64,000 bases of DNA from Mesostigma viride (taxonomy: Eukaryota; Streptophyta; Mesostigmatophyceae; Mesostigmatales; Mesostigmataceae). The first letter of the stretch is position 1, and every line of letters starts with the position of its first letter. The notes beneath the pieces were generated by a model. That model saw nothing but the letters and a program-made list of their open reading frames with translations, made no database searches and had not been told where the DNA came from. A program made the translations under genes and the position numbers. The stretch covers positions 1,609,192 to 1,673,191 of the forward strand of contig RPFO01000246.1 of assembly GCA_009746045.1 (NCBI GenBank), in the 5' to 3' direction. This document shows, one piece after another, positions 1 to 64,000 of the stretch.

Positions 1-335
1 CTGCAGCCGGGGCTGCAGACGTATTTTCATTGCTAAGCGCAGCCGCCAGGCTGCGTTGCGTCGAGAGGCGTTTGCTCATCGTATATTGCGTAATAGCTTC
101 GGAGAATTATATCAGCATGTGCGTCATAAAAAGACGCGTCGATTGCCCCTGATCTGGATATGCCCCTACTAAACCCCCTCAGGCTCCGGGAGAGGCCTTC
201 TCCCAAACCGGCGCCTCTAAATGTGTTCCAAGCCTATCTGCGGGCTCTGGACCATGGGGCAGCCCTATTGCACCCGCTATGAGTCAGCCATGCTTTGCCC
301 ATGCTGAGAGCTACTCTCTGCTGAGACGCCAGCAT
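1..335 (+). repeat. Dispersed repeat fragments (ORF1-family 3' region)
   Basis: No gene is seen. The first 120 bases, starting with the palindrome CTGCAGCCGGGGCTGCAG, match a diverged copy at about 30720-30840. Bases 240-335 contain the TTTGCCCATGC plus GAGAGCTACTCTCTG hairpin that also occurs in the 3' regions of the ORF1-type elements near 52785 and 54350. This is most simply read as the 3' portion of such an element, cut by the LINE insertion that follows. Confidence 0.5.
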
Positions 336-608
336 TAAATTAAAAAATTCAATTATAACATGCCTCCGTTGGGAGATCATGTAGCACATATTCCTTGATG
401 GGTGGTGGAAAGGAGAGAGCCGCGTAAGCTAACTATCCTAACGCTAATCTACCTAGTCTAGAAAAATCCTAACTGCCCTACTCGTCAAAACGCCTCCTCC
501 TCTTGGGGGGAGGGGGCTTGCCCACAGGGTCGGGCGTGTGAGCCTTGACAATCTTCTGCCACCGCGTCTTGTTCTGCATGGCAGTCCAAAGAAGGGAGAG
601 AGAGGGGA
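336..608 (-). mobile_element. LINE 3'-end fragment, 5' truncated
   Basis: On the minus strand about 590-478 encodes the LINE C-terminal tail: NKTRWQKIVKAHTPD, then a KPPPPKRRRRFDE-like end and a stop at 480-478. A 3' UTR follows, ending in the CTCCCAACGGAGG hairpin and a TTTAAT-type tail at about 336-360. The piece sits directly behind the tail of a second, longer copy in the same orientation, as if one copy inserted at the tail of the other. Confidence 0.75.
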
Positions 609-2553
609 TTAAAAATTAAATTAAATTATAACATGCCTCCGTTGGGAGATCATGTAGCACATATTCCTTGATGGATGGTTGGGGTGGAAGGAGCCGCGTA
701 ATCGAACTAACCTAACTCTAATCTAGCTAGTCTAGAAAAGTCCTAACTACCCTACTCATCAAAACGCCTCCTCCGCTTGGGGGGAGGTGGTTTGCCCACA
801 TGCAGGGTCGGGCGTGTGAGCCTTGACAATCCGCTTCCACCGCGTCTTGTTCTGCATGGCGGTCCAAAGGAGGGAGAGAGAGTGGATGCGGTATTCAAAC
901 TGGGCTGGGACCAGTAGGTCATCCAGCAACATCTGTACGTAGTTCGTGACGTGTTTCCCTACCTTTTTGGCAATGCCCTTGGGGCCAGGCCAGGTCAGAA
1001 TGTGCCGCCCTGGCTGGCCAACTCCGCTGGGGGCCGGCCAGACCAAGGGCGGTGTCGACCTGGCTGGTGCGAGCAAGGTGTCCTACAAATGCTATCCTAC
1101 GCTGTCTAATCTCGTCCGAAATACGAGGCATGCCCCGATACAAAGACTCTGATGACGGGCGCTTGGAAAACCCTACGTTCAGGACCTGTCGGAGCATCCT
1201 GTAAACTGTGCCGTCTAGCCTAGATGCCAGTGTGGGTGTGAGTGTCCACGCCTCGGCGCCATACATGAGCACCGTGAGGACGAGGACCTTGAAGAGCATG
1301 CGCTTGCGGTGGTCCGCGCCCAGGCCCTTGGAGCGCCAGTAGGTGTTGAGCGAACGAAGCCTAGCCCAGGCCAGGCCGATGCGGGTGTCCACATCGTCGG
1401 CGGTGTCAGGTCGAGCCAGCTCCCTAACAGCTTGAAGCGATCGCGGAACGGGACCGTCGTCCCATCGAGCAGTCGCGGCAGCGGCGGTGTACTGGAGGCC
1501 CCAATCACCATCGCCTCATTTTTGACACTAATCTCCAACCCCACCGCCCTCGCCTCCAGGCCCAGACAGTCCAGCCAGGTCTGAATGTGCTCGGGGCGCG
1601 CGATGAGGGTGGTGTCATCCGCATAAATCAGGTCGGCCAGGCGGTAACCAGGTCTAACCCCGCCATGCTCTTTCTCGTTAAGGATGTCCAAGCCTGGCTC
1701 GAACCCCACTGAAGCGCGCACGTGCTCGGCGCATGACGTGATCCACGACAATAATGAACAGGTATGGGGACAGGACACAACCTTGCCACACCCCGTGGTG
1801 AAGGGGGAATGGTGGGGTGGTGCCTTCCGCAGTCCGCACTACTGCCTGTGAGCCCTCATACAGTCGGCGAATGGCAGCAATAAACGCAGGTGGCACTCGA
1901 TCGAGAGCTAGGATGGCCCAAAGAGCCTCCCAGAGGACCGTGTCAAAGGCCTTGATATAGTCAACAAAAATGAAGACCAGCGGCAAACTGTCAGGGGGAA
2001 GGCGACGCACCTCCTCCATCAACCGGCGCGCGACAAACACAGCCATGACAGTGTTACGACCACGACGGAAACCCATCTGAGACTCACCCAGCTAGGTGTG
2101 GGTCCAGCGCGGCGCGGAGCCTGTGCAGCATCATGCGCATGAAGACCTTCAGCGCGGCGCTCTGGAGGCAGACACCCCTGTAGTTACCGGGGTCAGCAGC
2201 AGAGCCCTTCTTGTACAGCATGACGCGGATGGCCGTCTGCCACTCATGCAGCAGGCGGAGGCTCGTCAGAAAGCAGGACACGGTTGCAGAACGCCAGCAG
2301 AAGATCCCTAACCGCCGGATCAGGGGTCTTCAGCAGCTCAGCAGAAAGGTGGTCGGCACCGACCGCCGCATCGTACCGCAGGCGAGCAAGGGCGCCGTCC
2401 AATTCCTTCAAAGTGATCGAAGGGGTGGACGCGACGTCGTCAGTGGCAAGGCAGCCCTCCTGCAAGGCGGGGACTTGATAGTCCGCGGCCGAGGAGGGGG
2501 GCGCTGGCGGCGGCGGGGGTCCGGCAACCCCACGCCAGCATGCCCAAGCTGAT
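609..2553 (-). mobile_element. Non-LTR retrotransposon (LINE) ORF2 remnant with reverse transcriptase
   Basis: Overlapping broken frames on the minus strand (2465-2244, 2281-2084, 2076-1678, 1778-1215, 1392-919, 1076-759) read in order as a LINE reverse transcriptase. Visible motifs are KKGSAADPGNYRGVCL, a palm aspartate in DYIKAFDTV, GVWQGCVLSPYLF, the catalytic LIYADDTTLIA, then the post-RT MYGAEAWTLT and RRIAFVGHLARTSQVD. The frame changes at least four times, so the copy is dead although the YADD residues survive. It is truncated at its 5' end near 2553, with no endonuclease seen. The 3' end carries the hairpin and TTTAAT tail at 609-660. Confidence 0.88.
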
Positions 2554-2815
2554 TAAGCCATGATCATCTTCCACCCCATGTCCTTAACTTTGCACAGCTG
2601 CTGGAATACATGGTGGTGCAGGTGCACCTCAATTGTGCACCCCGAGTAAGTGGCAGTTTACACCAAGTTGCCGCAGGTCATTCAAGGTGATTGTCAGTCG
2701 CCTAGGTAGTATTGAAAACCATATGCCCCTTATCAGGGATATGGTGTGTTACATATCCTCCCCACGGAGGTATGTTCGGAGGTATGATTTATTAATTAAT
2801 TTAATTAATTAATTG
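2554..2815 (+). mobile_element. ORF1-type element, 3' end only
   Basis: This matches the 3' UTRs ending near 53110 and 54610: a stretch starting ATCATCTTCCACCCC, then GGTGGTGCAGGTGCACCT, then TGTGTTACATATCCTCCCC and a CCTCCCCACGGAGG hairpin, followed by a TTAA-type tail at 2788-2815. No coding part remains. Confidence 0.6.
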
Positions 2816-3300
2816 ATCCATCCATCCATCCACTCATCCATGATCCATCCGACTGTGGACGGACACTAGACTCCCTATTAGTGGCTCCAGTCGCCCGGTT
2901 CGCGACAATCGTGGAGCGAGTGTCCACTACCCCCCTCCCCCGGCCCCTGATCAGGGGTGGGGGGGTGGGCCGGGGGGCAGTTAGAACCGAACTGTTCGTG
3001 ACCCCGCCGGCCCGCCCCCCCCCCCGCCCCCGCCCCCGGCCCGGCGCTCCCCCCCCCCACCCCCCATTCCGCATTTCCCCTTCTAGTACTACAGACGGGG
3101 GGCGGTGGGGAGGGGGGGGTCTCAACCCGCCCCTACCCCTCAACCTGTACCAAGGGGTGGGGGGGTTCGGACCCTCAACCCCCCCCCCCCAACACACACA
3201 CCCTCCTGCCCCCACCCCCCCGGCGAGTGCACACTCGCTCCGGGATGGTCACATGCAGCCAGGCTCAGCCAGGTAATTAGTCCGTCTCCAGCCTCAGGCC
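2816..3300. other. GC-rich low-complexity stretch
   Basis: CATC repeats are followed by long runs of C and G (about 2930-3220). Open frames here are Pro/Gly low-complexity artefacts on both strands. No gene is recognised. Confidence 0.6.
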
Positions 3301-3509
3301 TCAGCCGGCGCGGCGTCCATTTTTTTCTGACGGAAGTGTAGCCGAATCGTGAGATAGGAGTCTAGGAACACCTCTTACGATCTGCTCCGAAGAACTGCCC
3401 TGAGCTCTGCCCGGCACCTGGACTGTGCTGTAACGTCCCGTAGTAACAGTACATAATGCATCACTCACGTGTGACATCTCGCGTGTGGCGCTCTCGTTGC
3501 TTTACAGTA

Positions 3510-4250
3510 CAGTCATTACCGCGTTAAGTTGCGATCGACGCCTAAAATTCTGCGTCGCAACTTAACTGACGCGGTAGAATTAGGCTAGCATCCCACCCCC
3601 TCCTCTCACGGACTTCTACACGGCATTCGACAGCTCTCGTCAAGCCCGATCTAGCTGCAGCATGATCAAAACCACCCAAAGTCCCCCATTTTCCTGTTTT
3701 TCCAATACCAGGTCTCTTTTCATGATTCTTGTGAGAAAGGCGGGCCGGCTGCCGCAATACAGGCTCCGGCCCGAGCCCCGCCGGGTGCAGCCAGCCAGCC
3801 GCCAAACAGTGAGTGCGTGAGGGCCGGCCTTTCATATTTATCATTGACGGATACCACAACTGCCTGACCGCCGTCATCATCATGTGCGCCCTGCACTCAT
3901 GCTACTGATGTACCGATGTACCGCAGTCCGCGGGCTGCAAATCAATTGATAATTGGAATCACAAGGTTGCATTCGCGCAGATTCGCGCTTTTCATCAGGC
4001 GGGGACGTCCTTCGCGCCAGGGGAGCTTGCGTATTTTGCCGCCTACAGCCACATACATAGCGGTTCCGGACTAAAAAAAAAGTGGCCTCCTGCGCGGCCA
4101 AAAATGGCTTGACACCTACAAATTGAGTCATTACCGCGTTAAGTTGCGATCGCACCAATGCTTAAGTTGCGGTCGCCGCCCAAACTTCCGCGTCGCAACT
4201 TAACGCGGTAACGCAACATTACGAAACGCAACTTAACGCGGTAATCACTG
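3510..4250. mobile_element. TA-flanked inverted-repeat DNA element (Tc1/mariner-pogo-like MITE)
   Basis: The left end (CAGTCATTACCGCGTTAAGT...) and the reverse complement of the right end (CAGTGATTACCGCGTTAAGT...) match over 24 bases with one mismatch. Both ends abut TA (3508-3509 and 4251-4252). Extra inverted copies of the same end lie inside at 3540-3575 and 4126-4220. The 741-bp interior has no recognisable transposase, so it is non-autonomous. Assignment to the pogo side of Tc1/mariner rests only on the CAGT end and TA target. Confidence 0.65.
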
Positions 4251-4261
4251 TACAGTACTGT

Positions 4262-4381
4262 TGTTGTTGTTGTTGTTGTTGTTGTTTGTTGTTGTGTCCC
4301 ACGCCGCACATGTGCAGCAGTCCAGCAAACTGTACGTACAGTACAGTACACAACGGCGTGGGACACAACAACAACAACAAC
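4262..4381. repeat. Fold-back repeat with TTG/CAA arms
   Basis: A (TTG)n arm followed by TGTCCCACGCCG at about 4262-4308 is the inverted complement of CGGCGTGGGACA plus (CAA)n at about 4352-4381. It would form a stem of about 30 bp. A related half-copy, TTG repeat plus TGTCCCACGCCGCACATG, occurs at 48248-48290. Confidence 0.7.
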
Positions 4382-4385
4382 CTGA

Positions 4386-4754
4386 CAGTACAGTACAGTA
4401 CAGTACAGAACAGTACAGGAACTTTTTACAGTAGGTAATGAACAGTAGGTATTGCCTGGGTCCCCTGAGGCCTGGCGCAAAAGACCGCGAAAGGTCCTGG
4501 CCCGCCTGCAGCGATGGCACTGCTGTTGCAAGGTGTCATGAAACGCTCATCACATCAACAAGAGCTGCAAAAAGAAAACAGGCTTGACTGACGTTCACTA
4601 ACTGTAGCTCTGGGTTTCGTCACCGCTGACGCAGATTTACGCCATTACCAATCGATCGTTCAATCTTGCTCAATAAAAAAGCAGTATTGCACTTTTTGGA
4701 ACGTCAGGCGTTCCTTGCCTGTCGAGGGAACTTCCGCATTGTTCGGCAGTGGAG
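4386..4754. other. 5' flank of the DBHS-like gene
   Basis: CAGTA/TACAG repeats lie at 4385-4440. The rest is the presumed promoter and 5' UTR of the gene starting at 4755. No defined promoter motif is identified. Confidence 0.4.
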
Positions 4755-7700
4755 ATGGCATCAGCGGCAGCAGGCAAGAAGTACGGCAGCGCCGGGAAGC
4801 TATTCGTAGGCAACCTGGTCCCATCAGCCACTGAAGGTGCGTTACCTGCTAGGTGGTAAAGCGCCCGAATGCAGCCCTGTAATTTTTCGTATCTGACGCT
4901 GCCCGCTGCGATTAGAAGAGTTTGGCTTAAACAGCTCGACTAGCGTTGTAAAGTGCAAATATAGGCTGTATGCGAAGTGGAATGCGCTGCGTAGGGCAGC
5001 GCCCTGCTAAAACTACAGCACGGCAAGGCTGCAAGAGAGGTAAAACGTGATTTCATGCGTCAACGTTGGAAGAAAAGACAGCTCGTTCGGCTCAATCTGT
5101 GTTTAGGTATCCTTTCCTCACGATGATTATTGTAATTTCCGTCACAGTCTTTTTCTCACGAGACCCATATTGTTTTCAGGGGTCCGCCCTGAGGTTGCCA
5201 TGCACATGGGTACGAATGCTGGATTATGGCCACTGCAATACAAGCACCCATGGCTTGAGGTCACGTGTTCTCAGTGCTTTCAAGGAATTCAATAGAAATG
5301 CCTGTGGGTGCCCTGTCCTGCTGATGCATCACAGGGCCCTCATTCGTGCTGCTTATGAAGTTGAAGTTTTGAAGTACTTCCTCTTATGGGATGGGCAAAA
5401 TAGATATTACAGCAAGAACAGTAAAACCAAGCGGGGTATTACTCGCTGCCAACAAACTGGCCTCTGGCTCTTATATGCTATCTACCGCTACCTAGCCAGT
5501 TGCAATGCTCCGACAACTGCAGTCATGGCGGGCAGCAAGAGAGTGAGTGTGGCATCGGAATGCCGGCCTGCATGCCTGTTTACAGGTGGCTGGCGGCGGT
5601 TAGGTATTACTTAGTGGCTCGTCCTAGTAAGCGATGCACTCCCGGCCATCTTTCTAACAGTGCCCTTCTACATATTCGGGGCCTCGATGGGATTTCCATC
5701 GCTCGACATCAAGGGTGGGTTCAGGCTGTTCCTGTGTAGAGACTAGTGCCGTGCCTCTTTGGGGGCCCCATGCGCGGAACAGCGTGGCCGTGCCGCCATG
5801 TTGGGGCATAACGAAGTACTTGGCATAAAGGAGCCCTTGTGATATGAGCTAACGAGCAGCACTTGGCATAAAGGAGCCCTCGTGATATGAGCTAACGAGC
5901 AGCACTTGGCATAAAGGAGCCCTCGTGATATGAGCTAACGAGCAGCACTTGGCATAAAGGAGCCCTTGTGGTATGAGCTAACGAGCACCACTTGGCATAA
6001 AGGAGCCCTTGTGATATGAGCTAACGAGCAGCACTTGGCATAAAGGAGCCCTTGTGATATGAGCTAACGAGCAGCACTTGGCATAAAGGAGCCCTCGTGA
6101 TATGAGCTAACGAGCAGCACTTGGCATAAAGGAGCCCTTGTGGTATGAGCTAACGAGCAGCACTTGGCATAAAGGAGCCCTCGTGATATGAGCTAACGAG
6201 CAGCACTTGGCATAAAGGAGCCCTCGTGATATGAGCTAACGAGCAGCACTTGGCAAAAAGGAGCCCTTGTGATATGAGCTAACGAGCAGCACTTGGCATA
6301 AAGGAGCCCTTGTGGTATGAGCTAACGAGCAGCACTTGGCATAAAGGAGCCCTCGTGATATGAGCTAACGAGCAGCACTTGGCATAAAGGAGCCCTTGTG
6401 GTATGAGCTAACGAGCAGCACTTGGCATAAAGGAGCCCTTGTGATATGAGCTAACGAGCAGCACTTGGCATAAAGGAGCCCTTGTGATATGAGCTAACGA
6501 GCAGCACTTGGCATAAAGGAGCCCTTGTGATATGAGCTAACGAGCAGCACTTGGCAAAAAGGAGCCCTTGTGATATGAGCTAACGAGCAGCACTTGGCAT
6601 AAAGGAGCCCTTGTGATATGAGCTAACGAGCAGCACTTGGCATAAAGGAGCCCTCGTGATATGAGCTAACCAGCCCGCGCGGCAGCTTTTGAGAAGGTTG
6701 ACTTCCCAATGCCCAACGGAGGCCTGCGTGAGCAAGTGAATGAAGGAATGAACAGCTCTGGTGAAGCACTTGAAGCAGCCAGGCCCTTCTCTTTGCAGCC
6801 ATGCGGTTGGCATGGCTTAGGTATGCCATAGCAAGGGTGCCACGTACCCATGGATTAGAGTCATAGGAATTTATGGAAGTGCAGCAGGGTCAGGGCGTCA
6901 TGGGGTTGAACCCTCATTGCCGTCGGCTTACGGGGATGGATGAGATTTTGGTGTTTGGTGCTGCGGTTCACGGGCAGGGGCAGGGTTGGGCGGATTTTAC
7001 CGTTCTTGATGATTGTGTAGGCCATTCCAAATGGCACTGTTGGCGTGGCTGGATGCTGCCCCATGGCCAGTACTGCGCACACATTAGGGGGGATGCCCTT
7101 TTTAGCAGACAACCAGTAGACAAGCAGCCTCGATATCCCGGTGACCTCTATAACGAGCCCTGCGTGGATGGGGGCAGCTTTTTCGTGTAGTGGTGGTGGG
7201 GATGAATGGGTTGTTCATAGCGGCGGTGGGGTGGATGCCCAACAACATGAACGTGGGGGCAGGATGAAACCCAACCCACCAAGGTGGGCGCTAGCTTGCA
7301 GGCAGGTGCAGGGGTGGCCATGCACCTGGTATGCTATGCGCCAGCCGCATGACCAACCCGCCAGGCAGGCAGACTTGGCCATGAGTGAACCCGCAAGGAT
7401 GGCCAAAATTTGGAAGGAAACGCCCGCCGTGCCATGTGCTGGCGTCCCTGGGGTTCGCCCCAGCTTGTGGACCTGGCCGCCATTGGTGCAACTCCCTCAG
7501 CTTTTTCTGTCAGAACAGCTTTTCGCTGACATCTTTGTCCATTGCTGGAGGTTATGTCATGAGGCCGATGGCGGTGCCTCATTCTCGTCGGTGGCCCTGT
7601 AGTCCGCGGTGTCAAGTTTGATGCTCTTACCATCTTTCCAGGTATCCTCATCCCCCCTGCCCGGTGATGGTGTGGTAAGCCCTGTCTGTGCCATAAGCCC

Positions 7701-10700
7701 TGTATTGTTGGAGTCCATGGCCGCCCCTTGCCCATAGGGCTATGCCCCTCCCAGGTCCCTGACTGTTACCCTTCCAGGTGCCCAACTGTGACCCTCCCAG
7801 GTTACCCCTTGTGCCCTTCCCCGTTGCCCACTTGTTCCCCACTTGAGCCCTTCCCAGCGGTAAACTTGCCAGGCTCCTAACCATGACCCTCCCAGGTGCC
7901 CAACTGTGCTCCTCCCAGGTATCCCACTCATGTTTTGCACCTGCCGTATTGTAGGCCACCCCACGCATGTTCACCTGGCTATGCTGCAATTTTTCTGGCC
8001 AATGCACTTCCCCACGGTCAACTGCGTTGGGGGCGGCAGGGGAGTTACGTGCGCTCTTCTCAAAATATGGCGAGGTGGCAGAGTGTATCATCCAAAAGAA
8101 AGATAATCAGCCCAGGGGCTTTGCCTTTGTGAGAATGGACTTCAAGCACAGTGCGGAAAAGGTTGGTTCTGCCACAATGTGTGGCTTGAAAAGGGATGAA
8201 GCCAAGGGGGGTGGGGATTGGGTTTTGAGGATCAGTAGTTGACGGCCATGTTGGGAAGTAGTACGTTAAAGCTATCGCCAGCATGCCACCCCTCAAATGC
8301 CGGTATCTGTCCTGGAACAGCTTGCAAAGGCAGAGGCCTGCTGTTGCTAATGTTTTTTGCAAAGCGTACACGGCCAGTTTGCATAGCCTGGTATTTGATT
8401 GTATATACCGATGGTGGAAAGCATAGTTGTTTAGGGCCTTTTTATTTTGCTAGTTTTTGTCGTTGTGGATGGATTCAGCTGTGAGGTAGCATTACTGGCA
8501 GGCTTGGCAACATGGTCAACAATTGAGCCTTAGCGCTAGGCAGCTGGGTGCTGCTCAACACACTAGGGAAAAAGTTACGATCATGCCTGGTCGGTGCTGA
8601 TTCAGTCTTTTTCTGTCAGGCCTGCTTAGGGCAGGCCATGCTAGTTAGCTTGTTGATGCTGCCCCCGCTCAGCACACCGAAGAACCTGCGTTTCTAGTGG
8701 ATTCTCCTATCAATCCTCGGTGTCCAGGTGTCTGTCGTTTATGGTAGGTCTTGAGTTGCATTTTTATGTAGGATGATGATGCATTTTGGCACGAGAAACT
8801 TAACACCTTTTTTTTCTTTTTTTTTATGTGAGTCCCGCTCTACAAGGTTGTACTTATCACCCAGTTCAGTAGGGTCAGGTGCATTGCTCAGGCCTGGGAA
8901 AGGAAGGCGGATAAGAGCATGGAGGGGTTGCGCATACCCACACCGCTGGCAGTGTCGGTAGGGGGCTGTTATGGGGGTAGGCGCCAGGCGCGGCAGGTCT
9001 TGATGCCCAGAGCTCCCAGTCGCCGTGGCCTTGCCATCTGCAGGTGATGTGTCCCTGGTAGTGCTTCATGAGCCAGGAGCATTTCAGTGTGTCAGCGTGT
9101 GTGGCATTTGGGTAGAGTGGTTCTCCCATTCTGTGGACAGGAAGGGGGCCAGGGCAGGGCATGGGATTGCCTGGGAAGATAGGTTGTAGGCTGACCCCAG
9201 GCGTAGCCATGAGGACTAGGACCGGCCATCACAGCTGCTGTGGGAAGCAATTTGTTTGGCGTTGGCGCACGTATCCTGCGAGCGAGACAACGGATGTAAG
9301 GACATTGAATGGGGCATAAGAAACAGGGCATGAGAAACAGGGTTCGCAAACCTGCAAACAAGGGAATGAAGATAGGAAACACGATGCAGAGAAAGAGATG
9401 CACACATGGTGGTTTCTAGTGCGGCGGAATGTGCGTTGTTGGTGCACTGCCAGCAATCCAGCGGCGCCCATCACCATGACTGGCGGCTAGTGGAGTGGGC
9501 ACAAAGCTACTAGATGGGGATTTTTCAAGATTTTTTTTGCCTGACCAGAGGCTGTGCGGTTTCTTGAGATTGTCCTTGCCACTGGGAGATTCACTGCTGC
9601 GCGCATGGCCTAGGTAAGGCCCTGCCACGGTCACGACTGGGGTACGATATGGTTCATAAAAAGCACCCCTTGCAGCTGATGTCAGCATGTCAGTGATTGC
9701 ACGCTGCGGGCATGCACATGGTGTGGGGATGCCCCAACTTTACCATTCGCAACGCCGGGGTGGCTATGATGTCCATCCTCAAGAGTGGCCGGCAAGGTGA
9801 AGTCCCTAGGAAGGTGTTTACTGTCGGCCATGTAGGACAATCGGGGGGGGGCGCCACCTAGTTGCTTGCACGCCTTGTGGAAGCATGTAGCCTGGATGAT
9901 CATTTTTGTGTTTCTTATTTGCGAGTTTTTTTCACTGGTCCCTATCGGTGGTTCACGCAAGGAGCCAAGCACATAGCCACCTTCTGGCTGCAAGCCATTG
10001 GCTGCCTTGCGCACTCGCTGGATTAGCACGTCCGCGCTAGTGAGTTGGGTAAAGTAGGCAGCCTTAGCATGTCATCAAACGCTATGGGGCCACGATTTAT
10101 GGCACAACCTTCGGGAAGTAAATTCATGTCCCTTGAGCGCAACTTGCCCGCCCAACGCAGCCCATCCCCAAGTCATGGGAGGTGGGTGCATGCGATTCAT
10201 AACAACTGATCGTGGATGTGTTTGTCTCTATTTTGTGATGTGATGTGCTGCCGGGGTGCGGCCCTGCGCCTGTGGCCCAATCTGCCACCTGGCGCGCCGG
10301 CGTGCTTGGTCTGCCACTGCTTTACTCATCCCGGCGCGGCCGTGGGGTGGGTGGCTGGGTGATGTCACCTGGCGTGACCCTTCTCCCCGCGGGCTCGGGA
10401 CCGACGCCAGGCCAGGGACGAGCTCAACGGCAAGCTCTTCAAAGGTATTGCATGCTTTGTTTAGGCGCACAACCCTAGACTCTACAGCCTAAACCTTCAA
10501 GCCTTGCCTCTTCATTTATTTTATTCTTTATGTTACTTCATCCTATTCCCAACGTCGCATGGTGGAAAACGCCAAGCCAAGCATGACACCCCTGTGCCTA
10601 CCGCACCGATGTGCCTGGACCTGGTTGTCTTGCATCCGACTTGTGCTTGCCGAGGAGGGGAAGTGTAGGGGGGTGGCAGGCGTCCAGTCTCGCTCCGTTA

Positions 10701-13700
10701 GGCACTGCCGCTGCTGGACCGCGTGAACCCTTGCTGGTCATGCTTGCAGATGTCATCTGGGTACTCGGGATCATGCCACCTGTCACCACCCTTTGTCTGT
10801 CCCTCTGTTCCTGGATGTGAGCTTCGTTGTATGTACGAGAGCTGTGTAGCTTGTGTGTCTGACTGTTTGTGCGTGTGTTTCTTCATGTTTGCTTTGGAGA
10901 CGCAGCGTGCGCATCCATAGACATGTCTGCGCATGCCTGGAAGCCCTGCCCTGTGCCGTTTTTCCTCACGATTTGCCTCTCCTGTCTATACACGTGTTCA
11001 CAGCAAGGAGTGCCCCTGCCATACACAACCACTACCCGTGTGCACCACGTGTCGTGCAGGCAAGGAGCTGCTTGTGCGCAAGGCCATCAACAACGCAACC
11101 ATTTGGGTGGGGGACCTCGGAGGAAACGTCACCAACGAGGTCCTCGCGGTGGGTACGGTCCCGCCACCTGGCGGCTTTGGAATTATTCTGCAAGTACATC
11201 TCTTCCTAAGAAATGCTGTTTAGCGATATACTGGCCCGGCGGCCGCATCTCCTGAGTATTTTCTTTCTTTTCTTTCCTGTACTTTCTTGAGTGTACCTCC
11301 CACCCGCTTCTTGACTGCGCGAGGTTGCTCACATGCGCCGCTTCTCTCCTATGCTCCATTTCTTTGCGCTTCCGCATCTCGCGGTTGGCTCTCCTGTGGT
11401 GCTGGGGACGTGCAGGAGGCATTCTCCCAGTTTGGTGAAGTTGAGAAAGCGGTGGTGGTGACTGACCCACTGACAAAGAGGTGGGCCAGGGGGGGGTGCT
11501 AACGGTTTATGTGTCTTGGCCAGAGGGCGTCCCTCACTCGAGGAGTCATTGCGGGGAGGACATAGTCAGCGCTGGGCTTACGAATCGGTGCTGGGTGATG
11601 GATGGGCTGATAGGTATTCCACAAGTCTTTGGGAGTAATCACTTTTGCAAGGCATGCGCTGTTAGGCCATGCTGCATGGGCCATGTCGCAGTGTCTTTTA
11701 TATTTGTAATGGTCGTGGAGCATACTGGGCGGGTGCGCTCTGCTATTCGAACATGTTCCTATCATGGCTCTTGTGACGCTCTTGCGGTGCTGCAGGCGGC
11801 ACAATGTGCACCATAACCATGTGGCTGCTAATCAGTTTCATCAGCAGGTAGGGAGAGGGGAGGATGGATGGAAAGAGGGAGCGCGGCCGGGCATGGCATA
11901 GGCATACTTGTTTTTGGTGGGTTGGTTAGCTTTGAGGGGGGGGGGGGGGGGGGGGGGAAGCGCCACGGATGATGCTGGAAGCCACGTGCAGCTGGCGGAC
12001 GCACGAGCTCACTTGCCTGGTCTGCCCCGCGCCCCTGCCTGACCCCCTTGTGCATGATCCCTCGATTGTTGTGCGCATCCCACACCACCTCTGTCTCTTC
12101 ACCACCCTGCATCTTCCATGGGAGCGCCCTAGTGCGATGCGGCTAATGCAACCGGGGGGTGTGCTTCCTTGTTTTTGTGGTTGAGCCGGGGAGCAGGTCC
12201 AAGGGCTATGGCTTTGTGGAGTTTGCCAAGCGAAGCGTCTCGGCACGAGTGCTGCAGGTGGGTGAGGGGGAGGGGGGGGGGGGTGATGGGGGAAGGGGGC
12301 CAGGGGGGGCGTGCGGCAAGGCGGGCGTTCTGCGTCACTTTGCTAGAAGAGTTTTGGAGGGAACGTGGAAGCGGTGGTGTGTACCTTGTGCTTAGTTTTG
12401 TTGCGATTGCCGTTGCAGGGGGCTGCCACCAGTGGCCTTATGCTATCAGCCACCCATGCCCCAGCGCTGTGGATGCATGCAGAATCCGTACTGGTAAACC
12501 CTTGGCTTGGCTTCCGCGCACGTCATGGCCGCGCACATGACGTTCGCCTTTCCCGTTCACCATGGACTCTCCACTAATGGTTGCATGCGCCCCCTATGTC
12601 CGGACACACGGGGTGCCTGCTGTGATCGCACCCCCACACACTCGCTCGCGCATGTGCCCGCCTCGTATCCCGTCGCACTACATGTCCAGGCGTGCACAGA
12701 GCAGATGTTCCTCATTGGCGGCTCCTGCCGACCCGTGCGCGTGGACACGGCACAGCTGGAAGACGACGAAGTGGGTGACAGTTGCCAGCAGGCGACACTT
12801 GGGACCAGCCCACAATGATCACTTGTTGTTCTAGAAACATGTTGCCAAGCGGAAACTGACAGGGTCTCGTTCCTGGTCGTGTCATAGCAACTGGCTTTTG
12901 CTTTCATGGCATGCTAGTGGGGTGGCTGCCTATCTTGACAACGTGCCCAGTCTGCGAGGGTGGTTGCTCAGCGGAATGGCCACCTGCACGCACTTTTCTC
13001 GTGCGCACAAGAACAGTCCGCAAACCGCTTGGCGAGGGTTGTGTAGAACGTGGTTGTGCAGTGGGGTTGTGGTGGCAGCAACAGGTCCAATGCGGTCGAC
13101 TCCATGGTGTGCGGGGAAGCATATCGGAACGTCTGCAGTGTATTTTATAATGTCGACATTTCAGCACTTCTTCTCCTGACGGGCATGGTTGAGCTGGTCG
13201 CTTGGAGGCCTGTGCGCCATTGGCTAGCGGTATGGATGGATGCATTGCCACCGTTTGGCTGGTTGGCTGACCATTCTGCCTGACCATTCTGCTGCAGTAT
13301 GGTCTGGCGTGTGCCCACCTGCACACGGTCGCCCTCTTTTTGTGGCCTGTGGGGGTAAATGTATGGGGTGAGGCACACCCACAGCCTTCACATTTCTCTG
13401 CAGCAAATAATAATAAGAATAAGAATGGTTAGGATAGCAAGTAATATATTACTGCTGTGCTCACCTGTGGCTCCTATTTCATATTTTTGCAATTGCATGG
13501 CCGCTTTATTACGTAAGCCTATATCTGGAATCAAGTCTGGCTGTTGCTGCCAATCCTTGGCAAGTACAGCCCTGGTGCTTGCCCTTGCTGACTGTGGCAC
13601 GCTCACGTGTGCTTGCACGTGCTGTCCCATCATCCTATGCCCGCCTGCCCATGCGCCTTCAACAACATCCACCTCGCCGCCCACTTGATGATTTCTTCCT

Positions 13701-15165
13701 ACAACAACAACCTGTCGGCATCCACAGGAAGGGCTCTCGGTGAAGGACATGCAGCCGGCGCAGCAGCGCATGTTGTCGCAGCTATCGGTGAGTGTGTGTG
13801 TGTGTGTGCCAGCAGCGGCGCATGTTGTCGCAGCTATCGGTGAGTGTGTGTGTGCCAGCAGCAGTGCATGTTGTTGCAGCTATCGGTGAGTGTGTGTTTG
13901 TGTGCCAGCAGCGGCGCATGTTGTCGCAGCTATCGGTGAGTGTGTGTGTGCCAGCAGCAGCGCATGTTGTCGCAGCTATCGGTGAGTGTGTGTGTGCCAG
14001 CAGCAGCGCATGTTGTCGCAGCTATCAGTGAGTGTGCGTGTGCCGTGCATGCGCTTTCATGACCGCATTTCTTTAGACTGGCCATCAACGTTCTGAGTCT
14101 CCATGTGCCGCGTGCCGACGGCATTCCCACGTGACATTGACTGCTCATCACAGGGCGTTTGGAGCCCCAGTGTTGGCTCTTGTGTTTCTTTTCCTGCACT
14201 GCGGACGCCCGCAAGCCCTGGCAAGCCTTGGACGCTGACTTGCGACTGTTTGCCACACTATCGACATTGTCGTTCTCGCACGATCGATTTTGTTGGTTGG
14301 CCATGCTGGCGGTCATCCATGGTGGCGGACATCGCCCCCAGGCCCCCGCCCACTTCTCCCAAGCCAACACGCTCGAGTTTGAGTTCTCTCTTAAGTGGAA
14401 GCACCTCAGCGAGAAGCATAAAGCAGAGAAGGCAGAGCTCAAGGAGGTGAGCGCAAATCAGCGCAGCGGCAAGAGTTGCTAGGGCCATGCTGTTCAAGGT
14501 GGTACACTGGAGGGCGAATGGAAAGTGTTCATCGAGGGGGCCATGCCTTATGGGATTCGGGGGCTTCAGTGACAATGCGCACTGGTCATTTAGTCCATGC
14601 TTGAGGGGTGGCGTGCCAGGATTATCCCGGCGGAAGAAGATATAGGCTTTCGGGTTGTTGATTCGAAAGGATCGCCCCTCTCGTGGGCATCCAGCAAATA
14701 CCCCACACGGAAGGTAGGGGCAGGTACACATGGCACCGTCTGGTGAGCCATGGGTATTTTCCTGCATGCATGCATGCATGCCTTCTTTCCTTGTCATTAT
14801 TGGCGCAGGTTTCTGGGAGGTGCAAAATGTCCCCTTGATAACGGGGCCCCAGGAAATACCACATGTGGCGGCGGAAGCGAGCCCTATGCTGGCAACTGAC
14901 TCTCCTGCTCTCGGTTTTCCCCACACGCTGGCACCCAACTTGCTGCCCCACGCGCTGGCACCCTTCTTGCTGCCCCACGCGCTGCCACCATATTCCATAC
15001 CAAACCTGTTTGCGTGTGCAGCGCCACGTGACGGAGGAGGAGCAGCTGCAAGCAGAACAGGAGCGGGTGCTGAGGGAGGAGCGCACGCGGCAGCAGCAGA
15101 TGGAGGCGGAGATGTGGGTGATGGGGGGCAGAGACGTCTTCTTTTCTTTATGTTTTTATTTATTT

Positions 15166-15198
<33 letters not shown>

Positions 15199-18100
15199 GG
15201 AAAGAGGAGGACATGGGTGCAGCTAGCGCCGTGACTGTCCACAGTTGCTTTTTTAACTGTAGCTAGCGCACATGTTTAGATATAGCAGACAATGCATTTT
15301 CAGTTAAGAAACACGTTCAGACAACTATGACATCCTGATACCGTATCTGTTGGTAGCATTACGGCCCACCTGCCGTACGGCGCCTGCTGCCATCCGTGCT
15401 TGCGCTCATGGCCATACCACCCATTAGTTTGATGGGGCACTGTTCTCTAAAATCATGCCCTGTGCGTGCGCGGAGGGGTGCATATAGGCATAGACATGTC
15501 GAACAGGCACGTAGACAGGGACTGGTTTTCTAGAAGTATCGGGCCATGGTAAATGGGTGTCCCTCGCATGGGTTTTGTGTCACATCCCAGGGTCACCCTG
15601 TGCCATCTAGCCAGGGTGTGTTCCGGCAATTTGTTGAGTATTCGCATGCCTTCCTGTCTTTGGCAGGCATGTCATTAGCCAATGCAATGCCGTGCTTGTG
15701 GCAGTGGCTCACAACAGGACGCGACTTCTCTGGCACATCCCCCCTCGTGCGCCAATATGCCAGGTGCCGCCACGTAGTGAATTTGGGAAGTGGTCGCCCT
15801 GCAAGCGGACACCCCTGTTCCTCCATGCCAGCACTCTCCACCGAGCTGCGTAGAAATCATGTTACTTTCCTTGGGGCATCTTTTGTGCGAGGCCGTGCTG
15901 CTCATGTCTCCTCCGTTGGGGCATCTTTTGTGCGAGGCCGTGCTGCTCATGTCTCCTCCGTTGGGGCATCTTTTGTGTGAGGCCGTGCTGCTCATGTCTT
16001 CTCCCTTGGGGCATCTTTTGGGCGAGGCCGTGCTGCTCATGTCTCCTCCGTTGGGGCATCCTTTGTGCGAGGCCGTGCTGCTCATGTCTCCTCCGTTGGG
16101 GCATCTTTTGTGCGAGGCCGTGCTGCTCATGTCTCCTCCGTAGGGGCATCTTTTGTGGAGGCCGCGCTGCTCAGGTCTTCTCCCTTGGGGCATCTTTTGT
16201 GCGAGGCCGTGCTGCTCATGTCTTCTCCCTTGGGGCATCTTTTGGGCGAGGCCGTGCTGCTCATGTCTCCTCCGTTGGGGCATCTTTTGCGCGAGGCCGT
16301 GCTGCTCATGTCTTCTCCCCACCCGGGATGCGGCCACCCCTGCGCGCAGGGAGGCGCGGCGTGCGGCTCAGCGGCAGGCGATGGTGCAGGAAGAGCTGAT
16401 GAGGGAGCGCATGCGCGCCGCCAAGGAGATGGCGCAGGCGGAAGCATTAGCGCGAGAGCGGGAGCTGATCGCCATGGTGAGGGCAATGGGAAGGCTGGGG
16501 GAGGGTGGCGCGGGGAGGGGAGGAAGGGGGGGATGATGGAAGGGTGGAAAAGCGGGAAGGGGGGGGGAAGGGGGGGGGAAAGGGGGGGGAAGGGGGGGGA
16601 AAGGGGGGGGGGGAAAGGGGGGGGAAAGGGGGGGAAAGGGGGGGAAAGGGGGGGGAAAGGGGGGGGAAAGGGGGGGGAAAGGGGGGGGAAAAGGGGGGAG
16701 AAGGGGGGGGGAAGGGGGGGGGAAGGGGGGGGGAAGGGGGTGGGGGAAGGGGGGTGGGGAAGGGGGTGGGGGAAGGGGGTGGGGAAGGGGGTGGGGGAAG
16801 GGGGTGGGGAAGGGGGGGGAAGGGGGGGGGAAGGGGGGAAAGGGGGGGGGAAGGGGGGGGGAAGGGGGGGGAAGGGGGGGAAGGGGGGGGGGGGAAGGGG
16901 GGGAAGGGGGGGGGAAGGGGGGGGGAAGGGGGGGGGGAAGGGGGGGGGGGGGGGGGGGGGAAGGGGGGGGGGGAAGGGGGGGGGAAGGGGGGGGGGAAGG
17001 GGGGGGGGAAGGGGGGGGAAGGGGGGGGGAAGGGGGGGGGAAGGGGGGGGGAAGGGGGGGCTTCTAGGGAGGAGGAAGGGGAGAGAGCCAGGCTTGAGGG
17101 AAGGGAGTGGGCGAGGGGGGCTGCGTCTAACATGGTGATGTGCGAGACAAAGCCGCGAGTTTCTCGTGTCTGTGGGGGAGGGCAGCAGAGGCGCGGTTTG
17201 CTGGGTGAGTGTGGGAGTTTGTTCATGCAAACAATCAAGAAGATGGGATGGAATTGGTTATGCATGGATGTGCCACCCGTGCCTGTCCGCATTTTGTGCC
17301 ATCCGTGTGAGGAACACGGGCCGCTTGTCCCACCCAGCATATTCCAAGCTATAGAACACCTGCACAGGTGGTGGCAGGGGTTCGGGCACCTGGAACTGCC
17401 CCTTGTCCAGCTTAACCGCCCCTTTACACCCCCCAACCCCCCAAACCCACCCCGGTTTATTGCTTTCCCATGCGTGGGCAGCAGGAGCAACAACGCATGG
17501 AGCGAGCCCACTTTGAACGGCAACAAGAGATGCTTCTCGCTGGGGGGGGCGGCGGCATGGGAGGGGGAATGGGCATGGGTGCAGGCCCAGGGTTTCGGAG
17601 GGAAATAGGGGGCGGTGGGCCCCTGCAGGGAATGCGGGCCATCCCAGTGGAGCCGTTCATGCCGATGGGGGGGCCGTCTGGGCCAGGGGGCGGCATGATG
17701 GGCGGCAGGGGTGTCGGCGCGGGTGGACCACCGATGATGGGGGCTGCATCTGCCATGGGCGCGGGTGGCATGGGTGGCGGTGGCATGGGCGGCGGTGGCA
17801 TGGTAAGCAGCCATGTGGTACCCCGGCCCGATGGGTTTCGAGCAAAGAGAGATTTGTATCAGTTGAGACTTGAGCTACGTTGACTGCCGGGAGTTGTTGT
17901 GTCATGAGCTTGGCACGTGGGTGTCCAGCTAATGGGGTTGTGATACAAATGAGTTCTACCAGAGGACCATGTGTGCCTGCCCTGCCGGTGCTGGTCAAGG
18001 GATCCCACATATCCCCTCTTCCCCCGCCCGCCCTTTGATGGGGTCATAGGCTGGTATATGTGGCCTGGCGGATGCCATCTCCCCGACATGCCCTGGGTCC

Positions 18101-20532
18101 TCATGCATACCCTGGGATCCCTCAACCTTGGCCTTATGCCCATGCGGTTGCGGGCCCCTGCGCAGGTAGATGTTTGTTTAGGTCCCTGCCATCCGCCACC
18201 TGTCCTAGTGCATGCGCACTCACCAGTCGCCTCCTTTGTTTATGTATCAGGGCAGTGTGCCTCACTCCTTGGCAGCCCGCTGGACGCCGCATGTGCTCGC
18301 TACTGATCGCAAGGCAGCCTCGTTGCTTTCTCGTTGTTGGTGGTGTCTGGTTTTGCCCGTGTGTGTATGATTTCGCGGGGGTGGGATCGGGTTCTGGTAT
18401 CTGGCCGGCTGGTATCTGGATCGACCTGCTTGTACCTAACATGGCCACTAAATTGTTTACCTGCTTGTACATAACATGTTCGCTGTATGGTTGACCTGCT
18501 TGACCTAACGTGGCCGCTAAATGGTTGACCTGCTTGTATCTAACATGGCCGGTGCATGATTGACCTGCTTGTACCTAAGATGGCTGGAAATGGTACCCTG
18601 CTTGTACCTCACGTGGCCGCTAAATGGTTGACCTGCTTGTACCTAACATGTCCGCTAAATTGTTGACCTGCTTGTACCTAGCGTGGCCGCGAAAGGGACC
18701 TGCTTGTACCTAACATGACCGCTAAATGGTTGACCTTCTTGTACCTGACATGGCCGCAAAATGGTTTACCTGCTTGTACCTAACATGTTCGCTAGATGGT
18801 TGACCTGCTTGTACCTAACGTGGCCGCCAAGCTGTGATCGGGTTGGATCATTTTTGTGTGTGTGTCCCGCTTCTGTGTGCGTGTGCAGGGGCGCGGCGGG
18901 TTTGACCCCCACCAGCAGATGAGGCTGCGGGAGCAGCAGCTGCGCGAGGAGCAGCAACTGAGGGAGCGGGCAATGCAGATGCGCGGGGGGGGGGCGATGG
19001 TGAGTTCCCGCTGGTGTAGGATGTGCTGCATGCAGTCGGCCACATTGCAGGTGCTAGTTTTCCTGGCTTGCGTCTGGCTTTTTAAATGATATCTGCAGCA
19101 CTTCCAGCACAATTTAGGTCAAGTGATTAATCACAGTTCGCATCTTGCAGGTTGGCTACTTATAATTTTGCAGGTTAGGAAATGCGAGCGTGGGCAAGTG
19201 TTTGGTCTACCTGGCAGCCAACTTGACGGCATGGATCCCATGTGCCTTAGCGGGAAACCATGGTGGACTTTGGGAAAAAAGTTCAACCCTTTTATAAGTT
19301 TTGTCTACACTGGGGGCCTTTGGGATGTTCTCTCTAACCTGGAACTGGAGAAGGGGGGGAGGAAGGAGGGAGTGAGAGGTAGGAAGGATGGGCGTTCATG
19401 GCGGTAAGTATATGAGCTTGGTTGACAATATCCGCTTGCTATGCGTCTCCTTTTGGGGAGGTCATGCCCTCGGCATAGCCAAAATTGTGGGAAGCTGTGC
19501 ATAGGGTATCGGTGAAATATCAGGGCAACCTGGCTGCACCGTTGCGCCTCACTGGGTGCAATAGAATAAGAGGTTAGGGACCACCTGCAACCACAGTAAC
19601 GAGACAACCTGCCATCAGCCTGAATGTATGTGGACCTAGCCATTGGTAGCAGCAGCATCTATTTCTGCGGGTCATTGGGGATGGATTGTCTATGGAAGAG
19701 TGGGGTATATGTACGTACTTGGTGCCATGCACCGTAGTGGGGCATAGGTATGGAACGGTGGGGTATATGTACGTACTTGGTGCCATGCACCGTAGTGGGG
19801 CATAGGTATGGAACGGTGGGGTATATGTACGTACTTGGTGCCATGTAGTGGGGCATAGGTATGGAACGGTGGGGTATATGTACGTACTTGGTGCCATGTA
19901 GTGGGGCATAGGTATGGAACGGTGGGGTATATGTACGTACTTGGTGCCATGTAGTGGGGCATAGGTATGGAACGGTGGGGTATATGTACGTACTTGGTGC
20001 CATGTAGTGGGGCATAGGTATGGAACGGTGGGGTATATGTACGTACTTGGTGCCATGTAGTGGGGCATAGGTATGGAACGGTGGGGTATATGTACGTACT
20101 TGGTGCCATGCACCGTAGTGGGGCATAGGTATGGAACGGTGGGGTATATTTAAGCACTTGGTGCCATGCACTGTAGTGGGGCATACTTGGTGAAATACAC
20201 CCCCATACACAGACACGGCCGTGTTGCTAACATCTGGGCGACTTTCTGTGCATATGTTATGATGCCTCTGGACTCTCCAAATTTCTGGCGTGCGCTGGTT
20301 GTCTCATAGATATGTCACCATGTTACATAGGCATCTTGCTTTTCACATACCCATTCGACTTGCCCTTGTAGGCATGGCTTTTTAAAGGGGTGTCTGCTGC
20401 ATTTTTCCGTGCGTTTCTTGTGTGCATTCCGGTTTTCTGTTGGATAAAATGGCAGGGGCCACGCCGATTTTGATTCCTTCCTTTCAGCCAGGCTTGCCGA
20501 ACCTAATGGGGGATCATGTTCAAGAACTGTGA
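4755..20532 (+). CDS. DBHS-family RNA-binding protein (NONO/PSPC1/SFPQ-like), 14 exons, 464 aa
   Basis: Exons: 4755-4836, 8040-8161, 10411-10444, 11060-11148, 11416-11480, 12197-12257, 12690-12770, 13728-13787, 14342-14446, 15022-15113, 16350-16476, 17482-17802, 18889-18999, 20488-20532. All introns are GT-AG and phases are consistent. Domains in order: RRM1 (about 15-88; KLFVGNL, RGFAFVRM); RRM2 (about 92-168; IWVGDL, KGYGFVEF); NOPS (about 166-225; QLEDDEEGL, then FSQANTLEFEFSLKWK); a long charged coiled coil (about 225-330); a Gly/Met-rich region (about 330-412); and an Arg/Gln/Glu-rich tail. Animal DBHS proteins are nuclear dimeric scaffolds in transcription, splicing and paraspeckles; the same role here is inferred. 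Length is close to human NONO (471 aa). RRM2 keeps aromatic RNP residues that animal DBHS proteins mostly lack. The last, 15-codon exon is the least certain, and an extra exon in 19000-20480 cannot be excluded. Confidence 0.88.
5818..6670. repeat. 43-bp minisatellite in intron 1 of the DBHS-like gene
   Basis: About 20 head-to-tail copies of a 43-bp unit (ACTTGGCATAAAGGAGCCC, then TTGTGATATGAGCTAACGAG, then CAGC). Copies differ mainly by T/C and A/G transitions. The array lies wholly inside intron 1 (4837-8039). The rest of that intron shows no convincing exon. Confidence 0.95.
13761..14032 (+). repeat. Tandem copies of an exon-intron boundary (exon 8 donor)
   Basis: The end of coding exon 8 and its splice donor (GCATGTTGTCGCAGCTATCG followed by GTGAGTG) are repeated six times at spacings of about 45-49 bp. 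The first copy is the coding one, with donor at 13788. The five later copies (near 13810, 13857, 13906, 13951, 13998) keep the CAGCAG-GCATG segment, an intact GTGAGT and a (TG)n stretch. Confidence 0.9.
15871..16320. repeat. 45-bp minisatellite in intron 10 of the DBHS-like gene
   Basis: About ten copies of a 45-bp unit (TTGGGGCATCTTTTGTGCGA, then GGCCGTGCTGCTCATGTC, then TCCTCCG). The array ends about 30 bp before the acceptor of exon 11 at 16350, so it leaves little room for a normal branch-point region. Confidence 0.95.
16495..17062 (+). repeat. G-run polypurine tract in intron 11 of the DBHS-like gene
   Basis: About 570 bases of G runs (4 to over 10 long) separated by AA or AAA, with occasional T, on the coding strand. 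Nearly every segment could form G-quadruplexes or support R-loops. The overlapping Gly-rich and Pro-rich open frames are artefacts. Shorter G runs occur at 11937-11957 and 15178-15197. Confidence 0.95.
18425..18840. repeat. Degenerate ~35-bp repeat in intron 12 of the DBHS-like gene
   Basis: About twelve diverged copies of a unit containing GACCTGCTTGTACCTAACAT followed by GGCCGCTAAATGGTT. Length varies from about 30 to 36 bp. The array ends about 50 bp before the acceptor of exon 13. Confidence 0.85.
19690..20190. repeat. 53/58-bp minisatellite in intron 13 of the DBHS-like gene
   Basis: About nine copies of a unit containing GGGGCATAGGTATGGAACGG and GTATATGTACGTACTTGGTG. Two length classes differ by a 5-bp GCACC insertion. 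The terminal copies are the longer class and the central ones the shorter. Confidence 0.93.
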
Positions 20533-20753
20533 GAAAGTCAGGACAGACAACGCAGCAACAAGCGATGGGCAGATTACCATAGTATAGAGTACATCTAGAC
20601 TGGTCAAGGACCTTTCAAGGACGTTGCAGTCATTCATGCCTTAAGTTGGGTTTGCTTGAGTTTTGTTCACGTGGATTTCGGCATTCTAAGTTCAAAGTAG
20701 TTCAAAGTAGTATGTTTAAATATCTTTCTAGTTTAAATTAGTACAATTTAGTA

Positions 20754-20838
20754 GAGTCATTCACACCTTAAGTTGGGTTCACTTAAGTTGGGTTTCCCCC
20801 TCAAAAACCTCGAACCCAACTTAAGGCGCGAATGACTG
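20754..20838. mobile_element. 85-bp TA-flanked inverted-repeat element (MITE)
   Basis: The ends GAGTCATTCACACCTTAAGT and, reversed, CAGTCATTCGCGCCTTAAGT are bounded by TA at 20752-20753 and 20839-20840. A half-copy of the same end is at 20627-20660. A diverged relative lies at about 37730-37832 in DNAAF11 intron 8/9 territory. Confidence 0.65.
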
Positions 20839-20842
20839 TACT

Positions 20843-21210
20843 ATACTGGGAAGGTTTTCTGTATTTAGATATGAGATGCCGGTGTGCCTCCGATTTCATT
20901 ACTTCAGTGGCTTGGATAGCCAAGCACGGTGTGAAGAAGCCAGTTTCAGGGACATAACGCCCGCCCCAGGCTCAGGGACAGAGGGGCATTACGACATCTA
21001 GGTAATCCCTGCGTGAGCACATGCAATTCCATGTTTGGAGCAACCTGGTCATTAATCAGGTCCGGTTCCAATTAATATTTTCATTCCAATCGCTACTTGT
21101 GCCATGTGTTGCACATACATTCTTTGCTGATTGTAACTAATCAATTGTCACTCGATCGCGTTGGGGAGCCGCGGAGCAACATTACTTGCAGTAATGGTGA
21201 CGATGCAGAT
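20843..21210. other. Intergenic stretch downstream of the DBHS-like gene
   Basis: No gene is recognised. It leads into the TTAA tail of the first LINE 3' copy. Confidence 0.4.
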
Positions 21211-23520
21211 TAATTAAGTAATTAATTAGACTCGTGCTCCCGTTGGGGAGTCACGGAGCATTAACCCCGATGGATGGATGGGTGGGTGCAAACAGTCCTA
21301 CCGGTCTAAGCTATCTACATCAGCTACCTACGACATCTATCTAACAGCAACGAACTACATCTATCTATACAGCACGTGGCCCTAGGGGAGCTGTCTGGCG
21401 TGCCTCCCGTGGGTTTGCACACGCGGGCGCTTCCACACAGGGGGGGCTCGTTGTCCTCTATGACCTGGGCCCACTTGGCCTTGTCCATCATCTTCTTCCA
21501 AATCACGGAGAGGCCTAGGCCCCCCATGTCCTCTACTAGCTGTTCTTTGAAGGTGCGGGCCTTGCGGCGTCTAACATCAGGGGGCCCGGCCCACGTCAGG
21601 AGGTGCCGGCCAGGCTGAGCTGGTCGCAGTCCTGCGGGGGGGCCACGTGAGGTGTCTACCTGGTTGGTGCGAGCTAGGTGCCCTACTAGCTGCAGGCGCC
21701 GCTGCTTAATGGTGCTGGTGATATATGGCATGATGCATGATGGCAGGCCGCGTGATTTACACCTCGATCAGTCAGGTCGTACTGGAACAATGTCTATCTT
21801 AAGTACTAGTCTAGTCCAGGGTACGTACGGCCCTGCAGGCGGGCATGCCAGAGCAAGTAAGTACTTGCGTGTCATTAATTAATTAATTAATTAATTAATT
21901 AGACTCGTGCTCCCGTTGGGGAGTCACGGAGCATTAACCCCGATGGATGGATGGGTGGGTGCAAACAGTCCTACCGGTCTAAGCTATCTACATCAGCTAC
22001 CTACGACATCTATCTAACAGCATTACTAACTACAACATCGAGCTATACAGCACTGGCGTGCCGGCCTCCCACGGGCTTGCACACGCGGGCGCTTCCCCAC
22101 AGGGGGGGGCTCGTTGTCCTCTACGACCTGGGCCCACTTGGCCTTGCCCATCATCTTCTTCCAAATCACGGAGAGGCCGAGGCCCCCCATGTCCTCGACT
22201 AGCTGTTCTTTGAAGGTGCGGGCCTTGCGGCGTCTAACATCAGGGGGCCCGGCCCACGTCAGGAGGTGCCGGCCAGGCTGAGCTGGTCGCAGTCCTGCGG
22301 GGGGGCCACGTGAGGTGTCTACCTGGTTGGTGCGAGCTAGGTGCCCTACTAGCTGCAGGCGCCGCTGCTTAATGGTGCTGGTGATATATGGCATGATGCA
22401 TGATGGCAGGCCGCGTGATTTACACCTCGATCAGTCAGGTCGTACTGGAACAATGTCTATCTTAAGTACTAGTCTAGTCCAGGGTACGTACGGCCCTGCA
22501 GGCGGGCATGCCAGAGCAAGTAAGTACTTGCGTGTCATTAATTAATTAATTAATTAATTAATTAGACTCGTGCCCCCGTTGGGGAGTCACGGAGCATTAA
22601 CCCCGATGGATGGATGGGTGGGTGCAAACAGTCCTACCGGTCTAAGCTATCTACATCAGCTACCTACGACATCTATCTAACAGCATTACTAACTACAACA
22701 TCGAGCTATACAGCACTGGCGTGCCGGCCTCCCACGGGCTTGCACACGCGGGCGCTTCCCCACAGGGGGGGGCTCGTTGTCCTCTACGACCTGGGCCCAC
22801 TTGGCCTTGCCCATCATCTTCTTCCAAATCACGGAGAGGCCGAGGCCCCCCATGTCCTCGACTAGCTGTTCTTTGAAGGTGCGGGCCTTGCGGCGTCTAA
22901 CATCAGGGGGCCCGGCCCACGTCAGGAGGTGCCGGCCAGGCTGAGCTGGTCGCAGTCCTGCGGGGGGGCCACGTGATCATGAGGTGTCTACCTGGTTGGT
23001 CCGAGCTAGGTGCCCTACTAGCTGCAGGCGCCGCTGCTTAATGGTGCTGGTGATGTATGGCATGTCCTGGTACAGGTCCTCATTGCGGACATGAGCAGCA
23101 TATCCTACTCTGTAAATGGAACGCAGCATGTTGGTGACCGCGCCGTCCAGCTTGCGGGCCAGGTCGGCGGTGAGGGTCCACGTCTCGGCCCCATACGTGA
23201 GAACAGGAAGGACGAGGACCTTGAACAGGTCCTGTTTCTCGATCTTGCCCAGGGGCTTGCGCCACAGGGCCCGGTACTGGCGTAAAGCGTGCCAGGCGAG
23301 GGAGATGCGGTGGTCCACATCAACCTCGCAGCTGGGGAGCAGGCTGCCCAGCAGCTTGACGCGGTCACGATACAGGACTCGAGAGCCGTCGAAGAGATAG
23401 AGGGGCGGCGGTGAGTGGGTGAGCCCAACCGCCAGGGCCTCTGTCTTCTTGCTGACCTCAAGCCCCACTGCACGGGCCTCGATAGCCAGGCAGTCAAGCC
23501 ATGTCTGCCTTGCGTGTCAT
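21211..23520 (-). mobile_element. LINE (second family) 3' ends in tandem, with RT C-terminal region
   Basis: Three copies in direct orientation: about 21211-21882, 21883-22545 and 22546-23520. On the minus strand each encodes a post-RT tail (RRLQLVGHLARTNQVDTS, then LTWAGPPDVRRRKARTFKEQ and LSVIWKKMM). The longest copy adds KLLGSLLPSCEVDVDHRI and LTYGAETWTLTADLARKLDG upstream. Each 3' end carries the TGCTCCGTGACTCCCC/AACGGGAGCA hairpin and a (TTAA)n tail. The first two share the same ~150-bp 5' flank and are offset by exactly 663 bp, so they arose by tandem duplication. No copy is complete. Confidence 0.85.
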
Positions 23521-23639
23521 GCGCATGGGCATTAATTGATTAACCCGGGCTAATTAATTGATCTGGGTGCACAAAGGGCACCTGCACACCACTGTATTCA
23601 GGCACCTAGGGGTGCCGACAGAGGTAGGAAGATCATCAT

Positions 23640-23890
23640 GGCTATACAATTAATTAATTAATTAATCAGACTCGTGCTCCCGTTGGGGAGTCACGGAGCA
23701 TGGCTATACAAACGCTAGGGCTTGGCTTCTCGACAGAGAGTGACTCTCTGCATAGGCACAGCTTGGCTAAATTCTTAAAATGCATCATCCATGGGGAGTC
23801 CTCCATGGGGCTTCCTCCACCCCATCCAGCATGGAATATGTGCTACATGATCTCCCAACGGAGGCATGTTATAATTTAATTATTTTTTTT
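23640..23890 (+). mobile_element. Composite of LINE 3' ends in opposite orientations
   Basis: A minus-oriented TTAA tail and hairpin lie at 23650-23700. A plus-oriented 3' UTR ending TGCTACATGATCTCCCAACG with a TTTAAT tail follows at about 23800-23890. There is no coding content. Confidence 0.6.
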
Positions 23891-23999
23891 TTTTTAAGGG
23901 GAGTCCCATTATAGGCAGGGCGTGGCTAAATTCTTAGGGCATCATCCATGGAGGGCCATTATGGGCGCACATGCGCCTAGGCCGCGTGCTAGGCTAAGC

Positions 24000-24640
24000 T
24001 TTACTAATCTACACTACTGCCATATTCCCTAGGCTGGGGTTGCGGGGGTGGCAGGGGGTGCCTGCCAGGGCTTGTGGTCGAGGTGGATGACGTCCCCCCT
24101 CCAGTGATACCGGTTTCCCCCCTGCATGCGCTCTGCATGCCGGAGCTGGAGGTAGGTCGGCCATAGCTCCTGTCGTCGTTGTTGCTGGGCCAGGGTCAAG
24201 TCATCGTCCAGCGTGAAGCGAGTCCTCGAGAGCTTCTTGCCGCACGACAGCTTATCCGCCATGTACTTAAGGTGAGGAGCACGGGAGCCGGGCCAGCCTT
24301 ACCCCGCGTGCGGGGAAGGCGGGCAGCCGACATCCGCAGCTCACCAGTGAGTTGCATGGGGGCAATAATGTCGCGCTTCAAATGCCGTGAGAAGAGTCGC
24401 CGAGGTCTCATCTGCCGGCTGGTCGAAGTGCTTGACGATGACATTGTGGCCGGGCTGCGCTGGGTGCGGTCGGCCTCCTCACGGAGGTCGAGGGCTTGTT
24501 GCTTGACTTGGGCCACAATTGTGGAGGTGGTGGAGGTGGCCGGTGTGGTGCTTGAGCAGCCTGGTCCGCCCAGGTCTGGGTGGGAGGAGCATCGCTGGCC
24601 GGGCCAGCAGATGTTGGCTGGGCAGCGATGTCCTTCACCA
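24000..24640 (-). mobile_element. ORF1-type retroelement, 3' coding part (split by a Mutator-like insertion)
   Basis: On the minus strand 24262-24029 encodes a C-terminal domain with TLDDDLTLAQQQRRQELWPT, YLQLRHAE, YHWRGDVIHLDHKPW and a PATPATPA end. The layout (acidic DDDLT, an RR-ELWP helix, then YWRG...HKPW) resembles the C-terminal domain of LINE ORF1 nucleic-acid-binding proteins; this is inference. A Ser/Thr-rich, frameshifted N-terminal part lies at 24640-24260 and continues beyond the insertion at 30017-30600. Confidence 0.65.
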
Positions 24641-25842
24641 CCTGGGCGGTTTTTGGAAATCGCATCCGGTGCTGGGCGCACCCGATGACAGATGACAATG
24701 ACAAGAGGCTACGGTACGCGTCGATAAATACGGGTAACGCTTGCGAAAGGAACGGTGTGGGCCGATAAATACGGGTAACGCTTGCAGACGCGGCGGCATG
24801 AGCCGGAAAAATTGTGATCAGGGACGAAACGAACGGAAAGCGCAGCCTACTGGCTCATACTACGGAGGGCGCCGACGCACATGCCTGTGCGAACTGCTAA
24901 GTCTACTGTATCGATCGCACGCGCCCCGGCGCGTAAACTTATGGTGCGTAAGTACAAATGACAGAAGAAAATGCTGGCGCGTCAACTGCCAAGCGGAGCC
25001 TCGCCACAGGATGGAAGGCAGAAAACTTCTAAGTCCATCACCAATTTCACCATGGCCAGGGCGCGAGCCGCGGGGGGACTTTGGCCTAGTAGAATAAATT
25101 CAACTCCACACCAAAAGAATTGACGGACCGAAAGAATTTAGCGGCATCTGTTCCAGTCAAGTAGGCTGGGGAAATGTCGATCAACGGCCGAATTAGTATT
25201 GCGTTGCGGTGCTAGCTGGTAGGACAAACTCAGTAGTCAAGAAAACAGGGCTGTTAGATTGGTTCCTTCGGCTGTGCTGTGGAGGGAATCCGGCGGGTTG
25301 TGCGCAACAATTTTCATGCCTCCGATTGATTATATTCGCATGTTAATAAGTAATTTCAACCTCCATGGACGTGCGGGCACAAGACGACGATATTTAGGCA
25401 AATATTTTATTGCAGGACGCAGGTCCCATGGTGGCATGGTCGGTGTTATGTGTCGTAAGGGCGGGGTTGCCACTTCAGGATCAGCTGCTCCGCAGATAAA
25501 GGCATGCTTGGGATGTTGTGGTTTGGGGCAGGTAAAGGCCACTAGGTGTCCTTGGCGCTTGTGACCACTGACCACATGCCGTTCACATCATGAGTTTCTA
25601 CACGGCATTGGCGCCCTTCTCGGCTGCAGGCCAATTCTAGGAAGCAGGTTTTTGCTGTGCAGTGGGGTGGGGTGAGGGGTGCCGGGTGACAACCGCAGTG
25701 GCCCGGTGTCGGCAAGATGACGACCGGGAGCGCCAGAACTGTCTGCGTTGTAGCACACAAAGCTCTATGATTCATGCGTATGTGTTATAAATTGTAATTG
25801 GATAAGGAGCAATTGAAAAATCATGCAAATTGAGGACTTGGT

Positions 25843-25890
25843 ATAAATTATCTGGCCTGCGCTGGTTGTTGCATTGTCTCCTTGATAAAT
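25843..25890 (-). repeat. Short TSD-flanked insertion (36 nt)
   Basis: The insert 25849-25884 contains CTGGCCTGCGCTGGTTG and ends TTGTCTCCTTG. It is flanked by ATAAAT (25843-25848 and 25885-25890). Confidence 0.6.
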
Positions 25891-26056
25891 GGTTGCTTCT
25901 TGCCTCGACGACATATATAAGCCCTCAATGGGGCACGTGAACAGGTACTCCCGGCCACTAGTTGGTCATTATCAAGTGAAACTACGTGCATTCACACATA
26001 TTAATTATTAAGTGAGACAATGATGTGAGACAACTAGAGCATATCTACTAGTGAGT

Positions 26057-26092
26057 ATATATCTAGGTAGTTGTCTCTTTGATATATCTAGG
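26057..26092 (-). repeat. Short TSD-flanked insertion (14 nt)
   Basis: The insert TAGTTGTCTCTTTG (26068-26081) lies between two copies of ATATATCTAGG (26057-26067 and 26082-26092), an 11-bp target duplication. Confidence 0.7.
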
Positions 26093-26187
26093 CAAGACTC
26101 CTAGGGTCTGGCACACTCTAGCTAGATAAGATAGACTAATAGGATTGTTTGTTACTAGATAGAATAGACGGGTTGGATTGTGTGCAC

Positions 26188-26248
26188 CCATCCATCCATC
26201 CATCCATCCATCCATCCATCCATCCACCCACCCACCCACCCACCCACC

Positions 26249-26279
<31 letters not shown>

Positions 26280-26779
26280 GCACACCCACACCCACCCACC
26301 CACCCACCCACCCACCCACCCACCCACCCACCCACCCACCCACCCACCCACCCACCCACCCACCCACCCACCCACCCACCCACCCACCCACCCACCCACC
26401 CACCCACCCACCCACCCACCCACCCACCCACCCACCACCCACCCACCCACCCACCCACCCACCCACCCACCCACCCACCCACCACCACCCACCCACCCAC
26501 CCACCCACCCACCCACCCACCCACCCACCCACCCACCCACCCACCCACCCACCCACCCACCCACCCACCCACCCACCCACCCACCCACCCACCCACCCAC
26601 CCACCCACCCACCCACCCACCCACCCACCCACCCACCCACCCACCCACCCATCCATCCATCCATCCATCCATCCATCCATCCATCCATCCATCCATCCAT
26701 CCATCCATCCATCCATCCATCCATCCATCCATCCATCCATCCATCCATCCATCCATCCATCCATCCATCCATCCATCCG
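26188..26779. repeat. CCCA / CCAT tetranucleotide satellite
   Basis: Blocks run in the order (CCAT)n, (CCCA)n, (CA)n, (CCCA)n of about 360 bases with two short CCA slips, then (CCAT)n. Open frames in several phases are artefacts of a four-base repeat. Confidence 0.97.
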
Positions 26780-26867
26780 TCGCGATTAATGCTCCATGAC
26801 TAGCTCCCAAACGGGAGCTAGCACGATTTTAATTAGTAAATTAATTAATCCATCTCATGCATGCATA

Positions 26868-27200
26868 GTTAAAAAATTAAATTAAATTATAACATGCCTC
26901 CGTGGGGAGGTCATGTAGCACATATTCCATGATGGATGGGGTGGAGGAAGCCGCGTAATCGAACTATACTAACGCTAGGCTATCTAGAAAATCCTAACTA
27001 CACTACTCATCAAAACGCCTCCTCCGCTTGGGGGAGGTGGCTTGCCCACAGGGTCGGGCGTGTGCGCCTTGACAATCTTCTTCCACCGCGTCTTGTCCTG
27101 CATGACAGTCCAAAGACGGGAGAGAGAGTGTATGCGGTGCTCAAACTGGGCTGGGACCACTAGGTCGTCCAGCAACATCTGAACGTAGTTGGTGACAGGC
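26868..27200 (-). mobile_element. LINE 3'-end fragment
   Basis: On the minus strand it encodes NYVQMLLDDLVVPAQFEHRI, HSLSRLWTVMQDKTRW and KKIVKAHTPDPVGKPPPP. The 3' UTR carries CCTCCCCACGGAGG and a TTTAAT tail at 26870-26915. It is the same family as 609-2553 and is cut at its 5' side near 27200. Confidence 0.75.
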
Positions 27201-27318
27201 ATGCATAGTTGTCTCACTTAATCTAGTCAATCGAATCCATCGGGGTTGACGAATTAAACTCGTGCACACAATCATACCGCGGCTTAAGAAACAATTGATC
27301 ACACCACATTGGACCGCA

Positions 27319-27412
27319 ATGCGTTGATCAAGAAATATCAAGGAGACAACCAGCGCAGGCCAGAAATCGAGAGATGCGTTGATCAAGAAATATAATTGTC
27401 TCCTTGATAATT
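27319..27412. repeat. Two nested short TSD-flanked insertions
   Basis: The insert 27339-27373 (CAAGGAGACAACCAGCGCAG and on) is flanked by a 20-bp direct repeat starting ATGCGTTGATC (27319-27338 and 27374-27393). Immediately after, the 9-nt insert GTCTCCTTG (27398-27406) is flanked by ATAATT (27392-27397 and 27407-27412), in the opposite orientation. Confidence 0.75.
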
Positions 27413-28159
27413 GTGTCTAGTTATCTCAGTAAGTTAGACAAGTAATATCCTTGACTACTTCTGTGGAACTGAAAGTGGTCAACGAGCAAGAGGCTTTGAG
27501 GATGGATGAATTATGCGAACCTTATTGTACCATGTTAGATTAGATCACAACAAACGTTCCAGCAATGGCAACCCATACGTCCTAATCTCAACGTGCATGT
27601 CGAGCATGCTCCACCGTTAGCCTGAAATGGACCAATCAGGTTACAGCATCACAAGGTAAGATTCTTTCGTCCCTCTAACTAGACACGTAACACAAGAGCA
27701 CACAAACCAGCCTGGCATAATCCAGACGTGGAATCACCGAATCTTGATAAGCATTGGAGTCCTAAAATATCTAGGCAAGACTTGGCAGAACCGACCAACT
27801 AATAACCCCACGTGGATCAGGCCACGACCAATGAGGGTCTAAACAAGTCAGTTGACAAAGTCCAGGTCTCGAAATATCTCTGCACGTGGGAAACCTCATA
27901 ACTAGCTCAATACTCATCCAAAAGGCCTCAAATAAAATCCCAAACTATTACAAAACTCAGGATGTAACAACAAGTCAGATTTGGTTGTTACATATTGACA
28001 TGTCAAGCAAATGTGGGTCAGCAAGTATTGACTGTCCTCCCTAATGGTGGCGGTTGCTAGGGAACATCCAGTAATGTTATCCTGAGGGGGGGCACTCAGG
28101 GTTTAAGGGAACTCCCACAGCAACCTTGGGTTGGTACCACAATGCATGGCACTACCCAA

Positions 28160-28345
28160 CGCCAGCGGCGGCGGCGGCCCGGCTAAGGCGGTGGCGGCCC
28201 AAAGGAGGCGGCGGCGGCAGCGGCGGCCCGGAGGAGGGGGCAGCGGCGGCCCAAAGGAGGAGGCGGCGGCGGCGGCCCGGAGGCGGCGGCAGCAGCGGCG
28301 GCCCGGAGGCGGCAGCGGCCCGGAGGAGGCGGCGGCGGCCATTGA
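28160..28345. repeat. GGC-rich trinucleotide tract
   Basis: Irregular GGC repeats are interspersed with CCGGAGGAG. The alanine/arginine and glycine frames through it have no family similarity. Confidence 0.85.
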
Positions 28346-29228
28346 AACCACCACTCAGTTGGACAGCCTACACGAGCTTTCACCAACAAAGCCGGACATG
28401 TCAAACTACCAGTGAAGATTCGCTTTTTGCACCCGAGTGGGTTGAGAGCCCACTACTCGTCTAGCCACTAAATCGGCACATGCCAAACCAGCCACTTCAG
28501 GCTAGCTTCAACCATGGTTGAACCACCGTCAACATGAGCGGCTCAACACATGTAGTGAACGTTGGAACTGATGGGAAGCACAGATGTCCACCGGGGGAAG
28601 TGATGGCACCACGGCTCCATCGCAAGCAAGGGCCACTAGACCTACTGTCCACACCATGATGGCTGATTGAGCTTCAAACGTTGCCAAGAATTATGATGAT
28701 GGCACCACTGATATGCCACATCCTTGATGATAAGTGTAGCAATAGTAGCCGGTCCGCAGCAGCAAGAAGATATGTCGCATGCAGCGCCACGTAGGTCCGT
28801 CCACCATGCGCCGCACCTGCAAGTGTGGAGACTAGGGCATGGTTGCATGTCTGGGGGTGGCCTTGTACATTTGGGAGGAGTTGGCGCCACATGTATAAGT
28901 AACGCAAAGAAACCAAGAACTCAAGTCCATCGTTGAAAGAAAATACACACATGAGATTCAAGGCCACATCTCACGATCATGGAGGCAGCCAACAAGCACT
29001 ACAATGGACACCACAACTCCAACATTCCATTATAGGGCTTAAAGCCAAACACCGCAAAATGTTCGGGAGCAAGACAATGGCCCGGCACATATGTTTGAGA
29101 TACTCACATTACACTACGGCAAGAAGATGTTCAATGTTGATACGAAGTTTTGCCGAGGAAACGCACCAACTTACAACAAACACAGATGAAATGTAGCCAG
29201 GATACACATGTTGTCCCGCTTAGGATTG

Positions 29229-29842
29229 TTAACGTGAAGATGGATGTGCCGCAAAGGATGTAGGCAGCCTGTGGTGCATAGAAGTTGCACCTTCCCTAAT
29301 GCACATAGCAAGCGCTGCCATGCTAGCAACATTGCCAGCAAATACCTCCAAATGATCCATGAGGGCATTGACCTCGTGAAGGTGCATTGAGGTTGCAGTT
29401 TCATATTCGCTCATGGGAGTTGGGGTTGCGAAGAAGCACTGCCAACACTTGGAGCAGACGCGGCATTGCTAGGGCAGTTGCCGTGACCAAGAGAAGCAAC
29501 GAACCCGCCCCGGGCCCGGGCCCGCTTCGGAGTACCCGTAGCCTCACCGACAACGCTTCCACCAAGAGTTGCAGAGACCTTGCGTTTTGACGTGGGTGGC
29601 TCGTTGGGATGGTGTGCTCTTTGTTTACGTGGTTGTTTTCCCCGACCACGGGGTGGAGGACCTAAAGGGTTTTCTACCACCAACGGCGTGGTGGCCAGGT
29701 TCTTTCTTACGCCACGTTCAAAATCACCGTTCATAAACACTTTACGCGGCCGCCTTGGCATGGTATGGCCCATAGGCCGCCATCTTGACCCACGAGTATG
29801 AGCCAGTAGGCTGCGCTTTCCGTTCGTTTCGTCCCTGATCAC
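29229..29842 (-). CDS. Possible basic protein encoded inside the MULE (uncertain, frame break)
   Basis: A 143-codon frame (29842-29411) is followed, with a 1-base ATGA overlap, by a 61-codon frame (29414-29229). The first is basic and Pro/Arg-rich (PRRPRKVFMNGDFERGVRKN, PPTSKRKVSATLGG, TPKRARARGG) and could be a nuclear DNA-binding protein. The second has helix-like sequence (MHLHEVNALMDHLEVFAG). The two may be one gene with an unseen intron or a frameshift. The first 25 or so codons lie in the MULE terminal repeat. I do not recognise the family; it could be a captured host gene fragment or chance. Confidence 0.25.
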
Positions 29843-30016
29843 AATGTTTCCGGCTCATGCCGCCGCGTCTGCAAGCGTTACCCGTATTTATCGGCCCACA
29901 CCGTTCCTTTCGCAAGCGTTACCCGTATTTATCGACGCGTACCGTAGCCTCTTGTCATTGTCATCTGTCATCGGGTGCGCCCAGCACCGGATGCGATTTC
30001 CAAAACCCCTGGGCGG

Positions 30017-30600
30017 TGATGCCTGCGGTGTTTTAATTGCAGGCATTCGATGGCGATGGCGTGGTCGGGGAGGCGCTGGTCGATGTCGTGGAGCTGGGTT
30101 TTGATGTCGGCGATGGAGGTGGAGGCGGCAGTGGAGGTGGAGGCGAGGAGGGTGGAGGTGGAGGTGACGGTGGTGGAAATGTGAGGGAGCTCAGTAGCCA
30201 GCGTGCCTCCCATTGCTGCCACATCTGCGGCAAGGGGGGTCACGTGCTGCTGGAGGGCCTCCGTAAGGATGGAGCGGAGTGTAGGTGCGGAGATGGATGG
30301 AGCCCAGATCTCGCCGTCAGACTTCGTGAGGAGGGAGCAGAGAATCAGGTGCTGAAGGTCAGGCCGGCTGTAGTGGAGGCCCGTCAGCAGCACATTTCGG
30401 CTTTGAAACCTGAGGCCATCTGCATGGCTCGAGAAGACAGTTGATGCTGTGAAGGTGGAGGCACAGCTGAAGGAGCGAGGCGTAATCCCCGTAGAAAATG
30501 CACGGCCATGAGCAGTGCACGGGGCAATGTTGTACCAGTCGTAATCGATCTTCGACATTGAAGTTTTTGAGCTAGCTTGAAACGCGGTTCGCGGACCGCG
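30017..30600 (-). mobile_element. ORF1-type retroelement, 5' coding part (other half of the split element)
   Basis: The minus-strand frame 30558-29968 starts MSKIDYDWYNIAPC and has a Ser/Thr-rich middle (TVTSTSTLLASTSTAAST) and an HDIDQRLPDHAIAIECL helix. The same Ser/Thr-rich region is recognisable in the copy at 53240-53660. Its genuine continuation lies at 24640 and below; the last residues of the present frame are MULE end sequence. Confidence 0.6.
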
Positions 30601-30719
30601 GGTGGGTGACTGCGTTTGGTTTCGGGCGATGCCGATGGCGAGGCCGCGGGAGCAGCCGAGTGAGCCACTAATGCTTTGCTAGGGTCACCGCTGCCTGGGC
30701 CGGAGGCCGGAAGGCGGAA

Positions 30720-31095
30720 CTGCAGCCGGGGCTGCAGGTGTATTTGCTTGGCTGATTGCAGCCACTAAACTGCAATTCGTCGAGTTGCGTTTGCTTCAAT
30801 GCCATAATATTGCGTAATGGTGTCGGGAAAATATATCAGCGTATTAATTAATTAATTAAACTCGTGCTCCCGTTGGGGAGTCACGGAGCACCGAAGTGCT
30901 TTTAATCCCTGTGTGTGCACTACAGGAGAAAGGGCAGAGACCCCCAGTCTCCTTCATGCCAAAGGCATGCCACAGCTGCAATCGGGCGCGGCTAGCTAAA
31001 AGGACAGGCTAACGATCCGGCAAACTGTGGGTGCAATAAGACCCATGTGAGCATATCATAGCAAGGAGCGTGGGCAAGTAATCTGAACATCAGCG
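30720..31095 (-). mobile_element. ORF1-type element 3' UTR with hairpin and TTAA tail
   Basis: 30842-31095 is nearly identical, in reverse complement, to 55080-55336. It ends with the TGCTCCGTGACTCCCC hairpin (about 30862-30890) and (TTAA)n. 30720-30840 is the dispersed repeat seen at 1-120. Confidence 0.7.
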
Positions 31096-31299
31096 TATGC
31101 GTCTGAGAAAGACGCCATGGTGCTTTGCGTAATATAGCTAGCTGCAGGCTGGTCACAATACTGCGTTACAGCTGTAACCGATGATAGTAGCACATGTATG
31201 CGCCTAGAAAAGACGCATCGGTTGCAAGTGACTGATCTGACTGCATTTGGGGCTCAGACGCAAAAGTTCTGAGCTCCCCCGTCAGCCATTGCATTAAGA

Positions 31300-31465
31300 T
31301 TAAATTAAATTATAACATGACTCCGTTGGGAGATCATGTAGCACATATTCCTTGATGGATGGGTGGAGTGGAGGAAGCCGCGTAATCGAACTAACCTAAC
31401 TCTAAGCTATATAGTTTAGAAAATCCTAACTACACTACTCATCAAAACGCCTCCTCCTCTTCCCC
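31300..31465 (-). mobile_element. LINE 3'-end fragment interrupted by a satellite
   Basis: A TTTAAT tail, hairpin and 3' UTR are followed by the last LINE codons (KRRRRFDE then stop at 31435). Coding sequence stops abruptly at the CTGA satellite. Confidence 0.7.
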
Positions 31466-31469
31466 AAAC

Positions 31470-32697
<1,228 letters not shown>

Positions 32698-32699
32698 CA

Positions 32700-34050
32700 T
32701 TCAACAGATGGACCATTATCGACAGAGCCGTACGTGGCCGCCCGGACTGCAAGCAGTACCCATGCTCACGCCTAGCAGCTGTTCACTCTGCACCTAGCTC
32801 CAGATCTAGTTGACATGTACAAGTGCAGGCCCGCATGTATCTAAATAGTCCGGCTGTCGCACGTGCATGCATACCATTTACTCTTTCCTTGCTGGCGCCG
32901 ACCAAGCGCGTGCTAAGTGCAATGCTTAGAGTAAGCAACAAACCGAAGTATTGCTTGCTGCCACATGCCGGTGAGGTATAGGCTCGCCAGAGAGACGGTG
33001 AGTGCGCGGGTGGCCATACTTGCTGCTGGTAGATTGTTTTTGAATATAGTGCTTCCATGTTCCGGATCTTCCAGATCCGAGGCCTGCGCTGGTTGCTTCT
33101 TGATATTCTGATCTTCCATCTGGGTCGATTGCGGTCCAGGATAGCTGCCAACGGGTGCAAACCTCGCTGGTTGCTGCTGTACCCGTGCTGGTAATAGGAG
33201 CAACAAAGCCCGATCCCTTCGGCCGAGGACTTAGCTGGCGCCAAATGTCCACGGCCATCTGCCATCCACTGTCGCATGAGATGCGTGGAGGTAGGTTAGA
33301 AAATGGGGGGGTCGTGCCACAAGCCTCTATGCAGGGCTGAATATGGCACTTACTCAAGAAACCACTTGCAAAGGGGTCGAGCCCCCCCTGTGCCATGCAG
33401 GCAGCAGCTTGGCCGTGAAAATAACGTGGGCTGTGCATCAACGTCTATGCTCGCAGGTCATGCAGCGTCTCTCATGCACCCACTTCATGGCCCCATATGG
33501 CCACATGCTCGCTGCTAGTGGCGCCAGATGCGGTGTGTATCAATTCAGGGAGGAGATGCAGCGTTTGCCAGAACTCACCTGCCACATATCGGTGGCGAGG
33601 TGGGATCTAATGCGGCCGTATGAACCCCCCCAAAGCAGCTGTGCAGCCCACGCGGCATAACGCTGTCATGAAGCACTTGCTGGCGCCGACACCGATACAT
33701 CTGCTTGTATAATCAATCATGACAGGTGGCGCCATCTACATGATGCCAGGGCAGCGGCATGGCGTCAGCCACGGTAAACACCTGACCCCGGTGCTGCGGT
33801 AACCTCAGCAGATATGCCGTGCTCAAGGATGATCCCACGCTCTGGGAGGATCTTGAGAAGAGCGTTGGCCAGGATGAACCCGCATGCCTCCAGGGGGCCG
33901 CTTGTCTTGACCTCTTGCTGGCACAACAAAGGTACAGTGAGGACAACTAGAAGACAAGGTTGCCAGTGCGCCATTGGCAACAAGGCAAAGGTGCCCACAA
34001 ACCTGGTCTCCGCTTGTGTTCGCCGAAACACTGCCAATCTCAAATGTCGG
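32700..34050. other. Intergenic region 3' of DNAAF11
   Basis: No gene is established. A minus frame near 33930-33780 (GFILANALLKILPERGIILE) reads smoothly but has no recognised family. Another short GGTTG...TTGATA motif with GGCCTGCGCT lies at 33081-33105. Confidence 0.4.
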
Positions 34051-34052
34051 GT

Positions 34053-37000
34053 TCACTCCAGTGGGGGCACTTCGTCGTCGTCCACAAAGTCGTCTTCAGC
34101 CCCCGTTGCAGCAGAAGGAGCCTTCCGGGCCACCTCCTTAATCTGTGCAGCATGCGTGCACACAGCCATGAACATATTAACACAATTTCAACAAATAACG
34201 GGCCACATTTGTAATAAAGAGCGTGAGCGTGACTAACAAGCATGGCTCCGGTCATTGAACCACCCGATCGTTGACATGTGTCAATTGCTAATTCACAAAG
34301 CCAAAACTGTTCCGGCTTGTGCCGTGCAGACAAAAGCTCACGCAGCGCCATTCAACCCACGTGCATATCCATCCCATCCCAGCAAAATGTAGGCCATACA
34401 CGGACACCCTCTCTCGCCCAAAACACACTCATATCCAGAGGCAACGTTGGAGGGTGGGAGACAAGCACTGCTGGAGCTGCCGGCCAGTGCTCATTTTACA
34501 CTTTTTTGCACAGCCGGCCCCGCCCCGGCAACAAATGGCAGAAGCCGGGGGCAGGGAACAGCCGCCAGGTTCCCGGCGCTTGGGACCATATACCTGAGGG
34601 GACCCAAGGGCCCCGGGGAAATCGGATTTTGTGCCAGAAAGTCTTTTTGAGGGTCAGCTTGCCTCGCGCCGGCCACAATTTATGGTATCAGCCTTCAGAA
34701 GTTACCAACGTCGCAGTTCATCTTACAAGAAGGTGCAAGGAACTTACTGAACTTTCTAGCGCCGAAGTAATACTTGTCACCTACGGACTACCGACCTATA
34801 AGCACATTTTCCCCGCCCCGGCAACTATATGGCCTGCCGGTGCGCCGGCCCCGCCTCGGCAACTTTCCCGGCCTGCCAGGGCCGGCACCCCGCCGCCCGG
34901 GATCCCGCGCAGGGCCGGCACTAAAATGAGCACTGCTGCCGGTGGGTCTTGGTGAGGGCATGCTGGCCGTAGCATGCGCGGTAAGAATAAACGGTGGAGA
35001 GTCGCGGGCACGTGGTTGGGAGGATACAGGGGCGCATGCCAGGCAGACGTAGGGCGGTGCCCAGTATAAGTCACGCCCAGAGATAGCGAGAACCGTGATT
35101 TGGGGTCAGGAACCCTAGAAACGGTGATGGGTTAGGAGCCCTCACCTCGATGGTGGGTTCGGAACCCTAGACATGGTGATATGTGGGCAAGGGAACAGAC
35201 AGAATTGGATGGTTGGGAGTGCGTGGCTATCGATATGTGTCGCTCCTAGTGCTGTGGTGCTCCCTAATTGTTGGACTGGCTCTCCAGCATGCCTCCTGCC
35301 TGTCAGTCTGCTGGCCCTCACGTTTGTTAAAAAACTGTGCCCTCGCATGCGTCCATGTGAGCAGACACCAGCATCATCACCCTCACCGATGGCACTTAGT
35401 GGCCCTGAGTGCCTGCCACGACGGCCTGACAAGTGGTATGGCAGCAGCCAACACCAGTAAAAACCCTATCTGGACATCAGGCACGCACCTGCGCCGGGCC
35501 AGGGGCGTCCTCATCCCCCCCCTCCCGCTTCACCAAGTTGTGGATGGACACCGCTGCACTGCTGCTTGCCCCTTTGCCATTGCTGGCCGCGTGAGGTGCC
35601 GGCTTGGGAGCGCCTGCCTTCTTGTCGCCCGTGATGCCCTCATCTTGTGCTGGCGCCCGCTTGAGGAAAGAGATGTCCTGCGGGTCCAGCTTGGGCATGG
35701 TCACCACCAGGTGGCCCGTCACTTTGGACCGCTGCGCAAAGCTCTTGTCCGGCATGACCTGCCCAACGCGGCACCAACCGGGTTGCCCCGATGTCCGTAG
35801 GCAAAGTCCGTAGGACGACAAGTGGCAGAATCAGGAACAACCACCCATCTATTACAAGTTGTGGGGAAGGGGATAGATGAATTTGCAATAAAGAGGCGGT
35901 GCCCTGAAAGGCACACAGCTGTCATTGATGGCGCTTGGGGCTGTGCCCCAAAAGTGGCAGTTGAGCCGGAAATCGATGGCAACATGCTGGGAAGGGCCTT
36001 GTCAACACAAATCCTCTGAGACTGGACGGGGCGAGAGCCTGGCAGGCACCGTCAGCTTGTTGCCCACCTGCACAGTCACGTGCTAGCCAAAGCAATTGCC
36101 CCCAAAGCAAACCAGATGGCTCTGCTGGGTATAACCCGAACACCTCCCTGTGTCAGGTTGTGAAAGGCTGGAGTTAAATGCTTGTGATAATCACAGTACA
36201 AAATGTGAGGTATGTATGCTCAAATCTTCGCAATTTATCGCAACATCTCATCTTCGCAATTCATCAAATTAATTAACATATATGCTCTAACATGCAGGCA
36301 TGCAGATAATATTAACTTTGTATATTCTTCTGCCATCATCCCCTGATGACCTTCCAAGTCATCAGCTACCAGCACATGCACAACGGCGCAAGCAAAACCT
36401 TCCCAAGGTGCACCAATAACCACAGAGACGCCACACCTCACGCCCCTCTTGTACTTAATCAAAGATGCCCAGCGTCGCCCTCAGGCTCTTCAAGGCATCC
36501 GCCTCCCAGGCCTTGTACTCCACGCGGATGAAGCCCCCAAGCTGATGAAAGCACCACACCGATGGGAACTGCACACTTATGAACACGACGCGGCTCACCT
36601 CTTCGGGCAGCGCCAGCTGCAGCAGCCGCCCCTTGATGAGCACGCGCACCGCGTGGGGCTGTACGTCCACATCCAGCAGCGAGGTGTCCAGGAACTTGCC
36701 CACCGCCACGTCCAGCAGGATGCTCTTCCCGTCATGAGAGTCCAGCAGCTCAAAGTCCCACCTGCACAAACATGACAGTGAGGGCAAGGTGAGGGGGGAA
36801 AGGGGGTGAACCGGAGGCGCCATGGAGGGGCGCGGCGACCCGGCGGGGGGGGGGGGGGGGGGATGTCATTGATACAAATGTGAAGGATTGGGACTGTCAA
36901 AACCAAGATGTTCCGCACAGGGATATGCAGCGTTGACAGCAAGTTGGTGGGTGACACAAAGCAGCTCCCTGCAGTGCTACACACAACAGGCGCGTAAACA

Positions 37001-40000
37001 TCCAGAAGGAGGCGACATTATGCCGGCATTGGAGCACCCTGGCCGGATGCCCTGTTGGTGCATCGTGGCACATCCAGTCTGCTCACATGTGGCTCAAGAG
37101 TTCATATTCTATCATATACTAGCATATACTAGCATATAATAGCATATAATAGCATATTCTAGCATGTACTACTTTGTGGCTCTTGTGACGGTTGATGCTT
37201 CCCCTGGTGAACCGTGACAGCTGGCACTGGGCAGGGGCGCCACCCCCAGAGACAAGGGTGGCGCACACTGCATTCATGTGCACGGAACCAAGAAAGCATC
37301 CTGCAGTAAACGCTGCGTGACCAACCCATAGGCGCGTACAAGATGATGCACAATACGATAGTAGTATTAGATCATGTTACGCACAGGGTTTAGGGTCCAG
37401 GCTCTAGGCGTCACGGTTTACGGCTTGGGTTGTGCGGCCAGCCACTTGCCCTCACTCTTGTGATCGACACGATATGGGCTGTGATGTACGCAGCACGTGA
37501 TGAGGGAATGCCACACACACCAAAGTGTGTGAGCTACCCACTTGCCCTCGTTCTTCTGAAAGATCTTGCCCTCCGGAAGCGGGTCGAAACCGGTGCGGCG
37601 CGGCGGCGCGGGCGGTGCCTTCAGCAGCTCGTCCTTGTTGGCCGCCTGCATGCGAGCACACGGCGATAACATACCGATGGAAGCAGCCAGCCATATTACT
37701 CTGGTTGTCTCTTTGATATTACATGTGCAGGCATTCACATCATTCGCTGGGTTCGCTGAAGTTGGGCTCACGACTTCAAGTTGCGTTGACCTGACTATCC
37801 GGCGAACCCAACTTCAGGCGTGAATGACTGCACTCACACACGGAACTATTCAAGGGCATAGGGACACGCAACGGAGACCAGAGGACAGCATGCACGAGGA
37901 CGAGTAGGCCACCGAATGGCAGCGGCGAGCAGGGAGCCCAAGAAAAGGGACGACATAGCCTGGTTGCCAACAGGCTAGTGCACCACAGGCTCGTGATGCA
38001 GCACAAGCAGGGGAAGGACAGGAGGGGGGCTGTGCAAAAGGAAAGGGTCAGACGAAGATTTACCATGTCCGATGTGGGAACCAACGGGATGACTCTACAT
38101 TCCGTCTACGATGGTTAGATCGTGTCCTTGTGGTTTCCTCTGGCTGCTGTCTAAGTAGTAATCCGGTCCTCGCGTGCCCTAGGGCACAGGCGCGCGGATG
38201 ATGTGGACGGGGGAAGGCACACGTACGCGCCCGGGGGAACGAAATCGTGGGGAGGATCGCGCCATTGTGGAACACGCTTTACAGCCAACGGGGGTTAGAG
38301 AGCATAGGCTGATTCCCCGATAAGGTTTCCCATCCGATCAACGAAACAGTCCCCTTCATAGGACAACGAGCACTTCTGGCTGCTTAAACTGGTGATGTTG
38401 TTGCTCGGCTATATAGCCTCAGTGCGGCAAACATGGCTTGACATTGAAAAGCCTACCAATCACCCCCTCGCTCTACACTGCATGTAAGTTACATGCTTTG
38501 GCGCGCCCCTTATTGTAGACAGTCAACTACCGGTTGCTGCCCCTCATGGCTGTCTCCCGGCGGCCATTGCCTTCTGCTTCTCGGCCACCCCTCACATTGT
38601 GCCATCAACTAAGATGTATTGCTTTACTTCTGGCCACCGCCCACCCCTCACCTACTGCACCTCAGCAGCCCCCCAGAGTTTGCCGACAACTAAGATATGC
38701 TGCTATGCGACTCGCCTTCTGCTTCTCCGCTGCCTCCCGCATGGCCATCATCTCCCGGTGCTCGAGCACGCGTGTCTTGGCGCTCCACTTGCGCACCCGC
38801 TCGCCCTTCTCGTTGCTGGGGAGGGGGGGGGGGGGGGAGGGAGCGAAGGGGGAAGGGAAGGGAAGAAGGGGCGGGGGTGGCCGCTAGGGGTATCACATGC
38901 ATGCACGGTGGTCATAGGACACAGATTGCGCACAGGGTAGTACAGAATTGGGTGATTCTAGGGAGTGGACGGGTGTAACAGATATCCTTAAACGACCGAC
39001 GGGAGGGTTTAGAAGAGGACATCTCATGTGAAGGTGACACGGCACGGTCGCGGCACTGGTTGGTGGTCCTCTCACTAAGATCTGCCCTCCAGGGAGGGAG
39101 GAGACCGCTGAAGCATATCCTCCCGCAGGAAGTGGGGTACGTTGACACGAAGATGATCTGATGATGGGTGCAATGGTGGGACACTGCCCACCCTGCAGAA
39201 AGGCGGGGACGCCACAGAAAGACAGGAGAGGCGCTTAAAGCAGGAGCAAGGAGAAACGCTACCGTCTGCAATAGACAAAAAATCATAGAGGACAGAAGAG
39301 CACAATAGAGAATTATACAGAAAAAACCAGCCACTGCCCACGCCACCCCCTTGTCACTCACTACATGGGCTCCTCCTCTTCATCCTCGTCCTCGTCGTCA
39401 CCATCGTCCAGGCCCCCGCTCGGGTTCTCCATCAGCACGTGGACGTCCACCCCCTTGGCGACCAGTGCTTGGATCAGACGCTCCTTAATCGCTGGCAGGT
39501 CCTGCAACATGCCATCAATATGCCAATATTATGTACCAATGTTGCGGGACAGAGTATCAAAAGGCGGGACATGTGCCAAAGCATGCAATGGCATGGCATA
39601 CTCACAGCCCCGTGCATGTGCCCAGCTCGCGAATGCATGGCTTGGCTCCAACAGTTTGAATCTTCATAATTCCAGGACCGAAATGAAGCAGTGTATGGGG
39701 TGCCTGATGCCAGCGGCAGGAGGGGCAGGGGATGAAGAGCTCAAAGGAGCCCACTGGGATAAAGACCCACTTGGCTCTGCAAACGATAAGATCCCTGTTT
39801 CAAAACAGGCTTGTCTAGCTTTGACCGACTTTCAAGGGGCGCTTGGCTGCCATTTGGATATCTCTTCTGCCTCCAGCACGGAGAGGCCCATACCTTGTCC
39901 CAGCTCTCTGCCCAAAATGCCACTTGCCTTGTCAAAAGAACAAGGACCCAGCGGCAAAAACACATTTTGACCTGACCACGCGCTCATTGTCTACTTACCC

Positions 40001-43000
40001 GTGGTAGTTCTGTCTTACGTATCTGCTGACCCAGACGTAGCTGGCGCGGCCTCCTGGCCTGCAAATATTGCCAACGCATGCCTTACTGGCTGTGCCCCAG
40101 GCTCCATGCGTGTTTCCCTGGGGATGCAGAGCCCTGCTCTCGGGTCCACACGTGGCACACATCGCCGCCTTGTTCTGCACACAGGGGTGCTGGATGCCAT
40201 GATGGAAGGCAGATTGCACACATCGCCTGGCCTGGCCTGGCCTGGGATTACCTAGTTGTATCAGAAATTGCCCACTGTAAGGACTTGAACGTCAGGACAA
40301 GCATACCTGCAAACATGCATCAAGCAAGGCATACCGTATGCTCCGCCACCTGGCAACACTTGTACGTAGCAGCGGCATGCCCCTGGGCGTACCTGCAGCG
40401 CCTCGATCCTCTCCGAGTGGGGGATCTCCTTTCCGTCCAATCGCTGCGCGACAACGATGCAGCCAAGGCAAGCACGGCACATCACGTCAAGCAAAGGAAG
40501 AACAGAGGCAGGAAAGAGGCAGGACACATGCCCCTAATAGATAGCTTCTATTTGTAGGACACGGGCCTGCCAAGCCAGCTAGCCCTGGCTGGCAACTACA
40601 GTGCATGCACAATGGTTGATGCTGGCATTGCTCATGAAAACTTGGGGGCGAGGAGGATCATGAAAAGGTGTGCACTACAGTCACCTGGTTGAGTTCACAC
40701 CCGGTTGTTAGGCTGATTATAGTTGCTATGGTGACTATGGCGGCAGCTCCGTGTTTTCCCTTTATACGGTTCCCGCTGCCCCACAAAACTTTTATTCCGT
40801 GGTCCTTTTCGACCTAGGAAAATTGTTTGACACCTTACTTGTCGGAAGCTCATGAGTTACACGAAATTGCAACGGCTTTGCAGCCCCGTTAGTGTGAGCT
40901 ACCCAATGCCGGTCCGTGCTTTGCCAGTGACAAATCTTTCGCTTGCGCGTCGCTAACTTATATGAAAGTGTAAAAAATCAGCGCCAAAATTCTTTTGCAA
41001 CTGAACGCGCAAATGGCCGTTGGGATATTCTGCCAAGCGGGACGAGCGGTTGCTTCACCAACGCCTCCCATCATCGCGGAAACTTTGGCGTTTTGTGCCA
41101 CGGAAATTTGGAACTGTTACCAGCAGCAGGAAACAGACTCTGGTGGATCAAAATATGGTAAGAACACTATTTTTCGCAAGCCCCAAGTCTTTTCTCGCTA
41201 CATGGTTGAAACCTTTCTCGGCAGAGTGGACCTCTACCGCCATGAGTTGCCCTTGTCAAAGAGGGCACTTCTTATTCTGGCTTACACCACATGCAAATGT
41301 TCCTACTTTAAATTCATATGCAAACACTCCGCCCCCTAGCCAAGGGGAGAGTACTTTTCAGTTCAGTTCAGACAAGGTGCCTTGCCAAGAGAATGCCTAC
41401 CTACTCCACATGCCTACTCCACTGGAGCACAAACACCGTGGGACCACGAGTCGACCGTGAAGCTGTCCGTCTGCTCATTCCACACATAAAGGGTTGCACA
41501 TGTGCGATGAGGCGGGCTAGCGGTGAGAATCGCCAGGGAAGGGTTCTGGCGCCTGGGCACCCAGCCACCTTAACACATGATGGGGCGGTAGCACAGAGGA
41601 TGCAGCTGCACGCGCCCGCGTGCCAAGGCAACGCGCATGCGTGGATACCATGCATTCCTGGGCAACCTGCATGCGTGGATACCATGCATTCCTGGGCAAC
41701 ATGCATGCCTGGGCAACATGCATGCCTGGGCAACATGCATGCCTGGGCAACATGCATGCCTGGGCAACATGCATGCCTGGGCAACATGCATTCCTGGGCA
41801 ACCTGCATGCGTGGATACCATGCATTCCTGGGCAACATGCATGCCTGGGCAACATGCATGCCTGGGCAACATGCATTCCTGGGCAACATGCATTCCTGGG
41901 CAACATGCATGCCTGGGCAACATGCATTCCTGGGCAACATGCATGCCTGGGCAACATGCATTCCTGGGCAACATGCATTCCTGGGCAACATGCATGCCTG
42001 GGCAACATGCATGCCTGGGCAACATGCATTCCTGGGCAACCTGCATTCCTGGGCAACATGCATTCCTGGGCAACATGCATTCCTGGGCAACATGCATTCC
42101 TGGGCAACATGCATGCCTGGGCAACATGCATTCCTGGGCAACCTGCATTCCTGGGCAACATGCATTCCTGGGCAACATGCATTCCTGGGCAACATGCATG
42201 CCTGGGCAACATGCATGCCTGGGCAACATGCATTCCTGGGCAACCTGCATTCCTGGGCAACATGCATTCCTGGGCAACCAGACCAGGGCAAGGCCCACCT
42301 TTAATTGGGGGAGTGTTGCCACCACAAACTTGCGGTAGCCATCAAAGTCGGTGCATGGGTTGCCCGTCAGGTACCTGGACAGACCCAAAGGGTAAGGTGG
42401 TGGCCATAGAGGGGGGAGGTGTATATGTAGGGGGAGGTGAGCACACAGAGGGGGGGAGAGCACACAGAGGGGGGAGAGCACACAGAGGGGGGGAGAGCAC
42501 ACAGAGGGGGGGAGAGCACACAGAGGGGGAGGTGAGCACACAGAGGGGGGGAGAGCACACAGAGGGGGGAGAGCACACAGAGGGGGGGAGAGCACACAGA
42601 GGGGGGAGAGCACACAGAGGGGGGAGAGCACACAGAGGGGGGGGAGCACACAGAGGGGGGAGAGCACACAGAGGGGGGAGAGCACACAGAGGGGGGGAGA
42701 GCACACAGAGGGGGGGTGAGCACACAGAGGGGGGGTGAGCACACAGAGGGGGGGCGGGTCACCACGTGCATGTGGCGAGCATCATCAAGCGCGCAGAAAG
42801 CAGTGAGAGAGATGTCAAGGATATTTGCATCCCCGCTGTGCGAGAGCGGCCTCTTCCATCTTTACCACGTATGCGCCCAGCAGATGGCTGCAAGGCTACC
42901 AGTTGCGAGGCTCTTGGTTGCGAGGCTATCGGTTGCGAGGCTCTCGCTGCAAGGCTATCGATTGCAAGGCTATCAATTGCAAGGCTATCAATTGCAAGGC

Positions 43001-46000
43001 TACCGCTTACACGGCTATACAATTTGCAAGGCTATCAGATGAGCTTGCCTTCATTGCCTTGCTTCCTCACATGCGCGTCCAGGGTCATGGGCTCATGGTT
43101 GATTTCGTGTCCCTGAGAGTAGACCCTCCACAACTGTGAATATACACGCATCCGCTATGAGTATACCCGCGACCGTAGCAAGAAGACAGGAACAAGGAAA
43201 CATGCACAGACAGAATAAGAAACCAGGAGCAAGGGAACAGGGATAGACAGAATAAGAAACCAGGAACAAGGGAACAGGGATAGACAGAATAAGAAACCAG
43301 GAACAAGGGAACAGGGATAGACAGAATAAGAAACCAGGAACAAGGGAACAGGGATAGACAGAATAAGAAACCAGGAGCAAGGGAACAGGGATAGACAGAA
43401 TAAGAAACCAGGAACAAGGGAACAGGGATAGACAGAATAAGAAACCAGGAACAAGGGAACAGGGATAGACAGAATAAGAAACCAGGAACAAGGGAACAGG
43501 GATAGACAGAATAAGAAACCAGGAACAAGGGAACAGGGATAGACAGAATAAGAAACCAGGAACAAGGGAACAGGGATAGACAGAACAAGAAACCAGGAAC
43601 AAGGGAACAGGGATAGACAGAATAAGAAACCAGGAACAAGGGAACAGGGATAGACAGAATAAGAAACCAGGAACAAGGGAACAGGGATAGACAGAACAAG
43701 AAACCAGGAACAAGGGAACAGGGATAGACAGAATAAGAAACCAGGAACAAGGGAACAGGGATAGACAGAATAAGAAACCAGGAACAAGGGAACAGGGATA
43801 GACAGAATAAGAAACCAGGAGCAAGGAAACATGCACAGACAGAATAAGAAACCAGGAACAAGGGAACAGGGATAGACAGAATAAGAAACCAGGAACAAGG
43901 AAACAGGGATAGACAGAATAAGAAACCAGGAACAAGGGAACAGGGATAGACAGAATAAGAAACCAGGAGCAAGGGAACAGGGATAGACAGAATAAGAAAC
44001 CAGGAACAAGGGAACAGGGATAGACAGAATAAGAAACCAGGAACAAGGGAACAGGGATAGACAGAATAAGAAACCAGGAGCAAGGGAACAGGGATAGACA
44101 GAATAAGAAACCAGGAACAAGGGAACAGGGATAGACAGAATAAGAAACCAGGAACAAGGGAACAGGGATAGACAGAACAAGAAACCAGGAACAAGGGAAC
44201 AGGGATAGACAGAATAAGAAACCAGGAGCAAGGAAACATGCACAGACAGAATAAGAAACCAGGAACAAGGGAACAGGGATAGACAGAATAAGAAACCAGG
44301 AGCAAGGAAACATGCACAGACAGAATAAGAAACCAGGAGCAAGGGAACAGGGATAGACAGAATAAGAAACCAGGAACAAGGGAACAGGGATAGACAGAAT
44401 AAGAAACCAGGAGCAAGGGAACAGGGATAGACAGAATAAGAAACCAGGAACAAGGGAACAGGGATAGACAGAACAAGAAACCAGGAACAAGGGAACAGGG
44501 ATAGACAGAATAAGAAACCAGGAACAAGGGAACAGGGATAGACAGAATAAGAAACCAGGAGCAAGGGAACAGGGATAGACAGAATAAGAAACCAGGAACA
44601 AGGGAACAGGGATAGACAGAACAAGAAACCAGGAACAAGGGAACAGGGATAGACAGAATAAGAAACCAGGAGCAAGGGAACAGGGATAGACAGAATAAGA
44701 AACCAGGAGCAAGGGAACAGGGATAGACAGAATAAGAAACCAGGAACAAGGGAACAGGGATAGACAGAATAAGAAACCAGGAACAAGGGAACAGGGATAG
44801 ACAGAATAAGAAACCAGGAACAAGGGAACAGGGATAGACAGAACAAGAAACCAGGAACAAGGGAACAGGGATAGACAGAATAAGAAACCAGGAACAAGGG
44901 AACAGGGATAGACAGAATAAGAAACCAGGAGCAAGGGAACAGGGATAGACAGAATAAGAAACCAGGAACAAGGGAACAGGGATAGACAGAACAAGAAACC
45001 AGGAACAAGGGAACAGGGATAGACAGAATAAGAAACCAGGAACAAGGGAACAGGGATAGACAGAATAAGAAACCAGGAACAAGGGAACAGGGATAGACAG
45101 AATAAGAAACCAGGAACAAGGGAACAGGGATAGACAGAATAAGAAACCAGGAACAAGGAAACAGGGATAGACAGAATAAGAAACCAGGAACAAGGGAACA
45201 GGGATAGACAGAATAAGAAACCAGGAACAAGGGAACAGGGATAGACAGAACAAGAAACCAGGAACAAGGGAACAGGGATAGACAGAATAAGAAACCAGGA
45301 ACAAGGGAACAGGGATAGACAGAATAAGAAACCAGGAGCAAGGGAACAGGGATAGACAGAATAAGAAACCAGGAACAAGGGAACAGGGATAGACAGAACA
45401 AGAAACCAGGAACAAGGGAACAGGGATAGACAGAATAAGAAACCAGGAGCAAGGGAACAGGGATAGACAGAATAAGAAACCAGGAGCAAGGGAACAGGGA
45501 TAGACAGAATAAGAAACCAGGAACAAGGGAACAGGGATAGACAGAATAAGAAACCAGGAACAAGGGAACAGGGATAGACAGAATAAGAAACCAGGAACAA
45601 GGAAACAGGGATAGACAGAATAAGAAACCAGGAACAAGGGAACAGGGATAGACAGAATAAGAAACCAGGAGCAAGGAAACATGCACAGACAGAATAAGAA
45701 ACCAGGAACAAGGGAACAGGGATAGACAGAATAAGAAACCAGGAGCAAGGAAACATGCACAGACAGAATAAGAAACCAGGAGCAAGGGAACAGGGATAGA
45801 CAGAATAAGAAACCAGGAACAAGGGAACAGGGATAGACAGAATAAGAAACCAGGAGCAAGGGAACAGGGATAGACAGAATAAGAAACCAGGAACAAGGGA
45901 ACAGGGATAGACAGAACAAGAAACCAGGAACAAGGGAACAGGGATAGACAGAATAAGAAACCAGGAGCAAGGGAACAGGGATAGACAGAATAAGAAACCA

Positions 46001-47776
46001 GGAACAAGGGAACCGCTGTGTTCCCCGCTCCGCTCTTACAGGTCCTTCAGCTGGTAGTTTGCGCGCAGCCGTGTGATGCTGAGCAGCCCCTCCAGGTCCA
46101 GAAAGTTGACTGTCAGGTCTAGCTTGTTGAGCGACTCGCAGCGCTCCAAGTTCTCTATCTGGGGGGACGAGGGCAAGGGCAATGTGGGTGGGTCGGGTGG
46201 GGTGGGGTGCGTGTGTGTGTGTGAGTGCGCATGCGCGTAAATGTGTGTGCAGTTGGCAAGAAAAACGAGAATCATCTTGACATCAGAGAAGTTTGGTCAT
46301 GTTGGCATGAAATGTTTTGAGCTTGCCATGAAGGAAGCTGTGGGTGGAGGGGCCAGGGGGAGCAGGAGGATCTATAATTAGAAACGTGAGGGGCACACCA
46401 CTGATGGGCATCACCAAAGCGAGACAGCCCCACCAAATCATGCAGGAGCAATCAGCAACAAATGCTTGTCTCACTTTGAAAAGCAACAGGTGCCTTACGC
46501 GCGAACAAGCCGCGCTCCCAAGTGGCCGTTGCTACCAGCAACCAGCGTCCCACCGTTCCTGAGGGCAATTGCCACATGCCATGGCCCACACGTCATGCCC
46601 CACACGCCATGCCACATGGCGCTCACCAGCTTGATGTTGTTGACTGCCACGTTCAAGTACTGCAGGTCCTTGAGTCGGCGAAGATTCTCTGTTGGGCCCA
46701 TGCCAACAGGGCGACGGGCGGGCACCAGTATTGCACGCAAAATGCAACGAATTGAGATGGGATTATGAACGTCGAAAATGGATGGAATATAACCACGCGG
46801 ACAGCGTGTACCCCATGACTCTCCAAACAGAGGCGCGTAAAATAAAAGAAGAGACGTCAGTTCCTTTTCTGACACGAGATGCCATCACCAGCTAATATAC
46901 AGGCATGCAGCATCAAAGTGCTGAAGCAACAAAAGGCAAGTGCGGCACTGTCGCTGATACTGCTAGACAGGTGATATCAGCAGCTTTTCCATGCAGATTC
47001 CTAGCACGCAGGGAAGCGTGCCAGGAAGGCCAGTCATGGTTTGCACAAGAGGCAGCACAGCTTGAGCCTACACAGGGTGTCCCCTGCAGTTTCCCGAATT
47101 CCATTTCTATGTGAGCACATCGAGTTATGCATGGTGCGTTAGCTCCCTTAAGCCACGCATGTCGCCTGGTTATAGATTTCGTCCAAGTTCCAGCATAAAG
47201 CTACACATGTGTATGGACGACTTTACCCTCGACCAAAGGCGTTAGCATTACCATCTTTCTCGGTCACACTTTCTGATATGCATAAGCGGAGCAACGGGGA
47301 ATTAAACACCACTGTTGTTCATGTGCCACTAGGCCACTTGTGATGTCTTCAAAGCAGAAGGAGCCAAGGAGGGCGGTGCGCAGAAAAGGCATGCCGTACC
47401 TAGTCTCCCAATGAGGTTGTTTTGCAGATACAATATTTCGAGCTCCCGGCAGAATGTCCCTAGATTTTCAATTTTCTCGATTTCTTGCTGGTGAAGAGAA
47501 ACCTCCTGCAGGTTTACAGTGTCGATCAATGGGGAATACAGTAGTAGAGGTTAGAATGGGGACCGATTCAAGGCTGGAACCAAAATTGAACACTGCTATT
47601 GCATGAAAGGGGACGCCCTGTCTGGAACCATAAAAAGGGAGGCTGATGCAAGCATGCGTCAACATATACACCGAGATATGTGCAAGCGTGCTATAATATT
47701 CCACCTTCAACGTAGAGATCATGCCCTCGTTGTGTTCTGCCCTCTTCCGGAGCAATTCCTTAGTTATGGGCGCCAT
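34053..47776 (-). CDS. DNAAF11: Dynein axonemal assembly factor 11 (LRRC6/tilB), 12 exons, 450 aa
   Basis: Exons (high to low): 47776-47705, 47505-47400, 46688-46627, 46158-46040, 42374-42299, 40443-40393, 39501-39362, 38815-38716, 37645-37542, 36761-36599, 35758-35489, 34142-34053. The protein has an N-terminal [18 protein letters not shown], leucine-rich repeats (about 24-125; [38 protein letters not shown]), an LRR cap ([36 protein letters not shown]), an acidic linker, a CS-like beta domain (about 270-355; [36 protein letters not shown]) and an acidic end (DDDEVPPLE). Human DNAAF11 has the same order and 466 aa. The family preassembles ciliary dynein arms in the cytoplasm, so the organism should build motile cilia. 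Intron 8 appears to use a GC donor (AAG/GCGAGT, 38715). Confidence 0.93.
37693..37722 (-). repeat. Short TSD-flanked insertion in DNAAF11 intron 8 (16 nt)
   Basis: The insert TCTGGTTGTCTCTTTG (37700-37715) lies between two copies of ATATTAC (37693-37699 and 37716-37722). Confidence 0.7.
41640..42282. repeat. 17-bp minisatellite in DNAAF11 intron 5
   Basis: About 37 copies of CATGCATGCCTGGGCAA, with a common CATGCATTCCTGGGCAA variant and a few GTGGATAC units near the left end. The array ends about 15 bp from the exon 5 donor at 42298, so it nearly touches the splice site. Confidence 0.95.
42420..42765. repeat. ~19-bp minisatellite in DNAAF11 intron 4
   Basis: About 17 copies of GGGGGGAGAGCACACAGAG, with G-run length variation and a few GGTGAG variants. 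It starts about 45 bp upstream of exon 5, on the acceptor side of the intron. Confidence 0.93.
42885..43040. repeat. ~15-bp degenerate repeat in DNAAF11 intron 4
   Basis: About nine copies of a unit like CAAGGCTATCAATTG / CGAGGCTATCGGTTG. The unit changes gradually along the array. Confidence 0.85.
43185..46015. repeat. 2.8-kb minisatellite of 37-bp units in DNAAF11 intron 4
   Basis: About 76 head-to-tail copies of a 37-bp unit (GGGAACAGGGATAGACAGAA, then TAAGAAACCAGGAACAA). Variants include AACAAG for AATAAG, GAGCAA for GAACAA and an AAACATGCACAG form. Variants recur in the same order along the array, giving higher-order blocks. Because 37 is not a multiple of three and the unit has no stop in any minus-strand phase, all three minus frames stay open for about 950 codons. 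These are not proteins. The array begins about 25 bp downstream of the exon 4 donor. Confidence 0.97.
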
Positions 47777-49172
47777 GATAGATGTTAGATTCCGTGAACA
47801 AGTAAGCTGTGGTTCACGCAGTACAGTTTTGTAACCTGACTATACATGCACTGCAGCCATATCCGGTATGGTACCAAACAATTTCATAGTTAGCAGAGAG
47901 ATAGTCTTTAGGACGCTCCTTGTCGAAGGCGATTCGTTATCTTCCTAAATGTCACCATTCGTGCGTAAGCGATGATTGATTGGTTGGGAAACATAAAGGT
48001 TACGCTTTATTCTTTAGCACGCCGCTGCGCAGTGGCACATCCAACCCTTGGTCATGCAGTGGCTATGAAAGTCGCTTGCCTAATGCCTACGTTGTGCACT
48101 GGTTGGTGGCATTTGCTAATTCCATTATGGAAGATTACGAAGTAAAACCAATAATAATTATTCCAGAAATACCTTCCGGCCTACTACAGTATACTGTAGC
48201 ACAATGTACTGGTAGAGCAGTACAGTATGTAACTACAGTACTGGTACTGTTGTTGTTGTTGTTGTTGTTGTGTCCCACGCCGCACATGGGCAGCAGAGAA
48301 TCTATAGTGGCCGAGGGCCGGATATATTTAGTATCGGTGGTACTGTGCCTACTGGCTACTGCAGCCTGCAAGGGCGGACCAAAGGGCGCGTAACGGACCA
48401 CCGCGCAGCGGTTGAGTTGAGTTGAGTTGAGCTTTATTCCCGCGCCGGAGGTCCGACAGGGTTATTAATAGTGCGGCGGCTGATCGAGTTGAGAGTTGAG
48501 TTATTCCCGCGCCGGCGTACAGGGTTATTTAAAATAGTGGATCCGCCTGGTCCTGCCTTACTGTATGGGGTGGCAAACAACAGTGCGGCGGGCCAGAAGG
48601 TGGACTAATTATAGGTGGAAAGCGTGGCACGTTGCAACAGGGCACTAGCAAGTGATAACTGCCAAGCTAACCCAGTTTCTAAGTCTATAGGTTTGAACTT
48701 AGCGTTGTAATTCACAATAGGGTGCGGTGGAGTGTTTGAACTCAGTAGTATCCGAAAACGTTCATGGTGGATCACGGTTTGCCTGAGCATGACGATTGAC
48801 GGGTCTGCCGGCCTGCCCGGCCTGCCGCTTCAATGTGGCCGGTGATCTTCAAGACAAGATATTTGTTGGCTGACTTGGCGATATCTGGTCGCTAGCAACG
48901 TTGCCAGGGACCCGTTTGAACCAAGCTGAGCTGGCGACTGGCGGGTTATTTCTTGACGCGGCAATGCAGACTGCCATCAGCAGTATGCATCGTGTGGGGC
49001 CAGTGGGGGCACAGCCAGGAAGCCAGCTGCCCGGTGGCCAACCTTGAAAGGGGAAGGTCTGTTTCGGGAGGCCATTACTCTTGACGTAGTCAGGTGACTA
49101 AGCGACGGGAGTTGTTCAGGCTGAGAGCTTTTTTAAGTTTTAGCAAACACCTTTACGAGCGGCCTTGCGAAG
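47777..49172. other. Divergent intergenic region (DNAAF11 / plastid protein gene)
   Basis: The two starts face away from each other 1.4 kb apart, so this holds both promoters. It also contains a TACAGTA/TTG fold-back relative (48185-48300) and a duplicated ~70-bp piece with GTTGAG repeats and TTATTCCCGCGCCGG (48410-48540). No gene is seen. Confidence 0.5.
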
Positions 49173-50090
49173 ATGGCCGCAGCCCTAGGATTGGCTACTC
49201 ATATCACGCCTTTCTGCGCCCGGGTGCCTTTCTCAAAGCCGTCAATTCAGCGTCGTTGTGGGACACGAAATGTCCTGCCCCGTCTTACCTGTCGTGCTTC
49301 CTACGAGCGAGACGGGCCAAATGAGGGGAACCCCGAGGTTCAAAATTTCTTGGTTGATGTCATTCGCATCGAAACTGAAAAGGTAATGCATTATTGTTGT
49401 TACTTGATGCCAGTGGAACTGCTTTTTGGTAAGGAATGTGCTTGCTATGGAGAAGATGATCAGCGTAATCAAACATGCAGACCTTCACTTCCTGTCCGTG
49501 TTGGTTACTGTTGCTGGCTGCAGGTGCGAGTCGCGGAGATGTTTGACAAGAAAGCCGAATTGCTTCGGAAGATTGTCGAGGATGCGGACGAGGAGTACAA
49601 GCAAATAGCAAGGCACGCGGAGGACACCATCAACGCTGCCAGTGAGGAGCTTTTGAAGTCCATCGCAGCGGAGTCGGAGTTTGAGCAAAAGCTTAACCAG
49701 AGGAGGGCCGAGGCAAAACAACGGGCAGAGGCTGACGCTGAAGAATTTGAAAACTTTGCAGAGTCCGTCTCGTCCGGCTTGAGGGAGGGCTTGTATTTCA
49801 AGAGCATGTACCCATCTCCAAGGATGATCCGACAAAAGGAAGAGTTCAAAAAGAGGCTGCCACAGGACTTGGTTAATGCCAGGACAAATGCTAAGTCGCA
49901 GGTCATGTCTGGCTTTCTTGTGTTCTTCACGGCAGCCTTCTCAATCACGGTGGTCTTTGCCCTGTGGACGATGGTGGAGGCGTTCGTCAATCACGAGGAC
50001 GTAAACCTCGAAAAGGGCGGCATCCTGCTGATGCTGCTCTGTCTCCTGGGGTCTCAACTGACATACTTCAGGAGGCGTCAAGACAGTTAG
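49173..50090 (+). CDS. Probable plastid-targeted coiled-coil membrane protein, 258 aa, two exons
   Basis: Exons are 49173-49382 and 49524-50090, split by a GT-AG intron (GTAATG...CTGCAG). The first ~45 residues (MAAALGLATHITPFC..., ending ...LTCRAS) are rich in Ala, Ser, Arg and Thr and poor in acidic residues, like a chloroplast transit peptide. Residues about 72-150 are a charged helix likely to form a coiled coil (EYKQIARHAEDTINAASEEL, RAEAKQRAEADAEEFENFAE). Two hydrophobic helices follow at about 200-222 (FLVFFTAAFSITVVFALW) and 235-252 (GGILLMLLCLLGSQLTYF), then RRRQDS. I do not recognise the family. A thylakoid or envelope location is inferred from the transit-like start. Confidence 0.8.
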   Translation: MAAALGLATHITPFCARVPFSKPSIQRRCGTRNVLPRLTCRASYERDGPNEGNPEVQNFLVDVIRIETEKVMHYCCYLMPVELLFGKECACYGEDDQRNQTCRPSLPVRVGYCCWLQVRVAEMFDKKAELLRKIVEDADEEYKQIARHAEDTINAASEELLKSIAAESEFEQKLNQRRAEAKQRAEADAEEFENFAESVSSGLREGLYFKSMYPSPRMIRQKEEFKKRLPQDLVNARTNAKSQVMSGFLVFFTAAFSITVVFALWTMVEAFVNHEDVNLEKGGILLMLLCLLGSQLTYFRRRQDS

Positions 50091-50264
50091 CTGAGTGTGT
50101 GTTAGTGAGAAAGCTGCTTCGGAGCCGCATGCCTTTCTACGTGTTTGCTCCAGATGCCTTTTTGTGACCATGTACATTATATGGCTGGGCTGAAGCAACC
50201 CCCGCGATAGCTGTCGTTTTGTACATACTGGTTGTCTCCTTGATGCCGAATCCTGGTCGTCTCT

Positions 50265-50345
50265 TTGTAAGTAAATCCAGTGAGGTGGCCAGAGGCTCCC
50301 TGTGGCTTGAATCCGTATGCCCATTTCTGTACAAACGTGCACCTA
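50265..50345 (+). repeat. Repeat pair with 52000-52115
   Basis: AGTAAATCCAGTGAGG...GAATCCGTATGCCCATTTCTG recurs at 52000-52115. There the second copy has gained a CATGAAGGAGACAACCA insertion at CCGTAT. Confidence 0.6.
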
Positions 50346-50702
50346 GCTTCTGCATGTTGAGCGCATTGCTCAGTAAAGAGTAGGCAGGATATTGCTGATG
50401 GTGCCAACGGCGCCAAAATGTAGAAGCAACTGTACATATGCAAGTTGGCGGTTAATTGAACCCATACAACGTTTGCAAAACATATGTGAAGAAGAAAGTA
50501 TCGTTCTGATTGCATGCTTGTGTACCGAGTCCAATTATAAAGCTGTGGAAGGTTACGGCACAGCGACCCCCGCGATATCTGTCATTTTGTACGTATACTG
50601 AATCGTGGTCCACATGGTTCGATCCACTGGTTCATATCAGAGAATTTCGAACGCACTTGCACCGCTCTCCGGTAAAGAGCTTTTTCACAGTTAATTGGGC
50701 TA

Positions 50703-51056
50703 TCAAGGAGACAACCAGCGCAGGCCAGAAATCGGGAGAATCCGGACCATCGTAGCTCGAGCCTGCCGTTGTTTTGTCCGCGTTTTCGAGTCGATCAGGA
50801 TGATGAATATGAATGGAAATGTGTAGCCTTGTGCATTGAAATTATGGCGGGCTTACGTGTAGAGCGACGAGATGACCTAGACGGTGGGGCCGGAAACAGC
50901 TTGCTTGATCAGGGCGTGTGTTTCGAGCCTAACTGGCCGGGAGTGTCTAGTGGTGAGCACCATTGCTGCGATATCGCTCTCCCACCATTTACAAGGACTG
51001 ATACCCGCAAATGGAAAACCATATTGAAAAGGTCGATAGCTAGTCAGTCATTACGT
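50703..51056 (-). mobile_element. Longest copy of the GGTTGTCTCCTTG-ended repeat (~350 bp, SINE-like)
   Basis: Read on the minus strand, the repeat ends TCTGGCCTGCGCTGGTTGTC + TCCTTGATA. Upstream it carries a ~300-bp segment that recurs at 55337-55680. No open frame is convincing. It is a candidate full-length or near full-length source of the very short insertions that share the same 3' end. Confidence 0.5.
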
Positions 51057-51279
51057 TAGCCATGCCATGCCATGCCAAACATCCAATTGAACTGCACACG
51101 GTGCAAATGGCAAAAATATCCGGAGGACAGCACTTTCAAACGTGCGGCGGGAACCAAAAGCCCGTGTATGCCAGAAAACATCGTGTTGCATGCTGCAGCG
51201 ATGCGGCGGTGTGGACAACGAATCCAGTGCCAAGCTCGGAACGGCCGCAAAGCCGCAAATCGCTTAGGATGCCTTCGGA

Positions 51280-51615
51280 TCCTAAAAGGGTAGGGAAACA
51301 TGCCATGAACTACACCCAGATGTTGCTGGCCGACCTAGTGGTCCCAGCCCAGTTTGAACACCGCATCCACTCTCTCTCCCTTCTTTGGACTGCCATGCAG
51401 GACCCGCCCGCCCCTGCATGTGGGCAAGCCCCCTCCCCCCAAGCGGAAAAGGGGCTTTGCTGAGTAGCATAGGTAGGTTTTCTAGATTAGATTAGCTTAG
51501 AGTTAGATTAGTTCGGTTTCGCGGCTTTGTCCCCCCTCCATCCATCCACGGGAATATGTGCTACATGATCTCCCAACGGAGTCCTGTTATTATTTAATTT
51601 AATTTAATTTTAATG
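51280..51615 (+). mobile_element. LINE 3'-end fragment
   Basis: It encodes NYTQMLLADLVVPAQFEHRI, HSLSLLWTAMQD and a stop near 51461. The 3' UTR, CTCCCAACGGAG hairpin and TTTAAT tail follow at 51560-51615. A second copy begins directly after the tail. Confidence 0.75.
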
Positions 51616-51880
51616 CAGGACAAGACGCGGTGGCAGAAGATTGTCAAGGCTCACACGCCCGACCCTGTGGGCAAGCCACCTCCCCCCAAGAGGAGGCGGC
51701 GTTTTGATGAGTAGTGTAGTTAGGCTTTTCTAGACTAGATAGCTTAGAGTTAGGTTAGTTCGATTACGCGGCTTCCTCCACTCCACCCATCCATCATGGA
51801 ATATGTGCTACATGATCTCCCAACGGAGGCATGTTATAATTTCATTTAATTTATTCTGATTTAATTTATAATTTAATGCC
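51616..51880 (+). mobile_element. LINE 3'-end fragment (second, in tandem)
   Basis: It begins within the coding tail (MQDKTRWQKIVKAHTPDPVG, KPPPPKRRRRFDE, stop) directly after the TTTAAT tail of the previous copy and ends with the same hairpin and tail. Confidence 0.75.
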
Positions 51881-52199
51881 TTCGGATCCTAGGAGACCCC
51901 TACAGCCGCGGGATCATGCAAGAGGTACGTCCTGCATCTGTTCGAATCCGGTACCAAACTATTTCACTGAATTCTGTTTGTCTCTTAATGAGCACTAGTA
52001 AATCCAGTGAGGCCGGTGGCAAGAGGCTCCCTGTGCCGCTTGAATCCGTATCATGAAGGAGACAACCATATGCCCATTTCTGATCAGAATATGCCCATTT
52101 CTGTACAAATGTAACTATAAGTTTAAGAAGTAAGTAAGTACTTGCGTTTCATGCGCATGGGCATGCCACGGACGGTACTACGCTAATCTCATTAGAAAA

Positions 52200-53116
52200 A
52201 AAATTACACTAAAGTTACAAATATCGTCTGCATCATGCCCCAACCATACAGTCACTTCGACCCGCTGCAGGACGAGACCGCCGAGACCCTTGCCCTGGCG
52301 CTTGCGAACAAAATCCTTGTCCCCATGGCTATCACTGGTAAGGGCAAGCCGCGGGGGGTGACCCGCCTTCCCCGCTCGCGGGGTAAGGCCGGCCCCGAGG
52401 TCCCCCTTGCTCCTCACCTTTGACACCATGGCGGATAAGATGGAGTTCCTCAAGTGTCGCAAGCGGCTTGGGGGGACCGCCTACACGCTGGACGACGACT
52501 TGACCTTGACGCAGCAACAACGGCGACGGGAGTTATCGCCGACCTACCTCCAGCTTCGGCAGACGGCGGGGCAGAAGCCGGTCTACTGGAAGGGGGCGGA
52601 CATCTACGTCGCCCACAAGCCCTGGCAGGCGACCCCTGCCGCCCCAGCCACCCCAGCCACCCCAGCCTAGGGAATATATAGCAGTAGTGTAGACTAGAAA
52701 GCTTAGTGACGTGGCCATGTATGCCTACGTGATGGGCCCACACCCGCCCTTGCAATAGCCGTAGCAATTTCGAGTCATGCTTTGCCCATGCAGGGAGTTA
52801 CTCCCTGCTGAGCTAGAGGCCATGTGTACCCTAGCTATAGCCTAGCCACATACCTTCCACCCCATATGTCATGCAGGCCTTCTAGGCCCTCTCCTCAACG
52901 TACCCCCCCTGGGTGCCTGTGCATGCTTGTTTAGGAGGCATGAACCATCATGGAGGTGCAGGTGCACCTAGTGCACCCAGAGCAGGTGCATGATAGTTGT
53001 ACATCCTACACCTGCAGGTTGTCGCCCTGATTGTATTACAAACCCATAGATGCCCCTTTCTCAGGGCTATGTGTTACATATGCTCCCCACGGAGCTATGA
53101 TTTTAATTAATTAATG
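52200..53116 (+). mobile_element. ORF1-type retroelement copy
   Basis: 52235-52423 encodes HFDPLQDETAETLALALANK. In a different frame, 52407-52670 encodes MADKMEFLKCRKRLGG, YTLDDDLTLTQQQRRRELSP, KPVYWKGADIYVAHKPW and a PATPATPA end. The 3' UTR has the GCAGGGAGTTACTCCCTGC stem and ends with GCTCCCCACGGAGC and a TTAATTAATTAA tail. The frame break between the two coding parts suggests decay. Confidence 0.65.
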
Positions 53117-54612
53117 CAGTCACTAGAGGGGGATATAATCCTCATCTGAGCTGTCCTCTACTGTAATGGCAGACGAGGTGGTAGTGTAGCGGCTATCCTC
53201 AGGGGCAATAACCTCCACATGAGGACTTCTACCCTGCATTCTACCAATGCATGTGGCGGCAGTGGGCGGCACGCTGTATGGCTGCTGAGCTCCCCCTCCT
53301 CTCCACCACCGCCACCGCCACCTCCACCCTCCTCGCCTCGAACCTCCAGGCCACCAACACGTGCCGTACCGCCACCACTGATGCCATTACTGCCTGGCCA
53401 GCTCCTCCACATCGACGAGCGCCTCGAAGGACAACGCCATCGCCATTGAATGCCTGCAAAACACTGCCGGCCTCACCGCCCAGGCGGTGATCAGGACAAA
53501 TTGCCGCCAGGCCACCCCCCCCGGGCCGCTGGCGCAGTGCAGGCGATACTCCTAGCTCCCCTCGACCGGGCTCCAGACCTGGGCCGGCCGCCATGCTGCT
53601 GAACCACACCACCTCCACCACCTCCGCCATCGCTGCCCAGCTCAAGCAACAGCTAGACACTCAACCTCCTTGAGGAGCTAGGCTGAGCTCGACAAAGCGC
53701 AGCCATTGACGTCATCGTCAAGCACTTCGACCTGCTGGAAGGTGAGAACTCCGAGAAGCTCGCCCAGGCGTTTGAGAACAAAATCTTTTATTCCCCCATG
53801 GCCCTCATAGGCCGGCGAGCTCCGGATGGAGGTCCGGTCCGCCTTCCCCGCTCACGGGGTAAGGCTGGATCGCCACCAAGCTGCGCTGCTCACCTTTGAG
53901 TCACATGGCGCCGCGGACAAGCTTCTGTTCCTCAAACGTCGCAAGCGGCTCGCCGAGGACTCCCTACACAAGTGCTGCCGGACGACGACTTGACCCTGGC
54001 GCAGCAACAACGGCGACGGGAGCGCTATGGCCGACCTACCTCCAGCTCCGGCAGACATGCAGCGGGATGCATATGGAAGATTTAAGCCGGTATACTGCAG
54101 GGGGGCTGCCATCTACGTCGACCACAAGCCCTGGCAGGCCGCGACCCCTGCTCCCTGGCCCAGCAACCCCAGCAACCCCACGCAGCCTAGGGGACTAGTA
54201 TAGCAGTATAGTGTAGACTAGTCAATGCAATGAAGGCTTAGTAGACGTGGCCATGCACATGCATGCCTATCAAGGAGACAACCAGAGCCTATGATGGGAT
54301 CCACACCAGATGCTGCATTAAAGCCTTTAAGTAGTTAGCCTTGCTTTGCCCATGCAGAGAGTTACTCTCTGCAGAGACGCCATGCCCAAGCCATTGCCTA
54401 GCCATAACGATCATCTTCCACCCTGGTATGCCAGGTCTTTAATTAGGTATGATACATCATGGTGGTGCAGGTGCACCTTCGGTTTGTGCACCCAGCTAGA
54501 GTAGGTGGCAGTTTACGTATCCCCCACCTGCAGGATGTCGCCCAGAATGTCGCTCTAAACCATGTGCCCCTTCTCAGGGGTATGTGTTACATTTGCTCCC
54601 GCAACGGAGATA
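53117..54612 (+). mobile_element. ORF1-type retroelement copy, longer and frameshifted
   Basis: A Ser/Thr-rich part near 53280-53660 (STTATATSTLLASNLQATNT) is followed by a degraded C-terminal domain near 53930-54185 (RFKPVYCRGAAIYVDHKPWQ in pieces). The 3' UTR contains the GCAGAGAGTTACTCTCTGC stem and ends GCTCCCGCAACGGAG. It starts directly after the tail of the previous copy. Confidence 0.6.
54265..54292 (+). repeat. Short TSD-flanked insertion (16 nt)
   Basis: The insert CAAGGAGACAACCAGA (54271-54286) lies between two copies of GCCTAT. The homologous position in the sister element (about 52721-52733, ATGCCTACGTGATGGG) lacks it. Confidence 0.75.
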
Positions 54613-54646
54613 TCAAGGAGACAACCAGCGCAGGCCAACGGAGATA
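54603..54646 (+). repeat. Short TSD-flanked insertion (24 nt)
   Basis: The insert 54613-54636 (TCAAGGAGACAACCAGCG + CAGGCC) lies between two copies of AACGGAGATA. A second, longer motif copy follows at 54647-54690. Confidence 0.75.
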
Positions 54647-54699
54647 ACAAGGAGACAACCAGCACAGGCCAGAAATCGGGAGAATCCGGACTGCATGGT

Positions 54700-55336
54700 A
54701 GCTCGATAAGCAGCGGATTCCTCTCTCGTCGCAAGCGGTTGCACGACCTCACCTGGACGCTGGATGACGACCTAACCCCCGCTCAGCAACAGCAGCGACG
54801 CGACCTGTGGCCGGAATACCTCCGCCATAAGCAGGACCCCCAGAAGCCCAAGGTGTACTGGAGGGGCGGGGACCTGATGATCAACCACAAGATGTGGACG
54901 CCCCCAGCGGGCTAGAATAGCAATAGCCCTAGCTTGTAACCATTGGAGTCACTGTCGCTAAGGCAGCCATGCCTACTAGAATGTTTGCCTAGCTGTGCCA
55001 ACACACCTAGTCACGTGCCGCCAACGCACGGTACACAACCAGCCATAGCCTTAGCCTAGTTCTAGTACAGCCATGCTACGCCCTGGCTATGTTCAGATTA
55101 CTTGCCCACACTCCTTGCTATGATATGCTCACATGGGTCTTATTGCACCCACAGTTTGCCGGATCGTTAGCCTGTCCTTTTAGCTAGCCGCGCCCGATTG
55201 CAGCTGTGGCATGCCTTTGGCATGAAGGAGACTGGGGGTCTCTGCCCTTTCTCCTGTAGTGCACACACAGGGATTAAAAGCACTTCGGTGCTCCGTGACT
55301 CCCCAACGGGAGCACGAGTTTAATTAATTAATTAAT
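54700..55336 (+). mobile_element. ORF1-type retroelement, 3' half
   Basis: It encodes RKRLHDLTWTLDDDLTPAQQ, QQRRDLWPEYLRHKQDP, KPKVYWRGGDLMINHKMW and a stop at 54913-54915. The 3' UTR is nearly identical to 31095-30842 (reverse). It ends with the TGCTCCGTGACTCCCC/AACGGGAGCA hairpin and (TTAA)n. This is the least damaged C-terminal domain of the family here. Confidence 0.7.
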
Positions 55337-55680
55337 GGTAGCTCGAGCCTGCCGTTATCTTGTCCGCGTGTTCGATCGAGTCTGTCAGCATGATGAATAT
55401 GAACGGTGATGGAAATGTGTAGCCTTGTGCATTGAAGTTATCAAGGAGACAACCATCAAAGAAGTTATGGCTGGTGTACGTGTAGAGCGACTAGATGACC
55501 TAGACGGTGGGGCCGGAAACAGCTTGCTTGATCAGGGCGTGTGTTTCGAGCCTAACTGGCCGGGAGTGTCTAGTGGTGAGCACCATTGCTGCGATCGTTC
55601 TCCCACCATTTACGAGGACATACCTGCGAATTGGAAAACCATGCACTGAAAAGGTCTAGCTAGTCAGTAATATGTTCTTA
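55337..55680 (-). mobile_element. Second copy of the ~300-bp repeat, carrying a 27-bp insertion
   Basis: It matches 50752-51050. It differs by GAAGTTAT / CAAGGAGACAACCATCAAA / GAAGTTAT at 55434-55468, where the first copy has only GAAATTAT (50838-50845). Confidence 0.75.
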
Positions 55681-55689
55681 TAATTTAAT

Positions 55690-56400
55690 TATGTACTTAA
55701 TTACTGAAGGGTTTTATGCCAGTCGGCGCACACTACAATTGGACATGAATGCAATTTCATGCTCAAACTTCATCATGACAGATCGAAGTTCTTAAAGACT
55801 TTATGCAAGCCAGCCAACGATGTTGGTTGATAAGGAGCTCGGTCAGGGCTTTGCGGTCAGCTGCCCCGCGTGCGGGAAGGTGGTCATATGAATCGTGTGA
55901 ATAATTCTCATTGCAAGGTGCTCAAGTCCTTGTCCAGGCCCCATACAACTTACAAAGTACCATATCATCCTCAGGACTGAGCAGCTTTTACTCATCTTCA
56001 AGTGCATGGACGCAGCACGTACGAGGGATTCAGATGCTACCCAACTACCACAAATCCAACTCAATGCCGCCACATGCGCTGCAACTGGCAAAATATACAA
56101 AGCCACGTTCCTTTGGGATGAGGTGGCTGCCGGCAGCCGGCAGGCTCAGTTCTCCAAGAAGGCAGGGCCCTCCATAAATATATATAACAGGTACAGTCAG
56201 CCACAGTAATCCACACATAACAGCTGTCTCATTGCTAGACAACCTTGGAAATGGGCCTCTCCCCGCCGCAAATCCCCACCAACTGCCCCAATGCGGATGC
56301 ATGGCTAGCACGAAATCCAGCCACCGACAAGCCCAAGTGCTGCCTTCCGCTTCTCTACCCTTACATCTGCAGCATGTTGTTCCGATGCCCCTATGGGTCG
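55690..56400. other. 3' flank of ATG16
   Basis: No gene is recognised. Short frames on both strands lack family features. It presumably includes the ATG16 3' UTR. Confidence 0.4.
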
Positions 56401-56406
56401 CGCATG

Positions 56407-59400
56407 TCACCGCCACACGATGACCGTGCCGTTACGGTCGCAAGAAGCCATCATGGACCCATGCACGGGGCTCCACGCGCATGCAGTGACCACCCCCGTG
56501 TGACCCTTGAGCACCGCCTCCACCCCCCCTGAGCGCGCGTCCCACACGTACACCCCCCGGTCGGCCGACCCAGCGGCCACGCGGCGCGTGGTCGGGCTCG
56601 CGCCCACGCGCCCAAAGTTGGCGCCGAAACGGAACCCCCCCGCCTGGAGCCCACCCTTGACCTCGAGCGTGCGAGCGTCCAGCAGCCGGATGACGCTGTC
56701 GCGTCCACAGGTGATCACATGCGTGCCATCGTGGGACATCTCCACTGCCGACACAGGGCCCGCGTGCAGGTCCGCCACCTCGCACGTGAGCCGGCCCGAT
56801 CGCGTGTCCCACACGCGCAGGTGGCCGTCGAAGTGGCCCGAGTAGAGCGTGGTGGAGAGGCCTGCGGATCCGCCCGTTGCAAGCCCGTTGCAGTTGCTGT
56901 GGCACATGATCGTTTGCACGCAGTAGCCGCGCGAGAGGTCCCACACCTTCATGCAGCGGTCCTGCCCGCCGCTGACTGCCGTCACGGACTCATACCCGCC
57001 CGTGTCCACCGCGCACACCTGGGGTACGTGATTGGGGGGGGGGGAGGAGGCGGGGGGGAGCGCGGTGATAAGGAGGGCATGGATGGTGATTGGATGGAGC
57101 AGGAAGCAGCCAGGGTGATAAGCTCCTCTTACGCCCAAAAAGCAGACACGTTGACGTGACCACATGTTGGAAAACAAGGGGGGGAAATCGCATCTGGGTG
57201 AATGTAATGATAGCTGCAGTCGGTGTTGTGATGGGAGATTTACATGGGAGATGTCGCAATGACACTTGATGTGTGCGTTCCAAGGACACATAAACGTGCT
57301 GACAAGAGATGGGGTATCTACCACGGGGCCTCTCGCCCATGACCCCTGCAACAATTATGTAGGATCAAATCCACATAGTACACAGATAAGCCAAAAGGGC
57401 AGCAAGTCATTCTCAGAAAGTACACTGCGCTGGCACGTCCTCTGCCAGCTCGTAAACAGGACCGACCCTGTCCTCCTACGCGGCAATATTACCCAACCAT
57501 TCTACCCAGCCACAACAACCCCAAATTCACCCAGCACATGCACCACAAGCCAGCATATATCCATCGTCGCCACCGTCCGAACCCTTGCGATGGTTCCCCA
57601 TCTGCTGGGCCTGACAACCCCCCCATTTGCTGCCCCACTTGGCCCTATTCCTTCGCACAGCGAACCCTTTTCCCCTTTTCCCCTGCTTTGCCCTCCCCTT
57701 TCATCCCCCTTTGCAACCTCCTTTGCCCCCCAACCCCTTGCTACCAACTTGGGCCACATCTTGCTCCGTTTTCAGCCTCCCCAGCCCCCCCCCCCCGTTA
57801 CCCCCCCCCTTTGCCCCTCCTCATCCCCCCCACCTTGTCCGTGTGGCCCGTGAGGATGTGGTGCACGCGCCCCGAATCGGCCGACCACACGAGCAGCTGC
57901 TTGTCGGAGCACGCGCCCACCACAAGGTGCTCGTCGCTCGTGACCGCCACGTCCAGGATGGAGCCCAGCGCACCCTGCAGGGTGCTCAGCAGCTGGCCCG
58001 ACACGGGATCCCACACCCGCACGCAGCGGTCCATCCCGCCGGACACCAGCCGCGTGCCCGTCCGGAAGAACTGGAGGCTGTTGCCGCCACCCTCGTGGCC
58101 CCGCATCGTGTGCAGGAGGCGAGAGGGGGGGCCTGCGGTGGCGGCGGCAGCAGTGGCCGCGTCGCTATCGTCCATGACACCACCCAGTAAAGCCGCGCGA
58201 AGCGACCCGGACCCTCCCGCACCTGCCAATCTCCTCCGATGCTCCTCCTCCACCGCGTCGGCCAACCGGCTCTCGACCTGCCGCTGCGCCTTCTCGGCGG
58301 CCCCTAGCACATCGTCGTAGATGCGGTTGGCCTCGTTCAGCCCCTCAGCCTCACGCCGCTTGAGGTCCATCCATCGGTTGGTCAGCTCCTCGTTCTCTTG
58401 GGCCAGTTTGGCCGCGCGGAGGGACAGCTCGTTGGCCTGCGCGCGAGAGGCCGCGGCTTCCTCGGCCGCCACGTCGAGCGCCGCACGCAGCGCACGTGCC
58501 TCCTCTGTGCGGGCATCCAGCTGGCGACGCAGGTCCGCCACCTGGCCCTCCAGCGCCTGGGTAGAGGGCAAGGTTGTGGGTGCATGGCCGTGAGGTCGTT
58601 TTGGCCGGTTGCAGCGATGTAGAATAGAATGGGTGCATGAATGAGTGAATCACTGGAAGGGAGTGAGGGTGGATGGCGTGGGAGCGGGGGGGTTTGAGGC
58701 AGGGTTGTGGAGAGGCAATGTAGTCAGCAAAGGGAGGCCGAAATGGCGAGCAAAAACATGTTGACCGTCTTGTACGTTAGCTACCCAGGACTTCACAAGT
58801 GAAGGTGGAACGGGGCTGCCAGGGAAACCTGCGCCAGCCTGTCTCTCGCCAGACAGCACTGCCTGAGCACTGCGATGGGGCCACCACACCGGGGACAAAG
58901 AGGGGCGAAGGGTGGGGGGTTGCGGGAATAGTGGAAGGGCAAAGGGAGGGCATGCATGGCCCAGTCAGCGCAAGCATGCCCGCTCATGAAGCGGTAGCAT
59001 GTGTGTGGGGCAGCCCTCCCCTGGGAGTCCGAAGGATAAGGGATGGGCCACGTCCTTCCAAGGCATGCGTGCCAAGGAAGTCGGCCACATGCACATGTGG
59101 CATGCCCAGGCAGCATGAGCCAGGCCCCTTCTGCTGGCTGTACACTCTCGCATGTTTATACAGGAATAGTTGTCTCACTTAGAAGTCCACCTCTATCACT
59201 CTCGCATGTATATAATTCGGCTCCATGACTACCGCACCTGCCTGCACGCGCCTCCCCGAGGGCACGCTCCCTTGCCGGCGACCGCTCGTCGGTCCAGGCG
59301 CGGGCGACCATTTGGCCCCTGGCGCTCGCACCCTGGGCCACCTGGCGGCTATCTGGGCCATTAGAGCGGTGGGGTGGCATCCGCTTTGGGACCGCTACAC

Positions 59401-61234
59401 CGCTTGACTGACACCTGTACAACACAGCATACCGGCTACTAGTATATCCCTAGTCCAAGCAATGGCATCCGTGTCTCATGCACCCGCTATTAGCTGTCTC
59501 TGATACTTGTAGCTGGCTGTCTCTTACACACGATTGCCTTACTAGACACGGTTGTGCTTGCACCAGTTGTGAGGCCCCCACCTGTATGCGCGCTCCGTTC
59601 GTGCTGGCGTCTGCACGCAAATGCTCCATCGTCTCCTTAGCGGCCAGCAGCTGCTGCGCGACAGTCGCGTTGTCCTTGTAGCACGCCGACAGCTCCGCCT
59701 GCAGCAGCTTGACCGACTCTGCGAGGCTGTCCGCCTATGTGTGTGTTGGGGGGGGGGGGGGGGGGGGGCGGGCGGTATGGCATGAGCAGTAGGAGAGCAT
59801 ACACACACAAGCATAGCCTCCACGATACACCAACATGGGCACACACATGGGCAGGGCGTGGGCAGGAGTAGGAGTAGGAACAAATACCCACAAAAAAGGA
59901 AGGAACACATGATACCAAAAAAAGAACACAAGAAAACACAGGATGCACACAAATAAGGAGGAACACACACAAGCACACAGAGAGGCACAGAAGTACGCAA
60001 ACACACTCAGGCGCCAGCACGTGATGCCACAGATAGACATGCACATGGGCAAGAAGCCGGGATCAAGACTAGGGCGTCAGAAAAGGCCACATGCTGACTA
60101 TTCCCTCGCCGGGCTGGATTTCCCTAGCATGGACACTCTGCATGGCAATACCATGCTCATGTTATGCCCGTTTTGCGATTCCTGGTGTTGCAGATCAAAT
60201 TTCGGGAATCCGGCGTTCTCAACAAAAATACAAGTACTGGGCACGATGTGTATACCTGCGGGGCTATCAGCCGGGGAATAACAAGCCCGTAATCGGATAG
60301 CTGAGTGCCCTAGGTACTTGGCAAACTAGGCCCGTAGGCATGATCTGTGGTACTATTAATTAATTAATTAATTAATTAATTAATAAATAGACACGTGACT
60401 GCGACTGTGGTACTATAGGCAGGTGAGTATCTTGAAAAGCTCCATCCAGGACTCCCCTCCTCTGTTTTCCCAGAATAATATTTTCCATGCAGAGTGTCCA
60501 TGCAGCATGCCTAGACAGCGCTCCCTGCATGGGTCCCCATCGAGCCCCCCTTGAACAGGGGCATGCGACCTAGTGAATGCACGCGCCATCAGTGTCGATG
60601 GTGGCGCGGAAAAAGCAAGCTGCCAGCAGTTGTGGGCGCAAATTGCAGCAATTACGCTAATAAACTAAACCAACGTTGTGCACAATGCCACCAGTCCACC
60701 CGGTATTGGATTATAGCAGCAAGGAATGCACGCCGACACAAACACTGCAAAACACAACTCATGCTGCCAGATTATGTCCAATTCCAAGGTTTGACCAAGG
60801 ATCCCGGGGTCGTCTAACCTGCCCATGATGAAGACATGCATATAAGCTTTGCTGTGCGGTAAATAAGGTTATGAGCTGGAATGCCAATCAAAGTATCCAT
60901 GGTACATAAGGAAATGTTAACACCTTGAGACGCAACAGGAAGGACCACAAACTATATCTATTGGGCATCTTACTTCGGCGCTCCGGGCAGAAGCTTTCTC
61001 CTTCGCTATAAGCGCACTCGACAGCGATGCCTTCTCCTCCTTCACGGTCTCCAACTCCACCCGGCAATCTGCTAGTTGCCGTTGCCGAAGACGAAGGTCT
61101 TGAACATGGCTGTTCAAGCTATCTACGAGCTCTCGAAAGGCGTCAACCTCCTTGGCATTTCGGGCACGAAGCTTTTGGAGTACGTCTCGCTCAAGAGCCT
61201 CCATGGACAGTAATTCCGATACTTCCAATACCAT
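56407..61234 (-). CDS. ATG16: Autophagy protein ATG16 (coiled coil plus WD40), four exons, 582 aa
   Basis: Exons (high to low): 61234-60974, 59734-59582, 58556-57834, 57018-56407. Every exon is a multiple of three, so all introns are phase 0, and all are GT-AG. Residues 1-240 are mainly helical: an N-terminal MEALERDVLQKL-type segment where ATG5 binding is expected, then a long coiled coil including the family motif NRWMDLKRREAEGLNEAN (about 198-215). Residues 285-582 form WD repeats (GGMDRCVRVWD, LLVWSADSGRVHHILTGHTD, GGQDRCMKVWDLSRGYC, SGHFDGHLRVWDTRSG, CGRDSVIRLLDARTLEV, AGSADRGVYVWDAR, SCDRNGTVIVWR). The WD part resembles land-plant ATG16. With ATG5-ATG12, ATG16 directs ATG8 lipidation at the forming autophagosome. 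The start could instead be the Met at 61204. Confidence 0.93.
59744..59769. repeat. (TG)/(G)n run next to an ATG16 acceptor
   Basis: A G run of about 19 on the plus strand (C run on the coding strand) sits about 15 bp upstream of the exon 2 acceptor and forms its pyrimidine tract. Confidence 0.6.
60350..60386. repeat. (TTAA)n tract in ATG16 intron 1
   Basis: This is the same tail sequence as the retroelements, but without the adjoining hairpin. It may be a remnant insertion. Confidence 0.5.
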
Positions 61235-61843
61235 GGTCCTAATTAACTCCAACGAGTGAATTGACACGAGGTAGAATGGTGCGGGTTTGACTGACCCGCA
61301 ACTAGAAAGAAATGACCACCCACCCCGCAAGTATTCGCATAAAATATTCACGGTATGTCGACTAGATTCCCCCCGATCGGCTGGTCAACTGCACATGGCA
61401 AGGAGAGGACAGTTAGTCCCCAGTAAGTTCATAATTCCATCTAGCATGCACCGCAGTCATGGGCAGGGGCGTCATCATTGGTCAACTGAAAATGAATCAC
61501 CTGAATTAGAGTATATACGACCTCAGCTAAGAAATGCTACATAATGGATGGGCTTGTGTTATGAGCACATGCTCTAAAGGAACCTACGAGCGATGGCGGA
61601 AGTCCCGAAGCGCTAGATAAGAAAGTATTGCCGCGCCTTGGAGAATAGTTGTCAGTTTGTTACGAGCACTCATAATAATTGTTGTTGTAAACAAGTACGA
61701 GCACCAAATTTTGTTGTTGTAAGTTGTAACAGTTGTAAACAAGTTGTTTAAGTTGTAACGAGCTTCGCAGTTCGCACAGGAATGAACTTGCTGCCGAGTG
61801 CTGTAAGCGGAACCACCCACACTTGCTGCCGAGTGCCGACTGC
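61235..61843. other. 5' flank of ATG16
   Basis: TTG/GTT repeats lie at 61675-61750. No gene or defined promoter motif is seen. Confidence 0.4.
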
Positions 61844-61852
61844 CGAGTGGGC

Positions 61853-62701
61853 GGGATTTCTTATTCCGGCGCCCAATGGCCTCCAGGACAGGCGCGCCGC
61901 GCCAGACTCGCCCGCGTTTGGGCTTTGGGCGTCTTGGAATTTGGCTTTGGGCGTCTTGGAAGTTGGCTTTGGGCGTTTGCTCTTTTGGCAGATTTCTGCA
62001 CTACACTGGTACTACGTAAAAAAGCACAGACTGGTGCGGCGTAAAAAGAACATTGGAGCCAGCACTTTCCCGCGGGTTGTAGCCGATATTCCCCCATGCA
62101 GCGATATTCACCAATGCGCTATCAATAAACAAGTCGACACCATCCGGTATGTAAAAAAAGCACGCTGCTGGCCACGACGGTCACGGCGATGATGAACGAC
62201 AATAACAAGAACGCCTAATAGCAGGCGTCGGTCATACAAACTAGAACAGACTGGAACAACTACTTACCCGGTCGTCTGTGATCTTGACGCAGAGCCTGGT
62301 TTACAAGGAAGCGAGGGAAACCGGCCACTATGAGCACCCCTACTTAACCCACATAATGAAGGTTAGGAATCCTCCCCATCATGCTAACCGTAGACTTGGT
62401 GAAACGCCCCATGCTACAAATGCGATAGCCCAGCAACGACTACTTGCGGCCATCACCTTGTCCAGTTCTGGCTGGCTGTGCGGCGGTAATTTTACCAAGT
62501 TTAAAAATGTTACGCCGCACCAGTCTGTGCTTTCTTACGTAGTACCAGTGTAGTGCAGAAATCTGCCAAAAGAGCAAACGCCCAAAGCCAACTTCCAAGA
62601 CGCCCAAAGCCAAATTCCAAGACGCCCAAAGCCCAAACGCGGGCGAGTCTGGCGCGGCGCGCCTGTCCTGGAGGCCATTGGGCGCCGGAATAAGAAATCC
62701 C
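61853..62701. mobile_element. Mutator-like (MULE) non-autonomous element, 849 bp
   Basis: Terminal inverted repeats of about 190 bp (61853-62044 and 62511-62701) begin GGGATTTCTTATTCCGG and differ at only a few positions. The 9-bp target duplication CGAGTGGGC flanks it (61844-61852 and 62702-62710). The TIR contains three GCTTTGGGCGTCTTGGAA-like subrepeats. The ~465-bp interior has no coding evidence. The high TIR identity suggests recent movement. Confidence 0.82.
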
Positions 62702-62950
62702 CGAGTGGGCCGATGCTGAGTGTAGACAGGCGAACACGTGGTAGCATATTGTGGCAAAGAAATATTGTGAAGAAAGCACTGCAGAAAATACCAGCATGGT
62801 CACCAACAGTTGATAAACATTCCACAAAGCACTGACCGCTCTGGGGTGTCACGGGTCACCGCGTGCACGCTCGAAAGAAGTAGTGTCGCAGTTACTTTGC
62901 TTCCATTCAAATCGGCACATCTACCGCACGTGCCACGAGCCCTTAAGGAC

Positions 62951-63415
62951 ATGGCTTCGCTGAAGGAAGTCTTGAATATATTAGACACAGATTTCGCTGC
63001 CGTAAAGGGTTTCTTAGACAAACGCCCCTCGTATGAATCTGTCATGGGATTCTTGAAGCAGCAGTCTTTAGATTCTTTATCGGCTGCTTGCTTACTTTTT
63101 ATTCTGGTGGCTCTTCTATGCTTTAGCGTCTCCGTCATTTGCAAGAACCATTCTCAGGTAATTACGTTTTAATTGCGCGCGGATCTTGCCACTTTCCCCT
63201 ACCACTTCGCACGTTGTTGCTCCCTTATTCCTGACGTCTTTGCGCGGCACAATTACACGTAGGTTTGCCCTGTCATGATGCTAGGACTTGTTGTGCATCG
63301 CCGCAATTGGCAGCCGTCATTGAAACAATGGCCCCAACCCCCAGAAGTTTGCTTGTGTATAGACTTCGCAGTTACTATTTGGGCATATCGTACACACCGG
63401 CGTACATATGTCCCG
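62951..63415 (+). CDS. Putative membrane protein, 5' exons (gene continues beyond the window)
   Basis: The first exon 62951-63157 gives 69 residues: a helical start (MASLKEVLNILDTDFAAVKG), a FLDKRPSYESVMGFLKQQ segment, one strong membrane helix (about 44-65; SAACLLFILVALLCFSVSVI) and CKNHSQ. It ends at CAG/GTAATT, phase 0. A possible second exon, 63263-63415, stays open for 51 codons between an AG and CCG/GTAAAA and is also phase 0, but is not otherwise supported. No family is recognised. An upstream in-frame Met at 62810 exists; the one at 62951 follows a short leader and begins the conserved-looking part. Confidence 0.4.
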
Positions 63416-63419
63416 GTAA

Positions 63420-64000
63420 AACAAATTGGTTGAGGTCACAATCGTGACGATACGCTTTCTTCTGCCAGCGATAATCTGCACATGCCGTACAGGGTAATTG
63501 CCAGGCTAGCACAACGTCCAGTCTCGACTTTTCAGCTTTCACCACCACCACCACCCCGATATTCTCTCACGCATCACCTGGTAGCACACGTTGCGACACA
63601 TGGTGGATGTCTAGTTAGGGGCTGCGTCACGCTGTCCCTGGCACACAACTAAAACGCTGGCCCTACGCACACAACTGACATAGAGCCGTCCTTACTTTCA
63701 GTTCTTAGATGGGCGAAGGGGGCCCAAGTCTGCAGCTGCGACCTACCGGTGTTCCTTGATGTTTTAATTGCCTCATAGTAGGGTTCAAGTAGGGTTCAAG
63801 TAGGGTTCAAGGCATGGGTTTGAAAGTCCATTCGCGCCATATACTGGATGACAAAAGGCCGTTCCTGTCGTGCATGGATGTTGACTCTGCCTCATTCCTC
63901 ACTCTCTGTGTTGCTGTTAAAGCCTTGAACGCCGCATGAGGATGTAGGCATGAACTTATAGCTTGACTTACGATGTAGGCTGGTATCGGGTTCCAATGCC
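63420..64000. other. Right-hand end of the window
   Basis: GTAGGGTTCAA occurs three times in tandem at 63779-63811, and a CACCAC run lies at 63541-63555. No gene is recognised. If the gene at 62951 is real, this is intron. Confidence 0.4.

Follow-up and report, generated by a model that had tools for sequence, protein, structure and literature searches.

A DBHS-family gene in the streptophyte alga Mesostigma viride suggests an RNA-binding scaffold older than animals

A 14-exon gene and its surroundings

The window described here is a 64,000-base stretch of the Mesostigma viride genome (contig C1424, positions 1609192-1673191; genome of 439,911,974 bases in 2243 contigs). M. viride is a unicellular green alga from the base of the plant lineage and is placed in Streptophyta by NCBI, which agrees with the alga-like host proposed in an earlier reading made from the DNA letters alone (the sequence-only reading). 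On the plus strand, we rebuilt a spliced gene from the sequence, which consists of 14 exons between positions 4755 and 20532 and encodes a product of 464 aa (Table 1). All 13 introns (mean length 1106 bases) are bounded by GT..AG, their phases are compatible, and internal stops are absent from the product. The exon number, the in-phase joining, and the product length are identical to those given by the sequence-only reading, and the two signatures that it had named, QLEDDEEGL and LEFEFSLKWK, are both found in the product.

Table 1. Exons of the M. viride gene, with the content of each and the evidence for it
Feature	Position	Strand	Content and evidence
Exon 1	4755..4836	+	Start codon, residues 1-27, RRM1 RNP2 (LFVGNL); inside the PSPC1 alignment; 3.1 bits alone (animal profile)
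Exon 2	8040..8161	+	RRM1 core with RNP1 (RGFAFVRM); RRM_1 match; 17.1 bits (animal profile)
Exon 3	10411..10444	+	34 bases, end of RRM1 (ARDELNGKLFK); GT-AG and phase; inside the PSPC1 alignment
Exon 4	11060..11148	+	RRM1-RRM2 linker, RRM2 RNP2 (IWVGDL), TNEVLA; inside the PSPC1 alignment; 4.3 bits alone
Exon 5	11416..11480	+	RRM2 (EAFSQFGEVEKAVVVTDPLTK); 17.6 bits (animal profile)
Exon 6	12197..12257	+	RRM2 RNP1 (KGYGFVEF); 9.2 bits (animal profile)
Exon 7	12690..12770	+	End of RRM2 and start of NOPS (RPVRVDTAQLEDDE); Pfam; 9.9 bits (animal profile)
Exon 8	13728..13787	+	NOPS (EGLSVKDMQPAQQRMLSQLS); Pfam; phase 0 at both ends
Exon 9	14342..14446	+	End of NOPS and start of helical region (APAHFSQANTLEFEFSLKWKHL); Pfam, PDB; 18.7 bits (animal profile); 21.5 bits (NOPS-only profile)
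Exon 10	15022..15113	+	Coiled-coil region; PDB alignments
Exon 11	16350..16476	+	Coiled-coil region; PDB alignments
Exon 12	17482..17802	+	Last part of the helical region, then the Gly/Met-rich tail; supported by an open frame and splice sites
Exon 13	18889..18999	+	Gln/Arg-rich stretch (HQQMRLREQQLREEQQ); splice sites and phase only
Exon 14	20488..20532	+	Last 14 residues and stop; splice site and phase only; least certain exon

As a control for chance, a profile built from the PSPC1 and SFPQ segments only (the animal profile) was run against the 2263 six-frame open reading frames (ORFs) of the window. Eight matches were obtained at E ≤ 10, seven of which are exons 1, 2, 4, 5, 6, 7, and 9 of the gene; these seven share one strand and keep the order of the profile, and the eighth, at 2.6 bits, is noise. 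Five of the seven (exons 2, 5, 6, 7, and 9) exceed 8.8 bits, the top score over 20 simulated windows, and a chance origin of the exon chain was rejected; exons 4 and 1 are individually below this maximum. Exons 3, 8, and 10 gave no separate match to the animal profile, and exons 11-14 lie outside its range. For exons 3, 8, and 10-12, the evidence consists of splice signals and phase, to which the PDB alignments add support as far as residue 311.

Two repeats lie inside the gene. At 13761-14027, the 3' end of exon 8 is present in six tandem copies of 27 or 30 bases, which encode QQRMLSQLS-like peptides. A GTGAGT donor stands behind every copy, and the copies are separated by GT-rich spacers of 19-22 bases. 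The first copy is the end of exon 8 itself and the other five are located in intron 8; competition among several donors could thus make the NOPS linker longer or change the reading frame. Intron 1 contains a 43-base tandem repeat (5818-6674, about 20 copies, 97% matches).

A Pfam scan of nine further ORFs from the window gave matches for three: two are ATG16-type pieces, and the third encodes the CS domain of DNAAF11 (dynein axonemal assembly factor 11). The ATG16 gene is located on the minus strand (56407-61384) and has several exons that encode an ATG16 domain and WD40 repeats; its N-terminal piece at 60917-61384 was recognized by eye and has no Pfam match. The CS domain is encoded by a minus-strand exon at 36455-36865 (3e-19). 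These matches fit a flagellate and are not specific to green algae. A plus-strand ORF at 49137-50090 has an N-terminus that by eye resembles a plastid transit peptide; Pfam gave nothing for it at E ≤ 0.01, and its PDB matches did not improve on E 3.2. A 37-base tandem repeat of about 77 copies occupies 43180-46013, and the three minus-strand open frames of 963-1065 aa found there are repeats rather than genes. Reverse-transcriptase-like ORFs, by eye of the LINE type, are found on the minus strand at 919-2552 and 21324-23516; the one piece scanned (1215-1838) has no Pfam match, and the ORFs around 21.3-22.4 kb are repeated with little change about 660 bases further on. Just downstream of the window (L091:1-960), a plus-strand ORF of 320 aa resembles by eye a DUF1295/steroid reductase-type membrane protein. 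The window gave no Rfam or tRNA matches.

Domain architecture and family membership

The product of the gene consists of RRM1, RRM2, a NOPS domain, a charged helical region, and a Gly/Met-rich tail; for the RRMs and NOPS, Pfam and the alignments bear out the order given by the sequence-only reading. DBHS proteins are described as having two tandem RRMs, a NOPS domain, and a coiled coil, and as forming homo- and heterodimers (PMC9177958). Pfam assigns RRM_1 twice (E 2.8e-36) and places NOPS (PF08075) at residues 166-218, where it covers profile positions 1-52 of 52 at 29.6 bits, a small margin over the cut-off of 27. The sequence-only reading had allowed that NOPS might score at background, and it scores above the Pfam cut-off over the full profile. 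In a search of PDB chains, PSPC1 aligned to residues 8-253 of the algal protein (4.8e-47, 164 bits), the NONO and SFPQ core chains matched at about 6e-44, and an SFPQ chain of 703 aa covered residues 8-419 (3.3e-52). NONO-1 of C. elegans (5ca5) has the same architecture and spans residues 7-251 (4e-37, about 131 bits). The top non-DBHS chain is a polyadenylate-binding protein (6r5k, 7.6e-22), whose best stretch is on RRM1.

The individual parts were also searched separately. When the piece containing NOPS and the helix was used alone, all 19 PDB matches at E ≤ 0.1 were DBHS proteins, ranging from 4.1e-10 (PSPC1) to 0.004 (NONO-1, the weakest). With RRM1 alone or RRM2 alone, the multi-RRM chain 6r5k ranks first as a whole chain because its several RRMs are summed. 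At the level of single stretches, RRM2 matches SFPQ RRM2 at 53.1 bits, as compared to 23.5 bits for the highest-scoring RRM of 6r5k and 11.3 bits for SFPQ RRM1. For RRM1, NONO is the best match having a single stretch under 1e-8, a threshold that no 6r5k stretch passes. From the NOPS score above the Pfam cut-off, the PSPC1 alignment to residues 8-253, and the exclusive matching of the NOPS and helix piece to DBHS chains of the PDB, we conclude on sequence grounds that the Mesostigma protein is a member of the DBHS family, which upholds the NONO/PSPC1/SFPQ-type identity originally proposed.

The algal protein is 41% identical to the PSPC1 segment and 37% identical to the SFPQ segment, and resembles PSPC1, NONO, and SFPQ in its order of RRM1, RRM2, NOPS, and helix. 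Residues common to the alga, PSPC1, and SFPQ include NE.L..AFSQFG, RPV.V, DDE.GL, and F.Q..T.E.E....WK.L, and invariant residues cross the RRM2-NOPS junction in the three aligned sequences; the shared WK motif presumably sits in the dimer interface. The helical region is long and charged and aligns with SFPQ as far as residue 311. In a simple periodicity test over residues 207-325, the value at the heptad period of 3.5 residues was 0.05 and thus formed no peak, as compared to 0.31 at 4.0 and 0.28 at 3.6. The tail comprises 139 residues, of which 49 are Gly and 19 are Met.

Several differences from the animal proteins are apparent. SFPQ has an N-terminal Pro/Gly/Gln region that the algal protein does not have, and the β2-β3 stretch of RRM1 is four residues longer in the alga than in the PSPC1 and SFPQ segments. 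Both algal RRMs carry a full RNP1 and RNP2 (Table 1). In RRM2, the algal RNP2 reads IWVGDL whereas the two aligned animal segments read LTVKNL and LSVRNL, and the algal RNP1 reads KGYGFVEF whereas the animal segments read GKGFVEF and GKGIVEF. The aromatics that usually contact RNA are thus kept in the algal RRM2 and missing from the two animal RRM2 domains compared, which suggests that the algal RRM2 probably has a normal RNA-binding face. This canonical RRM2 may be the ancestral state.

Two other families could in principle account for these features. UPF3A and UPF3B also have RRM-like, NOPS-like, and helical regions, which they have in common with the paraspeckle proteins, and their NOPS-like domain is conserved in plants and animals (PMC9177958). 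The same source describes the RRM-like domain of UPF3 as binding UPF2 and UPF3B as monomeric in solution. That the gene is the alga's own UPF3 is nonetheless extremely unlikely, as Smg4_UPF3 (PF03467) is not among the Pfam matches of the product at E ≤ 1, the protein has two RRMs, and UPF3 is absent from the 19 PDB matches obtained with the NOPS piece. In addition, a separate UPF3 gene is located on contig C1790 (L120-L122), where three exon-wise Smg4_UPF3 matches were found (best 37.4 bits). With this locus elsewhere and the UPF3 domain not found in the protein, the UPF3 identity was rejected. The other candidate is an hnRNP-like protein with two RRMs that has come by convergence to look like NOPS in its linker and helix. 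It would be compatible with the generic character of the RRM parts taken alone and with the small NOPS margin (29.6 bits against 27). We find this very improbable, because the NOPS and helix piece by itself reaches 4.1e-10 with PSPC1 and matches DBHS chains only, RRM2 matches DBHS RRM2 specifically, and the invariant residues run through the RRM2-NOPS junction.

Copy number and origin of the gene

The whole genome was searched with the first 326 residues of the algal protein, a query that weak or heavily split copies could escape. The search returned 17 matches, nine at the DBHS locus and eight elsewhere; all eight of the latter fall within query residues 5-150, which are RRMs, and no second copy of NOPS was seen. 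Thirty loci of the genome, 26 from RRM matches (some overlapping) and four from the window flanks, were then scanned as 7783 ORFs. The animal profile gave 56 matches at E ≤ 1, of which three extend beyond profile position 150 at 5.0-6.6 bits, i.e., noise. RRM exons elsewhere in the genome score up to 28.9 bits on this profile, higher than the exons of the DBHS gene itself, and RRM matches alone are therefore not diagnostic. The NOPS-only profile gave no matches across the 30 loci, and in the window it found exon 9 and one noise match of 4.9 bits. The Pfam NOPS model, run in six frames over the whole genome, gave no match in M. viride and none in 14 controls; the division of NOPS among three exons in this gene is the probable reason. 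From these searches, M. viride appears to encode a single DBHS-family protein.

Relatives were also sought outside the alga. Viral contigs gave five pattern matches and no relatives; when an alignment was used, the pattern matches rose to 40 and a single locus was found, covering RRMs only (query residues 10-139). In prokaryote genome contigs, a search seeded by patterns in RRM2 gave 309 pattern matches and 86 relatives; among the best 80 of the 86, none extends past query residue 178 and hence none covers NOPS (166-218). In a narrow literature search, DBHS proteins of plants or algae were unreported in the portions of the sources covered (PMC9177958, PMC3771687, PMC12063141, and PMC3676770); published reports may exist elsewhere, and proteins of this kind may already be found among automatic domain annotations.

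The sequence-only reading had left it open whether the scaffold predates animals or was transferred, and had raised animal contamination as a further possibility. The DBHS family has been described mostly from animals, which is the one point in favor of contamination or of a recent horizontal transfer from an animal. The gene lies, however, within a contig of 3,653,245 bases, and its mean intron length of 1106 bases is to be compared with the 1142 bases published for M. viride (PMC6947507). The alignment scores fit such an origin badly as well. With PSPC1 as the query, worm NONO-1 scores 244 bits and the NONO and SFPQ core chains score about 392-426 bits, whereas the algal protein as the query reaches 164 bits with PSPC1 and about 131 bits with NONO-1. 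The algal protein thus falls outside the vertebrate-worm pair, as expected for an outgroup, by a comparison of scores rather than a tree and with the proviso that worm sequences may evolve fast. Contamination or recent transfer is accordingly highly unlikely, and the original alternative narrows to descent or an old transfer. For the latter, from another eukaryote, one can point to the distribution of the family, which would be patchy, with an early-diverging streptophyte that has it and land plants that are not known to have it. No donor is indicated, and the gene has 13 introns and resides in a large contig, so that we consider an old transfer rather unlikely. The data suggest that the DBHS RNA-binding scaffold is older than animals. 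A more specific proposal, for which we regard the odds as roughly even, is that the complete DBHS protein predates the split of animals and green plants, with the single Mesostigma gene keeping the canonical RRM2 aromatics and the animal form, with its degenerate RRM2 and its paralogues, being derived.

A putative nuclear scaffold without paraspeckles

DBHS proteins have been studied as paraspeckle and transcription scaffolds of animals. Our favored reading, to which we assign a probability of about 0.78, is that the algal protein is an old homodimeric, nuclear RNA-binding scaffold that descends from a pre-animal DBHS gene and works without paraspeckles. By homology, two copies would dimerize, with each NOPS arm packing on the RRM2 of the partner and the helices behind NOPS pairing, as in the packing of the known proteins; a homodimer is proposed because only one DBHS gene was found. 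Two RRM1 and two RRM2 faces would be left free to bind RNA, and the composition of the Gly/Met-rich tail would suit multivalent contacts. Most likely, the dimer would be nuclear and would couple transcripts to splicing or transcription factors. The nuclear localization signal of DBHS proteins is placed in the C-terminal part by one source (PMC12063141). A pattern scan of the algal protein for nuclear signals found KRSK at residue 130, inside RRM2, and a bipartite-like stretch at residue 267, and none in its C-terminal part.

Paraspeckles are not implied by this proposal, since NEAT1 is listed as mammal-specific in the table of one review (PMC3771687), and the paraspeckle role with which the family had been introduced in the sequence-only reading is unsupported for the alga. 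What we describe is a member of a known family, found in a lineage where it was not expected; its phylogenetic position, its apparent single copy, and its canonical RRM2 are the surprising points. If the assignment is true, a complete, single-copy DBHS gene in an early-diverging streptophyte would put the origin of the scaffold before animals, and prompts one to ask why the family was lost from land plants, where no DBHS protein is known. Mesostigma would offer a NEAT1-free system for testing the basic function of the DBHS dimer and, if the pre-animal reading is true, the algal protein would show what the job of the scaffold was before there were paraspeckles.
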